Shown here in pieces: positions 1 through 64,000 of a stretch of 64,000 nt of DNA (the first letter of the stretch is position 1; each line of letters begins with the position of its first letter). A program made the translations under genes and the position numbers. The notes beneath the pieces were generated by a model, which was not told the DNA's origin, searched no databases, and saw only the letters and a list, made by a program, of their open reading frames with translations. Source of the stretch: Zanthoxylum bungeanum (taxonomy: Eukaryota; Streptophyta; Magnoliopsida; Sapindales; Rutaceae); the NCBI GenBank assembly GCA_019454045.1, contig SKCR01034800.1, forward strand, positions 1 to 64,000. Direction: 5' to 3'.

Positions 1-1853
1 AGCTATCATTTCCTTCAACAGGATATGTATTAACAGTGAAAACTTATTTAGAATAAGGTTCCATGAAATCTGTTTGACAGATATCATATAGGATATGAAC
101 AGGAAAGAAACAGGGTTTCTCATTCCTAATAATTTGGGTATGCCAGGCATAACGTTTGGATGATACCAATTAGAACCCAAATTGGATAAGTGCCATATAT
201 AGGTTATCCTAATGGAAACCAAAGTATAGTGCTTATAAATCTCACATGAGAACAATATGATTGTTGCTCACCATGCGGTTTTCCTGAGAGGAATACCGAT
301 ATGCAGTGGTCAGTGGGAGGATGTGAAACTCGATGAAAATCGGGGTAATACTGTTCAAGGCCGAAGTCCATAATGGAACCAAATAGTTCATCAAGGATGA
401 AACTAAACCATTAATCTTCAAATACACAAGAACCGCGTAGATCGGAGAGAATCAGAAAACAACCTAGGGTATGGGTTTCTGATGTAACCCCTTAAAGATG
501 TAAATCTTATTGAGGAATCCAACCGACTACGTACGAGGAATGATACAAGGTATCAACTCCCTTTCATGGCAAAGTGCCATGAGTCCGAAATGGATTCCAT
601 GTATAACAACTATGTTTGGATACTAGTTGTTGTACCATAAGGCATTGTGCCTATTGGTACCGTAAACGTCTTCAAGGAAGACATATATAGATGGCAACAT
701 ACCAACGTACAAAGCTAGGCTTGTGACTGAAAGGTATCGTTATCAACATTGTGTTAATAATGGTTCAACCTTTTACCTGTTGCCATGCAAATCCATTTGA
801 AGATGCTTGAAGATAACTGCATACTTCATTTATGAAATGTGTCAGTTGTAGATCAAAATCGCTTTCCTGAAAAGGAAACCTCTTGGAGGATTCTTACACA
901 TCCTGACGATTTTGTATAACCGACAAACAAGGTTTGCGGGTTATTCGATCCATGTTTGGATTGAAGCAAGCATAAGGTTCTTGGAACTGACGTTTTGATG
1001 TAATCATAATGGTTTATGATTTAATTCAAAACGAAATGATTCTTGTGTATATAAGGAGGTTAGTGGGAGCGCACTGACAGTGAAATTCCCAATAAAGCAA
1101 TTGGTGAAAGCTTGGCTTTCATAGATATTCTTTCATAGAAATTCTCCGTAGAATTCTTGGGAGTAACAACATTTATTCAAGGAATAAAGATCTACTGGGC
1201 TAGATTTGGAGTTGTTGACACTCTCTGAGAAATTGTACATTGAATAATGTACGTAACCTGGTGTCTCATATGCTTTGAGCATATGGAGTCACAATCAGGA
1301 CAATCCAAGTGATAGTCACTGGATTGAAGTTAAGAACATCTGTTAGTATCTTAGAGAACTAAAGATGCTGTCTTAAATTATGGAGTACTAGAACTTGAAG
1401 TGACTAGGATCACTGCTGCAAGTTTCCAAACCGGTAAATACTGCGGTACTATAAAGTTTGAATAACGGGACAGTGAGGTGGAATTATTCCGAGCAAGATA
1501 ACTGTTGCCGAATAAACAAAAAATGCGGATTATTGCTGCAGCTGAGGCAGCAATAGAAGCCATTTGGATCGATAATAAATCTAATTAGATTAGATATAGT
1601 TCTGTTAGCGGCTGAGCTAGGCGTCAGCACAGGCTAAAGAATTAATGGTCTCATCGAAGATCCAGATATATACTTTGATATTCATCTGATTCGTTCGGAT
1701 CATACATCATGGCGATGTGATGATCGTGTAAATCGCGTCAGACGATAATCATGCAAATCCGCTGACGAAATTCTTTTCTCAGCAATTTGAGCGAACCGTA
1801 CATAGTTCGGGTGTTAGACACTCGAGTGACTGGCTATGTGCCAAGTGGGAGAT
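1..1853 (+). pseudogene. Element A: decayed 3' part of a Ty1/copia polyprotein (RT and RNase H)
   Basis: Translated piecewise in the plus direction, this stretch resembles the copia region around 'SEMDSMY..VW' and 'GVKPIGCKW' at about 580-720 and the RNase H region at about 1380-1570. It then reaches a purine tract, AAGTGGGAGAT, at 1843-1853 directly before an LTR. Order and spacing match the end of other copia elements in the window. The frame is broken by many stops and indels, so it is non-functional. The 5' part of the element lies outside the window. The short open frames at 242-427 and 1378-1563 lie on the opposite strand and are not genes. Domain identity comes from reading conserved words, not from alignment. 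Confidence 0.75.
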
Positions 1854-2904
1854 TGTTGGATAATATGACCCATAGCGTCACTATTTGTACAGATCATGGT
1901 GTTATTGTACAAATTAACTATGTGACAAGGAAATTGCACTCTCATCGTTTGTGATTAGATCACCATAGATATAAAATGAAGAGAGGTCCATATGATTAGT
2001 TCCTGGATTGAGAATGATATGAGACAGTATCAGTCCACGAAGGATTAATCATTAAATATCCCTAGCCGGAGTATTTCGAGACAGGACATCGATAATGCGG
2101 AATAGGCTAGTATTGCACTTGTGCGCGTTGTGAGGGCACAACGGCATAGTTCTCATATTTAAGTATTGGATACTTATGCAAGTGCTATAGGAGGTTGTGT
2201 TTCACCGATGGTACGGGAAACAGCTTCGCTCTGGAAAGACCCCTCGGAATCCCATTGGTATTATGACTATGTGTCTATGGGAGTCCGACATCAGGGTAGG
2301 TGTATTTGGTCTTAACCTGAGACTTGCACCGCTAATGCTTACGAAAATCAATATACTTTAGTTGAGGTCGTCTAGGACTCTAACCGGTTCTGTGTACGCC
2401 AATGCTGGGTATATTGAGAATCGTAGAGTATTGGGTGTGATGTCAAGACGGAAGTATCACTCCAGTCATAGTGGAGATGATGTCACGCAGGATACGGTAT
2501 TAGTGCTCTTAAGTGTTGCGCAACCATCGGGATATTATGACTAGGTCATGCATATCCGATTATAGAGACTAGTTACCAGACATCCGACATGTGCTTCGGA
2601 CGGGGCAGACACTTATCCAGCCCCAGCCATAGCACGTGACTATCCGATACTGGGCCGATATACACAATACTTAGTAGACTACGCCTGATATAGATCTTAA
2701 ATATTCTTATAAGAATGTGTCCGGAGAATTGGGAAGACTTGGTGCTTTGCTAGGAGTCGACCTTGTCTCGTAAATCGGTAGAACGTAGTACTTGGTACGT
2801 ACGTGATTCGGATACTCCGACGACCATATTTACTACCAACTTATCCGGGGATCTCATGGGTCGCTTCCCGATAATCCACCGATGACGCATAACTCGCACT
2901 CTTA

Positions 2905-3198
2905 AATAATCTGGGATTATTAGTAGAGAGAGAAAATTAATCTAGGATTAATTACGGAGATATTTTATCTAGGATAAAATATCCTCTAGAGAGGATAATG
3001 ATTAATTCCATTAATCGGTAAATTAATATATTCGATATATTAAATGAAATTAGATTTCGACGCGGAATTAAAATTAGATTTTAATTCGGGGGATGAATTA
3101 ATTTAGAATTAATTCATTAGCGACGTGAATAGTGAATTCGCTAGGCGTAATCATTTAATTACGACGCGACGGAAAAATCGCTAATTGGGAATTAGCGA
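2905..3198 (+). other. Array of about nine short palindromes with 3-base spacers
   Basis: Consecutive inverted repeats follow one another with almost no other sequence. Examples of left arms are AATAATC, AATTAATC, ATTTTATC, AATATAT, GAATTAAAAT, TGAATTAATT and TCGCTAATT, each followed by a three-base spacer (TGG, TAG, TAG, TCG, TAG, TAG, GGG) and the exact reverse complement. The stems differ from each other, so this is not a simple tandem repeat. Related LTRs in the window carry the same kind of array. Confidence 0.85.
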
Positions 3199-3474
3199 AC
3201 CCGAGCCCGAGTGTGATTGCGAGCGCATTCGTATTTCGAATTCGAGTGCGGCAACGCAAGTCATATCAAGCGTCAAATCATTCGTCACATCAAGCGTCAA
3301 ATCAAATGTCACTTTGAGTGATGTGATTGATTGATTGAAAGACTTACATCACTTTATTAAAGTGACAATGAATAGTTGATGTGTGTGGTTGAAATAGTGA
3401 AAGTTGGTGGGAGTATTTACCATTTTATTTATTTGATTTATTATTTGGTAAATGCTTTATATATTTTATGGAAA

Positions 3475-3484
3475 AATATATAAA
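3475..3484 (+). promoter_or_regulatory. Candidate TATA box of LTR A
   Basis: TATATAAACC about 1.62 kb into the LTR, followed by a pyrimidine-rich CTCTCTCATTTCTCTCC patch at about 3540, a common plant core-promoter arrangement. No transcript evidence is available. Confidence 0.5.
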
Positions 3485-3934
3485 CCTTCTTGGAAAAGGT
3501 TTTACCACACAATTACACAACCAATACACAACATTATTCTCTCTCATTTCTCTCCTTCAAACTCACGCCCAAATGGGCAGTAAGCTCACTGTTTTTGAAG
3601 CCAAAATGGCGTGAGCAATGGGGAAGCAAGAGTGAGTTTTTGTGGCAAAAACTCAAGTGCTAGCACACTTACGAGACTTGCGAAGGTGGTAGGGAGGTTC
3701 ACCCATGAGTCGGGATTCGTTTGACGCAATCTTGGAGCTCATTTTCGCAGCTCAAAATTCTGATTTGGAGGGCAGTGAACTGCAGTGATTGGCGCCACTT
3801 TGAGAGCCCAAAACTTGTTTTGTTTGTTGCCGATTCGTCTCAACCGATCGATGTGAGTATTCCGCTACCTCCTTTGATGTATTCACACATGATTTCATGT
3901 CTTGTATGATCTTGGGACCTAGAATAAACCTAAC

Positions 3935-4583
3935 ATTTAGGCCCAATTAAATTATTAAAGGCTCAATTGTCATATTTGGACTTTATGGAAATGGTTTTAG
4001 GCCCAATTGGATCCAACCCAATTGTCCAAAACCAAACTTGGCCCAACCAAGCCCTAAGCCCAATTACAACAAATTAAATTAACATATTATTCTAAATTAC
4101 ATATTAATCTAATTTAAAGTGCAATTACCATAATTAATTAATTAATGCAATATTTCCAAAATATTAATTAATCTAATTAATCATGCTTATTAATTCCAAT
4201 TCATGTCCAACACAAATTGAAACAAAATCAATTCTATAACATGCTTAGGCTCACGGCAATGGCAAATAAATTATCATGCAATTTGATTTCAATCTAATTA
4301 AATCAATATTTAACATACATTTCATGCCAACAACACATCCAATTGCTAATTTTCAAAAAATCACCATGAGCACATACTATGGTACATTTGGCCATGTCAA
4401 AGGAATTGGGGATTTTAGATCCAATCATTTTTTCTCAAATCCTAAGATGGACAAATCCAATTCATCATCATCCAAACACAACCACACAAACAATTTAGGT
4501 AAATCAAGCTCCAAGCAAAAAATCCCAAATTAAAGTCATGAACCCTAGATTTCAAATCAAGCTTAGGATGGCTCTGATACCAT
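3935..4583 (-). mobile_element. Leader (5' UTR) fragment of a minus-strand copia element
   Basis: This non-coding stretch lies between LTR A and the primer-binding site at 4571-4582. It has repeated GGCCCAATT words at 3940-4060 and resembles the leader of element D (45740-46080), including the similar run around GGCCCAACCAAGCCC. It is therefore the leader of a related minus-strand element, truncated where element A lies. No coding region is present; the 85-residue frame at 4276-4533 is Asn/Ser-rich chance sequence. Confidence 0.7.
4571..4582 (-). other. Primer-binding site for tRNA-iMet
   Basis: On the minus strand it reads TGGTATCAGAGC, the standard copia primer site complementary to the 3' end of initiator tRNA-Met. 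It sits one base inside the LTR that starts at 4584. Confidence 0.9.
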
Positions 4584-5080
4584 TGTTAGTGTCCTAGACA
4601 TGCCAAGGATCTCTAAGAATGATTTTTGTGTGAATAAATCAAAGGGAGTTGCGTAATACTCACATTGATCGGCTTTGAAATTTTCTAAAAACTCTATGGA
4701 TGTAGAAGCTCTAAGCTTTCTTTGTTGTTCCAAACTCATGGGTGAGTTTACCTATCACATTTCTTTGACTCCTAAAGTGCTAGCAATGGTGAATTTTTGC
4801 AACAAAAATTCAAGGAGAGGAGAAACAAGGTTTCGGCCTTGGTAGAGAGGAAAGAAGAGAGTGAATAGTAACTTCCAAAGTTGACTTGTTGTGTGCTTTC
4901 AAAAAGTGTGTTTGTTTTGTGTTAAAAGTTTCCTTTTGAATTGCCAACTAATTCCATCACCAATAGTGACTAATGATGTAAGTCATGGGTCTCACCCATT
5001 TAATTCCAAATCTAGTTGGCTCATACAACGCATTTTGGGCTCGGTTCGTTTAATCCGACTAAACAAATTTCCGTCGCGAC

Positions 5081-5416
5081 GTAATTAAATCCAATTTAAT
5101 TAAATAATAATTCCTCGCAAAATTATTTCGAAAGTCCCTTACGAATTATTTCTAAATTAATTCTTTCGCTTGAATTAATATCCAATTTTAATTCCGTATT
5201 GAAATCCAATTTCAATTAATATATCCAATATATTATTTTAGCCCAATTAAATAAATTAAATAGTAAAATCCAATTTAACTATTAAATTTACTTTGTTAAT
5301 TAATTCCAAATTAATCGCGTTCTCTCTTTTAGACGAATTTAATCCCAGATAAATTTATTGCTGTAATTAATCCTAGATTAATTTTCTCAATCTCATAATT
5401 AATCCCAAATTAATTC
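5081..5416 (-). other. Palindrome array in the 4584-6465 LTR
   Basis: About ten successive inverted repeats, for example arms AATTAAAT, TTGAAAT, AATATAT, AATTAATC and AATTAATT, separated by CCA or CTA on the plus strand (TGG or TAG in the element's sense). Several are perfect and others have one mismatch. Confidence 0.8.
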
Positions 5417-5766
5417 TGTTCGAGTCAAATGTCATCGGTGAATCTTTGGGAAGCGACCCTAGAGATCCCTGGATATGTTGGCAGTAAATGCGGTCATCGG
5501 ACTATCCGAACACGTGCGTACCCGATATCACGTTCTTACTGATTTACAAGACATTGTTGGCTTCTATTAAAGCACCGTGCCTACCCAATTCTCCAGAAAT
5601 ATGTTCAACATGGAATATATATAATCTGTATCAGGCGTAGTATACAATGTATTGCGTATTACGATCCAGTATCGGATGTCACATGCTAGGCCTGGGGCTG
5701 GAATTGTGTCTTCCCCGTACGAAGCATATATCGGATCACTAGCAACTAGTCTCTTTAATCGGATAA

Positions 5767-6045
5767 TCATGACCTAGTCATACTATCCTGATAGCTGCAA
5801 CATTTAAGAGTACAAGTTCTGTATCCCTGCATGATCATCATCTCCATATGACTGAAGTGATACTTCCATCTTGACGTCACACCCAATACACTAAGATTCT
5901 CAGTATACCCAGAAGAGGCGTACACAGAACCTGTTAAAGCCCCAGACGACCAAAACCAAAGCGTACTGATTGTCGCAAGTATTAGCGATGTAAGTCTCAG
6001 GTTAAGTCCAAATACACCTACCCTGATTCGGATTCCCATAGACAC
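5767..6045 (-). other. Small open frame in LTR, recurrent in this family (function unknown)
   Basis: A 92-codon open frame in the element's sense direction with a hydrophobic stretch (LTSLILATISTLWFW) followed by 'TGSVYASSGYTEN' and 'KYHFSHMEMM'. The same frame is open in LTR A (2362-2544), the right LTR of D (47805-47993) and the LTR at the window end (63501-63824). I do not recognise the product. Shared nucleotide ancestry alone could explain the shared frame. Confidence 0.35.
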
Positions 6046-6465
6046 ATAGTCATACTACCAATGGAATTATGAGGGGTCTATCCAGAGCGAACTTGTTTCC
6101 GGTCCAACTGGTAACAGAACCTCCTATCACACTTGCATAAGTATCCAATACTTAAATATATGAGAACTATTTCGTTAAGCTTCCATAACGTGCACAAGTG
6201 TAATACTAGCGTATTCCGCATTATCAATGTCAAGTCTCGATAATACTACGACTATGGATATTTAATGATTAAACCTTTCGTGGATTAATATTTTCTCATA
6301 TCTTATTAATCCGGTACTAATCATATGGACTTTTATCATTTATATATCCAAGTAATCCAATTACGAAATGATAAAAGAGCAATTTCCTTTGTCACATAGT
6401 TAATTTGTACATAGAACACCACGTCTTTTACAAACAGTGATGCTATGGGTCATAATTGTCCAACA

Positions 6466-7698
6466 TAAACCACATATGCCACTCTGATTTGTAAATATGT
6501 GAGCTAAATCTGAATACTAACTAACATACTTGTGTTATTCCTGATTACCTAACTGAGGGTGCATGAGTTAACTTGAATATCTAACTTGAACATACATGTC
6601 ATGTATGTCTTAGATGGATAGGCATGAACTACGCCTAACTACTTAAACTGGAATACAAGTCTAACTACCTGAACTAGGAATGGATGAACCCATTAATTGA
6701 ACCTTACATGTAGGGAATGATTTGATTATCTAGCTTGGAATGCATGATTTGATCTGAATATCTAACTGAATGCATAAGTTACACTTTACTATCTCAACTA
6801 AAGAATCATGAGCTAATATGCTGGCTGCATGAACCAAAAACTGTATGTGTTCCGTGATCATGAAACTAATGCATGCTATAACCAACCACCCATACCCGTT
6901 GCAAAATCCATCCCAAACCTGTGGTGGCTTGGTTCTAATCTAGACCGTTCATGAATCATGAAATCTAGGATTGACTACATGAACCGCAACCTACGAACGT
7001 GAAAATATCATGAGCTAAAGTGATATAAGCTGACCCGAATATGAATGACCTGAATTAACATTCTACATGAGTTAGACATGACTATCGGGAAGCATGACAT
7101 GCATCGCCGAAGTTGTAATGTAACATGACGTGGATGCATTACCCTTAAAGATGTTATTAATTATGAAAGCATGAAATTCGTATCTAAAATCTGTATTAAA
7201 ATCAATAGTGCTATAAAAACTGCTTCTAAAGTCTTGAAAAGATAAACTTGGTTCATTCTCAAAAATCTATATGGAAATCTTGATGTGAAAATCTAAAATC
7301 TCAAGTAATTGGAAAATCTGTAGAAAACCTAAACTCGTGAAAACATAAACTAGATTCATTCTCAAAATATTTGTATGGAAATCATGGTGTGAAAAATCTA
7401 AAATCTCAAATAACTGAAGAATCTCTAGAAACCTGACGTATGGAGGCGTTACATATAGCCGCCCCCCATACGCCTAAACTAGTGCCTTAGTGCGTTACGT
7501 ATCACCGTCCCCTAAGTCACTGAACTAAATTTATGAGCCTTAATCAATGCTGTCATCATGGCCCTGAAAGTATGATCTATGGGCGTCATGTAGTACCGTC
7601 CCCTAGTCTTGAAACTATATGTGCACATGGCTGCTGTATCTGGTAGAAAACCTGGCACATGGAGGCGTTCCGTACCGCTGTACCCCATATGCCTAAAC
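6466..7698. repeat. Unidentified repeat with strong hairpins
   Basis: No convincing coding region. The stretch is AT-rich with many 'catga/tgaac' words. From 7437 to 7690 it carries several imperfect hairpins around a GCGTTACRTATAGCCG-like core. A similar set occurs in the opposite orientation at 22507-22675. The style resembles part of a gypsy LTR, but I cannot define borders. It is cut by the LTR at 7699. Confidence 0.5.
7437..7690. other. Cluster of hairpins with a shared loop sequence
   Basis: The hairpins lie at about 7437-7472 (arms CGTATGG/CCATACG), 7481-7521 (arms beginning AGTG and CTTAG) and 7656-7690 (arms CATGGAGGCG-like). All enclose a similar TTACRTAT...CCG core. A further weaker one lies at 7562-7610. 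Confidence 0.6.
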
Positions 7699-10096
7699 TG
7701 TTGGGGTTTTAAGGCGAAAATCCAGTAACGCAACAGAATCACGGAAAATCAAAATTTTTTGATTTCAAAATTTTTCTTGGATCAATTAAATAAACTTATT
7801 TATTTAATTATCCAATTATTAAACTCTGAAAGATTACACAAGAAATCAAATATCTTGGTAATTACCGAATTGCCCCACAACTTTGTAAATTGATCATTTT
7901 AGTCGTAAAATTGTCAAATACAAATTTGGATGAATCTAAATCATTTCTAAAATGATTTCCAACATGTCCAACACATCAAAATCAGATTGCAACAAAATCC
8001 CAAATTTTTGTATAATTGCCGAACAGCCTTAACATTTTCCAGTTTTTGCAATTTGGTAATTTTGTGTTCAAAACATGCCAAGATCAAATCCAATCAACTC
8101 AAAAATTAATATGCATCATATACACAACATAATACATCACATATATGAAAAGACCCAAATTTGGAAAGGGTTAAGAACCCTATTTTTATAATTTCTTCAA
8201 ATTGACAAATCTTACCAAATCAATTAATTTCATCACTTTAATTCAATCTAAACCACACCAATCAAGCCTCACAATCATGAAACAACTCAAGAACAATTTT
8301 AGATTATCAATGAGTGGCTTAGAAACTCTAGAATGGCAACATGATTATCAAATAATCAAAAGTAAGCCATTGAAACCATTTCAAGCTCACTTATAAACCA
8401 TACATGCACACATCTTTAAAACAAGTTCACAACCAATTAAAACACAAACTATAAGTGTAGAGACAACATCCTAGCAACACATATTGAATCTAAGCATGTT
8501 AGAAATATTTTCTATGTTGAAGGATTTAAAGAAAAACTTACAAAATCAATAATTTTCCAAGCTTTTTCCTTTTGTCTTCAAACTTTTCTCTCAACTCTTT
8601 TGTGTTTGTTTTTTTAAATTATGAACCCTTAACCTAATAAAATGAAACTAAACAATATATACCTCCTCCAATTAAGCCTTGGCCGAATTTGGTATAGGAA
8701 AATATCTAGATATTTAATTTTTGTTTCATTTAATTTGGTTTATCAACTTGCAAACTTGATCATTACAACTTTAATGTATTTCAACAAGTCAACAAAAGCA
8801 ACTCAAGGCATTTTCAACAAATATCAAAACTAAAGATATTTATATTTTTAATTAATTTAATTATTTAACAATTAAATAATTAAATAATTATTTAAATATT
8901 TTTTTTTAAATATATGTATTATATTTACTTTAAATATCCAAATATATATATATTTATGATATATGTCAAATATCATAATTTGGCATTTAATTAATGTGTA
9001 TTTAATAAATTCTATCATTAAATACAAATACACAAAAATTAGGAAATGACTATTAGGTCTCTTCGCATATATTTTTCATTTAACCTTTAAATGACTTATA
9101 AATAATCAGTATTATTCATAAAAAAATTCCCTAGTGCTCTACGAGTATATTTCACTAGTGAGACTTTCTAGATTCAGGCATATCCATAACGAAATCTAAT
9201 TTCGTGTCCATAATTTACCCACCCGTAAATTATGACGACCACAGATAAACTCGATGAATAATACAGGTCGAGGTCATGGTATATGTATAATTCCTCTGTC
9301 ACGGGTATCTGGATATATCCCAAAGATATATATGTAAACGTCAAATATCTATAGGGACAATCCCGTCGATGTCTCTATTAGCAATCTCTAAAAGAACACT
9401 TAAAACTGACTTCTAAAGTGCACCACGGGCACATGGTTTTTATCTGATTGCTAATCATATATGGACTACATATGCTCTGTACAAAGAACTGACGGATCCT
9501 ATCTCGACACACACAGGACACCCCGAGGATCTATCCACACCCAACGAATAGGCGGAGGTCTGATATAAATAGATCGGTGGTGTGACTTCCATCTAAGTCT
9601 AGAAAATTTCTTATGTGCACACAGTGGTATCTCAAGTCGAAGAATCACAAATGCTACTCAACCGGAGAAGATTCTTATTGACATTGGTGTACCATCCATT
9701 ACGAATCTTCAGTGAGTCGTTTAATGTCTATCCGCTATAAACACCTACACGTATTATGAGTCTCCAAGACTCATGGTTCGTTGAGAAACCATTGGAATCA
9801 TATATTCTAGTATACGACATGTACCGGTCTTAACAGGTTTACTTTACTGACCAAGTAGTGTAAACCTTGACCAGGAACAGTCTAAGAATGACAACGTCGT
9901 GATACAACTCAATGTCAGTTGCGACACTTTTGCAACTACATCATGACTAATCATTCTATGGTCTATTACGTATTTACCATATAAGAAGATATATTATATT
10001 ATAGAAACTGCTCATTTTATTCATAATAAAACATTTACAATAGTATTTACAAGGAAATACAACCGGGAATTGGCGCTCTGAGCACCAACCCCAACA
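7699..10096 (-). repeat. 3' LTR of minus-strand copia element F
   Basis: Borders TGTTGGGGTTTTAAGG...ACCCCAACA form a TGTTGGGG/CCCCAACA inverted pair. The right end is followed by AATCTCCCACTTGCTC, the complement of a copia purine tract, so this is the downstream LTR of an element pointing left. At about 2.4 kb it is the longest LTR here. It contains an extreme AT stretch at 8830-8990. The open frames within it are short and AT-driven. The matching 5' LTR is not in the window. Confidence 0.8.
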
Positions 10097-11265
10097 AATC
10101 TCCCACTTGCTCTAGTGCCAATATCGATTGTATCTAATACCCATCGACTCCACATGTTTATCAAATAACTTCGAAGGTATGGCATTCGTAAGTGGGTCTG
10201 CTACATTATCTTCACTCGGTACCTTACACATGACCTTATCCCATTGGGACACAATCTCTCGAATGATGTGGTACTTGCGTTCCAAATGCTTCGACTTATG
10301 ATGCGCCCTCAGTTTCTTTGTTTTCGTAATGGCTCCAGTATTATCACAATATAACATAATCACATTCTCGATACTTGGGACCACTCCCAATTATGTGATA
10401 AAGTTCCTAATCCATGCAGCTTCCTTTGCAGCTTCAGAAGCTGTAATGTATTCTGCCTCCGTGGTGGAATCTGTTGTTGACCCCTGTTTGGAACTCTTCC
10501 AGCAAACTGCACCTCTGTTAAGGGTAAAGATGAATCCAAATGTAGACTTTCTGTCATCGGGATCCGATTGGAAGTCAGAATCCGTATACCCATTAACTTG
10601 CCGTTCACTTCCTCTATAAATTATCAATTTATCATTAGAACCTTTAAGATACTTCAGCATATGTTTAATGGCCATCTAATGGTCATTTTATGGGTTGGAC
10701 TGATATCTACTGGTTACGCTAACAATAAAACTGATATCAGGCCTAGTACATAATATGTCATACATTATGCTACCCAAACACGAAGCATAAGGTTGGTTAG
10801 ACATTCTAGCCTTCTCATTTTCTGTTTGTGGACTCATCTTTTTTGAAAGATGAATCCCATGTCTGAACAATATATTTTCTGTCTTATAGTTACCAAAATT
10901 ATATCGTTCCAAGATCTTATCTATGTACGTTGATTGGGATAACCCAATCAGCTTCATTTCTCTATCTCTATAGAGTTTTATGCCTAAAACATAGGAAGCT
11001 TCTCCCAGATGTTCATGGAGAAATTCTTACAGAGGTAAGCTTTGAAGCCTTGCAACATCCATATATCATTCCCAATAATTAGGATTTTGTCAACATAGAG
11101 GACTAAATATACAACCATGCTCCCACTGGCCTTCTGATACACACATGATTCTTCCGAATTCTTGAGAAAACCAGACGATCTAAAAATCCCGTCGAATCAA
11201 AGATTCCAACTTCGTGAAGCATGTATAAGTCCATAAATGGAATTCTTAAGCTTACATACCATACC
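10097..11265 (-). pseudogene. Element F: truncated copia RT and RNase H
   Basis: Reading leftward, the minus strand gives an RT piece ('NSIYGL.HASRSWN', then 'VVYLVLYVDKILIIGNDI' from about 11250 to 11040) in which the catalytic YVDD is YVDK. It continues with 'KLIGLSQSTYIDKILERYNF' (10957-10688), RNase H 'GYTDSDFQSDPDDRKS' (10675-10391) and the end 'YCDNTGAITKTKKLRAHHKSKHLERKYH' (10390-10112). Frameshifts separate the pieces. The RT is cut at about 11265, where plus-strand Copia1 begins. Loss of the second catalytic aspartate and the truncation make it non-functional. The LTR at 7699-10096 belongs to it. Confidence 0.8.
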
Positions 11266-12140
11266 CGAGTTATGCCTAAATGTTTGACAATTTTAATATG
11301 CGACAAATGAATGTTGAATGTGCGTTTATTATTTTTTCAGCCATGGCATCTGTAATTATCTCAATTCTCAAACAACAAGAAAAATTAACCAGAGATAATT
11401 ATGTTAAATGGAAAAGTGACATGAATGCTATTTTGGACTGCGAAGACCTTAAATTTGTCCTAATGGAGGAATGTCCTCCTGAGCCAGCACCAAATGCTAG
11501 TAGAGCTGCACGAAATGACTATTATAATTGGATTAAAGCTGATGAGAAAGCCCAAAGCTATTTGATAGCATCCATGTCTAAGGTTCTTACTGCACAACAT
11601 GAGCCTATGGCGACAGCATGAATGATTATGCAGTCATTACAGAACATATTTGGGCAACTTCAGACCGGTAACAACATGAGGTAATAGTCTCTATATTGAC
11701 CGCTAGAATGAATAAAGGAAAATTAGTCCGAGACCATGTGTTAAGGATGATGTCTCATCTTAATATGGCTAAAACCTATGGTACACGTATCAATGTGCAA
11801 AGCCAGGTGACAATGATCATGGAAACCCTTCAGAAGAGTTGCCTGCAGTTTAAAAGCAATTGTTCTATGAATAAGTTGACTTTTACGTTGACTGAACTGC
11901 TAAATAAGCTCACGAATTATGATTCTATTATGATGGTCCTCGTAGGTCCAATACCAAGGCAAATGTTGCCGAATCTTCTAAATCTGCAAAGAAAAAAGAA
12001 GAAATGGAATTGGAAGGCAAAGGTAAAACAAATGAAAAAGAAGAACAACAAAGGCTCTAAATAAACCAATACAAAAGGAAAATGTTTCCATTGTGAACAA
12101 CAAGGGCATTGGAAAATGAATTGTGCGAAATACCTTGCTG
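11266..12140 (+). pseudogene. Copia1 gag with zinc knuckle
   Basis: The leader start at about 11270 matches the Copia2 leader at 51655. The ATG at 11343 opens a TNT1-94-like Gag: 'LTRDNYVKWKSDMNAILDCEDLKFVL.EECPPEP'. After a stop at 11619 the protein continues in pieces to a CCHC knuckle, 'CFHCEQQGHWKMNC', at about 12081-12125. Gag would form the virus-like particle. Compared with Copia2 gag (51728-52531) the order is the same, but there are extra stops and indels, so it is dead. The 131-residue frame at 11917-12312 on the minus strand is a shadow. Confidence 0.8.
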
Positions 12141-14289
12141 AGCTTAAAGAGAAGAAGAATACAGGTAAATACGATTTACTTGTCATTGAGTCTCTTTTGG
12201 TGGAGGATGATAAATCTATATGGATTGTTGATTCTGGTGCCATTAACCATGTTTGTTGTTCTTTGGAGCTTCTTGACTCATGGAGGGACCTTGCTGAAGG
12301 TAGCTTTACCATTAAAGTTTGGTCAGGGGATGATGTTTCAGTAAAAGCAGTTGGAGTTTCAAATTTGAATTTTATTAAGAGTTATTTATGTTTGAATAGT
12401 GTGTTATATATTCCTAGTTTTCGCAGGAATTTGATTTCTGTAACAAACTTATGGTATGTGGTTTTTCTATTTCATTTAATAATAAGTCAGTTATTATTAG
12501 TATAAATGGATTAAATATATGCACGGGAAACTCTGAAAATAATCTATATGTATTAAGGCCGTTAATGCATGAATCACTGCTTAATACTGAAATGTTTAAG
12601 ATTGAAAAATCTAAAACTAAAATGGCAAAAGATTTCTCATGATGATACCTATTTATGACACCTTAGACTTGGTCACATTAACCTTGACCGGATAGATAGA
12701 CTAATTAATAACAGAGTTTTAAAACAGTTAAGACTCGGTACTTTACCTGTCTGCGAATCCTGTCTAGAAGGCAAAATAACTAAGAGACCTTTTACTGGAA
12801 AATGGATAAGAGCCAAAAAAACACTTGAGCTAATACATTCGGAAATTTACGGACCGATGAATGTAAAAGCCCGAGGTGGTTATGAATACTTCGTCACTTT
12901 TATTGATGATTATTCCAGATATGGGATGTTTACCTAATGCAGCATAAGTCAGATAAATTTGAAAAGTTTAAAGAGTATCGTGCTGAGGTTGAGAACTAGT
13001 TAGGCAAAGGCATCAAAATTCTACGATCGGATCATGGAGGAGAATACCTTGATAGAGATTTTGAGGAATTCTTAGTTGAGAATGGAATTGTTTCACAGCT
13101 CACAGCACTTAGAACACCACAATAAAATGGTGTTGCAGAAAGGAGAAATCGGACCCTACTAGACATGATGAGATCAATGTTTAGTTATAGCACTCTACCT
13201 AGTTCATTCGGGGGGTATACATTGCAAACTGTAATGTATATCCTGAATGTAGTTCCTTCTAAGTCTATTTTTAAGACTCCCTTATAGTTGTGGAATTGTC
13301 GAAAAGCTAGTTTGCGACATTTCCGTATATGAGGGTGTCCGACACATGTGCTAAAGAACAAGACTACTAAGTTGGTACCATGTTCACACGTGTGCCTATT
13401 TGTAGGCTATCCTAAGGAAGCTAGGAGTGGATTCTTTTATAGTCCAGAAGATAATAAAGTATTTATGTCGACAAATGCCACATTTCGTAAGGAGGACGAT
13501 ATAAGAGAGTTCAAACCTCGAAGCAAATTATTACTTGAGGAGTTACTTGCTGGTAGGACCAGTACACCATTGTCAAATGTTGACAAAGACATAACACCTT
13601 CTACATTTGAAAGTCAGATGCAAGTTTATCAGGATACCATACCACCTAGATGTAGTGGTAGGGTTGTAAGACAACATGAACGCTATCTAGGGAATGGTGA
13701 GGTGCAAGTTGATGCATCTTGTGATGGTATTGATGATCCATTAACCTATCGTAGTACAATGGAAGATACTGATAAAGAGGAATGGCTCAAAGCCATGAAC
13801 CTTGGGATGGAGTCTATGTACTCTAACTCAGTCTGGGAACTTGTAGAACAACCTGATGGGGTAAAACCCATAGGTTGCAAGTGGATCTAGAAGAGAAAAA
13901 GAGGAATACATGGGAAAGTACAGACTTTCAAGGTTAGGCTAGTGGTAAAGGGTTATACCCAGAAAGAGGGAGTTGACTATGAAGAAACTTTCTCACCAGT
14001 AGCCATGCTTAAATCCATCAGGATTCTTCTTTCCATTGCCGCATATTATGACTATGAGATTTGGTAAAAGGACGTCAAGATTGCATTCTTGAATGGAAAT
14101 CTTGATGAGAGTATCTATATGGTAAAACCAGAGGGGTTCATTACCCAAGGTCAAGAGCAAAAAGTTTGCAAGTTGTAAAGGTCCATTTAGGGAATTAAAC
14201 AAGCATATAGATCTTGGGACATAAGATTTGATACTACGATCAAGTCTTATAAGTTGAGTAGAACATCGAGGATCCTTGTGTCTTCAAGC
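12141..14289 (+). pseudogene. Copia1 pol part 1: protease, integrase, RT (first half)
   Basis: In order: retropepsin 'IWIVDSGAINHVC' with the D-S-G active site (about 12220); GAG-pre-integrase 'LRLGHINLDRIDRL' and 'VCESCLEGK' (12660-12780); integrase 'IHSEIYGPMNVKARGGYEYFVTFIDDYSRYG' (12830-12930), where the first catalytic Asp is replaced by Glu; 'NGVAERRNRTLL' (13128-13160); then the RT core 'GVKPIGCKWI' (13858-13890) and '[37 protein letters not shown]' (13950-14065). Many stop codons and frameshifts occur. The gene is interrupted at 14295 by a 4.26-kb insertion and resumes at 18551. Confidence 0.82.
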
Positions 14290-14294
14290 GCATC

Positions 14295-15965
14295 TGTAGG
14301 CACTGCATTTTTGCATATCAGCCCGATGATGAGTCTCGTACGGAGGCACTACCTTTTAAGTTATGGAAGTCGTGGACAACGGTCGTCGGAAGGGAAAAGT
14401 CAAGAATTGACGTTTTATCGGATTTGATTCGCTCGTATTAGCTTCGGGATTATTCGTTAGATTTCCATTTCAAAATCATCCTCCGCCCGAAACCTTATCC
14501 TCGCTCTTTTTTTAACGTATCCTCTCTCCCTAAATTTCCATGCTTGTGACCCTTCAACTTCCATGCAAACATATAAAAGCCACCAACCAATTAAATAAAT
14601 TCAAACTAAATCAAACCATTAAAAAATACAAACCAATTAAATAACAACTTTAACAAAAATAAACAAATAATTAAAACATAAAACAAATCAAACAAAAATA
14701 CAATAACAAACTCAAAATGCACCATGCCCCACGTGGAACCAAGCATCACAACTTCATTTCCCTCCATCACGTGAATGTGCCCCTCCAAAACAAGAATCAT
14801 CATCCATTTGTCAAACAAATGCCCCACGTAAACCTTATCACCACCGTTTGATTTCTTGTTTTTTCCCCCACACAAACCCTTCAACCATGCATGCCACCAC
14901 TCCCTTTTTTCATTAAACAAACCAAACGCAACAAGACAAATTAAGCCACAAATTTCCTCCACCAACGTGAACAACTCAACTAATTCAACAAAACCAATTA
15001 ATTAACACCACTCTTTTCACATTAAATATTGTCCCCCTAATAAATTATATCTCCAACCCTCCAACCCTCCACCGAATAGCATTTAATTACCTCATTCCCC
15101 ACTCTCCATTATAAAATGGAAACAAACCACACTTGCACCCCTAGCTAGAAACCATGCACGTGAAACCTCCCTTGACTCTCTTCACTCTCCAAACTAAACC
15201 TTAAATCATTGACACGTGAAACTCCCCCCATTGTTCTTCACGTCCACTGCCTTCATAAGCCACAAATACCCTGGCCACTCACCAGCCCACGAGAACACCT
15301 AGCGCACTCACTCTGCCCTCCATAGCTTGCACGATCAGCGCACAAACACACTGCCCTGCACCTTAGCTCAACCACACGTTACCACGACAAGCCTAACCCT
15401 CCACACAGCCACGTTCACGTCCCCACTTCGCTAGCCTGCCACCTTGCCTCAATTTTGCACGTTAATTTACCCCTTAAGCGCACTGACTTGCCTCTTCAAC
15501 ACATTCGGCGCATCAAGCTCCCTGCACGCCCTCAACTTCAGCCCATCACTGCCTCCAATCAGCCCTTGTGTTCAAGCGCACCTACTGCCTCTTCCAACCC
15601 CTGATCTTCACGCCATTTGCCTCCATTTCAGCATTTGGAATCAGCTCATCACAACCAGCGCATAAAGCCTACCTTACTGCCCTCAAACCTGCGCCCAAGT
15701 CAGCTCCTCACTGCCTCTATTCCTCACGCCCACACTGCCTCTGGATTAGTCTCAATTCAGCCCCTGAAACAGCCCCTCTGTTAGCTTTGATTCGAGATAA
15801 AGCCACAAAATTCTCCAAACTCTTGCAAGTAATTGTTGAGAAATTGAATGATATCTTTATTGCTATTCTCAGCTTGAATTTATAGCAGAGACCATTTAAC
15901 AGATTTAGTTACAAGGGTAATATTGAACTTTCAACTATTCTAACAACCTGCTAACTAATTGCTAA
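14295..15965 (-). repeat. Probable 3' LTR region of the gypsy insert
   Basis: Left of the integrase stop, the minus strand reads a TTAGGGGAGT purine tract at about 15975, then TGTTAGCAATTAGTTAGCAGG, a GCTATAAATTC TATA box at about 15880 and finally ...CAGTGCCTACA at 14295, consistent with an LTR. The 15150-15800 part is C-rich and has overlapping Pro/Ser/Leu-rich frames that I do not regard as genes. The right border of this LTR and the matching second LTR could not be found, so the extent is tentative. Confidence 0.5.
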
Positions 15966-16003
15966 CAACTTTGTAACTCCCCTAACTGACTTTGGCGCCA
16001 AAA

Positions 16004-17269
16004 TCACTGAACAAATTCCTGGTATCGCTGAGGCTTTATAATGGTTCTTTGAGGTCTGGTCTGGTGGGCTTGCTGGTGTGGCTGGTTGTGTTGTTGAGGT
16101 GTAACATTACCCTCCCCATTCAAATAGACCTTGTCCTCAAGGTCGAAACTGGGAAAAACTTGCTGAATTGTAGCCACATCTTCCCACGTGCTATCCTCAA
16201 CAGGTAAGTTAAGCCATTGAATCAAGATCTGCGGAATCTGCAATTGGCCTCGAATCACGACTCGAGTGCTAATGACTACCAAAGGTTGAACATTGAGATC
16301 CTCAACAGTGGCTGGAAGATGGGAAACAGAGGCTGATGGTGCTGGTACAGAAGACTGGTAGGCCTTGAGCTGAGACACATGGTACACATTATGGATTTTG
16401 GTAGTGGCAGGCAATTGTAAACGGTAAGCTACAGCTCCAATGCGCTTGGTAATTAAGTACGGACCAAAATAGCGCATGCTCAGCTTGTGAGATAAGCGTT
16501 TGGCTAGAGAGTGCTGGCGATAGGGCTGTAGTTTAAGCCAAATACAATCTCCCTCCTGAAATTGATGGTCACTTCTATGTTTGTCAGCCATACTTTTCAT
16601 GCGCTGTTGAGCCTTCTGCAGATGGAGTTTGAGTGCTCTGAGAACATCATCCCTAGCCATTAACTCTGAATCCACAGCCTCTAGTGAACAAGTGCCTCGG
16701 ATATACATTGGAATAGTAGGAGGGGGTCTACCATAAACTGCTTGGAAGGGAGTGAAGCCTGTACTTGTGTTATAGGATGTGTTATACCAAAATTCAGCCC
16801 ATGGTAGAAAAAGAACCCAGCGGTTAGGGCAACCTGTAACAAAGGATCGAAGATACTGTTCAACACATCTATTAAGCACTTCAGTTTGACCATCAGATTG
16901 TGGGTGATAGGAACTACTGGTAGCTAAGGTAGTACCAGCTGATTGGAGTAAAGCTTTCCAAAAGGCACTTAGGAAGATTGGATCTCGGTCTGATACAATG
17001 GATTTTGGAAACCCATGCAATTTACAGACCATGGCAACAAAGAGTTCTGCTACTCGGGAAGCAGTAAAATTTGCAGGTAATGCCCCTAAGTGGATATACT
17101 TGCTCAATCTATCAACAACCACTAGAATGGCAGAATAACCCTTGGACATGGGTAACCCTACTATGAAATCCATGGAAATATCTTCACAAGGTTGATCTGG
17201 GATAGGCAAAGGCTGGAGCAGACCTTGTGGGCTCTTGGTCAAATACTTCACTTGCTGACAAATTGGCAC
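16004..17269 (-). pseudogene. Ty3/gypsy chromovirus integrase with C-terminal chromodomain
   Basis: A 421-codon open frame. Residues 30-150 hold the integrase core with the DD35E triad visible in 'DISMDFIVGLP', 'IVSDRDPIF' and 'QSDGQTEVLNR'. About residues 240-300 hold the 'EGDCIWLKLQPYRQ..KLSMRYFGPY' GPY/F-type region. About residues 335-385 end in 'ILIQWLNLPVEDSTWEDVATIQQVFPSFDLEDKV', a chromodomain typical of plant chromoviruses, thought to guide integration to marked chromatin. The N-terminal zinc-binding part is in another frame upstream, so the polyprotein is frameshifted at about 17255 and not functional as a whole. Confidence 0.9.
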
Positions 17270-17901
17270 TGATTAACAAATGCCTTGATATCTTCTTGCA
17301 TCTTCTTCCAATAGAAACTAGCTTGCACCCTTTTGAGAGTTTTAAGCTCCCCACCATGGCCCCCACATACGGATGAATGAAATTCAGTGAGTAGTTGTTG
17401 TTTAACAGAAGATTCTGGACTTATTACAATTCGACCTTTGTAGAATAATAGACCCTCTCTGATCTTATAAGCAGGGAATGAGTCTGGGTGGAGTTGAATT
17501 TCAGTTATGAGCTGTTGTAGACTTTCTGAATGAGAGGTGTCAGGTTGTAGTTGGGAAATGAATCCAAAAATAGGCATAGTGATTGCACCAAACTGAGCTG
17601 ATGCTGCTGTCAACTGAGGCAATCGAGAGAGAGCATCTGCTGCTGTGTTTTCTAGTCCAGGCTTGTAATGGATCTCATAATCAAACCCCAATAATTTGGG
17701 TAGGTACTGTTGTTGCTCTGGAGTTTGTATTACCTGTTCCATCAAGTTTTTTAAACTCTTGTGGTCAGTTTTAATGATAAAATGCCTGCCCAACAAGTAC
17801 TGTCTCCATTTCTGGACTGACTCCACAATGGCGACCAATTCTCTGACATAGGTTGAAGCCTTACAAAGCCTATCAGGAAGTTTTTTTACTGAAGAAGGCA
17901 A
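17248..17901 (-). pseudogene. Gypsy RNase H end and integrase zinc-binding domain
   Basis: A 217-codon frame. It starts within the RNase H region ('YVRELVAIVESVQKWRQYLLGRHFIIKTDHKSLKNL'), passes 'HYKPGLENTAADALSR' and ends with an H2C2 integrase zinc finger ('HSSVCGGHGGELKTLKRV..FYWKKMQEDIKAFVNQC'). It overlaps the RT frame to the right and the integrase frame to the left, with frameshifts at both joins. The order RT-RNase H-integrase is diagnostic of Ty3/gypsy rather than copia. Confidence 0.88.
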
Positions 17902-18499
17902 TAGGATGGTTCTGTTGCATTAGTACCGCACCTATGCCAATATCACTGGCATCAGTTTCAACTACAAATTGGTCAGAAAAATTCGGCAATGCTAACACTG
18001 GGGCTGAGATCATAACTTGCTTTAACTTGTTGAAAGCAAGCTCCGCTTGTTCACTCCAAACAAAGGCATTATGCTTCAGGAGATCTGTCAAGGGTGCTGC
18101 TATCAAAGCATAGTTTCTAACAAACCTCCTGTAGTATCCCGTAAGGCCAATAAAAGCTCTCAAGTGCTTGACATTCAAAGGGGTAGGCCACTGTTGCATA
18201 GCTTGAATTTTATTACTGTCTGGTTCCACTCCTTTAATAGATACCCAATGCCCTAAATATTCCACTTTGTCTTGTCCAAAAACACACTTCTGGACCTTGG
18301 CAAAAAGTTGGTTATCGACCAAACACTGCAAGGTGAGTCTGAGATGTTCCAAATGGAGTTCCAAAGAAAGACTGTAAACCAGAATGTCATCAAAAAATAC
18401 AATGATAAATTTCCGAAGATATGGCTTAAAAATCTGATTCATAGTTGCTTGAAAGGTGGATGGGGCATTAGTCCCCTGTGGGCTACTCCGTACTCCCAA
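17873..18499 (-). pseudogene. Gypsy reverse transcriptase, N-terminally truncated
   Basis: A 208-codon frame beginning in the 'GTNAPSTFQATMNQIF' motif. It contains the catalytic 'VFFDDILVYS', then 'HLEHLRLTL', 'KCVFGQDKVEYLGH', 'LRAFIGLTGYYRRFV' and the RNase H start 'VVETDASDIGIGAVLMQ'. The residues just before NAPSTF do not fit the family, and everything upstream (fingers, protease, gag) is missing because the insert ends about 50 bases further on. It cannot encode an active enzyme. Confidence 0.88.
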
Positions 18500-18550
18500 C
18501 CGGGCCCTGAGTCTAGAACATCATGCGTCGTCCAGTTTCTGTGTCCTACA

Positions 18551-19571
18551 GCATCATTGATGGGAAGGTGGTTTTCCTTGTGTTATACGTTTATGGTATT
18601 TTACTCACTGGGAATGATGTAAAGATATTATCGGACGAGAAAATCTAGCTAGCTAACAAATTCCAAATGAAAGATTTGGGAGAGGCAAGTTATATACTTG
18701 GGATCCAGATAATTCAGGATCGCAAGAAACGACTGTTAGCAATGTCTCAAGTATCCTACATCCACAAGATTCTTGTACGATTTGTTATGCAGAATTCCAA
18801 GAAAGGTAATTTACCTTTAGACATGGAATTCATTTGTCTAAGGAACAGTCTTCTAAGACACCTCAATGGGTTGAGGAGTTGAGACATATACCATATACTT
18901 CAGCAGTTGGAAGTCTTTTGTATGCTATGTTATGCACGAGACCGAACATCTATTTTTCAGTGGGAGTGGTCAGTAGGTTTCAATCCAAACTAGAATTAGA
19001 TCATTGGGTAGCGTTGAAACATACTCTCAAGTATCTTCAAAGAACGAGAAATTATATGCTTGTATATACAAGTCGGGATATGATTCTGAGAGGATATACT
19101 GACTCTGATTTTCAGACAGATGTTAATTCTAGGAAATCAATATCTAGATCAGTGTTAACCCTAGGTGGTGGGGCTATAGTATGGAGGAGCATAAAGCAAT
19201 CTTGTATTGCTGACTCCACCATGGAGGCTGAATAAGTAGCAGCTTGTGAAACAACTAAGGAAGTAGTCTGGCTCCGTAAGTTATTGGCAGATCTGGAAGT
19301 TGTTCCAGATATGAATAAACCACTCAAATTTTATTGTGATAATAGCGGCGCAGTGGCAAACTCTAAAGAACCAAGAAGCCACAAGAGGGGTATTAATATT
19401 GAGAGAAAATATCACCTTATCAGAGAGACAGTGCTGAGAGGAGAAGTCGATGTCACGCATATTCTATCCGCAGACAACCTGGCTTATCTGTGTACAAAGA
19501 CCTTATCAGCTAAAGTGTTTGAAGGTCACCTAAAGGGTTTAGGATTACATGACAGGTCACATTTGCTCTAG
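18551..19571 (+). pseudogene. Copia1 pol part 2: end of RT and RNase H
   Basis: It resumes with 'IIDGKVVFLVLYV' and a mutated YVDD (YVYG), 'QMKDLGEASYILGIQIIQDRKKRLLAMSQVSYIHKIL' (18667-18790), 'PYTSAVGSLLYAMLCTRPN' (18890-18950), RNase H 'LRGYTDSDFQTDVNSRKS' (19090-19140) and 'FYCDNSGAVANSKEPRSHKRG' to the stop at 19571. A TAA interrupts the 'STMEAE' region at about 19233, and the second catalytic aspartate is gone. The last frame (19284-19571) is still open. The purine tract and 3' LTR follow directly. Confidence 0.85.
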
Positions 19572-19573
19572 TC

Positions 19574-19585
19574 CGAGTGGGAGAT
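19574..19585 (+). other. Polypurine tract of Copia1
   Basis: CCGAGTGGGAGAT just before the LTR. It primes plus-strand DNA synthesis in copia elements. Confidence 0.8.
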
Positions 19586-21567
19586 TATTGGGATTTATGT
19601 CCTAAAGCTTCATGTATTGTAAAATGGAATTGATTATTGTAATAATAATAATAAATGCATTATTCATTTTATCAAATTTTTTTTGATTTATATCACATAT
19701 TGTCCAATTGTCTTGTTTACCTTGATTAATATTGTACCTTCACACTTATTGTGTGTTTGATGCACCAGAGGATTTAAGTCTGAAGTTAGTAATCTAAATA
19801 GTCCATAGAGAGCAAACAAAGGGGATACTTTGTTTGTGGTTTATCTATAGCTGGTTTTTCTATACTTGTATGACGACCTTGATCCGGGATCGTTCATGTA
19901 GTGATATGGGAATGGAGGCACCTTGTATGATGAGATTATATAGGACAGACTCAGATAAATACAAATTTCTTTTAATATCTGTTAACCGAAGAAATTCATT
20001 TTATCTAATAGATGGTTATATATGGATTCGATCTTAAACCTGACTGTACTACGAACTCCTGCATGATAGGCTATGTCCTTTAATTTACTATGGTGAGGTT
20101 GGTGTTGCAGTCCCGGCCAATAACTACGTATTTTGGGGATATGATTTGGTGTGTAGTTAGGAATGTTTTATATAGATATGGAATTCACTCTTTCTAATGA
20201 GAAGCCGAATAATATCTTTCTTAAGAGTTGATTCGGGACTTGAACAATATGAGCACTCAACCTTTCTGTTACGAATAGAAAGTTTTTTATTTATAATTGT
20301 TATGAATTAATTGTTCATTATAGAATCAATGGTGCTTAAGAGAAAAAATATTTAGAAGGGTTTAACAGAGTTATGACCCAGCTCTATTTATGAGATATTC
20401 GTGAAGGGCTATATCCATATGTAATGACTATATCGATGGACATCGAAGTTGTTTGGTTTTATTTTATCCATCTACGGTAACATGGGTTCAACTTCGAGTT
20501 TTTAGTGGAATAACACGGAGTTAATAATTCATAATATTTGATTAAAGAGTTTAATTAATATTTCGGAATTATTGGAGCTCGGAACCGTAGGTCCATTTGG
20601 TCCCTGTGCTAGCTCAATTAACTGTAGCAACCCTAATATAATTAGACAGTCTAATAATATGCTCACATTTTATTTATATATTATTAATGAGATTAATAAT
20701 ATTTATTGTCACAAATAAAAACTATGTTAAATTAGTTTAACTTAATGTTTTCTAGAATTATTTGATTATGAGATAATCAAGTCTTGACTATGAGATAATC
20801 AAGTTAGTAATAATTATGAGATAATTACTACAACATAATTGAAGGTAATTTAATCATTATTGAGATGGTGATTTTTATTTACCTTAGAGACAAAGCCATC
20901 AGGCTTGTCATGCTCTCCAATATATTATGTCTATTTTGTGGCTTCGATACACCTAATAGTTTTTTCATTAGCTAATCCATTTTTATGTTTTGGTATGGCC
21001 TCCACATTTATATGTTTGCCAATGAAAGAAAGCATTGGATGCTTAATGACAAAGTCATTGTCTTTAACTTATCATTTCTTATGCTTTGTTATGGCATTCA
21101 CATTTTTGTGTTGGCAATTGCAAGAAAGTATTAGATGCCCAATGACAAGGTTAGTTGGCTTCTGTAAGAGAATATAATCTCTACCATTTCTCTCACTTAT
21201 AAGGTTAACATTTTGCATTCATTCACACAAGTGTTGTGAGAAAGAAAATGAGAGAAAATATAGAGAGTTCAAGCATTCAAAAATGTTGTGAGAATGTTTG
21301 AAATTCCAAAAGCCAAATGCCATTATGACATCTTAATTCTCTAAATTATTTAGAGGTTTGATCTTTGTGAGTGAAGCCCACAGTTCGGTTTGTTGGTTTT
21401 GAGTCATAGTTCGGAAGATCGAGTGGTTGATCCAAGCGGTGGACATCAAAGGATTGATTTCGGCAACTACAACAAAGGGAGATGGCAAAGAAAAATTTAA
21501 AGATCCATACCAGACCTAGTGCCACCACAATCAACTTCCGTCGCGCTAAGGAAAGTTGTTTCCTACA
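19586..21567 (+). repeat. 3' LTR of Copia1
   Basis: It starts TATTGGGATTTATGTCC (TG mutated to TA) and ends GTTTCCTACA. It is colinear with the Copia2 LTRs at 23100 and 55566, sharing for example the 'GATCCGGGATCGT.CATGT' and 'ACCGTAGGTCCATTTGG' stretches. No 5' counterpart exists because Copia1 is truncated at 11266. The open frames in it (19834-20037, 20905-21177) are not supported as genes. Confidence 0.82.
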
Positions 21568-23099
21568 GTATGGATGTTGACGTTTAAAGAAGTGCTTGTG
21601 TGAAGGTTATAGTATGGGAGTATTGGAATTACATTTGGGAATTGGCAGTGTAGAGTCGAATGTTACCTATAATCAGGCGAGCATCGCGACGCCAAATTTG
21701 GAGATGCCATATGTTTCAGATTTGGTCGTAATGGCATCGCGATTATATAATAACGAGTCGAGACGCAAGTGCAACGTCACGAAGCTCAACCCCTGGCGTC
21801 GCAATGCGAAACATGAAATAATCTTTATTTTAGTCTGTTCATATGAGCATCACAAAGCGCAAGACCTAGTGTCGCGACGCACCGCAAGATCAGTTTCTTC
21901 CAATTTTAATTTCATCATAGGATGTTAAAGGCCACCCTAAGGGTTCATATCAGCATGCGTCTACGCACTACATCATGTCACAAGCATAATACATCATGCG
22001 GTGATAATAGTTTAGTTAAATCAATGAGTTTAAATGAGTTCTTATATATCTCAGTGTAGTTGTGGATGTTAAGTAAAAATCCTCAGTTAACACGTTAGAT
22101 ATCCCAACATATATACAACATGCATGAGCATCCACTACATACATGACCATGATGAACTTCTTAGTTTAAATATGCTAATCGTACTCAAGTATATGACATA
22201 TTAGCTTTTCCGCGGGAGTATTCCCAGTCGCATCCAGGATCAAGGGCAATAGAGATTAATATGTGAGTGAATATTTTCTTTTCAAGATGATATTTACTTT
22301 TTTGTTTTGAATTAAGACTTACTTTTAAGTGCATCAGGGAGTTAGTCGAGTTTATTTTCAGTTATATTATGAATGAGAATGTTTCAGAAAGTTTTGACTT
22401 TAAAAGTATGATTTTTATGATTTTTGGGGGCATGGGGGAAAAAACCACCTCAGATGTAACTTGGAATTGATGGATCAAGTAACACATGTGCATATGTAGT
22501 TCGGGACTAGGGGACGGCTATACGTAATGCCCCTAGATCGTATTTCAGGGCCAGGTTATAACATTGATTACTGCTCTTTTCTCTAGTTCAGTGACTTGGG
22601 GGATGACAATATGTAACACCCCAAGGCACTGGATAGGCGTATGTGGGGACGGCGATACATAACGCCCCCATACGTCAGTTTTTTTTCCCATGTGAGATTT
22701 TTAGACACAGCAGCTTTACGAAAAAGTTTCGGAAAGAATAATTTAATGAAAGAGTTTTAGAAAGAATTGATTTTTACGGAAGATCTCAGAGTTTTACAGA
22801 AATAGAGGATTTCCATAAAATTTTTGTAGAGAGATATTTGTCTTTAAACAAGAGAGATTTTTTAGAAAATGGTAGTTTTCTTGTAAAGCAAGATTATTTT
22901 GTTTTCAACAGATAAATGTTTTATAAAGCATCATAGTTCCCATTTTAAACTGTCCACTCACTAGGTCGTTCAAACGATCTACGTCCCCAACTCCCAGTGT
23001 TTTCTATTTTGCAGGTTTACCTTGAGGACGAGCTCGAGAGGATTGATACAGATGGTAGTCACTAGATTTATTGGTTCACTCATCAGCCAAGGTCCGAGA
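21568..23099. repeat. Unidentified repeat between Copia1 and Copia2, with hairpins
   Basis: No credible gene. From 21680 to 21890 it has several TCGCGACGC words. From 22507 to 22675 it has three hairpins of the type also found at 7437-7690. The stretch 22960-23030 (GTCGTTCAAACGATCTACG and TTTCTATTTTGCAGG) resembles the end of gypsy LTRs. Borders are not resolved. Copia2 inserts at 23100. Confidence 0.45.
22507..22675. other. Three hairpins with different stems and one loop sequence
   Basis: Hairpin 1 (22507-22536): arms CTAGGGG/CCCCTAG. Hairpin 2 (about 22591-22631): arms include CTTGGGG/CCCCAAG with AGTG/CACT outside. Hairpin 3 (about 22639-22675): arms CGTATG/CATACG with GGGG/CCCC inside. 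The loops are near GACGGCTATACGTAACG in each case. Confidence 0.75.
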
Positions 23100-24728
23100 T
23101 GTTGTGATATATGCCCTAGAGCTTCAGGTAATGTAAACGGTTTTATATGTTATGAAATAAAATTATGCATTATTCATTTACCAAAGTGTTTGTTCAAATA
23201 TCGTATATTGTAAATTATCTTGATTACCATAGATTACTCATGTGCCTTTAGACTTAGTGTATGAGTGTCAAATATAAGAGGATTTAAGTCTCAAGTTTGT
23301 AATCTAAAATAGTCTATAGAGAGCAAACAAAGCGGTTACTTTATTTATGGTTTATCTATAGCTACAGTCTATTTTATATTTGTATGGCGTCCTTGATCCG
23401 GGATCGTCCATGTGGAGACATGAGAATATATGCACATTTTATAAAGTAATCATATAGGACTGGACTCAGATAGAAATGACTTTCTTATAATATCTGTTAA
23501 ATAAGGAAATTCATTTTGATCTTCTAGATTGTCATATATGGATTGATCTAAATCTTGAGTGTACTATGAACTCCTGCATGGCAAGCTATGTCCTTTGATT
23601 TACAAAGGTGAGGTTGGTGTAGTAGTCCCGACCAATAGCTACGTACTTTAGAGACATGGTTTGGTGTGTAGCTGGGGACATTTTATATAGACATAGAGTT
23701 CACTCCTTCTTGCTAGAAGTAGAGGAGTATCTTCCTTAAGGGTTTATTCGATACTTGAATGGTTAGAGCACTCGAGTCTTTCTATTACGAATAGAGAGAT
23801 TAAAATTCATAATGGTTATGAATAAATCGTTTATTAGAGAATCAATGGTACATAGGGTAAAAATAATTAGAGGGGTATAACAGATATTATGACCCAGCTC
23901 TATTTACGAGATAATCGTGAAAGGTTATCTGTATGTAATGACTCCATTGATGGACAACAATGTGGTTGGGTAATATACTATATACAGCAACGAGAGTGCA
24001 GCTTCAGGTTTTTAGTGGAATAACCCAGGGTTAATAATTCGGAATATTAAAATAAAAGCTTAATTATATTTCGAGATTATTGGAGGTCGGTACCGTAGGT
24101 CCATTTGGTCCACGTGCTAGCTCAATATACTATAGCGGATTTAGTGTAATTGGATAGTCCAATTATATACTCACATATGTATAAATATTATTAATATGAT
24201 TAATAATATTATTTTGTCACACATGAAACTATATGTTAAAATTAATTTATGGTTTTATTAAATATATGATATTTAAACACATGTTATTAAATTATATTAG
24301 ATATAATTTAATGAAAGGTTAAATTAGTAATTTCTAAATTTTGGGTTTTGCAAAACCTTGGATTTAATTGGAAGTTACAAATTTTTAAAGGCATTAACCT
24401 TTTTGTTTTTTGTAACACATTTTCTATTATGGAAAGTAAATATTGATGTTACCAAATGTTTGAATTTTCACATGCCTTGGCGGAATTTTCTAAAGGATGG
24501 GAGGGGGAGGGTTTTTAATTTTGGAAATTAATAATTCTAAGTATAAAAAGAAAATTGGATTTTCTTTTTGCCTAATCTCTCATTCTAACCCTAGCCTCCA
24601 TCTTCTTCTTCTCCAAATTCTCTCAAAGAGTTGAGAAAATAAAAATAAGAACAAGAGGAAAAATAAAAGTTTTCCTTACTGTGACATTAATCTCTAAAAT
24701 GTTTAGGGATTAATTTTGTGAGTCTAGC
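23100..24728 (+). repeat. 5' LTR of Copia2, first part
   Basis: It starts TGTTGTGATATATGCCCTAGAGC and is colinear with the LTR at 55566-56980 over its length. It breaks off at CTAGC (24724-24728), where element C begins, and continues at 31276. Joining the two parts gives an LTR of about 2.1 kb whose end matches the end of the Copia1 LTR. Confidence 0.85.
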
Positions 24729-25923
24729 TGATTACGCCCAAAAAGTACTCGTGGGTATCGCAGTATAGTTGGGGTGTTGATTCTTTAGAGAGATGGTTAC
24801 AATGAACTAATTCACTTAAACAAAACGTTAGCAGTAACTTAATGAAAATAGATTGATTGAATTGGTGATGAAAAATAAAGATTATGAAAAGTATGCAGGA
24901 AATATCAATAGAGAGAAGCAGCAAAGCTTCAGGAATCCCTCTTGTATCAACTTCATATATTCAGTTATTGATTCCTTTTATTACTCAATTGAAGGTTTCA
25001 CATCCCAAACCAACAATCGAAAAATATTCAAATCAAAACACATTAAATTCTAAGGTAATCGATGATTTACTTTCTCTATGTTAACAACAAACAAAGTTAT
25101 CGTTATGACCTATCTAACGTCGAGAATATACCCATAGGTAATACTGCAGCAGAAGATCAACTCATAAAATAACTTTACCAATCACAAATGGATTCCCCAA
25201 TCACACATATAAGAAATATGACTATTCCTATATGCAAGTTGGTAAAACACAATCTCTAGATTATAGTTCGAAAGATAATAAAGAATAACAAAACATCAAT
25301 TTTATTAAACGTTAAAAATATTTAAGAATCAAAACATGAACATAATAAATCAATTACCAGAGTTCATCATTAGCTTTGCCTAGGAGATTAGTTCTCCATG
25401 TAGAAAAGAGACACAGCCTGGATAGATCGGAGAGACATCATGTCTGGCTTGAGGCTCTTTGTTCTTCTCTCTCTAAGTTATGTGTGTGCCTCTTTGCAAG
25501 GTGTTCTCCCTCTATTTCTCTCAGTTTTTAGGGATTATGATGAGCTTTGATATTTATAGAGAAGTCCTGGAGTCCATATATGCGTAAAACACGACCAAAA
25601 TAAGTTTTAGGAACATTGTCGGGGCACCGCGGTGCCAGAAAGTGGGGGTCGCGGTGCCAGACTCACGGGAAGTTCCTATGGAGTGCTTCTTGTGTAGGCA
25701 CTGCGGCGCCAGTGCTTCTTTACTGGTTTACTATTTCTGCATCTACGCTCTTCCCGCGTACTTCTGATGCGTCCGTTAGGCCCCAAAACATTTGTAATTG
25801 CTCCATTCATCATGTTCTATTGCTTCCTAATAAGAAGACACAAAATAAACTATAATTAAGATTAAATACATCATAATCAAGCCGAGTTAGCACTGGTTAA
25901 AGTTCACTTTCATGCACTTATCA
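24729..25923 (-). repeat. Left (3') LTR of element C
   Basis: Plus-strand ends are TGATTACGCCC...GCACTTATCA. It is similar throughout to 30071-31275, for example at GTTAGCAGTAACTTAATGAAAATAG. Near 25620-25720 it has a GC-rich patch with repeated CGGTGCCAG-type words. Confidence 0.85.
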
Positions 25924-26439
25924 CAACCATCAACCAGCTTATTGCTAGTCCATAGCAATTCAAGCGCAAAAATAAAATAAGAACTAAACTTAATAAAAAA
26001 TAAAAACTATCTAAGCCACTTTCGTAGGGATCACGATTGCATTTAGCGTATGCAACAAGCCTTTAAACCCCTAGATGTCCCTAGTGGACAAGTTATAGTC
26101 TCGTGAGGGCTTACAGGGACGACACCCACAAACGTCATTCAAAACATGCAATCATGCAAAAAAACAAAATGAAATAGTCCCAATAGCTACCATATTATTG
26201 TCCTCAAAGAATTCTTAGTAATGAAATCATAAAACATTCGAAGTACTCAAAGCACATCAAATCCAAGTCCTTGAATAAATTATCTCAACCAGACTCACAC
26301 TGTGTGTGTAAGGGTTCATTCACAACTTGACTCCTAGGTAAGCAACTTAATGATTTCGTTTAAAAATTAGGATCTGATAGGTCAAACTAACCTAGATATC
26401 TTAAATGCGCTCTGTATTTGCCTTTTTATGCTCAGTATG

Positions 26440-26520
26440 GTACGATTATTTTTTCTTTTTTTCTTTTTTTTTTTTCCTTTTCAAAATCTTTTCTTTTTTC
26501 AACACACCTACCTTTTAAGG
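26440..26520. repeat. Polypyrimidine (T-rich) low-complexity tract
   Basis: A long run of T with a few C residues inside element C. On the minus (sense) strand it is polypurine. It contains no gene. Confidence 0.8.
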
Positions 26521-27125
26521 TAGCATTTTCCTCATAGTGGTCCTAAGACTCACCCATGGGTAGCTTCACGCTTATCGGTTACAAGTGGTTTAATTTCTTA
26601 TTTTTCTTTCTTTCAAGACTTTCTCTTTTTATTTATACCATACATCATAACACTTATCAAATCAGGATAGACATCTAAGCAAACGGTCATTCATGGACAT
26701 GTAATTTCTTCAACTAGTCACTTTCCTAAATACCTAGGTTCTTATTGCTAAAAACCTATAGTTAAGTGCTTACGAGTCACCTAGATCAACTACTCAAGGC
26801 ATCAAATAAAAGTACATTAAAGAACTTATCGTTTCTAAGATTTCACCCTAAAATAAACAATATTCATCATTGGACATATGCTTTACTATTAAGAACTAAG
26901 AAGAAATAATTTTTTTTATATAACAGGTATTAGTATTATCACTACATACCTACACCCTCACACTTAAAACTTGCATTGTCCTTAATAAGATAAATATAAA
27001 AGAAAAGGATAAGGAACAACACTACCAGACGTAGAGTTTATCAGGTTCCTACTGGTGAGACTTAGTTGTATGGCTGTGTAAGTTACGTTAACACCTGCAT
27101 AAATACTCATGCATTAATAAACATG

Positions 27126-27209
27126 TAATTAACACAAAATAAAATAAAAATAAAGTAAATAAAATAAAAATAAATAAAAATAGATAGATAAATAAAATAA
27201 ATAAAACAT
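27126..27209. repeat. AT-rich simple repeat (AAATA/GATA type)
   Basis: Runs of AAATAAAATAA and TAGATAGATAAATA in the element C interior, next to the gypsy motif at 27213-27233 (GGTTGCCTCCCCGCTAGC on the plus strand), which is also present in element B near 36712. Confidence 0.8.
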
Positions 27210-27750
27210 ATCGCAAGGGTTGCCTCCCCGCTAGCGTCAAGTTTAACGTCTTCAGCCAGACGCAATCACCCAAGTTGTCATGTTGGCTTCCATGTAGCGG
27301 ACCAAGTAGTCCCATGTTCTTTCTTCTTCTGTAGACATTGGTGATTAAAGCATGAAAAAGAATTTTTATCTGGCTGTAGCAGTTTATCTATGGATCCCCC
27401 AAGGTCTACTGATGGCTGAGATTTTATCAATTGGTTCAACCTCTTTCTTAACTTCCCATGGATCACCTTAAAGTGGGCACTAACTCTACTTTTCCTTCTT
27501 TTACGGTCCTTTGGGATCAGGTCCAGTTCAATAGGGCTGGATTCATGTGATGTAGAGGCTATCTATGGTAAGACTGTATCTAGCAGTATGTGTAATGACA
27601 CTCATTATCATCTCGTAGTTGTTTCTCAACATGAAAAATGTTCACCTCTAGTGTCATATTCACAAACGATAACTTCATGAGACCGTTCCTGCAATTGATA
27701 AGAGCATTAGCTGTAGCAAGAAAAGGTCTACCTAAGATAAATGGAATTTT

Positions 27751-28119
27751 TTACTCAGTGTTAACCACAGATTGAGTGTCTAAGATCAGGAAATCAACAG
27801 TGTAGTAGAATTTATCAATTTGTAGTAAAATATCCTCAACTACTCCCTGTGGTGTTCTGGTAGAGCAATTAGCTAACTGTAAAACCACATATGTAGGTTT
27901 GATCTCTCCGAGTCCTAGCTGCTTATAGATAGAATATGGAATGAGATTAACACTAGCACCTAAATCTAGTAAAGTCTGACCAAACTCATATATGCCAATG
28001 TGACAAATAATGGTGGGACATCCTGGATTTTTATGTTTTGGTGGAGTCCTTTGTTCAATTACTGCACTTGCTTGCTCTGTTAGGAATGCAATCTTTTTCA
28101 CATGATGCTTTCTTTTCAT
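27751..28119 (-). pseudogene. Gypsy retropepsin (aspartic protease) remnant of element C
   Basis: A 122-codon frame with 'CPTIICHIGIYEFGQTLLDLGASVNLIPYSIYKQLGLG', matching the Athila/Tat-type protease. The active-site triad normally reads D-x-G and here it is DLGAS. The family cuts Gag-Pol. The frame stops near 27751, and downstream (leftward) there is no RT, only non-coding sequence. It is therefore an incomplete polyprotein, probably non-functional, in an element that would depend on help from relatives. Confidence 0.85.
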
Positions 28120-29870
28120 GGTGTATAGATCCTTTAAAACCTTCGCATAAGTGGGAACCTATTTGATCAAATGTAACAAATGAAGGTTAAGTTTTACCTG
28201 CTTTAAATGTTCCAGGATCTCACCATTTGGTTCTAGAGCTCTCGCTGTGGGCCTAAGTGCTTGAGGGAAGGGTACTCTAACTGAAATATGTGTCACTTGA
28301 TCTTCCTGAGGAGTATTTGTACTACTATCTCTGGGGTCACCTATAGTGTTGGAAATGTCTTGTATCCCTACCTCTTTACCACTTCTAGTGATAATGGCAT
28401 TAACACTTTTTTACATTGGATGCCTCATGATCAGCTTGTGCCATGTGTTGCCCGTGTGGATTTGGTTTAGCCTGAGATGGGAATTTTCCTTGTTCTTGCA
28501 CACTCAGGACATTAGTCAATTTATAGACTTGACTCTTAATTTCCTTATTGACTTCAACTACCTGAGCTATCAATGACTCAAACCTTTGATTGGTTTTGCT
28601 CTGGGCCTCCACTAATGCTTGCATAATATCCTCTAAAGAATTTCTAGGAACAGTAGATGTGTGATATTGAGGAGCATTATAACCTTTGGGTTGTGTTGTT
28701 TGGGTAGGCTGATAAGACTCATGTTTCCAACTAAATTTGGGTGGTTCCGCCAACCAGGATTATAGGTATCTAAGTATGGTGTATAAGGTTTTGTACATTC
28801 CTAAGGTATTGCATTGTTCATTATATGTTTCCCTCATCCCACTGCAGAAAGGAAACTCCTGGGCCAGATGATCAATCCCCGTACACACAAAACATACCCC
28901 TTGAGGTTCTAACTGGGCTACCACATGCATAGTCTTGCTACCTTTGACTTTAAAGATCTTATCTCTCTAGTTAATAGCTCAACCTGTGCTTTAAGATTAT
29001 CCTCTTCCATAAAGTAGTGTCTTCCTCCACTGGAAGGGGTAGGGTGTGTTCTATCAGTGCTATCCTTGGCATTGGGTCAAGTCCAGGTGTGACATTTCTC
29101 GGCTAGGTCATTTAAGTACTCTAATGCCACATCAAGGTCCTTCTATATAAACTCACCATTGAACATTGTCTCAATGAATTGGCGCTCTCTAGTGGTTAGA
29201 TTGTCATAAAAATAGCTCACTAAGCGCCAACTCTCATACCCATGGTGAGGAAAACTAGCTAACATCTCCTTAAACCTCTCCCACGTTTGATAAAGAGTTT
29301 CACTGTCTTTCTGGGAGAAGATAGAGATTAGTCTTTCCAATGCATAGTCTTATTGAGTGGGAAGTAGTAGTTAAGAATGCATGTGTCATCTCACACATGA
29401 CCCTATATGATCGGAGGTCTCAAAGAATACAACCAGCTCTTAGCTCTATCCTTAAGGGCAAATGGGAAGAACTTAAGTCTAATTGTGTCTGTAGTCCCAA
29501 ACCGGTCATGAAAAGTCGCTAGGTCTACCTCTCTCAAAACTCTCAAATGTGTACATAAGGGTTCTCGTTCTCTAAACCATGAATGGTTGGGATATACTGT
29601 ATCATTCCAGGTTTAAAATCTATATGTGGTGCATTAAGAGGAAACATGATGCAAGATGGTGTAGCTGTGCGAGTGGGATGGAGGTACTCTTTAAGAGTCC
29701 TTATGGGTGGTCTCTCGTAGTCACTCATTATGTGTGTGCTAGATGTAGATGGTGTGGAAAAAGTTATTAAACCGACTTTCTGAGTCTGAATTTTCTTCTT
29801 CAATCCTAACAAATCTACAAAACCTATCCCTACATCTAAGAATGCAATTAAACACAAATAAAACTAGAAA
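28120..29870 (-). pseudogene. Gag remnants of element C
   Basis: Minus-strand pieces in order from the right are 29857-29543 ('PPIRTLKEYLHPTRTATPSCI..NAPHIDFKPGMIQ', the N-terminal gag of Athila/Tat-like elements); 29340-29143 ('LISIFSQKDSETLYQTWERFKEMLASFPHHGYESWRLVSYFYDNLT', the core Retrotrans_gag domain); then 28753-28400, a spacer rich in Q/N with 'NSLEDIMQALVEAQSKTNQRFESLIAQV'. Between them frames shift and stops intervene. Gag would build the particle. The ORF ends lie well within the usual gag length, so it is fragmented. Confidence 0.8.
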
Positions 29871-30047
29871 CAAAAATAAAAGAATAATCTAAAAATAAAT
29901 AAGTAATAAGTAAAAATTCAAAATTAAAATTAAAACTGAAATAAAATAAAATAAATAAGTAAATATTAATAAAAAAAATTAAGATAGAACGAAGTTACCG
30001 CTTTTGTTGTTGACCAAGCAAACCTGCTCTCTTTGCTGTAAACTATC

Positions 30048-30064
30048 TCTTCGGCAACGACAAC
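30048..30064 (-). other. Degenerate primer-binding site of element C (tRNA-Asp type)
   Basis: On the minus strand, TTGTCGTTGCCGAAGA lies just inside the right LTR and resembles TGGCGCCGTTGCCGGGGA, the plant tRNA-Asp primer site seen nearly intact in element B, with several changes. Confidence 0.6.
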
Positions 30065-30070
30065 AAAATT

Positions 30071-31275
30071 TGATTACGTCCAAAAGGTATTCGCGGTTAT
30101 CGCAGTATAGTTGGGGTATCGATTCCTCAAAGAGATGGTTACAAGGAACTAATTTACTTTTAAAAAAAAATGTTAGCAGTAACTTAATGAAAATAGATAA
30201 ATTGAATTGGTGATGAAAAATAAAGATTTTGAAAGTATGCAGGAAATATCAATTGATAGAAGCAGTAAAGCGTCAGGAACCCCTCTTGTATCAACTTCCT
30301 ATATTCAGTTATTGATTCCTTTTATTACATAATTGAAGGTTTCACACCCAAAACCAACAATCGGAATATATTCAATTCAAAACACTTTAAATTCTAAGGT
30401 ATTCAATGATTTACTTTCTCTATGTTAACATCACACAAAGTTATCGTTATGACCTATCTAACATCGGTAATATACCCACAGGCAATACTGCAACAGAGAT
30501 CAACTCACAAAATAACCTTACCAGTCACAACTGGGTTCCCCAATCACACATAGAAGAAGCATGACTATTCCTATATGCAAGTTGGTAAAACAAAATCTCT
30601 GGATTATAAATCGAAAGATAATAAAGAATAATAAAACATCAATTTTATTAAACGTTAAAAATATTTAGGAGTCAAAACATGAACATAAGAAATCAATTAC
30701 AATAGTTCATCCTTAGCTTTGCCTAGTAGATTAGTTCTTTATATAGAGAGAGACACAACCTGGATAGATCGGAGAGACATCCTGTCAGGCTTGAGGCTCT
30801 CTGTTCTTCTCTCTCGAAGTTGTGTTTGTGGCTTTTTGATATGTGTTATCCCTCTATTCTCTCTATTTTTAGGATTTAGGACGTGCTTCGGTATTATAGA
30901 GAAGTCCTGGAGTCCATATATGCGTAAAACACGACCAAAATAAGTTTCAGGAACATTTTCGGGGTGCCAAAAAGTGGGCTTCACGGCACCCAACTCGCAG
31001 GAAGTTTGTATGGAGTGCTTCCTGTGGAGGCGCCGCGGTGCCAAGAAGTGGGCGTCGCGGCGCCAGTGCTTCTTTGCTGGTTTGCTGTTTCTGTATCTCT
31101 GCTCTGCTCGCGTACTTCAGATGCGTCCATTAGGCCCAGAAACATGTGTAATGGTTCCATTATTCATGTTTCATTGCTTCCTAATACAAGACATAAAATA
31201 AACTATAATTAAGATTAATACATGATAATCAAGCCGAGTTAGCGATGATTAAAGTACAATTTCTTGCACTTATCA
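30071..31275 (-). repeat. Right (5') LTR of element C
   Basis: Starts TGATTACGTCC and ends GCACTTATCA on the plus strand. It is colinear with 24729-25923 and about 10 percent different by eye. It contains the same GC-rich patch (30960-31070). Confidence 0.85.
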
Positions 31276-31793
31276 CTAACCCACACTAGTTTCCATTGGT
31301 AATGAGATATAGCTCAAAAGACTTTGTGGTGTTGAACCAAAATTCATCTCTTTCATTCTTTATAACCCAAGGCAGTGAGGCTTATTTTTCCTCGCTGTCG
31401 CAACATGTGTGGGTGAAACAGGGCTCGGTTTGTTTCCACTTTAATCTAGATTTTTTAGGAAACACATAGGGTTGTTTTAGGGCTGTGTTGGGGTTGTTGT
31501 TCTTGAAAAATCAGACTGAAATATCACAGCAGTTCACACATTTTAGGGGTTGTTTTGGCAGTGTGATAGGCGCAAATCAGGTCCAAACAATCCAGCTTTT
31601 ATGCCGCTATTTAGGGGCTGTTCGGGGACTGTGCTAGGCTGTTTCGGGGCTGGAATTTTATCTAAAACGGAAGCAAAATTTCAGTGGTGGTATTGGTATC
31701 ACTCGGCCTCTCAATGAGAAGGGCAAAATAAAAATTCACGTCCGATCTAGGTGCCTAACGTGCTTCCCCTGTGCTAGGAAAGTGGTTCTTACA
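31276..31793 (+). repeat. 5' LTR of Copia2, second part
   Basis: It continues the LTR interrupted at 24728. The text after the duplicated CTAAC matches the Copia1 LTR (21375 on) in position, and the end, GTGGTTCTTACA, matches the Copia1 LTR end GTTGTTTCCTACA. A tRNA-Met-type primer site follows. Confidence 0.8.
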
Positions 31794-31795
31794 AT

Positions 31796-31811
31796 TGGCA
31801 TCAAGAGCGAG
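31796..31811 (+). other. Primer-binding site of Copia2
   Basis: TGGCATCAAGAGCGAG, a degenerate form of TGGTATCAGAGC, begins two to three bases after the LTR end, where copia elements prime on tRNA-iMet. Confidence 0.75.
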
Positions 31812-33074
31812 GTTGAAAAGTATAATTAACCCTTCTCTATTTTGTTTAAAGTTACTATTTTTATTTATTTATATGAGTTATAAATATTAGTATGCATGTT
31901 TAAATGGGTAGGCACAAAATAATATTCATTCGATTAATGATTATTGTTATTTCATGTGATGAATGGATTTTACATTGGTTGTAAATTTTTCCGGCTCTTA
32001 TTTTTATTTTGGTTTTGATTTTAGGATATAAGGCCATAAGACCATTGTTTAGAATTGTTGTGATTTTAATTTTCTAATGTAAAATTTCAATTGTTGTAAT
32101 TTGGAGCACCGAAGTCGCAAAAGGAGCTGACACCACCTTGGAGCGTGATTTGAAGACCAATGGATGCCTTGGGAATTTTTGTACTAATTATATTAGTATA
32201 AGAAAAATAAGAGCCTAGTCAATGCAATATATATATTTTTTTATGTTATATGTATGTTTAATTCGAAATGTTTGAATAACATGTCATATAGTTTATGGTG
32301 TCTACTCTTGCATTTTACATGCCAAAACATGTTTTTGGATGCTTATATATTCTAGACATGAAATGTTATTTTATGTGATTTAAAATGTTAAATTGAAATA
32401 TGGTATGCATGGAAAACGATTAATTGGATTAATTGGTTCTAAAGTTTAAAATTTGAAATTCTAATATATGGGCTTAATAAGTGCATCATAAATTCCATTG
32501 GTACATAGGATGGAAACCCGGACATAAATTTCATAGCCAAATCCGAATGGACGGTAATATGGTCTGTACTCGGGATACAATTCCACGTACCTTTGAATTT
32601 TATAACGCACTTAGATTAATTAAATGGTTTAATTAAAATCTTGACCATTTTAATATTCCAAAATTTTAAACTAATTAGTGTTCTAGTATTTTAAGAGTTG
32701 AAATATAATATGACACTAATACTACTCAAATTAAATTAGCTTAATTGAGTAATACAATTAGTAGAGACTATGGATATTAGTGATATAAATTTTAAAAGTT
32801 GGTTAGGTCACTAATGGTGAACTTGTGTAAATAAGAGTTATGATTTAGCCGCCATAAATTTATTCACACTAGTAAATTAAAATATTAGATATTTTAAATA
32901 TAGAAATCTTAATCTTAAAAAGTGAGTGGGAGAGAGATATAGCACAGTATATCTCGCGATCTCCGTTATTAGTCCGAAAACGTGAGATTCAAAAAGTACC
33001 TCGAGACGGTTTTATTTTTGTCCCCCTACAGATGGTGTCCATTTTGGTCAATATTAAGTTTGGGTTCCGATAGG
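31812..33074 (+). mobile_element. Leader of Copia2, first part
   Basis: About 1.26 kb of AT-rich non-coding sequence between primer site and gag, interrupted at ATAGG (33070-33074) by element B and resumed at 51425. I see no open frame or known motif in it. Confidence 0.75.
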
Positions 33075-33354
33075 TGATGAGTGGTAAATCTATCATTATT
33101 TCCAACTCATTTAACCTAATATTTTGTATAGTTTCTTGAGTTTTGTGAATATTTTGATGTGTTTTGTGTTATTTTGTAGATAAATAAAGTTTCAGGATAT
33201 TCTGGAGGTGATTTGGGCCAAAACAGTGAAAATTGGACGAAAATGGCATTTTGGTAAATTCCCGCGTCACGACGCCTAACGTGCGCCGAACAGTGCTAAC
33301 GTGTGCCGGGTCCACAAATCAGAATCTGATAAAAGTTTGACTTTGCTAACGTGC

Positions 33355-33815
33355 ATCGTGCCACGTGTCACCATCACAGCCGATCTGCTAACATGCGTCG
33401 TGCCACATGTCAGCAACATATTGTGCCGACAGTCATCATCGCCACGTGTGCCACGTGTCACTCCACGTCATTGCCACGTCATCAGCCACATCACCAGGTT
33501 GACCAAGTCAAGCTGCCACCTCACCGCCATGTCATCATCAGCCAATCAGGAAGTGCCACGTGTCGCAATCCTACGGTGCCGACAGTCTCTTTCCCACATG
33601 TCGCCTCGTTATCGCTACGTCACCGACACGTCAGCGCCATGTCAGCATCAATCATTAAGTATCTAATCCTTATCTGACACATGGCGGATAAGAATCTCAT
33701 CGACCAATCAGAATCCGCCACGTGTCACAATAATTGAAGCCCAACCACCTCGCCACGTGTCACCTTATCAGCTTATCCAGAATCTTCAAACATACGAACC
33801 AGAGCATGCCACGTC
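33355..33815 (+). promoter_or_regulatory. Dense G-box/ABRE (CACGTG, ACGTGTC) array in U3 of element B
   Basis: Within about 460 bases there are six perfect CACGTG cores, most in the context GCCACGTGTC, plus at least five further ACGTC/ACGTG variants and two CCAATCAG words. CACGTGTC is the classical plant ABA-response element bound by bZIP factors. The 3' LTR has eight CACGTG in the corresponding stretch (49570-50030). The array lies directly upstream of the TATA box. Confidence 0.8.
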
Positions 33816-33878
33816 GACGGAAGCTGGCATAGCGACGCCAAAGGCCTGGCGTCGCGACGCTGGAAGCCTACGGAGGTC

Positions 33879-33884
33879 TATAAA
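33879..33884 (+). promoter_or_regulatory. TATA box of element B
   Basis: TATAAA in the context GGTCTATAAATTGAGC, followed at about +35 by a CTCTCTCTCTTCTATTC pyrimidine patch, a common plant start-site context. It is repeated at 50089-50094 in the 3' LTR. Confidence 0.75.
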
Positions 33885-35285
33885 TTGAGCTTCAAATTTC
33901 AGTTTTAGTTGTACCACTCTCTCTCTTCTATTCTATGTAAAGAGATAGTTTCGCTCTCTAGTTTCTTTTAGTTTTTAGTTTTTTTTTTAGTTTTTAGTTT
34001 TGTAAATAATTTTAATTACTTTTTGTTAATATAGTAATTTACTTTTTTACTTTTTACAGTTTTTACTATTTACCATGAGGAGGTAAATTCCCCAGTTATG
34101 GTGAAAGGTAATTCTTTTATTGTTACTATTTAGATTAATCTCCCTTAAAAATAATATATTCACTATTTAAAATATTGACTTAAAAAGGATACCGCCAGAT
34201 TGGTCGGTTGGTAATTCATTTTAATCTGGTTTAAACCTGACTAATCAAGGATACCGCCAGATTGGTCGATTGGTAATTTAATTTTGGTTCCGCCTTTATG
34301 GCTGGTTGGACTTAATTTGACTTAATCAGGTAACCGCCTTTATGGCTGGTTGGAAAAAGAATCACAAGTTTATATATTATTTTATGGGAGATATCTAAAA
34401 CAGTAAATAGTAAAAGTAATTCCTTTTACCTTAGCATTTTATTTTATTTTATTTTACTTTTCAGCTTTTACTTTATGTCTTTTACTTTTCAGTATTTTTA
34501 CTTTATGTCTTTTACTTTTAAGTTTTTACTAGCCCTAGTTATGTGTTAGTTATCTGAGGTTGTGATGAATTCTAATATCACCGGTTTATAAAGGGTTATA
34601 TTATAGTTTGTGTAATTTAAAGGTTTACTTATTAAGTCTTAATCTTAATGCTTCTTGTTGTCTGTTCACCAATAAGATTGATGTGGTAAATCTAAAATGA
34701 ACTAGACATAGGGATTTTAGGTTTCAGCCTTAGACTTAATAACCCACGATCTTCATTGAGGATAGATAACCCTTTAATAGATTTCCTTACAGGATAGACA
34801 TATACCTGTCGGGCGGGGGTAGCCATAATTGGAACTTAAACTTAATGAATCCAGATAATTTGGTTGACATAGACATATGGTTCAATTGGGTTAAACTAAG
34901 TATTTGCGTCTGACCATCGACAGAGGCTTTTGCATAATTTAGTGTTCCAGGTTAGTAAACTAATTTGTTACACAAACATAAAATAATCACTTCATCTTTT
35001 AAAAGATATCAGAATGATTCACAACCCTAGATCTTTGTGTCTTTTTTTATTTTCCTTAGTATTTTCTTTTGTATTTTTATTTATTTATTTATTTTGCAAA
35101 ACTACAATAAACCAAATCAATCAAGCAATCATTCTCTTCACCCTCAATTAGATATTTCTAAATAAATAGATTCAATAATTAATAACAATAGTAGGAATTA
35201 TGTCCTTGTGGGATCGATATTTTTATACTACTTGAACGATATGTGCGCTTGCGTTATACGTGTGTGTTTACGCCGGTCAAGTTTT

Positions 35286-35303
35286 TGGCGCCGTTGCCGA
35301 GGA
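35286..35303 (+). other. Primer-binding site of element B (tRNA-Asp)
   Basis: TGGCGCCGTTGCCGAGGA begins six bases after the LTR end and matches the complement of the plant tRNA-Asp 3' end with one mismatch, the site used by Athila/Tat-type gypsy elements. Confidence 0.88.
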
Positions 35304-35414
35304 CTTATTTTTCTTGAGTTATTAATTTTGAAGCTATCCAATTTACTTGTATATAATTTTCTTTCTTTTTATCTATAATTTTTATTTCTTTCTTTTATTT
35401 CAGGTGGTTGAAAA

Positions 35415-36668
35415 ATGGAACACTACTGGGAAATTGAAAGATTACGAACCTTACAAGAAGATACACCATACATATGGGAGCAACAGTCTGGTTTTCTGAG
35501 GCCTGTTGTGCAGCCCAATGACTATCACTGGATGTCGGAACCAAGCACTATTACTTTTGCTCATCAGAACGAAATGGGGAGATGTGTAATTTGTGATGGT
35601 AACCACCCGAGCGATCAATGCATATACTTTTCAGAGTGGCAGAATTATCAGAATCATTCAAGGTACGAAGAACCATCACATTTTCCATCTTATCCACCAT
35701 CCACCTATGATTTCCATCAACAATCAGAACCATCAGATGAAGATCAGATGATTGACATGCTCAAAGATTGGGTCAAGAAACAAGACGAAAAGTTGGATAC
35801 AATGCTTGAAACATGCCAGAATCAATTTGAAAGTATTCAGAAACAATCAGAATTCATTCAGAGACTGACAGATCAAACGAGACAGTTACCTCAAGAAGAA
35901 TTATCAGATGAAACTGACAAAGCCTTCGAGTACCCATAGATCCATAATGACACTTCAACAGAGGAGGAGGCTGAGCAGTATCAACAACCAGAGGTATCAG
36001 TTCAGGAGCCCGAACCGGCAAAGTCTCAATTTGACTTTTATTATTCAGATTCTGACGAGGATGAAGCTGATCTATTTGTACCAACTGCACCAACAACGGA
36101 GGATCAAACTTTCAATCCTCAAAATGAAGATCTTGGAGCATGCTTTACCTTGATGTTTGAAGAAGATCTATCTGAACCATCCATTCCAGCCAGATCAGAG
36201 GATGAAGACCTAAAATCTGACATTTCCTTACATCCTCAGGTTGATAATTTTGCAGCATGCATTTCACAGATGACAAATGAAGAGCTGAATACAAAAATTT
36301 TACAATACATCTATGAAGAAAAGGTGGAACAAGAAGCAGAGCAAATGGAGGAGCAAATGTCGGACCTTAATAAAGATCCAGAGCATTCAGGAGAATTAAC
36401 GCTATTTTGGGGAGTACAAATCAAAGATATCGCCCAGAAGCTTGACAGAATGGAACTCCCATTCCAAGTCAAACACCATACGAGACCTCATGATTTTCTT
36501 TCTTTCTTTTCAGGAACCACTGGAGCAACAAGGAGCAAAAAGGTGGCACGAGCACTGAATGAGACAAAACTCTTTTTGCCACTTTACCGTTGGAAGAGAC
36601 CCTTCAAAAGCAACGCTCACGGGATTTTCTTTAATCGGACATCCAAAACAACATTGAAACCTCCTTAA
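35415..36668 (+). pseudogene. Gag-like frame of element B with one in-frame amber stop
   Basis: From the ATG at 35415 a single reading frame runs 417 codons to the TAA at 36666-36668, broken only by TAG at 35937-35939. The first part (174 residues) has 'CVICDGNHPSDQC', a CX2CX3HX4C knuckle like that in Athila-type Gag, then Tyr/Pro/Gln-rich sequence and a helical, possibly coiled-coil stretch ('DEKLDTMLETCQNQFESIQKQSEFIQRL'). After the stop the protein is acidic ('SDSDEDEADLF', 'EEKVEQEAEQMEEQMSDL') and ends basic ('RSKKVARALNETKLFLPLYRWKRPF'). The core Gag domain is missing, so it is a C-terminal Gag derivative or another element protein. A TTTTATTTCAG acceptor-like site lies just upstream of the ATG. 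Confidence 0.65.
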
Positions 36669-36711
36669 CATATGGATTTCAGTCACGTCTGGCTGAAGAT
36701 GAAAAATTTAG

Positions 36712-36736
36712 CGCTAGCAGGGAGGCAACCCATGCA
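36712..36736 (+). other. Conserved gypsy motif after the gag region
   Basis: GCGCTAGCAGGGAGGCAACC matches the motif in element C (minus strand, 27213-27233) and is a word commonly seen in Athila/Tat-like elements. It marks the homologous position in both and lies upstream of the LOG gene. Confidence 0.6.
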
Positions 36737-37197
36737 ATTTGTTGTAATTTTTGTTTTCATATTTTGTGTATACATGTTGTAGAGTTTTTAATTTTGTGTG
36801 TTATTTTTGTAGGGAAAAGCACAAACGGAGCATTTTAAGACAGAAGGAATTGTGTTTGGCAATCAAAGAAGAGAAACAATTCATTAGCGATGGCTGAGTA
36901 AGGAATAAAATCTTGAGACGCATCCTAATGAATTTATATTAAGCGAGTGGCGTATTGCGTACACAATTCAGTTGCCTTAATTATTGCTTTGATTCGCTTT
37001 TCTGTTGTAATTATCTTTATTTTCATAGACAGGATCCAGACTTTTTGACCTTTCAAGATTTCTTTTGTTGTTTACCTAACAATCGTCCTTTGGAAGATAC
37101 TTGTGCTATTTTTACTCACCCTTTTCAGGTACTATAAATTCAGCCTGTCATTGCACTTTTGAAGGCATCCAAAGTTGAGAAAGAAATACATATAAAA

Positions 37198-37851
37198 ATG
37201 GAAGCCACTTCAAGAAGACGAGTTGAAAACATCTGTGTGTTTTGCGGTAGTAGTGTTGGAACTAAACCACAATATGAAGAAGCAGCACAGGAATTGGGTC
37301 GAGTCTTAGCTGTAAGGAATATGCACTTAATATATGGCGGAGGAAATCTTGGACTTATGGGGATCGTTTCAAAGGCTGTACAGGAAGGAGGCAGTCATGT
37401 TTTGGGAATCATCCTAAAACCCTTGGCAGAGGTAAATCTTATTGGATCATCAAACAGAGAGGAACTGATCGTGCCAGGTATGTCTGAAGGACTGGTAGAA
37501 ATGATTAAACGTGCTGATGCTTTTATTGCTTTGCCAGGTGGCTTGGGCACATTGGAGGAAATTTTTATAGTACTATCTTGGGCGAACCTGAACATACACC
37601 ATAAACAAATTGGACTGCTCAACGTTGATGGATTTTATGATTTTCTTTGTATGTTTCTTGATGATGCTCGGAGAAATGGGTTCGTGTCAAAACCTTTAAA
37701 AAAACTCATATTCACTGCCAGAACTGCTCCGAATCTAATAGACCAACTCATAGCCTATGAACCACGAGTTGACCCTATTCTTTCAAAGATAAATTGGTCT
37801 GAGGACGATCGTGGTAAGAGGCGTAGGATTAATCTGGATCTTAACCTTTAA
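37198..37851 (+). CDS. LOG-like: LOG-family (lysine-decarboxylase-like fold) protein, captured retrocopy, variant motif
   Basis: An intact 217-residue frame. LOG enzymes release active cytokinin bases from cytokinin riboside 5'-monophosphates in the cytosol. Family hallmarks seen: 'ICVFCGSS' (12-19), 'YGGGNLGLMG' (46-55), 'PGGLGTLEE' (113-121) and 'GLLNVDGFYD' (139-148); the length is typical. The ATG at 37198 is chosen because homology starts at residue 12 and the codons further upstream (from TTG at 37159) do not include an ATG. Oddities: the normally invariant MHxRKxxM is 'MSEGLVEM' (95-102), so the phosphate-binding Arg and the Lys are lost, and the segment before it (73-94) is diverged. 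The C-terminus ends 'GKRRR' then 'LDLNL', a possible nuclear signal and EAR motif. Plant LOG genes are normally split by introns and this copy has none. It lies between LTRs with a target duplication, so it is carried by element B. Identity of the fold is secure; catalysis is doubtful. Confidence 0.92.
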   Translation: MEATSRRRVENICVFCGSSVGTKPQYEEAAQELGRVLAVRNMHLIYGGGNLGLMGIVSKAVQEGGSHVLGIILKPLAEVNLIGSSNREELIVPGMSEGLVEMIKRADAFIALPGGLGTLEEIFIVLSWANLNIHHKQIGLLNVDGFYDFLCMFLDDARRNGFVSKPLKKLIFTARTAPNLIDQLIAYEPRVDPILSKINWSEDDRGKRRRINLDLNL

Positions 37852-38367
37852 TTTCCTGAAGAATTTCAGCTAACCAGGTATTATTTTCTAAACTCTTCTT
37901 CTACTTTTTAAGACATTGGGGACAATGTCTCATTTAGGTTTGGGGAGGAAATTAGTTGATCAGTACCTTGTTTTTAGTTTGTGTGTTATTTTTATTTTTA
38001 GTCCAAAATTTTTGAAAAATACAAATTTTTTGAAAAATACAAAAAAATTGAAAAATTTTCAAAAATTACAAAAATATTTTGCATTTTTATTTGACTAAAA
38101 AAGGTGAAATTGGTAAGAGATAGCTGAGTAAGGAGTTTCCACTCCTGAGACGTATCTCAAACCTATTTCGAAAAAAGTTAAATTTTGTTTATTTCATTTG
38201 GAATATTTAATTTGTGAATTCTCTATAATCACTAAAAGGAATCTCATATGTTCAGTTGACAATATTATCAACATTATAGTAACATACGGACAGGAGCTAA
38301 AATTGAAAATTTTGTATAATTTAGTGCTCTAGTTTAATTGGAGGAGCATCTCAAAAGCAGTGGAGTT

Positions 38368-38389
38368 AAAAAAAAAAAAAAAAAAAAAA
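38368..38389 (+). repeat. A22 tract downstream of the LOG gene
   Basis: A run of 22 A residues about 515 bases after the LOG stop, ending near the point where element D is inserted. It could be a leftover poly(A) tail from capture of a messenger or a simple repeat. Confidence 0.8.
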
Positions 38390-38437
38390 CGTCTGAGATC
38401 CGAGTTATTATGTCTGTAAGGGTGTTTTAACACCTAG
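38390..38437 (+). repeat. Left part of a tandem repeat unit split by element D
   Basis: GTCTGAG...TTTTAACACCTAG matches 48619-48655. The unit continues after element D (48535-48618), and a second unit follows to about 48710 (shared word AAAGCCAACTGGTTTGGGAG). The period is about 130 bases. Confidence 0.75.
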
Positions 38438-40394
38438 TGTTGAAATCTAATAACCATATCCCAAGATCAAAAACCAAGCAAGATATATATAATATGAATT
38501 AGATTGAAGTAATGGCGGAAACAATACTCACAAATCACCAAATGTGGATGCAATGGATGAAGCAAAATCCTCCTTTGAGCAGTGAAGATTTCGGCCAAGC
38601 AGTGAAGAGAAGCTCCAAGCTTGAATTTGATCCTTCCAAGCTCTAAGATGAGTTTCCCATATCACCTTGTATGATCCCTTGTTGGTGCTAGCCAAGATAT
38701 GTATTAAAGTTCAAACTGTACACTTTCTTCACAAAGTTCTTAGAAAATGGAAGAAGAAGGAGAGCCAAAAACAGTTCACTGGTTTCGGTCAAGAGAGGGA
38801 GAGCAAGATCTGATTTTTTGTTTCAAAAATCAATTTATATTTATGTTATAATTATATTAAATAATATATAAATATAACACAAGCCATGCAAAGACTTAGA
38901 GTGTCTAACACTCAATTTCCATGCATTATCTTTGAGTGCTTTGTACACTATCTTCATGCATTGCATCTTGATTAAAAAATACAAATAATGACAAGTGTCA
39001 TGTGGGGGCCCCACACGTTTCCAAATGAAAGTGGGCCCACTTGCACTCACGCGTTCGGGTTCGATATTTCCGAAATATCGAGCTTACGTCGCGACGTTAA
39101 TTAAATCGAATTTAAATAAATAATACGCCTAGCGAATTTATTATTTACGTCGCTAACGAATTAATTCTAAATTAATTCGTTTGCCCGAATAAAATCTAAT
39201 TTCAATTTCGCGTCGGAATCGAATTCCGTTTATTATATCGAATATAATAATTTTACGATTAATTCTAAATTAATCGATCTCTCTCTTTATATAGTACTTT
39301 ATCCAAGATAAAGTCTCTCCGTAATTAATCCAAGATTAATCGAGTTTGAATCATACGTCATCGGTGAATCTTCGGGAAGCGACCCAAGAGACCTCTAGAT
39401 ATGTTGGCAGTAAATCCGGTTGTCGAACTATCCGAACACGTACGTACCAAGTACTACGCTTTTACCGATTTACAAGACAAGGTTAGCTTCTAGCAAAACG
39501 CCATGCCTACCCAATTCTCTAGAAATATTCTTACTGGAATATTAGATCTATAACAGGCGTAGTATACCGTAGTATAGTGTATATCGAACCAGTATCGGAT
39601 GATCACATGCTAGGGCTGGGGCTGGATAAGTGTCTGCCCCGTCCGAAACACATATCGGATGTCAAGCAACCAGTCTCTTTGAATCGGATAATCCTGACCT
39701 AGTCATATTATCCCGATGGTTGCAACCATTATAGAGTACTAGTTCTGAATCCCTCGCGATCATCATCTCCATATGTCTGAAGTGATACTTCCATCTTGAT
39801 ATCACATCAATACACTACGATTCTCGATACCGAAGATAACACAGAAAACACGTTACACAACTTAAACCGCCAACCACCTAAATTAAATTTTACCGATTGT
39901 CGTAAGTACTAGCGATGCAAATCTCAGGTTAAGATCATATGCACCTACCCTGAAGCGGACTCCCATAGACACGCAGACATACTACCAATGGGATTCCGCG
40001 GGGTCTATCCAGAGCGAAGCTGTTTTCCGTACCATCGGTAAAAACAAAACCTCCCTACCGCACTTGCATAAGTATCCTATACTTAAATATATGAGAACTA
40101 TGCCGTTGTGCCCTCACAACATGCACGAGTGCAGTACTAGTCTATTCCGCATTATCGATGTCCAGTCTCGATAATACTACGACTAGGGATATTTAATGAT
40201 TAAACCTTTATGGATTGATACTGTCTCATATCATCTCAATCCGGAACTAATCATAGGGACTTTTACCATTTATATATCAAAGTAAATAAATTACAAAACG
40301 GTAAAAGGCAATTTCATTACTACATAGTTAATTTTGTACAATAATACAATATCATTTACAAAATAGTGACGCTATGGGACATTACTGTCTAACA
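38438..40394 (-). repeat. Left (3') LTR of element D
   Basis: TGTTGAAATC...CTGTCTAACA. Near-identical to 46579-48534 except for scattered indels and one dense patch of differences at about 39820-39895. It contains a palindrome array at 39096-39342. Confidence 0.95.
39096..39342 (-). other. Palindrome array in left LTR of D
   Basis: Successive inverted repeats with arms such as ACGAATTAATT, CGGAAT, ATTATAT, CGATTAATT, ACTTTATC and ATTAATC, separated by CTA, CGA or CAA (TAG, TCG or TTG in element sense). The first includes an 11-bp perfect arm. Confidence 0.85.
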
Positions 40395-40409
40395 ATCTCC
40401 CACTTGGCC
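40395..40409 (-). other. Polypurine tract of element D
   Basis: Minus strand GGCCAAGTGGGAGAT directly beside the 3' LTR. Confidence 0.88.
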
Positions 40410-41212
40410 TATAGCCAGTCACTCAAGCATCTAATACCTGAACTATGTACATGTCGCTCAAACTTTTCCCGAGGAATAGCCTTCGTCAGCGGATCTGCAA
40501 TATTATCCTCTGATGCGATCTTCTCGATCTTCACATCGCCACGATGTATGATCTCTCGAATCAGATGGAATCGTCGAAGAACATGTTTGGATCGTTGATG
40601 AGACCTTGGTTCCTTAGCCTGTGCTATAGCCCCGCTATTGTCACAATACAATGGCACGGGCTCAGCTGCTAACGGAACTACTCCTAATCCAATTAGGAAT
40701 TACGGATCCAAACTGCCTCTTTTGCTGCTTCAGCTGCTGCAATGTACTCCGCTTCAGTTGTTGAATCGGCAACAGTATCTTGCTTGGAAGATTTCCAGCT
40801 CACACTGCTCCGTTATTCAAGCAAAATATGTACCCGGTTTGCGACTTAAAGTCGTCTCTGTCGGTTTGGAAACTTGCATCAGTATACCAGATACCTCAAG
40901 TTCTCCATCTCCATAGATTAAGAAAACATCCTTAGTTCTTTTAAGATACCTAAGGATATTCTTAACCGCCATCCAGTGATCCTGTCCTGGATCGGCCTGA
41001 TATCGACTGCACATGCTCAAAGCATAGGACACATCAGGTCGTGTACATATCATGGCATACATGATCGATCCGACTGCCGAGGCGAACGGAGTCCGACTCA
41101 TGTTGTCTCTCTCATCTTGTGTTTTAGGACACATGTCCCTAGATAGAAAGACGCCATGTGATGTTGGCAACAGTCCCTTCTTGGACTGATCCATGTTGAA
41201 TCTCTTCAACAC
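40409..41212 (-). pseudogene. Element D RT end and RNase H
   Basis: 41212-40817 gives 'MLKRFNMDQSKKGLLPTSHG', 'TPFASAVGSIMYAMICTRPDVSYALSMCSRYQADPG' and 'ILRYLKRTKDVFLIY'. A frameshift at about 40890 follows, and the RNase H region ('VADSTTEAEYIAAAEAAKEA') is in another frame. The final frame, 40657-40409, has 'YCDNSGAIAQAKEPRSHQRSKHVLRRFHLIREI' and 'SEDNIADPLTKAI'. RNase H would remove the RNA strand during reverse transcription. All domain words are intact; only the reading frame is broken. Confidence 0.88.
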
Positions 41213-43192
41213 TTTATCAATATATGTACTCTGGGAGAGTCCAAGTAGCTTCTAGATCTATCCCGGTAGATCTTTATTCCTAGAATAAAAGCTGCTTCTC
41301 CCAGATCTTTCATGGAGAATTTCAATGAAAGCCAAGCTTTCACCGACGTTAACATGGGAATGTCATTGCCTATTAGCAATACATCGTCGACATAAAGGAC
41401 AATAAAAGTCAGTGCACTCCCACTAACCTTCTTATACACACAAGGATCATCCACGTTTTGAATGAAATCATATTCTTTTATGACCTCATCAAAACGTTGG
41501 TTCCATGACCTCGATGCTTGCTTCAGTCCATAAATGGACCGATTTAACTTACAAACCTTGTTTGCAAGTCTTGTGTGCGATAAAACCGTCAGGTTGTTGC
41601 ATATAAACATCCTCCAACAGGTTTCCGTTAAGGAAAGCGGTTTTAACGTCCATCTGCCATATTTCGTAATCGTAATATGCAGCTATCGCAAGCATTATCC
41701 GAATGGATTTAATCATGGCAACGGGTGAGAAAGTTTCGTCATAATCAACTCCAAGTTGTTGACGATACCCCTTCGCTACAAGCCTAGCTTTGTACGTTTG
41801 AACGTTGCCATCCATGTCTGTCTTCTTCTTGAAGACCCATTTGCATCCAATAGGCTTTACGCCTTCTGGTGCATCAACCAGTGTCCAAACTTGGTTGGTA
41901 TACATGGAATCCATTTCGGCCTTCATGGCCTCTTGCCATAAAGTGGATTCGATACCCTGTATCGCTTCCTCATACGTGGCCGGTTCAGTATCCTCAATAA
42001 GATTAATATCTACATGAGGTGAGATCAGGAATCCATACCTCTCAGGTATTACCCTGACTCTCTCCGACCTACGTAGCCCTTGTGTAATTGAAGATTGTGG
42101 TTCAGTCTCATCCTGGATGGACTGTTCATGTTCCGTTCTAGATTCAATGCCAGGAACAGTATCACTACGACTTTCATCGAGTTCTACTTTCCTCCCACTA
42201 ACCACTGCATTTATGAATTCCTTCTCAAGGAAAACTGCATGTAGAGCAACAAATACTTTGTTCTCTTTTGGGTTATAGAAGTAATATCCTTTGGTTTCCT
42301 TAGGATATCCAACAAATAGGCATTTATCTGATTTGGGTTCAAGTTTGGTACCTTCCAAACGTTTGACGTATGCCCAGCAACCCCAAATCTTCAGGAATGA
42401 GAAACCTGGTTTCTTTCCTGTCCATATCTCATACGGAGTCTGTTCAACAGACTTTGACGGAACCCTATTCAAAATAAGAATTGCACTTTCTAATGCATGT
42501 CCCCAGAAGGATATAGGTAGCTCAGTGCGACTCATCATCGACCTTACCATGTCCAGCAAGGTACGGTTTCTCCGTTCAGACACACCATTTAATTGTGGTG
42601 TTCCAGGAGGAGTCCATTGTGAAAGAATACCATATTCTTTCAAGTAATCTTGAAACTCATTACTTAAGTATTCGCCACCACGGTCCGACCGTAATGTTTT
42701 AATACTCTTGCCTGTTTGTTTTTCAACTTCGTGTCGAAACTCTTTGAATTTCTCAAAAGTTTCCGACTTGTGTATCATAAGATACACATAACCATAACGT
42801 GATGCATCATCCGTAAAGGTTACGAAGTATCGATATCCACCTCTAGCCTGGCTAGACATGGGCCCACAAACGTCACTATGAACGAGGGCTAACAGTTCAG
42901 TGGCGCGTTCACCTTTACCACTAAAAGGTGATTTAGGCATTTTGCCTAACAAACAAGATTCGCAGACGTCATATGAATTTGGATCAAATCCGTCCAAGTA
43001 CCCACTCTTCGAAAGTGTGGATATGCGAGTCTTGTTGATGTGTCCCAGACGACAATGCCACAAATAAGTTTCTTCTTTTGGATTACTCATTTTGAGCCTT
43101 TTGTTTGTTATTTTACATTTTGGAGATTCATTTATATTCAAAATATAAAGACCATTATTTGCATCAGCACTGCAAATTTCTGCATCATTCAT
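41206..43192 (-). pseudogene. Element D integrase and reverse transcriptase
   Basis: 43192-41549 (547 codons): GAG-pre-integrase 'WHCRLGHINKTRISTL..VCESCLLGKM', then integrase with the catalytic residues in 'LVHSDVCGPM', 'VTFTDDASRYGYV' and 'QLNGVSERRNRTLL', then the start of RT 'GVKPIGCKWVFKKKTDMDGNVQTYKARLVAKGYRQ' and 'MDVKTAFLNGNL'. A frameshift at about 41580 moves RT to the frame 41610-41206, which has 'VCKLNRSIYGLKQASRSWNQRF' and the active-site 'LYVDDVLLIGND'. RT and integrase are complete in content, but the frame is broken at 41580 and again at about 41240. It could be revertant-close or affected by sequencing errors. Confidence 0.92.
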
Positions 43193-43623
43193 ATATAAAT
43201 AACACCTGTGTTTTTAAATACAAAAGTGTACCCTGTTTGGGTTAACAAAGATACAGAAATAATATTCCTAGTTAAACTAGGAACAAAATAACAGTCATTT
43301 AGTTTAAGTACATGCCCCGAGGGCAGTTCCAAAACAAAAGTGCCTACGGCCAAAACAGCAACAGAAGTTCCATTTCCAACACGTAGATCAACCTCCCCCG
43401 AAGCCAGTCTCCTGCTATCATGCAGATCCTGCACATCAGTACAAATATGAGAACCACAGCCAGAATCAAAAATCCAATTTTTATTAAGACTTGAAGTAGT
43501 CATATTTATCTCAATAACAAACATACCTGAGGCCGGAGCCTTGCCCGCCTGTATGTCCTCCTTATGTCCCTTGTTCATGCGGCAGTCACGCTTCCAGTGA
43601 CCTCTTTTGCCGCATTTAGGCAA
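43189..43623 (-). pseudogene. Element D zinc knuckle and aspartic protease
   Basis: A 144-codon frame with 'CGKRGHWKRDC' (the CCHC knuckle that packages element RNA) followed by 'NWIFDSGCGSHICTD', the D-S-G retropepsin site, and 'GVCGTFVLEL'-type core residues up to 'YFVPSLTRNIISVSLL'. It is out of frame with gag on its right and with integrase on its left, each by a small indel. In copia elements these are normally one frame. Confidence 0.9.
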
Positions 43624-44369
43624 ACATCTTGAGACTTGTCCCTTGGCTTCCCAGAAGCCTTTGTTGACTTGGCCTTGCCTTTGTTCTTATGCTTCTTCTT
43701 CTTAACACCCCCAGTTGCCTTGAGCCCAGCTTTCGGCGTTTGAGATGTTGTTGCAAAGTGCGCCTCGCGCTTGTTGCCTTTCAGAAGTTCTTTCTCTGAC
43801 TCCTTGAGAATTGACAACAACTCTCCAAGAGTGTCATCCGAATTCATCAGTTTGTAGTTGATGACAATCTGTTTCCAAGTATCGGGTAGTGACTGTAGAA
43901 GTACATCTATAGCCAGCTCAGACTCCAAGACTATACCCATACAAGCCAGTTCATCAATATCTGCTATCATTTGAGTCCCATGGACCTCAACAGAACTACC
44001 ATCAGTCATACGGGTGCGAAAGATCCTCTTCACCAACTCGTACCTCGCCATCCGCTTATTAGTGCGGTGAAGATCTTGCAATCTTGCCATCATATTATAA
44101 GGATCCAAGTCCCTATTTTGGCGACGAAAGTGTTGAGTCATTGAAGCAAGCATAATCGACTGAGCTGTGTCACAATCATCACTGTGAGTTTTCCATAACT
44201 CCAGCTCAAGTGGCTCAGTGGGCTTAGGCCCGAGAGGTCTCTGAATAGTATACAGTATCCTCTCTGCCCCAAGGACTATCCTTAGGTTCATTTCCCAATC
44301 AGCGAAGTTTGTCCCTCTAAAGACATTGTCTCCCATGATAATGTCACGGACATTTACCTTGCTAGCCAT
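43575..44369 (-). pseudogene. Element D gag
   Basis: From the ATG at 44369, 264 codons: 'GDNVFRGTNFADWEMNLRIVLGAERILYTIQRPLG', 'SIMLASMTQHFRRQN', 'DIDELACMGIVLESELAIDVLLQSLPDTWKQIVINYKLMN' (UBN2-type copia Gag) and a lysine-rich linker. It then runs into the knuckle region in the wrong frame ('DVCLNAAKEVTG'), so a one-base shift removes the knuckle from this frame. Apart from that the Gag is full length. Confidence 0.9.
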
Positions 44370-46562
44370 CTTAACTACGATAGTCCAACTATCTAGTTAA
44401 CGAAAAAATGGGTACAGTCAAACTGTTACAAGAAAAATAACATTTTTATTAGTCCAACTAATGTTAAAAATTGACGAAATAAATTTTTGTAAGCGCGTAA
44501 AGCTAAGTATCTGAATGAAATTGCAAACTCAATACTAGCCTCCCACTATTTTCTACAAGTCTCTAACCCTCTGTTGAGTACTCGGGAAATCCAATTTCCT
44601 AGTGGGCTAGGATCCCGTTAAATAACACACAACCTTGACTTTGGCCAACAAGTTGTATGATATTTAACTAGGTAGATCTCGAAGATCAATTGGATCCCAT
44701 CCAATTCCTAGATCCGGTAGGTGGACATCCAAGTCCGAAACATATATATCTAATACATACGTCAATGTATCCAATACATTTTCCTAACCATTTCCTCTGA
44801 ATCAACTAAGCCTTGGCTTTGGCACAACAAACCTAATGATTCCAGTTAAGCGGGACCCATTGACAAGGAAAGTTTCGTAATCAATGTCGATGGACAAGAA
44901 GTGATCTTGACTTGGCCAACAAATCACAACTTGGACAGGACACCGATGTGTAACAAAACTCTCATGATTCAAACACATCCTCAATTGACAAAGGTCTTGA
45001 CTTTGGCCAACAAACCAATGCCAATTTTGGATCTTGAGAAAGAATCACTCAACGGAAGGAAAATCGCTTAATATTGTTTGAGGGATTTTTCGCGTAATTG
45101 GCAACCAATTAATTTATCTTTGTTAGGTCTCATCATCATACACCCTTAAGCATGCTTCTAAAACATCATAAAGTGCATAAAGTAAAGTAATAGTGATATA
45201 CGGATGGATATATAAACAACTTGTTCCTAGAACAAATCACTCCCTTCCTCTCCCCGCTAGCACTATTCTACTTCTACCAAATTACATAATACAATAAGAG
45301 AAACCTCATTTACATTGAGGGGAATTAGGTGAGAAGAGAATACATAGAGATTAAGAGATAAGGCTGGACACGCAGGTCCAATTTATAAATTCCAAATTTA
45401 CAATAATTTCTAAAATTACCCTTCCCTTCTAATATCCATCCGATATGCACTATTCATACAACACATCCACATTCATTCATTCATTCAAGGCATGTTATAC
45501 AACCAATCTAATCCAATTAATTAGTCTTTGATTAGGTGACAATACAATGATCAAACAATTGTTTGCATTTGCGCGAGTCCAACTCGTTTTGAGATAAATA
45601 CATATTGTATGAATTCACGAATTATATCGAACTACTCGTTAAATCCAATTTAAGTCGTATTCAATACTAATCCTATTATTTAATTCTAAATTAAATATAT
45701 ACACTTTTATTGTGCTTTTATAACTTAGATTCCAAATCTAGTTCTATTGGGTCTCAAAGCCCAACCAACATCTAATGTCCGTTTAATTAAAGTCCGATGG
45801 GCTTTCTATTGATTTCATTAGGCTTGGGCCTTGGTCAATGTGGTCAAACCCAATTTCCAAGCCCAATAAGGAATCACCCTCATTTGCCATAAAACCAATA
45901 TCAAGCCCATAAGGCCCAATTAAACATAAAAGCCCATTTATTACATTTGGACTTAAATGGTGTGATTTAGGCCCATCTTGGATCCAATCCAAATGGTCCA
46001 AATCTACTTGGCCCAACCAAGCCCATTTATGACCAAATATAAGTTTTAGGCCCAATTCCAATTTAAGCCCAATTAACTAAATTTTAAAATTCCAAATTTT
46101 ACAACTTAATTAATTAAAGTGTATGTTCATGATTAATCCTTTAAATCAATATTTCCAAAATATCAAATTAATCTATTAATCATATTTTTATCTTAAATAC
46201 ATGTCCAACATTATTTAATCAAAAAAATCAAGTCCCTAATATGTCATCAAGCATTCGGCCAAGGTGAACAATATGGTTCCGAATTCGTTTTCAATCCAAT
46301 CAAGTCACAAATGATCATCTCCATATTATTTCAAGTCATCCAATGTCTTAAAATTAAAAAATCATCTAGTCCTCATGCTTGCATGTATTCGGCCAAGCCA
46401 CTTTGGGGTTGGAAAAATTAATCCAATTTATTTTCCATGAAATTGATGATGTATAATTCATTTTAACATACATCTAAGCATATTCAACCAAGCAAACTCA
46501 TCAAATCATGCTTCAAACAATTTTCCCCAAATAACATCCTAATATATTTGCATGCATTTTTA
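44370..46562 (-). promoter_or_regulatory. Long leader of element D with repeated motifs
   Basis: 2.2 kb without coding potential between primer site and gag. It has four copies of a CTTGACTTTGGCCAACAA-like word (44633, 44811, 44905, 44995) and, at 45740-46080, at least ten GGCCCA/AGCCCA words (TGGGCC/TGGGCT in element sense), the site II motif bound by TCP factors. The leader at 3935-4060 shares the second feature. Confidence 0.6.
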
Positions 46563-46577
46563 GGCTCAATGATACCA
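46563..46577 (-). other. Primer-binding site of element D
   Basis: Minus strand TGGTATCATTGAGCC, adjacent to the right LTR. It is close to the tRNA-Met site TGGTATCAGAGCC but has a two-base change/insertion. Confidence 0.8.
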
Positions 46578-46578
46578 T

Positions 46579-48534
46579 TGTTGGAAATCTAATAACCATA
46601 TCCCAAGATCAAAAACCAAGCAAGATATATTAAGAATGAATTAGATTGAAGTAATGGCGGAAACAATACTCACAAATCACCAAATGTGGATGCAATGGAT
46701 GAAGCAAAATCCTCCTTTGAGCAGTGAAGATTTCGGCCAAGCAGTGAAGAGAAGCTCCAAGCTTGAATTTGATCCTTCCAAGCTCTAAGATGAGTTTCCC
46801 ATATCACCTTGTATGATCCCTTGTTGGTGCTAGCCAAAGAATGTATTAAGTTCCAAACTTGTACACTTTCTTCACAAATTCTTAAGAAAATGGAAGAAAA
46901 GGAGAGCCAAAAACAGTTCACTGGTTTCGGTCAAGAGAGGGAGAGAGCAAGATCTGATTTTTGTTTCAAAAATCAATTTATATTTATGTTATAATTATAT
47001 TAAATAATAATATAAATATAACACAAGCCATGCAAAGACTTAGAGTGTCTAACACTCAATTTCCATGCATTATCTTTGAGTGCTTTGTACACTATCTTCA
47101 TGCATTGCATCTTGATTAAAAAATACAAATAATGACAAGTGTCATTGTGGGCCCCACACGTTTCCAAATGAAAGTGGGCCCACTTGCACTCACGCGTTCG
47201 GGTTCGATATTTCCGAAATATCGAGCTTACGTCGCGACGTTAATTAAATCGAATTTAAATAAATAATTACGCCTAGCGAATTTATTATTTACGTCGCTAA
47301 CGAATTAATTCTAAATTAATTCGTTTGCCCGAATAAAATCTAATTTCAATTTCGCGTCGGAATCGAATTCCGTTTATTATATCGAATATAATAATTTTAC
47401 GATTAATTCTAAATTAATCGATCTCTCTCTTTATATAGTACTTTATCCATATAAAGTCTCTCCGTAATTAATCCAAGATTAATCGAGTTTGAATCATACG
47501 TCATCGGTGAATCTTCGGGAAGCGACCCAAGAGACCTCTAGATATGTTGGCAGTAAATCCGGTTGTCGAACTATCCGAACACGTACGTACCAAGTACTAC
47601 GCTTTTACCGATTTACAAGACAAGGTTAGCTTCTAGCAAAACGCCATGCCTACCCAATTCTCTAGAAATATTCTTACTGGAATATTAGATCTATAACAGG
47701 CGTAGTATACCGTAGTATAGTGTATATCGAACCAGTATCGGATGATCACATGCTAGGGCTGGGGCTGGATAAGTGTCTGCCCCGTCCGAAACACATATCG
47801 GATGTCAAGCAACCAGTCTCTTTGAATCGGATAATCCTGACCTAGTCATATTATCCCGATGGTTGCAACCATTATAGAGTACTAGTTCTGAATCCCTCGC
47901 GATCATCATCTCCATATGTCTGAAGTGATACTTCCATCTTGATATCACATCCAATACACTACGATTCTCGATAAACCCAGAAGAGGTATACACAGAACTC
48001 GTTAAAGCCCTGGACCACCAAACCTAAATTTTACCGATTGTCGTAAGTACTAGCGATGCAAATCTCAGGTTAAGATCATATGCACCTACCCTGAAGCGGA
48101 CTCCCATAGACACGCAGACATACTACCAATGGGATTCCGCGGGGTCTATCCAGAGCGAAGCTGTTTTCCGTACCATCGGTAAAACACAACCTCCTACCGC
48201 ACTTGCATAAGTATCCTATACTTAAATATATGAGAACTATGCCGTTGTGCCCTCACAACATGCACGAGTGCAGTACTAGTCTATTCCGCATTATCGATGT
48301 CCAGTCTCGATAATACTACGACTAGGGATATTTAATGATTAAACCTTTATGGATTGATACTGTCTCATATCATCTCAATCCGGAACTAATCATAGGGACT
48401 TTTACCATTTATATATCAAAGTAATAAATTACAAAACGGTAAAAGGCAATTTCATTACTACATAGTTAATTTTGTACAATAATACAATATCATTTACAAA
48501 ATAGTGACGCTATGGGACATTACTACTGTCTACA
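46579..48534 (-). repeat. Right (5') LTR of element D
   Basis: TGTTGGAAATC...CTGTCTACA. Partner of 38438-40394. It holds the palindrome array at 47239-47486 and the small sense open frame 47805-47993 seen in related LTRs. Confidence 0.95.
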
Positions 48535-49271
48535 CCTAGTGCCTAAAGCCAACTGGTTTGGGAGTCACTGGCCCAAAGCTCGTACAAATGGATCAAGATG
48601 CTGCAAAATATTTATATCTGAAGTCTGAGTAATTAAGTCCGTGGGGTGTCTTAACACCTGGGCCCTAAAGCCAACTGGTTTGGGAGTCACTGACCCAACA
48701 CTCGCTACATAGACGGAAGGTATTGTTTATAAATAAAAAATAGAGAAAAATCAAAGAAAAATCAGAAAAATGAGAAAAATTATTCCATTGCTACAAAAAG
48801 GTGTGAAATCTGATAGAACTTTAGGACAAAAATATTACCCTCTTATCACTGCACTTATGACTATTGTGGCAAAAATGAGTTGTTTTATATTATGTTACTG
48901 TGTATATGATGAATGGCAAATATAATCGGAGAATTTACTTATTCAGTAATTTACAAAAAAATAAAACAACTATTGATTTGGAGTAGAAGTTTCACCTGAT
49001 TAGTGACTAACTTCTTTATTCTCTTTTATCTTGTCTTTTTGCTTTTGTGTGCATTAGTTTCACTCCCTTTTTACTTTTGTAAAACGTTTGTGGGTATCGT
49101 TGATGTAAGCCCTCACGAGACTACAACTCGTCCACTAGGGACACCTAGGGGTTTAAAGGCTTGTTGCATATGCTAAATGCAACCGTGATCCCTACGAAAG
49201 TGGCTTAGTTAATTTATTTATGTTATTTTATGTTTTGCTAGAGGACTAGCAAAATGTTAGGTTTGGGGGTG
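48535..49271 (+). mobile_element. 3' interior and purine tract of element B
   Basis: It starts with the second half of a split tandem repeat (48535-48710), then AT-rich non-coding sequence. The 49080-49250 stretch ('GTAAGCCCTCACGAGACTAC') is the reverse complement of element C at 25980-26160. It ends in the purine tract TTAGGTTTGGGGGTG (49258-49271) directly before the LTR. Confidence 0.85.
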
Positions 49272-51419
49272 TGATGAGTGGTAAATCTATCACTATTTCC
49301 CACTCATTTAACCTAATATTTTGTATAGTTTCTTGAGTTTTGTGAATATTTTGATGTGTTTTGTGTTATTTTGTAGATAAATAAAGTTTCAGGACATTCT
49401 GGAGGTGATTTGGGCCAAAACAGTGAAAATTGGACGAAAATGGCATTTTGGTAAATTCCCGCATCGCGACGCCAAGACCTTCAGCGTCGCGACGCCTAAC
49501 GTGCGCCGAACAGTGCTAACATGCGCCGGGTCCACAAATTAGAATCTAAGAAAAGTTTGACTTTGCTAACGTGTGCTGTGCCACGTGTCATCATCACAGC
49601 CGATCTGCTAACATGCGCCGTGCCACGTGTCAGCATCCTACGGTGCCGACAGTCATCATCGCCACGTGTTCCACGTGTCACTCCACGTCATTGCCACATC
49701 ATCATCCACATCACCAGGTTGACCAAGTCAACCTGCCACCTCACCGCCACGTCATCATCAGCCAATCAGGAAGTGCCACGTGTCGCAATCCTACAGTACC
49801 GACAGTCTCTTTCCCACGTGTCGCCACGTCACCGACATGTCAGCGCCACGTCAGCATTATTCATTGAGTATCTAATCCTTATCTGACACGTGACGGATAA
49901 GAATCTCATCGACCAATCAGAAGCCGCCACGTGTCACAATAATTGAAGCCCAACCACCTCGCCACATGTCACCTTATCAACTTATCCAGAATCTTCAAAC
50001 AGACGAACCAGAGCGTGCCACGTCGACGGAAGTTGGCGTAGCGACGCCAAAGGCCCCGGCGTCGTGACGTTGGAAGCCTACCGAGGTCTATAAATTGAGC
50101 TTCAAATTTCAGTTTTAGTTGTACCACTCTCTCTCTTCTATTCTATGTAAAGAGAGAGTTTCTCTCTCTAGTTTCTTTTAGTTTTTAGTTTTTTTTTTAC
50201 TTTTTAGTTTTGTAAATAATTTTAATTACTTTTTGTTAATATAGTAATTTACTTTTTTACTTTTTACAGTTTTTACTATTTACCATGAGGAGGTAACTTC
50301 CCCAGCTAGGGTGAAAGGTAATTCTTTTACTATTACTATTTAGATTAATCTCCCTTAAAAATAATATATTCACTTTTTAAAATATTGACTTAAAAAGGAT
50401 ACAGCCAGATTGGTCGGTTGGTAATTTAATTTTGGTTCCGCCTTTATGGCTGGTTGGACTTAATTTGACTTATTCAGGTTACCGCCTTTATGGCTAGTTG
50501 GAAAAAGAATCACAAGTTTATATATTATTTTATGGGAGATATCTAAAATAGTAAATAGTAAAAGTAATTCCTTTTACCTTAGCATTTTATTTTATTTTAC
50601 TTTTCAGCTTTTACTTTATGTCTTTTACTTTTCAGTATTTTTACTTTATGTCTTTTACTTTTAAGTTTTTACTAGCCCTAAATATGTGTTAGTTATCTGG
50701 GGTTGTGATGAATTCTAATATCACCGGTTTATAAGGGTTATTTTATAGTTTGGGTAATTTAAATTTTACTTATTAAGTCTTAAGCTTAATGCTTTTTGTT
50801 GTCTGATCACCAATAAGATTGATGTGGTAAATCTAAAATGAACTAGACATAGGGATTTTAGGTTTCAGCCTTAGACTTAATAACCCACGATCTTCCTTGA
50901 GGATAGATAACCCTTTAATAGATTTCCTTACAGGATAGACATATACCTGTCGGGCGGGGGTAGCCATAATTGGAACCTAAACTTAATGAATCCAGATAAT
51001 TTGGTTGACATAGACATATGGTTCAATTGGGTTAAACTGGGTATTTGCGTCTGACCATCGACAGAGGCTTTTGCATAATTTAGTGTTCCAGGTTAGTAAA
51101 CTAATTTATTACACAAACATAAAATAATCACTTCATCTTTTAAAAGATATCAGAATGATTCACAACCCTAGATCTTTGTGTCTTTTGTTATTTTCCTTAG
51201 TATTTTCTTTTGTCTTTTTTTTATTTATTTATTTTGCAAAACTACAATCAACCAAATCAATCAAGCAATCATTCTCTTCACCCTCAATTAGATATTTGTA
51301 AATAAATAGATTCAATAATTAATAACAATAGTAGAAATTAAGTCCTCGTGGGATCGATATTTTTATACTACTTGAACGATACGTGCGCTTGCGTTATACG
51401 TGTGTGTTTACGCCGGTCA
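49272..51419 (+). repeat. 3' LTR of element B
   Basis: TGATGAGTGGTAAATC...GCCGGTCA, followed by ATAGG. It has eight CACGTG cores at 49570-50030 and a TATA box at 50089. It is about 57 bases shorter than the 5' LTR, mainly because one repeat segment near 50400 is single-copy. Confidence 0.93.
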
Positions 51420-51424
51420 ATAGG

Positions 51425-51727
51425 ATAAAGATTCTAGATGTATTTTGTGAACTGACCTACCCTACGGCGGCACTTCACTAGTTAAGTCCAAGGGTCCCGA
51501 AACGACGGGTCACACTCAATAAGGAATGGTTAAATGTTAATCAAAATTCCTTGATCATATCTAATGGTATTTGGTTAATATAGGAATAAGAGTTATTTCC
51601 ATATATATTAATCAATTGAGATTGTCTTGATATATCATGCATCATGTTTAATTTTATGCCAAAATTATTTGATAATTTTAATATGCGATGAATGAATTTT
51701 AAATGCATGTTTATTTGTTTTTTAGCC
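51425..51727 (+). mobile_element. Leader of Copia2, second part
   Basis: Continues from 33074 after element B. Its last 70 bases (AATTTTAATATGCGA and the run to the start codon) match the Copia1 leader at 11285-11342. Confidence 0.8.
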
Positions 51728-52531
51728 ATGGTCTCTCCGATTATTTCTATACTCTCATATGATAAATTAACATGAGAAAACTATGTTAAGTGGAAAAGTA
51801 ACATGAACGCTATCCTGGTTTGTGAAGACCTAAAATTTGTCCTGACGGAGGAGTGTCCTCCCAAGCCGGCCAGAAATACTGGCCAAGCTGTGTGCGATGC
51901 CTACCAAAAATGGGTCGCAGCTAATGAGAAGGCCCGTTACTGCTTGCTAGCAGGGATGTCTGAGGTTCTTACTGCAAAGCATGAGCCTATGGCTTCAGCA
52001 TCTCAGATGATGGAGTCATTGTAGGGCATGTTTGGGCAGTCTTCGGAGCATCAACGTCATGAGGCCATGGTCTCAACGATGACTGCTAGGATGAAGGATG
52101 AAACATCAGTCCGAGAGCACATCTTGAGGATGACCCATCTTAACACTGTCGAAACCCATGATGCTCGCATTGATGAGTATAGCCATGTGACCATAATTAT
52201 GGAAACTCTTCTGAAGAGTTTCTTGCAGTTTAAAAGCAACTATGTTATGAACAAGTTTACTTTTACTTTGACCCAACTGCTTAATGAGCTCACCCATTAC
52301 GAGTCCATTCTCGTGGATCCTCGTAAGCCTAGTGTTGAGGAAAATATTGCTGAGTCTTCTAAATCTATAAAGAAGAATAATAATAGTACTGGGAAGGTCA
52401 AGGCTAAGCCCCTGAAGAAGAAGAACAAAAAAGGCTTCAAGTGTTTCCACTGCAACAAGGTCGGGCATTGGAAAATGAATTTTCCTAAATACCTTGTTGA
52501 GCTGAAGGAGAAGAAGGTTACAGGTAAATAA
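51728..52531 (+). pseudogene. Copia2 gag
   Basis: The ATG at 51728 is followed by a TNT1-94-like Gag: 'ENYVKWKSNMNAILVCEDLKFVLTEECPPKPA', 'EKARYCLLAGMSEVLTAKHEPMASA'. It has an early stop near 51773 and a TAG at 52022-52024, after which the same frame continues (52028-52531) to a knuckle, 'CFHCNKVGHWKMNFPKY', in which the last cysteine is changed to phenylalanine. Better preserved than Copia1 but not functional. Confidence 0.85.
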
Positions 52532-55500
52532 GATTTACTTGTTATCGAATCTCTATTAATGGAGAATGATAAATCTGCTTGGATTGTTAATTCTGGAGCC
52601 ACTAATAATGTTTGTTCTTCTTTGCAGCTACTTGACTCAAGGAGGGACCTTGCTGAAGGTGACTACACCATGAGGGTCGGAACATTGGATGTTGTTTTAG
52701 CAAGAGCAGTGGGAGTTTCCAATTTAAGTTTTTCAAATAATCGTTATTTAAATTTGAACAATATGTTATTCATTCCTGGTTTTCACATGAATTTGATTTC
52801 TGTTTCCAAACTTTTGGATCATGGTTTTTCAATTTCTTTTAATATTAATTTGGTTATTATTGGAAGAAATGGATTAACCATATGCATAAGAAACTCAGAA
52901 AATAACTTATATGTGTTATGACCGTTAACATATATGTCACATATCTGTGGCATCTTAGACTTGGTCATATCATCCTTGACCAGATAGATAGGTTGATAAA
53001 GAATGGAGCCATAAACCAGTTAAAGCTCAGAATTTTACCAGTTTGCTAATCATGTTTAGAAGGAAAAATGACCAAGAGACCATTTACTGGAAAAGGTATA
53101 AGAGCTAGTCAACCACTTTAGCTAATACATTCGGACGTTTGTGGACCGATGAATGTAAGAGTCCGAGGTGGTTATGAATACGTCGTCACATTTATTGACG
53201 ATTATTTAAGATATGGGTATGTTTACCTAATGCAGCACATGTCATATACTTTTGAAAAGTTCAAGAAGTATCGTGCTGAGGTTGATAACCAGTTAGGTAA
53301 TAGAATAAAAACTCTACGATCGGATCGTGGAGGAGAATATCGTGACAGAGATATCAAGGAATTCTTAGTTGAGCATTGGATAGTATCCCAGCTCACAGCA
53401 CCTGGAACACCATAGTAAAATGGTGTTGCAGAGAGGAGAAATCAGACCCTAATAGACATGATAAGATCTATGTTTAGTTATAGTTTACTACCTAGTTCAT
53501 TCTAGGGGTATGCATTGCAAATAGTAATGTATTTCATTAATGTAGTTCCATCTAAGTCTGATCCTAGGACTCTCTTAGGGATGTGGAGTGGTCGTAAAAC
53601 TAGTTTACGACATTTCCGTATATGGGGTGTCTTACACATGTGCTGAAGAATAAGACTACTAAGTTGGAGCCACGTTCACATGTGTGCCTATTTGTAGGCT
53701 ATCCTAAGGAAACTACGGGTGGATTCTTTTTTAGCCCTGAAGATAAAAAAGTATTTGTATCGACAAATGCCACGTTTCTAGAGGAGGACTATATGAGAGA
53801 GTTTAAACCTCGCAGTAAGTGTTACTCGATGAGTTACTTGTTGGTTTGACCAGCACACTATCGTCAATGACAGTTGAAAAATACATAGCACCTTCGACAT
53901 CAGAGTGTCAGATGCAAGTTCGTCGGAAGGATCTACCACCTAGACGTAGTGGGAGGGTTGTACGACAACCTGATCGCTATCTAGGAGTTGGCGGGGCACA
54001 AGTTGTCGTATCTAGGGATGATATAGATGATCCATTGACCTATCATAGTGCAATTGATGATTCTGACAAAGAGGAATGACTCAAAGCCATGAACCTAGAG
54101 ATGTAGTCTATGTACTCCAACTTAATCTGGCAACTTGTAGACCAACCTGATGGAGTAAAACCTATGGGTTACAAGTGGATCTACAAGAGAAAGAGGGGAG
54201 CGGATGGGAAGGTACAAACCTTCAAGGCTAGGCTAGTGGCCAAGGGTTATACCCAGAAAGAGAGAGTTGACTATGAGTAAACTTTCTCGCCAGTAGCAAT
54301 GCTCAAATTCATCCGTACTCTTCTGTCCATAGCCGCATATTATGACTATGAGATTTCTTACAAATGGACGTCAAGACTGCATTCTTGAATGGAAATATTG
54401 ATAAGTGTATCTATATGGTACAACCAGAGGGGTTCATAGTCCAAGATCAAAAGTAAAAGGTTTGCAAGCTGCAAAGGTTCATTTATGGACTCATGCAAGC
54501 ATCTCGATCTTGGAAAAGATTGGATACCATGAAAAAGTCTTATGATTTTAGCAGAATGTTGATGAGCCTTGTGTATACAAGCGTATCATTGATGAGAATG
54601 TCGTTTTTCTAGTTTTATACGTCGATGATATTTTACTCATTGGGAATGATGTAAAGTAATTATCTGACGTGAAAATCTGGCTAGCTAATCAATTCCAAAT
54701 GAAAGATTTGGGAGAGGCCAGTTATGTTCTTGGGATTCAAATACTTCGGGATCGCAAGAAACGACAGTTAGCTATGTTTCGGAATTCCAAGAAAGGCAAT
54801 TTCCCTTATCGATATGGAATTCACTTGTCAAATGAACAGTCTCCTGAGACACCTCATGATTTTGATGAAATGAGACATATCTCATATGCCTCAACAGTTG
54901 GTAGTCTCATGTATGTTATGTTATGCACGAGACCGGACATATGTTTTGTAGTGGGAGTAGTCATTAGGTTTCAGTCTAACTTAGGATTGGATCATTGGAT
55001 GGCTGTGAAACACATTCTCAACTATCTTAAGAGAACAAGAAATTATATGCTTGTATATTCTAGTAAGGATATGATCCTAAGGGGAAATACAGACTCTGAT
55101 TTTCAGACGGATATCGATTCTAGGAAATCAACATTTGGATCAATATTTACCCTAGGTGGTGGGGCTATAGTATGGCGGAGTATAAAGTAATCTTAAATTG
55201 CTGACTCTACCATGAAGGCTGAGTGTGTAATAGTTTGTGAAGTAACTAAGGAAACAGTCTGGCTCCGTAACTTTTTACGAGATCTGGAAGTTGTTCCAGA
55301 TATGGATAAACCAATCACATTTTATTGTGATAATAGTGGTGCAGTGGAAAATTCAAAAGAACGAAGATGCCACAAGAGGGGAGAGGAAATATCATCTCAT
55401 CAGGGAGATAGTGCAGAGAGGAGACATTACTATCACAACAATTACATCCGCAGAGAACCTAGCTGATCCGTTTACAAAGACATTATTGACTAAAGTGTTT

Positions 55501-55551
55501 GAAAGTCACCTTGATGGTCTAGGATTACGTGACATGTCCCATTTACTCTAA
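52532..55551 (+). pseudogene. Copia2 pol: protease, integrase, RT, RNase H
   Basis: Protease 'AWIVNSGATNNVC' with the active Asp changed to Asn (52559-52921); GAG-pre-integrase 'WHLRLGHIILDQID' (about 52950); integrase 'HSDVCGPMNVRVRGGYEYVVTFIDDYLRYGYVYLMQH' and 'KTLRSDRGGEY' (53120-53415), with a TAG before 'NGVAERRNQTL'; 'LEPRSHVCLFVGYPKET' (53660-53720); RT 'VKPMGYKWIYKRKRG' (about 54150) and 'LVLYVDDILLIGND' (about 54612-54655); 'QFQMKDLGEASYVLGIQIL' and 'LMYVMLCTRPDICF' (54669-55190); RNase H 'YCDNSGAVENS' (55212-55551). YVDD survives. Stops and frameshifts are frequent. Confidence 0.87.
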
Positions 55552-55565
55552 TGCAAGTGGGAGAT

Positions 55566-56980
55566 TGTTGGGATATATTCCCTAGAACTTCATATAATGT
55601 AAACGATTTTATATGTTATGAAATAAAATGATGCATTATTCATTTATCAAAGTGTTTGTTCAAATATCGCATATTGTAAATTATCTTGATTACCCAAGAT
55701 TACTCATGTGCCTTCAGACTTAGTGTATCAGTGTCATACACAAGAGGATTTAAGTCTGAAGTAGTAATCTAAAATAGTCCATAGAGAGCAAACAAAGCGA
55801 GTACTTTGTTTGTGGTTTATCTATAGGTACGGTCCATTTTATATTTGTATGGAGTCCTTTATCCGGGATCGTCCATGTGGAGACAATAGAATGAAGGCAC
55901 CTTTTATGGTGTAATCATATAGGACTAGACTCATATATAAATGAATTTCTTATAATATCCGTTAAATAAAGAAATTCATTTCGATCTACTAGATTGTCAT
56001 ATATGGATTGATCTTAATCTTGAGTGTACTACGAACTCCTGCATGGCAGGCTATGTCATTTGATTTACAAAAGTGAGCTTGGTGTAGCAGTCCCGACCAA
56101 TAGCTACGTACTTTGGGGACAATGTTTGGTGTGTAGCTGGGGATGTTTTAAATAGACATTGAGTTCACTCCTTCTTGTGATAAGTAGAGGATTATATTCC
56201 TTAATGGTTGATTCATTAATTGAATGGTTAGAGCGCTCGAGTCTGTCTATTACGAATAGAAATATTAAAATTCATAATGGTTATGAATAAATCGTTCATT
56301 AGAGAATCAATGGTACTTAAGGTAAAAATAATTAGAGGGTATAACAGAAATTATGACCCGGCTCTAATAATGAGATACTCGTAAAGGGTTAATCCGTATG
56401 TAATTACTATATCGATGGACACCAACGTGCTTCGGCTTAATATACTATATGCGACAACGAGAGTGTAGCTTCGGGTTTTTAGTGGAATAACCTGAAGTTA
56501 ATAATTCGGAATATAAAATTAAGAGCTTAATTAATATTTCGAGATTATTGGAGCTCGGAACCGTAGGTCCATTTGGACCACGTGGTAGCTCAATAAACTA
56601 TAACGGATTTAGTATAATTGGATAGTCCAATTATATACTCACATATGTATAAATATTATTAATATGATTAATAATATTATTTTGTCACACTTGAAACTAT
56701 ATGTTAAATTTAATATATGTTTTATTAAATCTATGATATTTAAACACATGTTATTAAATTATATTAGATATAATTTAATGAAAGATTAAATTAGTAATTT
56801 CTAAATTTTGGGTTTTGGAAACCCTTGGATTTAATTTGGAAGTTACAAATTTTTAAAGGCATTAACCTTTTTATTTTTTGTAACACCTTTTCCATTATGG
56901 AAAGTAAATATTGATGTTACAAAATTTTTGAATTTTCATATGCCTCGGTCGAATTTTCTAAATGAGGGGAGAGGAAGGGT
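55566..56980 (+). repeat. 3' LTR of Copia2, truncated by element E
   Basis: Follows purine tract CAAGTGGGAGAT. Starts TGTTGGGATATATTCCC and is colinear with 23100-24515. It stops inside GGAAGGGT at 56980, where another LTR starts. The Copia2 5' LTR continues straight through at that point (near 24512). Confidence 0.85.
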
Positions 56981-58903
56981 TGTTGGGAAGCGGCCGCGAG
57001 TGCGCAGCGGAAAATCAAGAAAAAAACAAATTATGATGTCGCTATCCCTTTGCCCAAGATCCATTTGTTTTGATTATTCTGCAAGTCTAGGCATGTTACT
57101 ATATATTCTAAGCATAAAAACTCATAAAACATGCAAAGAACATAAACCTAAACATGCTAACTATCATAAGAACTCTAATTAAAATAAAGAAAGAAAAAGA
57201 CTTACTTGAACTGAAGACTCCTCCAGTGCTCCCTCCAATCTACAAGCTTTTATCGAACTTAGCAAGCTCTTCCACGTTCCAAAGAGCCACCCAAGTGTGT
57301 GGCCTCCAAAGGTGCACACACCAAAGCCAAAACTCAACGGCAAGACTACGCCTTGAGTGCACCGGTATTTTACCCTTGGTGCTAGCCTATGCAAATACCT
57401 CAGAACTTTTAACTCGAGGTTCCTCTAGTCAATTAGACTTAAGGATCCTCAAAATCAGTGGCTTACTCTTAAACTTTAGAGTTGCTCACTTATATAAACC
57501 CAAGATATGAAAGGTTTGGTGCAAATATTTGTAAAGAATTCTTTAGGTTTAAATAGGTGATCCAAAGACAACAAAATTAATTAAAAATCTGATGTGGGAT
57601 AAATGTTAATTTAATCTTAGCCATTGGATCTTAATTTAGTGGTTTAACGAGATTATAAATCCCTAATAAGAGTTTGGGCCGAATTGGAAATCAAAACAAA
57701 TAACAAAAAAAAAAATACTATTCATATTACTATTCAAGTTACTATTCACATTTTTATTTATTTATTTATTCCAATTCCCAAAATGTCTCTATCGTCATTC
57801 ACCAATCCCTAAGCCATTATGGAACCTCATAAATGATCTGTTAAATAATTAAACACATTGAACCATTTATGAACAATTCCTACAGCAATCATATATGCTG
57901 TTAAATTTGTATTATGCAATGTTAACCATTGATTTCGACTTTGTTGCGTGTGACCTTTTGGGTTCCCCTCAAGTTGGACATGAAATAAATCGTGATAATT
58001 TAATCGAACATAAATTATCTTCCGATCAGATGGTTGTTCAATTTCAATTACCAAGGTTGACATCAAGCAACATGCCAAGGCCCCCAAATGAGAATGAAAT
58101 ATATATATACCCATTCTGTATGCGATTTACATATGATACGGTCCCTCGCCTCACTATAATCAAAGGTATGATGTTGATAGTGGCATGAATCGTGCTAACC
58201 CAAGAATCTCACATGATTTTTCCGTTGTAGCCACAGTCTCAAGCACTGTTCACACATATCAACCCGCGAACTGGAATACTACTCTTATAAGAAAATATTA
58301 TCCGAGAGAGTGGCGATTCTCTGTTGTATCTTTACAAACTTTATGTGTTTCAACAAATGACCGAACCATACCATTATGACCGGATCTTTTGAACCGGGGA
58401 AGGAGAATGTCAAAGTTATTTGATCCACACATAAGATTGTCAAGACCTCAAGTCTAAGGATTAGTCATATAATCGATACATGAAAGTTCTCACAGACACA
58501 TGGGATAAACACTTCATATGAAAACTTTCGGCGGTCAGTTCGATGGACATGAGCAACTCATGCATCCATGTGATACACCAAGCAGACGGATTTCACCTAG
58601 TAGCCTATGAGATCGGATACCCCACTTAAGGGTTGATCATATCATCATGCTAGTCTCTCCATTTTATGAACGCCTATATTATTCACAAAACTATGACTAG
58701 GAACGTTTGAGAGTAATGATTCTCATAAGGCGTGGAAGCTATCATCTTATTACTCCAAGGGCTTTGTTACTGTGTTTGATGATTCATATAATTTATGTAA
58801 GACACGTATAATAAAGATTGCCATTTTATTAATTAATGAAAATATTACAAGTACATGTACATATAGCCAGTCCACAAGTTGGGTATAGGGCATATCCCTA
58901 AAA
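56981..58903 (-). repeat. 3' LTR of minus-strand copia element E
   Basis: Starts TGTTGGGAAGCGGCCGCG and ends at ...GGCATATCCCTAAA just before AATCTCCCACTTTC, the complement of a purine tract. The right border lacks a clean ACA end. Its 57154-57510 open frame overlaps typical LTR sequence and is not a gene. No second copy is in the window to confirm length. Confidence 0.65.
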
Positions 58904-59868
58904 ATCTCCCACTTTCACTATAGCCAACTAGTATGAATCTGGACACCATACTCTCGGGTGTGACTATCATGCTTTTATTGAGTCAGCCCTTTAGTCAGAG
59001 AATCTACAAGATTATCTTATGTGGGTATTGTCTCTATAATAACTTCTTTTCTCTCAACAATCTCCCTGATGAGATGAAATCGCCTCAGTACATTCTTGGA
59101 TTTCTGGTGGGACCTTGGTTCCTTTGATTGAGCAATGGCGCCCGTGTTGTCACAGTATATTGTGACGCCATTCTTTATGGCGGGAAGCACTTCCAGCTCC
59201 GTGATGAACTTCTTTATCCAGAGTACTTCTTTAGCTGCCTCAGATGCTGCAATGTACTCGGCTTCAGTGGTGGAGTCCGATGTAGTTGACTGTTTTGAGC
59301 TTTTCCAACTGACAGCTCTGCCATTCAAAGTAAACAGATATCATATTTGCGATCTGCTGTCATCCCTATCGGTCTGAAAGCTCGCGTCACAGTAACCAAT
59401 GACTTTCATCTCAGAACAATCTCCGTATGTCAAAAACACATCCTTAGTTCTTCTCAGATACTTGAGGATTGTTTTGAAAGCTTCCCAGTGTTGCTCACCA
59501 GGATTTACCTAATACCTGCTCGTTATGCTAAGAGCATAAGAGATATCAGGTCTTGTATATAGCATGGCATACATGATCGATCCTATTACTGAAGCATAAG
59601 GGATCATACTCATGCGTTCTCTATCTGAAAGAGTATATGGACATTGCTCTATAGATAATTTGATTCCATGAAAAGTAGGTAAATTACCTCTTTTGGAATC
59701 TTCCATTTTGAATCTTTTCAAAACTTTATCTATGTACGTAGATTGAGAAAGTCCTAACAACCTCTTAGATCTATTACGATACATCTTAATGCCGAGGATG
59801 TAGAATGCTTCTCCCAAATCTTTCATGGAGAAATTCTGAGATAACCATTGTTTGGTGGCTTGCATCAT
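58904..59868 (-). pseudogene. Element E: end of RT and RNase H
   Basis: 59868-59509: 'QWLSQNFSMKDLGEAFYILGIKMYRNRSKRLLGLSQSTYIDKVLKRFKMEDSKRGNLPTFHG' and 'YASVIGSIMYAMLYTRPDISYALSITSRY'. 59328-59017: RNase H 'GRAVSWKSSKQSTTSDSTTEAEYIAASEAAKEVLWIKKFI' and 'IYCDNTGAIAQSKEPRSHQKSKNVLRRFHLIREI'. A frameshift and a stop lie between the two. The end beyond 'IETIPT' is decayed, running to the purine tract at about 58904-58914. Non-functional. Confidence 0.85.
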
Positions 59869-61255
59869 GGGAATATCATTCCCGATGATTAATATGTCAT
59901 CGACATATAATACAAGAAATACAACAGCACTCCCACTACTTTTCCTGTAAACACAAGGCTCGTCAACATTTTTGATGAAGTCAAATTCTTTGATTGTCTC
60001 ATCAAATCGTATATTCCAACATCTGGAGGCTTGCTTGAGTCCATAAATGGATTGCTTAAGCTTGCATACTTAATATGATCATCCTTAGATGCAAACCCCT
60101 CAGGTTGTTTCATATAGACTTCCTCTACGAGGTTCCGATTAAGGAAATTTGTTTTGACATCCATCTGCCAATTCTCATAATCAAAGTGTGCAGCTAAAGC
60201 CAGTAAAATTTGAATGGACTTTATCATTGCAACAGGCGAGAAGGTTTCGTCATAGTCAATTCCTTGGATTTGTCTATAACCTTTCGCCACCAACCTAGCC
60301 TTATAGGTTTGGATGTTGCCTTCTACATCAGTTTTACACTTGTAAATCCACTTGCAGCCTATGGGTTTTATCCCTTCAGGTGCATCCACTAAGTCCCAGA
60401 CTTGATTCTGATACATAGAGTCTATTTCGGATTTCATGGCCTCAAGCCACTTGACTGAATCAATGTCACGCATTGCTTCGTCATAACTGGTGGGATCGTC
60501 ATTATCAATGACCTGATCATGTTCCTCATCAATATGGAAACCATATCTTTCAAGCTAATATTTTTCCCTACCAGACCTTCTAAATTCAAAACCTTGTGGT
60601 TGTTCCGTCACTGCCCTTTTGAGAGGTCTGAGGCTTAGTTCTATGTTAGTTTGTTCTTCTCGTACCTTATCGAGGTCAAGTCTAATCCCATTATATTTCT
60701 TAAGAAGGAATTCATTCTCTAGAAATTTAGCATTTCATGAGACAAATGTTATTTATTCATTTGGTACATAGAACACGTATGCTCTTGAGTTCAAGGCATA
60801 TCCTACAAACTTACATTTAATTTCCCTATCATCCAATTTTTTAGTTTGTGTGAGCTTAACATATGCGTCACATCCCCAAACTCTTAGATAACTAAGACTA
60901 GGACGTTTCCCAGACCATAACTCATATGGTGCTAGACTAACAGTCTTGGAAGGAACTTGGTTTAGTAGTAGTGTTGCAGTTTCTAAAGCAAGACCCTAAA
61001 ATGAAAAAGGTAGATCATTGTCTTGCATCATTCATCAGACCATATCTAATAATGTCTGATTTCTCCTTTCGGAGACCCCATTATGCCGTGGAGTTCCCGG
61101 AGGAGTCCACTGGGAAACAATGCCATTTTTTCTCAAGTAATCTTGAAATTCATCGCTTAAGTATTCACCACCTCGGTCAGACCTCAGTGACTTAATATTT
61201 TTATTAAGCTAGTTTTCTACTTCAGCTTTGAAGTATTTGAATTTCTCAAAGGCTT
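59869..61255 (-). pseudogene. Element E: integrase remnant and RT
   Basis: Integrase C-terminal half ('SLRSDRGGEYLS' at about 61170, 'QWTPPGTPRHNGVSERR' at about 61080) with stops, then the RT frame 60473-59889 with '[74 protein letters not shown]' and 'MDVKTNFLNRNLVEEVYMKQPEGF'. After 'DDHIKY' the frame slips. The catalytic 'LYVDDILIIGND' is in the adjoining frame (about 59920-59885). The GAG-pre-integrase and first half of integrase are absent: protease sequence runs into the integrase middle at about 61262. Confidence 0.83.
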
Positions 61256-62343
61256 CAGATTTGTACATTACAACTTATTAGGCATGAAAAGACTTTATTA
61301 CATAAAGAAGAAATTGAAATGATGTTCTTTACTATAGAAGATACATAAACACTATCATTTAAGTCTAAAACTAAACCATTCGACAAAACTAATGAATAAG
61401 TCCCCACGCACAATGCAGCCAGTTTGGCTCCATTACCCATGCGTAAGTCAACCTCCCTATGACGGAGTCTCCTACTGTTTCTCAGGCCCTGCACATTGTT
61501 ACACAAGTGAGTCCCATAACCGGTGTCAAGCACCTAAGTAGAAGGTTCAGAGTTTTGAGAATATAGTTCAATCATATACAACATACCTGAAGCATTGGGC
61601 TTCTTGGCCTCTTGGGCTTCCCTAAATTCTTTGGCTTTCAAGAATCTTCAGTCTTTCTTCCAATGACACTTCTTTCCACAAAAGAAACATTTCCCATTTC
61701 CCTTTTTCTTCTCCACCTTACCATTGGGCTTTAGGTGATCTGGAGCCTTAGCCTTGCCCTTATTTTTCTCTGGGCCTCGTGGCTTCAGTTCTGTACCCGT
61801 AAGCATGACATAGGTTTTAAGCTCCGATTTCAAGTCCTTCTCTACTTGCTTTATCAGATTGTGCAATTCTGTTAAAGTAGCTTCTTTATTAGCCATATGA
61901 AACTAGATAATAAAGTTAGAGAAATCTTTTGGTAAGGACTGAAGAATTAGATCGTGACCTATCTCGTGATCCATGATGCACCCGAGGTTGGCCAATTTTT
62001 CAATATGGCCAATCATCTTAAGCACATGTCCAATAACAGATCCTTCCTTATGCAAGTTGAATAAGACACATGACACTTGGAATCCCACGGTATGAACAGA
62101 AGTTGCATACAACTCCTTCAAGTGAAAGTTGCTGGTTTGAGCATCCATATCATCGTGAGCTTTCTGAAGTTCGTCCGACATAGAGCCAAGCATTATGCAA
62201 ACTGCTTGCTCATCATCATCGACATGTTTCTTCCAAGCATCAAATGTATTTTGGTCAGCATCTTCTACGGGTTCAGGGGAAATGGTCTTTCAAGAACATA
62301 GAAAATATTTTCTTGTCGTAAGACAATTTTAAGGTTTCTAAAC
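61255..62343 (-). pseudogene. Element E: gag, zinc knuckle and protease
   Basis: The gag starts mid-domain at 62343 ('RNLKIVLRQENIFYVLERPFPLNP'), continues 62193-61903 ('MLGSMSDELQKAHDDMDA..ELYATSVHTVGFQVSCVLFNLHKEGSVIGHVLKMIGHIEKLANLG') and 61896-61648 (lysine-rich with knuckle 'CFFCGKKCHWKKD'), then protease 61533-61255 ('LDTGYGTHLCNNVQGLRNSRR..EVDLRMGNGAKLAA'). The Gag N-terminus is missing because an LTR of a different family abuts at 62344. A deletion at 61262 joins protease to integrase. Non-functional. Confidence 0.83.
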
Positions 62344-64000
62344 CGTTAGTGTCCTAGACATGCTACATGATCTCTAAGTGTGATTATTATGTGAATTAAT
62401 CAAGAAAGTTGCGGAATACTTACATTGATCGGATTTAGGATTTAAAAAAAATCCATGGATGTTGAAGCTTCCAAGCTCATGGGTGAGTATCCATATCACC
62501 ATCATTTAATTCCCTTATGTGCTAGCAAGATCAAAATGGAACAAATTTTGTCTCCCAATGAGAAAAAATTTTCCCAAGAGAGAGGGAAGCAATCGGCTGA
62601 ATCAAAGAAATAGAGGCCATTCCGCTATCTTCAAAAGAAAAAAGCCAACTTGGCCAACCCAAAGAGCAATTTGCTCTTTTATTATTCGGCCTTTATATGC
62701 GCCAAAAAGAAGCAATTGCTTTTGTTCTTTTTGAAAAACAAAATGAATTACTTTCAGCCATATCAAAGAGAGGTCAGTGAGCAGTGGACACACGACACCA
62801 AAGTGGAAAGAGAGAGTTTTTATGGCCATTCGGCCAAACCTATTTTAAAATCAAAATTGTCCTCTCTTTCGGCCAAAGAGAGAGCAATTAAAGAATTTCA
62901 AAAATTCATTAATTATTATTCTTTTGCTTGTTTGGTGGGATGGGTTAGTAAATCCAATTTAATATCCTAACAACTTCCATCAACAAATACTAGTTGATGT
63001 AAGTGAGTGGGCCCCACAACATTGAATTCAAAATCCAAATTACTTACATAACATACTTTTGGGCTCGTGTTCATTTAATCCGATTAAACGAATTACGCAT
63101 CGGATTAATTTTCTCTCTCTTAATTAATCCCAGATTAATATTCTTCGAGTCAAATATCATCGGTGAATTTTGGGATGCGACCCAAGAGATCCATGGATAT
63201 GTTGGCAATAAATACGGTTATCGGACTATCCGAATACGTGCATACCCGGTACCACGTTCTTACCGATTTACAAGACATGGTTGGCTTCTAGCAAAGTACC
63301 GTGCCTACCCAATTCTCCAGAAATATTCTTCTACGGAATATATGATCTTTTTCAGACGTATTATACATAGTATTGCACATCACGTTCCAGTATCGGATGT
63401 CACATGCTAGGCCTGGGGCTGGAGTTGTGTATGCCCAGTACGAAGTATATATCGGATCACTAGCAACTAGTCTCTTTATGATCGGAAAATCATGACCTAG
63501 TCATACTTCCCCGATGGCTATAGCACTTAGAGTACCAGTTCTGTATCCCTGTGTGATCATCATCTCCATATGACTGAAGTAATACTTCCTTCTTGACATC
63601 ACACCCAATACACTATGATTCTCAGTATACCCAGAAGAGGCGTACACGGAACCTGTTAAAGCCCCGGACGACCAAAACCAAAGTATATTGATTGTCGCAA
63701 GTATTAGCGATGCAATTCTCAGGTTAAGACCAAATACACCTACCCTGATTCGGACTCCCATAGACACATAGTCATACTTCCAATGAGATTCCGAGGGGTC
63801 TATCCAGAGCGAAGCTGTTTCCATACCATCGGTAAACAGAACCTCATATTACAATTGCATAAGTATCCAATACCCAAATATATGAGAACTATATCATTAC
63901 GCTTCCATAACATGCACAAGTGTAATACTAGACTATTCCGTATTATCGATGTCCAGTCTCGATAATACTACGACTAGAGATATTTAATGATTAAAACTTA
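62344..64000 (-). repeat. LTR of the 4584-6465 copia family, running off the window
   Basis: Starts CGTTAGTGTCCTAGACATGC (first base mutated from T) and is colinear with 4584-6465 (GATCTCTAAG, TGCGGAATACT, CATTGATCGG, and later TCTCCATATGACTGAAG). It abuts the interrupted gag of E and has no primer site on its left, so it is either the left (3') LTR of another minus-strand element or a solo LTR. It has a short palindrome array (63075-63139) and the small sense open frame at 63501-63824. Confidence 0.82.
63501..63824 (-). other. Small LTR open frame, longest copy (function unknown)
   Basis: 107 codons in element sense, including the shared core 'MGVRIRVGVFGLNLRIASLILATINILWFWSSGALTGSVYASSGYTEN' and 'KYYFSHMEMMITQ'. 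A hydrophobic run of about 20 residues could be membrane-spanning. I do not recognise it; see the recurrent copies at 2362, 5767 and 47805. Confidence 0.35.

What the first reader, a model, noticed from the sequence alone, without database searches (positions are those of the whole stretch)
33075..51419. An LTR retrotransposon that carries a LOG (cytokinin-activating family) gene
Seen: two LTRs, a perfect ATAGG duplication, tRNA-Asp primer site and purine tract define one element. Between them, in the same orientation, lies an intact intronless LOG-family frame (37198-37851) and no pol. Known: gene capture by plant LTR elements occurs but is uncommon, and LOG genes control cytokinin activation. 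Inference: an mRNA of a host LOG was captured, and the element may spread copies of a hormone-related gene through the genome.
Basis: partly seen in the sequence, partly recalled or inferred. Interest (0 to 1): 0.92.

Follow-up and report, generated by a model that had tools for sequence, protein, structure and literature searches.

The report
Jumping element carrying a hormone-activating gene
An old, disabled copy of a plant jumping element carries a LOG-family gene, a family that switches on the growth hormone cytokinin; many other copies carry the same gene, and evolution seems to have kept it working while they multiplied.

Summary
The element is real: LTRs 33075-35279 and 49272-51419, ATAGG duplication, primer site, purine tract, intact intronless LOG-family frame (37198-37851). 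A host LOG gene read here has an intron that the element copies lack. A divergent sibling has RNase H, integrase and LOG in order, so the window element is a non-autonomous form of a Ty3/gypsy, probably Athila-type, lineage. In copies chosen without regard to LOG, private changes look neutral and shared ones constrained (N/S 2.35 against 0.81, p=0.0005): LOG was selected while elements multiplied. The window copy lacks the catalytic arginine. LOG-bearing Gypsy elements of Citrus and poplar are in print, so the kind is known. Not found in print by my searches: 16 of 20 siblings also carry a gene matching plant RNA-virus nucleic-acid-binding proteins beside LOG. What either protein does for the element is inferred.

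The parts
33070..33074 (.). target-site duplication ATAGG, left copy
33075..35279 (+). 5' LTR of the outer element (TGATGAG...CGGTCA)
   Evidence: K2P 0.040 to the 3' LTR
35286..35303 (+). primer-binding site TGGCGCCGTTGCCGAGGA (tRNA-Asp type, recalled)
   Evidence: tRNA match recalled
35415..36668 (+). ORF1, CX2CX3HX4C finger then an acidic stretch; one in-frame TAG at 35937-35939; no Pfam match
37198..37851 (+). LOG-family frame, 217 aa, intronless; PGGLGTLEE kept, catalytic Arg position 98 is Gly
37852..38432 (+). 3' interior, first half (found, at least in part, downstream of LOG in 20 of 20 fetched siblings)
38433..38437 (.). CCTAG, left target-site copy of the nested element
   Evidence: read
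38438..48534 (-). nested Ty1-copia element (LTRs 38438-40394 and 46579-48534; gag, integrase and RT domains between), not part of the LOG element
48535..48539 (.). CCTAG, right target-site copy of the nested element
   Evidence: read
48540..49259 (+). 3' interior, second half
49260..49271 (+). polypurine tract GGTTTGGGGGTG
49272..51419 (+). 3' LTR of the outer element
51420..51424 (.). target-site duplication ATAGG, right copy

Best explanation
The window holds an old, non-autonomous, decayed copy of a Ty3/gypsy (probably Athila-type) LTR retrotransposon lineage in which an intronless LOG gene is a long-standing accessory gene, placed between the pol end and the 3' LTR. Shown: copies in the same genome keep LOG in that place; a fuller sibling has RNase H, integrase, a second accessory gene and LOG in order; LOG evolved under purifying selection while the elements multiplied and drifts after insertion. 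Inferred: the capture happened once, long ago, by reverse transcription of a spliced host LOG mRNA (template switch in the particle), and the gene is kept because its product helps element-bearing cells, most simply by raising active cytokinin so that dividing, germline-bound cells stay transcriptionally permissive. The window copy itself probably no longer does this: its catalytic arginine is gone and a copia element splits it.
For: Anatomy and TSD. 150 LOG places, the cap, all 90% or more identical over residues 1/2-217, 134 of 150 without a stop, in a list ranked by LOG similarity. In 20 of 20 fetched siblings LOG is followed, at least in part, by the window's 3' interior; LTR sequence lies on both sides in 18 of 20 and an LTR pair across LOG was recovered in 17 of 20. 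Sample chosen by the 3' interior alone: 19 of 20 stretches hold LOG. In those 19, private variants N+stop:S 80:34, shared 34:42, p=0.0005; the other two reading frames give shared ratios 2.04 and 7.44; neutral expectation 2.3-3.3. Host LOG: one locus read shows an intron of about 0.67 kb; 30 of 33 exon matches break off at the same residue, one short of the query's end. RNase H and integrase 5' of LOG in a divergent copy. Siblings' LTR ages down to 0.12 My.
Against: Only 4 of 19 LOG frames in the unselected sample are free of indels and stops, so most copies are dead. Of 100 proteins of 200-260 aa (the window's own among them) 90 lack the adenine-contacting lysine of LOG and 12 lack the arginine, so activity is doubtful in part of the family. 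The name Athila rests on primer type and recalled features; no RT tree was made, the one RT-like piece had no Pfam match, and the Athila ORF-1 family was not matched. Whether the relatives in other species lie in elements was not tested here. gag-protease frames show a similar constraint, so LOG is not singled out. The single old capture rests on a quick tree with two plant references.
Confidence: 0.8

Rival explanations
1. The LOG frame is kept not as a cytokinin enzyme but as a repurposed nucleotide-binding or structural protein of the element.
For: The lysine next to the catalytic arginine, which contacts adenine in CgLOG (PMC4979012 passages), is L, I or M in 90 of 100 proteins, and 12 of 100 also lack the arginine.
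Against: 88 of 100 proteins and 34 of 36 indel-free copies in this genome (most of these were picked by LOG similarity) keep the arginine; PGGxGTxxE is mostly kept.
Confidence: 0.3
2. LOG is a passive passenger: it looks intact only because the copies are recent and were picked by LOG similarity.
For: The first sample was ranked by LOG protein match and its dN/dS of 0.16 is biased; in that sample even private variants show N/S 0.85. In the unselected sample only 4 of 19 frames are intact.
Against: In the unselected sample shared variants are depleted of amino-acid changes and private ones are not (p=0.0005), only in the true frame.
Confidence: 0.1
3. A recent, one-off capture of a host LOG mRNA by this element.
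For: Intronless against an intron-bearing host gene.
Against: LOG occurs at the same place in copies whose LTR pieces are only 69-91% like the window's and in a copy whose LOG is 83% like it; relatives in Populus, Xanthoceras and Malvaceae group together apart from two Arabidopsis LOGs (rows picked by similarity to the window).
Confidence: 0.05
4. A resident host LOG gene was bracketed by unrelated LTR insertions.
For: None beyond the presence of a LOG frame.
Against: One ATAGG duplication flanks the whole unit, LOG lacks introns, and the order recurs in 20 of 20 siblings.
Confidence: 0.01

Closest known systems
LOG (YgdH)-domain Ty3/gypsy elements of Citrus sinensis, C. clementina and Populus trichocarpa (PMC9289625, section 12 read; it cites Steinbauerova et al. 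2011, not held)
   Same: LOG domain inside Gypsy-type elements; Citrus is of the same plant family (Rutaceae) as this genome probably is
   Different: Those are consensus sequences found by their RT; here the copy is pol-less, many single copies were compared, constraint on LOG is measured, and a second accessory gene stands beside it in siblings
Athila-lineage Ty3/gypsy elements with extra ORFs (PMC6317226, passages; recalled: two Athila-like elements with LOGL4 similarity in Steinbauerova 2011)
   Same: Extra ORFs and large non-coding parts; tRNA-Asp is among the primers of non-chromoviruses
   Different: No Athila ORF-1 (PF03078) match; lineage not tested with an RT tree
Orchid Gypsy elements with an AlkB-type m6A demethylase ORF (PMC9289625, passages and section 12)
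   Same: A host-type enzyme domain as an accessory ORF of a Gypsy element
   Different: Other enzyme; activity shown there in vitro, not here
Carlavirus-type cysteine-rich nucleic-acid-binding proteins (PMC3689765, passages)
   Same: PF05515 over its cut-off in 4 of 4 and PF01623 in 3 of 4 open frames of siblings' second accessory gene
   Different: Carried by a retrotransposon, 182 aa, matched over its middle part only; absent from the window copy

Membership tests
LTR retrotransposon | two LTRs, target-site duplication, primer site, polypurine tract | tested here: met
   (primer tRNA recalled)
autonomous Ty3/gypsy element | gag-pol of its own | tested here: not met
   outside the nested element the only frames of 120 aa or more in the interior are the ORF1 pieces and LOG; no match to the siblings' gag-protease or integrase end
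Ty3/gypsy, Athila lineage | RT/RNase H/integrase of the lineage | tested here: inconclusive
   divergent sibling has RT_RNaseH then rve, the Gypsy order; no RT tree; one RT-like piece unmatched
Ty3/gypsy, Athila lineage | Athila ORF-1 domain (16% of Athila elements, PMC6317226 passage) | tested here: not met
   no PF03078 match; not required of all members
LOG-type phosphoribohydrolase | family fold and motif PGGxGTxxE | tested here: met
   TIGR00730 over cut-off, PF03641, PGGLGTLEE
LOG-type phosphoribohydrolase | catalytic arginine (Arg99 of CgLOG, position 98 here) | tested here: not met
   Gly in the window copy; Arg in 34 of 36 indel-free copies; role from PMC4979012 passages
LOG-type phosphoribohydrolase | NCBIfam equivalog NF058542 | tested here: not met
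   102.1 bits against a cut-off of 300; that library names bacterial and archaeal proteins
LOG-type phosphoribohydrolase | enzyme activity on cytokinin ribotides | not testable with these tools
   needs an assay
captured host gene (retrogene type) | no introns where the host gene has them | tested here: met
   one host locus read directly (L065), 30 of 33 places consistent
carlavirus-type NABP (siblings' second gene) | Pfam model over gathering score | tested here: met
   PF05515 in 4 of 4 open frames, PF01623 in 3 of 4

The most novel reading that the evidence does not exclude
A retrotransposon lineage of eudicots carries a two-gene host-handling cassette: a protein of the plant RNA-virus cysteine-rich nucleic-acid-binding family (some viral members suppress RNA silencing, one drives cell proliferation) next to a cytokinin-activating LOG, both kept by selection at the level of the element, so that a non-viral genomic parasite blunts silencing and favours dividing cells.
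Probability: 0.25. Interest if true: 0.9.

Novelty: new member of a known kind. Interest (0 to 1): 0.55.

Why it matters
It gives a case in which a captured hormone-pathway gene looks maintained by a mobile element rather than merely carried, in a genome with enough copies to measure it. The neighbouring virus-type gene suggests that plant retrotransposons and RNA viruses may share host-handling proteins, which is directly testable.

Tried and rejected
Viral contigs held no close relative. The ORFX family's structure prediction was poor (mean pLDDT 52.1), so no fold search was made; no solved relative (best E 0.38). An early gag N-terminus count was out of frame and was replaced by an in-frame one. 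The pairwise dN/dS of 0.16 was set aside as biased. L018 was dropped from the counts as a near twin of L017; it stays in those. L059 was dropped from the unselected sample (no LOG match). The age of L028 was set aside, its pieces overlap. A copy number could not be measured: lists are capped, and first-look candidates (70238, 42691, 7177) are not copies. pol upstream of LOG was looked for in one place only. Passages of PMC7264820, PMC11963269, PMC13317346 and PMC11593424 showed nothing on LOG in retrotransposons.
Full report
What is there. The outer LTRs are 33075-35279 and 49272-51419 with a perfect ATAGG duplication. They differ by K2P 0.040, about 5.1 My at 3.92e-9 per site and year (the rate was used for Zanthoxylum bungeanum, PMC8417289, passages seen). 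Inside lies a second LTR pair, 38438-40394 and 46579-48534, flanked by CCTAG on both sides (read), with Ty1-copia gag, integrase and RT domains on the minus strand. It is younger (K2P 0.022, about 2.8 My). So the LOG element proper is about 8.2 kb.

The LOG frame. 37198-37851 encodes 217 aa. Best solved relatives are the Arabidopsis proteins 2A33 and 1YDH (LOG3 and LOG8 by PMC4979012). PGGLGTLEE is kept. At position 98 the window has Gly; in CgLOG the matching arginine is named catalytic, and alanine at the crucial residues nearly abolished activity, one serine excepted (PMC4979012, passages). 34 of 36 indel-free copies in this genome have Arg; the window and L046 have Gly. Of 100 proteins of 200-260 aa (99 of the 120 listed relatives plus the window's own), 88 have Arg and only 10 have the adjacent Lys (three reference chains subtracted).

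Host. The assembly is 3.96 Gb in 51709 contigs. A plastid-type matK-like stretch (L064) is nearest to Zanthoxylum calcicola, 86% over 62% of the query, followed by other Sapindales, Rutaceae foremost among the named. Z. bungeanum has a 4.23 Gb assembly, GC 36.81% (PMC8417289); window GC 37.1%. Zanthoxylum is therefore likely, not shown.

Copies. Of 20 copies fetched from the first list with flanks, LOG is followed by the window's 3' interior in 20 of 20, and LTR sequence stands on both sides in 18 of 20; in L014 and L024 only the 3' side was seen. LTR identity to the window ranges from about 69 to 91% per piece while LOG is 93-96%, but this list was ranked by LOG. Five of the 20 have a window-type 5' interior; 15 have gag-protease, a C-terminal integrase piece and a further frame, ORFX, at least in part. 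Retrotrans_gag over its cut-off in L011 and an aspartyl-protease match below its cut-off in L009 support this; the integrase piece had no Pfam match and is named from recalled similarity.

Fuller sibling. A divergent copy (L029, LOG 83% like the window's, with one stop) has 5' of it RNase H (PF17919, 4.7e-29), a weak H2C2 match and an integrase core (rve, 4.3e-11), in frames broken by stops (L066), then the integrase end and ORFX. About 0.28 kb between the two stretches was not read. So LOG stands 3' of pol in the lineage, and the window form is probably an internal deletion or recombinant.

Selection. 19 of 20 hold LOG and 4 of 19 are intact. Variants seen in one copy: 75 N, 5 stop, 34 S. In two or more: 33 N, 1 stop, 42 S. 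Fisher p=0.0005. The neutral ratio expected from the frame is 2.3-3.3. In the other two frames the contrast is absent (p=0.75 and 0.17). gag (in frame, p=0.02), gag-protease (p=0.0014) and ORFX (59:15 private, 44:43 shared, p=0.0001) show the same pattern; the integrase piece and the window-type ORF1 do not reach it (p=0.34 and 0.31). These five were counted on copies picked by LOG similarity (ORF1 also on the window). In that picked sample LOG's private variants are themselves low in amino-acid changes (0.85), a sign of the bias. LOG thus behaves as a regular gene of the element.

Origin. A 38-residue query ending in a host LOG exon found 33 places, of which 30 break off one residue before the query's end, with open frames of 37-118 aa; alone this is weak, but the one locus read (L065) departs from LOG after FIALPG and resumes about 0.67 kb later. 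The element copies read straight through. Public relatives from Populus, Xanthoceras, Reevesia and Diplodiscus fall in one clade with the window's, apart from Arabidopsis LOG3 and LOG8 (SH-aLRT 97, quick tree, 43 of 121 LOG proteins chosen, two plant references, bacterial root on a long branch). Their genomic setting was not tested.

Second accessory gene. ORFX lies between the integrase piece and LOG, at least in part, in 15 of 20 siblings of the first list, and 5' of LOG in a sixteenth (L027) without that piece; in the second list in 6 of 15 (stretches of the second list are short). It is 182 aa in L013 and reaches the cut-off of PF05515 Viral_NABP in 4 of 4 open frames and of PF01623 Carla_C4 in 3 of 4. 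It has 332 relatives at E 0.001 or better; among the 120 listed, named ones are from Xanthoceras, Populus, Acer, Rhamnella and Orobanche, with mostly conserved cysteines. Carlavirus members suppress silencing in PVM and PVH; CVB p12 did not suppress silencing but acts on cell proliferation (PMC3689765, passages). Of two searches of the open library, one listed five papers, none of which joins this domain to retrotransposons by title and abstract start, and in the other no paper held a name of these two Pfam families together with 'transposable element', judged from its ranking. Steinbauerova 2011 is not held, so absence from print is not established. The window copy lacks ORFX.

Verdict. Capture and spread are right, but old and already reported in kind (PMC9289625: YgdH/LOG in Citrus and P. 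trichocarpa Gypsy consensuses; passages and section 12). What is added: copy-level evidence of constraint on LOG, the parent architecture, recent activity (LTR pair of L027 at K2P 0.0009), and the virus-type neighbour gene.

Noticed in passing
L013:4763-5362 (+), L009:4816-5310, L017:4812-5366, L019:4804-5358: Sibling elements carry a conserved 182-aa gene of the carlavirus-type nucleic-acid-binding (cysteine-rich) family between the integrase end and LOG; 332 relatives in the protein search.
   Followed up: partly
window 38438-48534: Nested Ty1-copia element in reverse orientation with CCTAG duplication.
   Followed up: yes
window 27688-28410 (-): Weak similarity (36%) to the siblings' gag-protease frame: another Gypsy-type remnant.
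   Followed up: no
window 1865-2929, 5396-6465, 63103-63999: Further copies of sequence like the nested copia element's LTR (81-88% alike), so the window is dense in this copia family.
   Followed up: no
window 11270-14294 and 51654-54587; 23096-24513 and 55561-56981: Other long repeated stretches (75-90% alike) outside the element, unclassified.
   Followed up: no
L027: Very young sibling insertion (LTR K2P 0.0009) with window-type 5' interior, the virus-type gene (in two pieces) and an intact LOG.
   Followed up: partly
L064: Plastid-type matK-like stretch, one of 35 matK matches in the assembly; used for host placement.
   Followed up: yes
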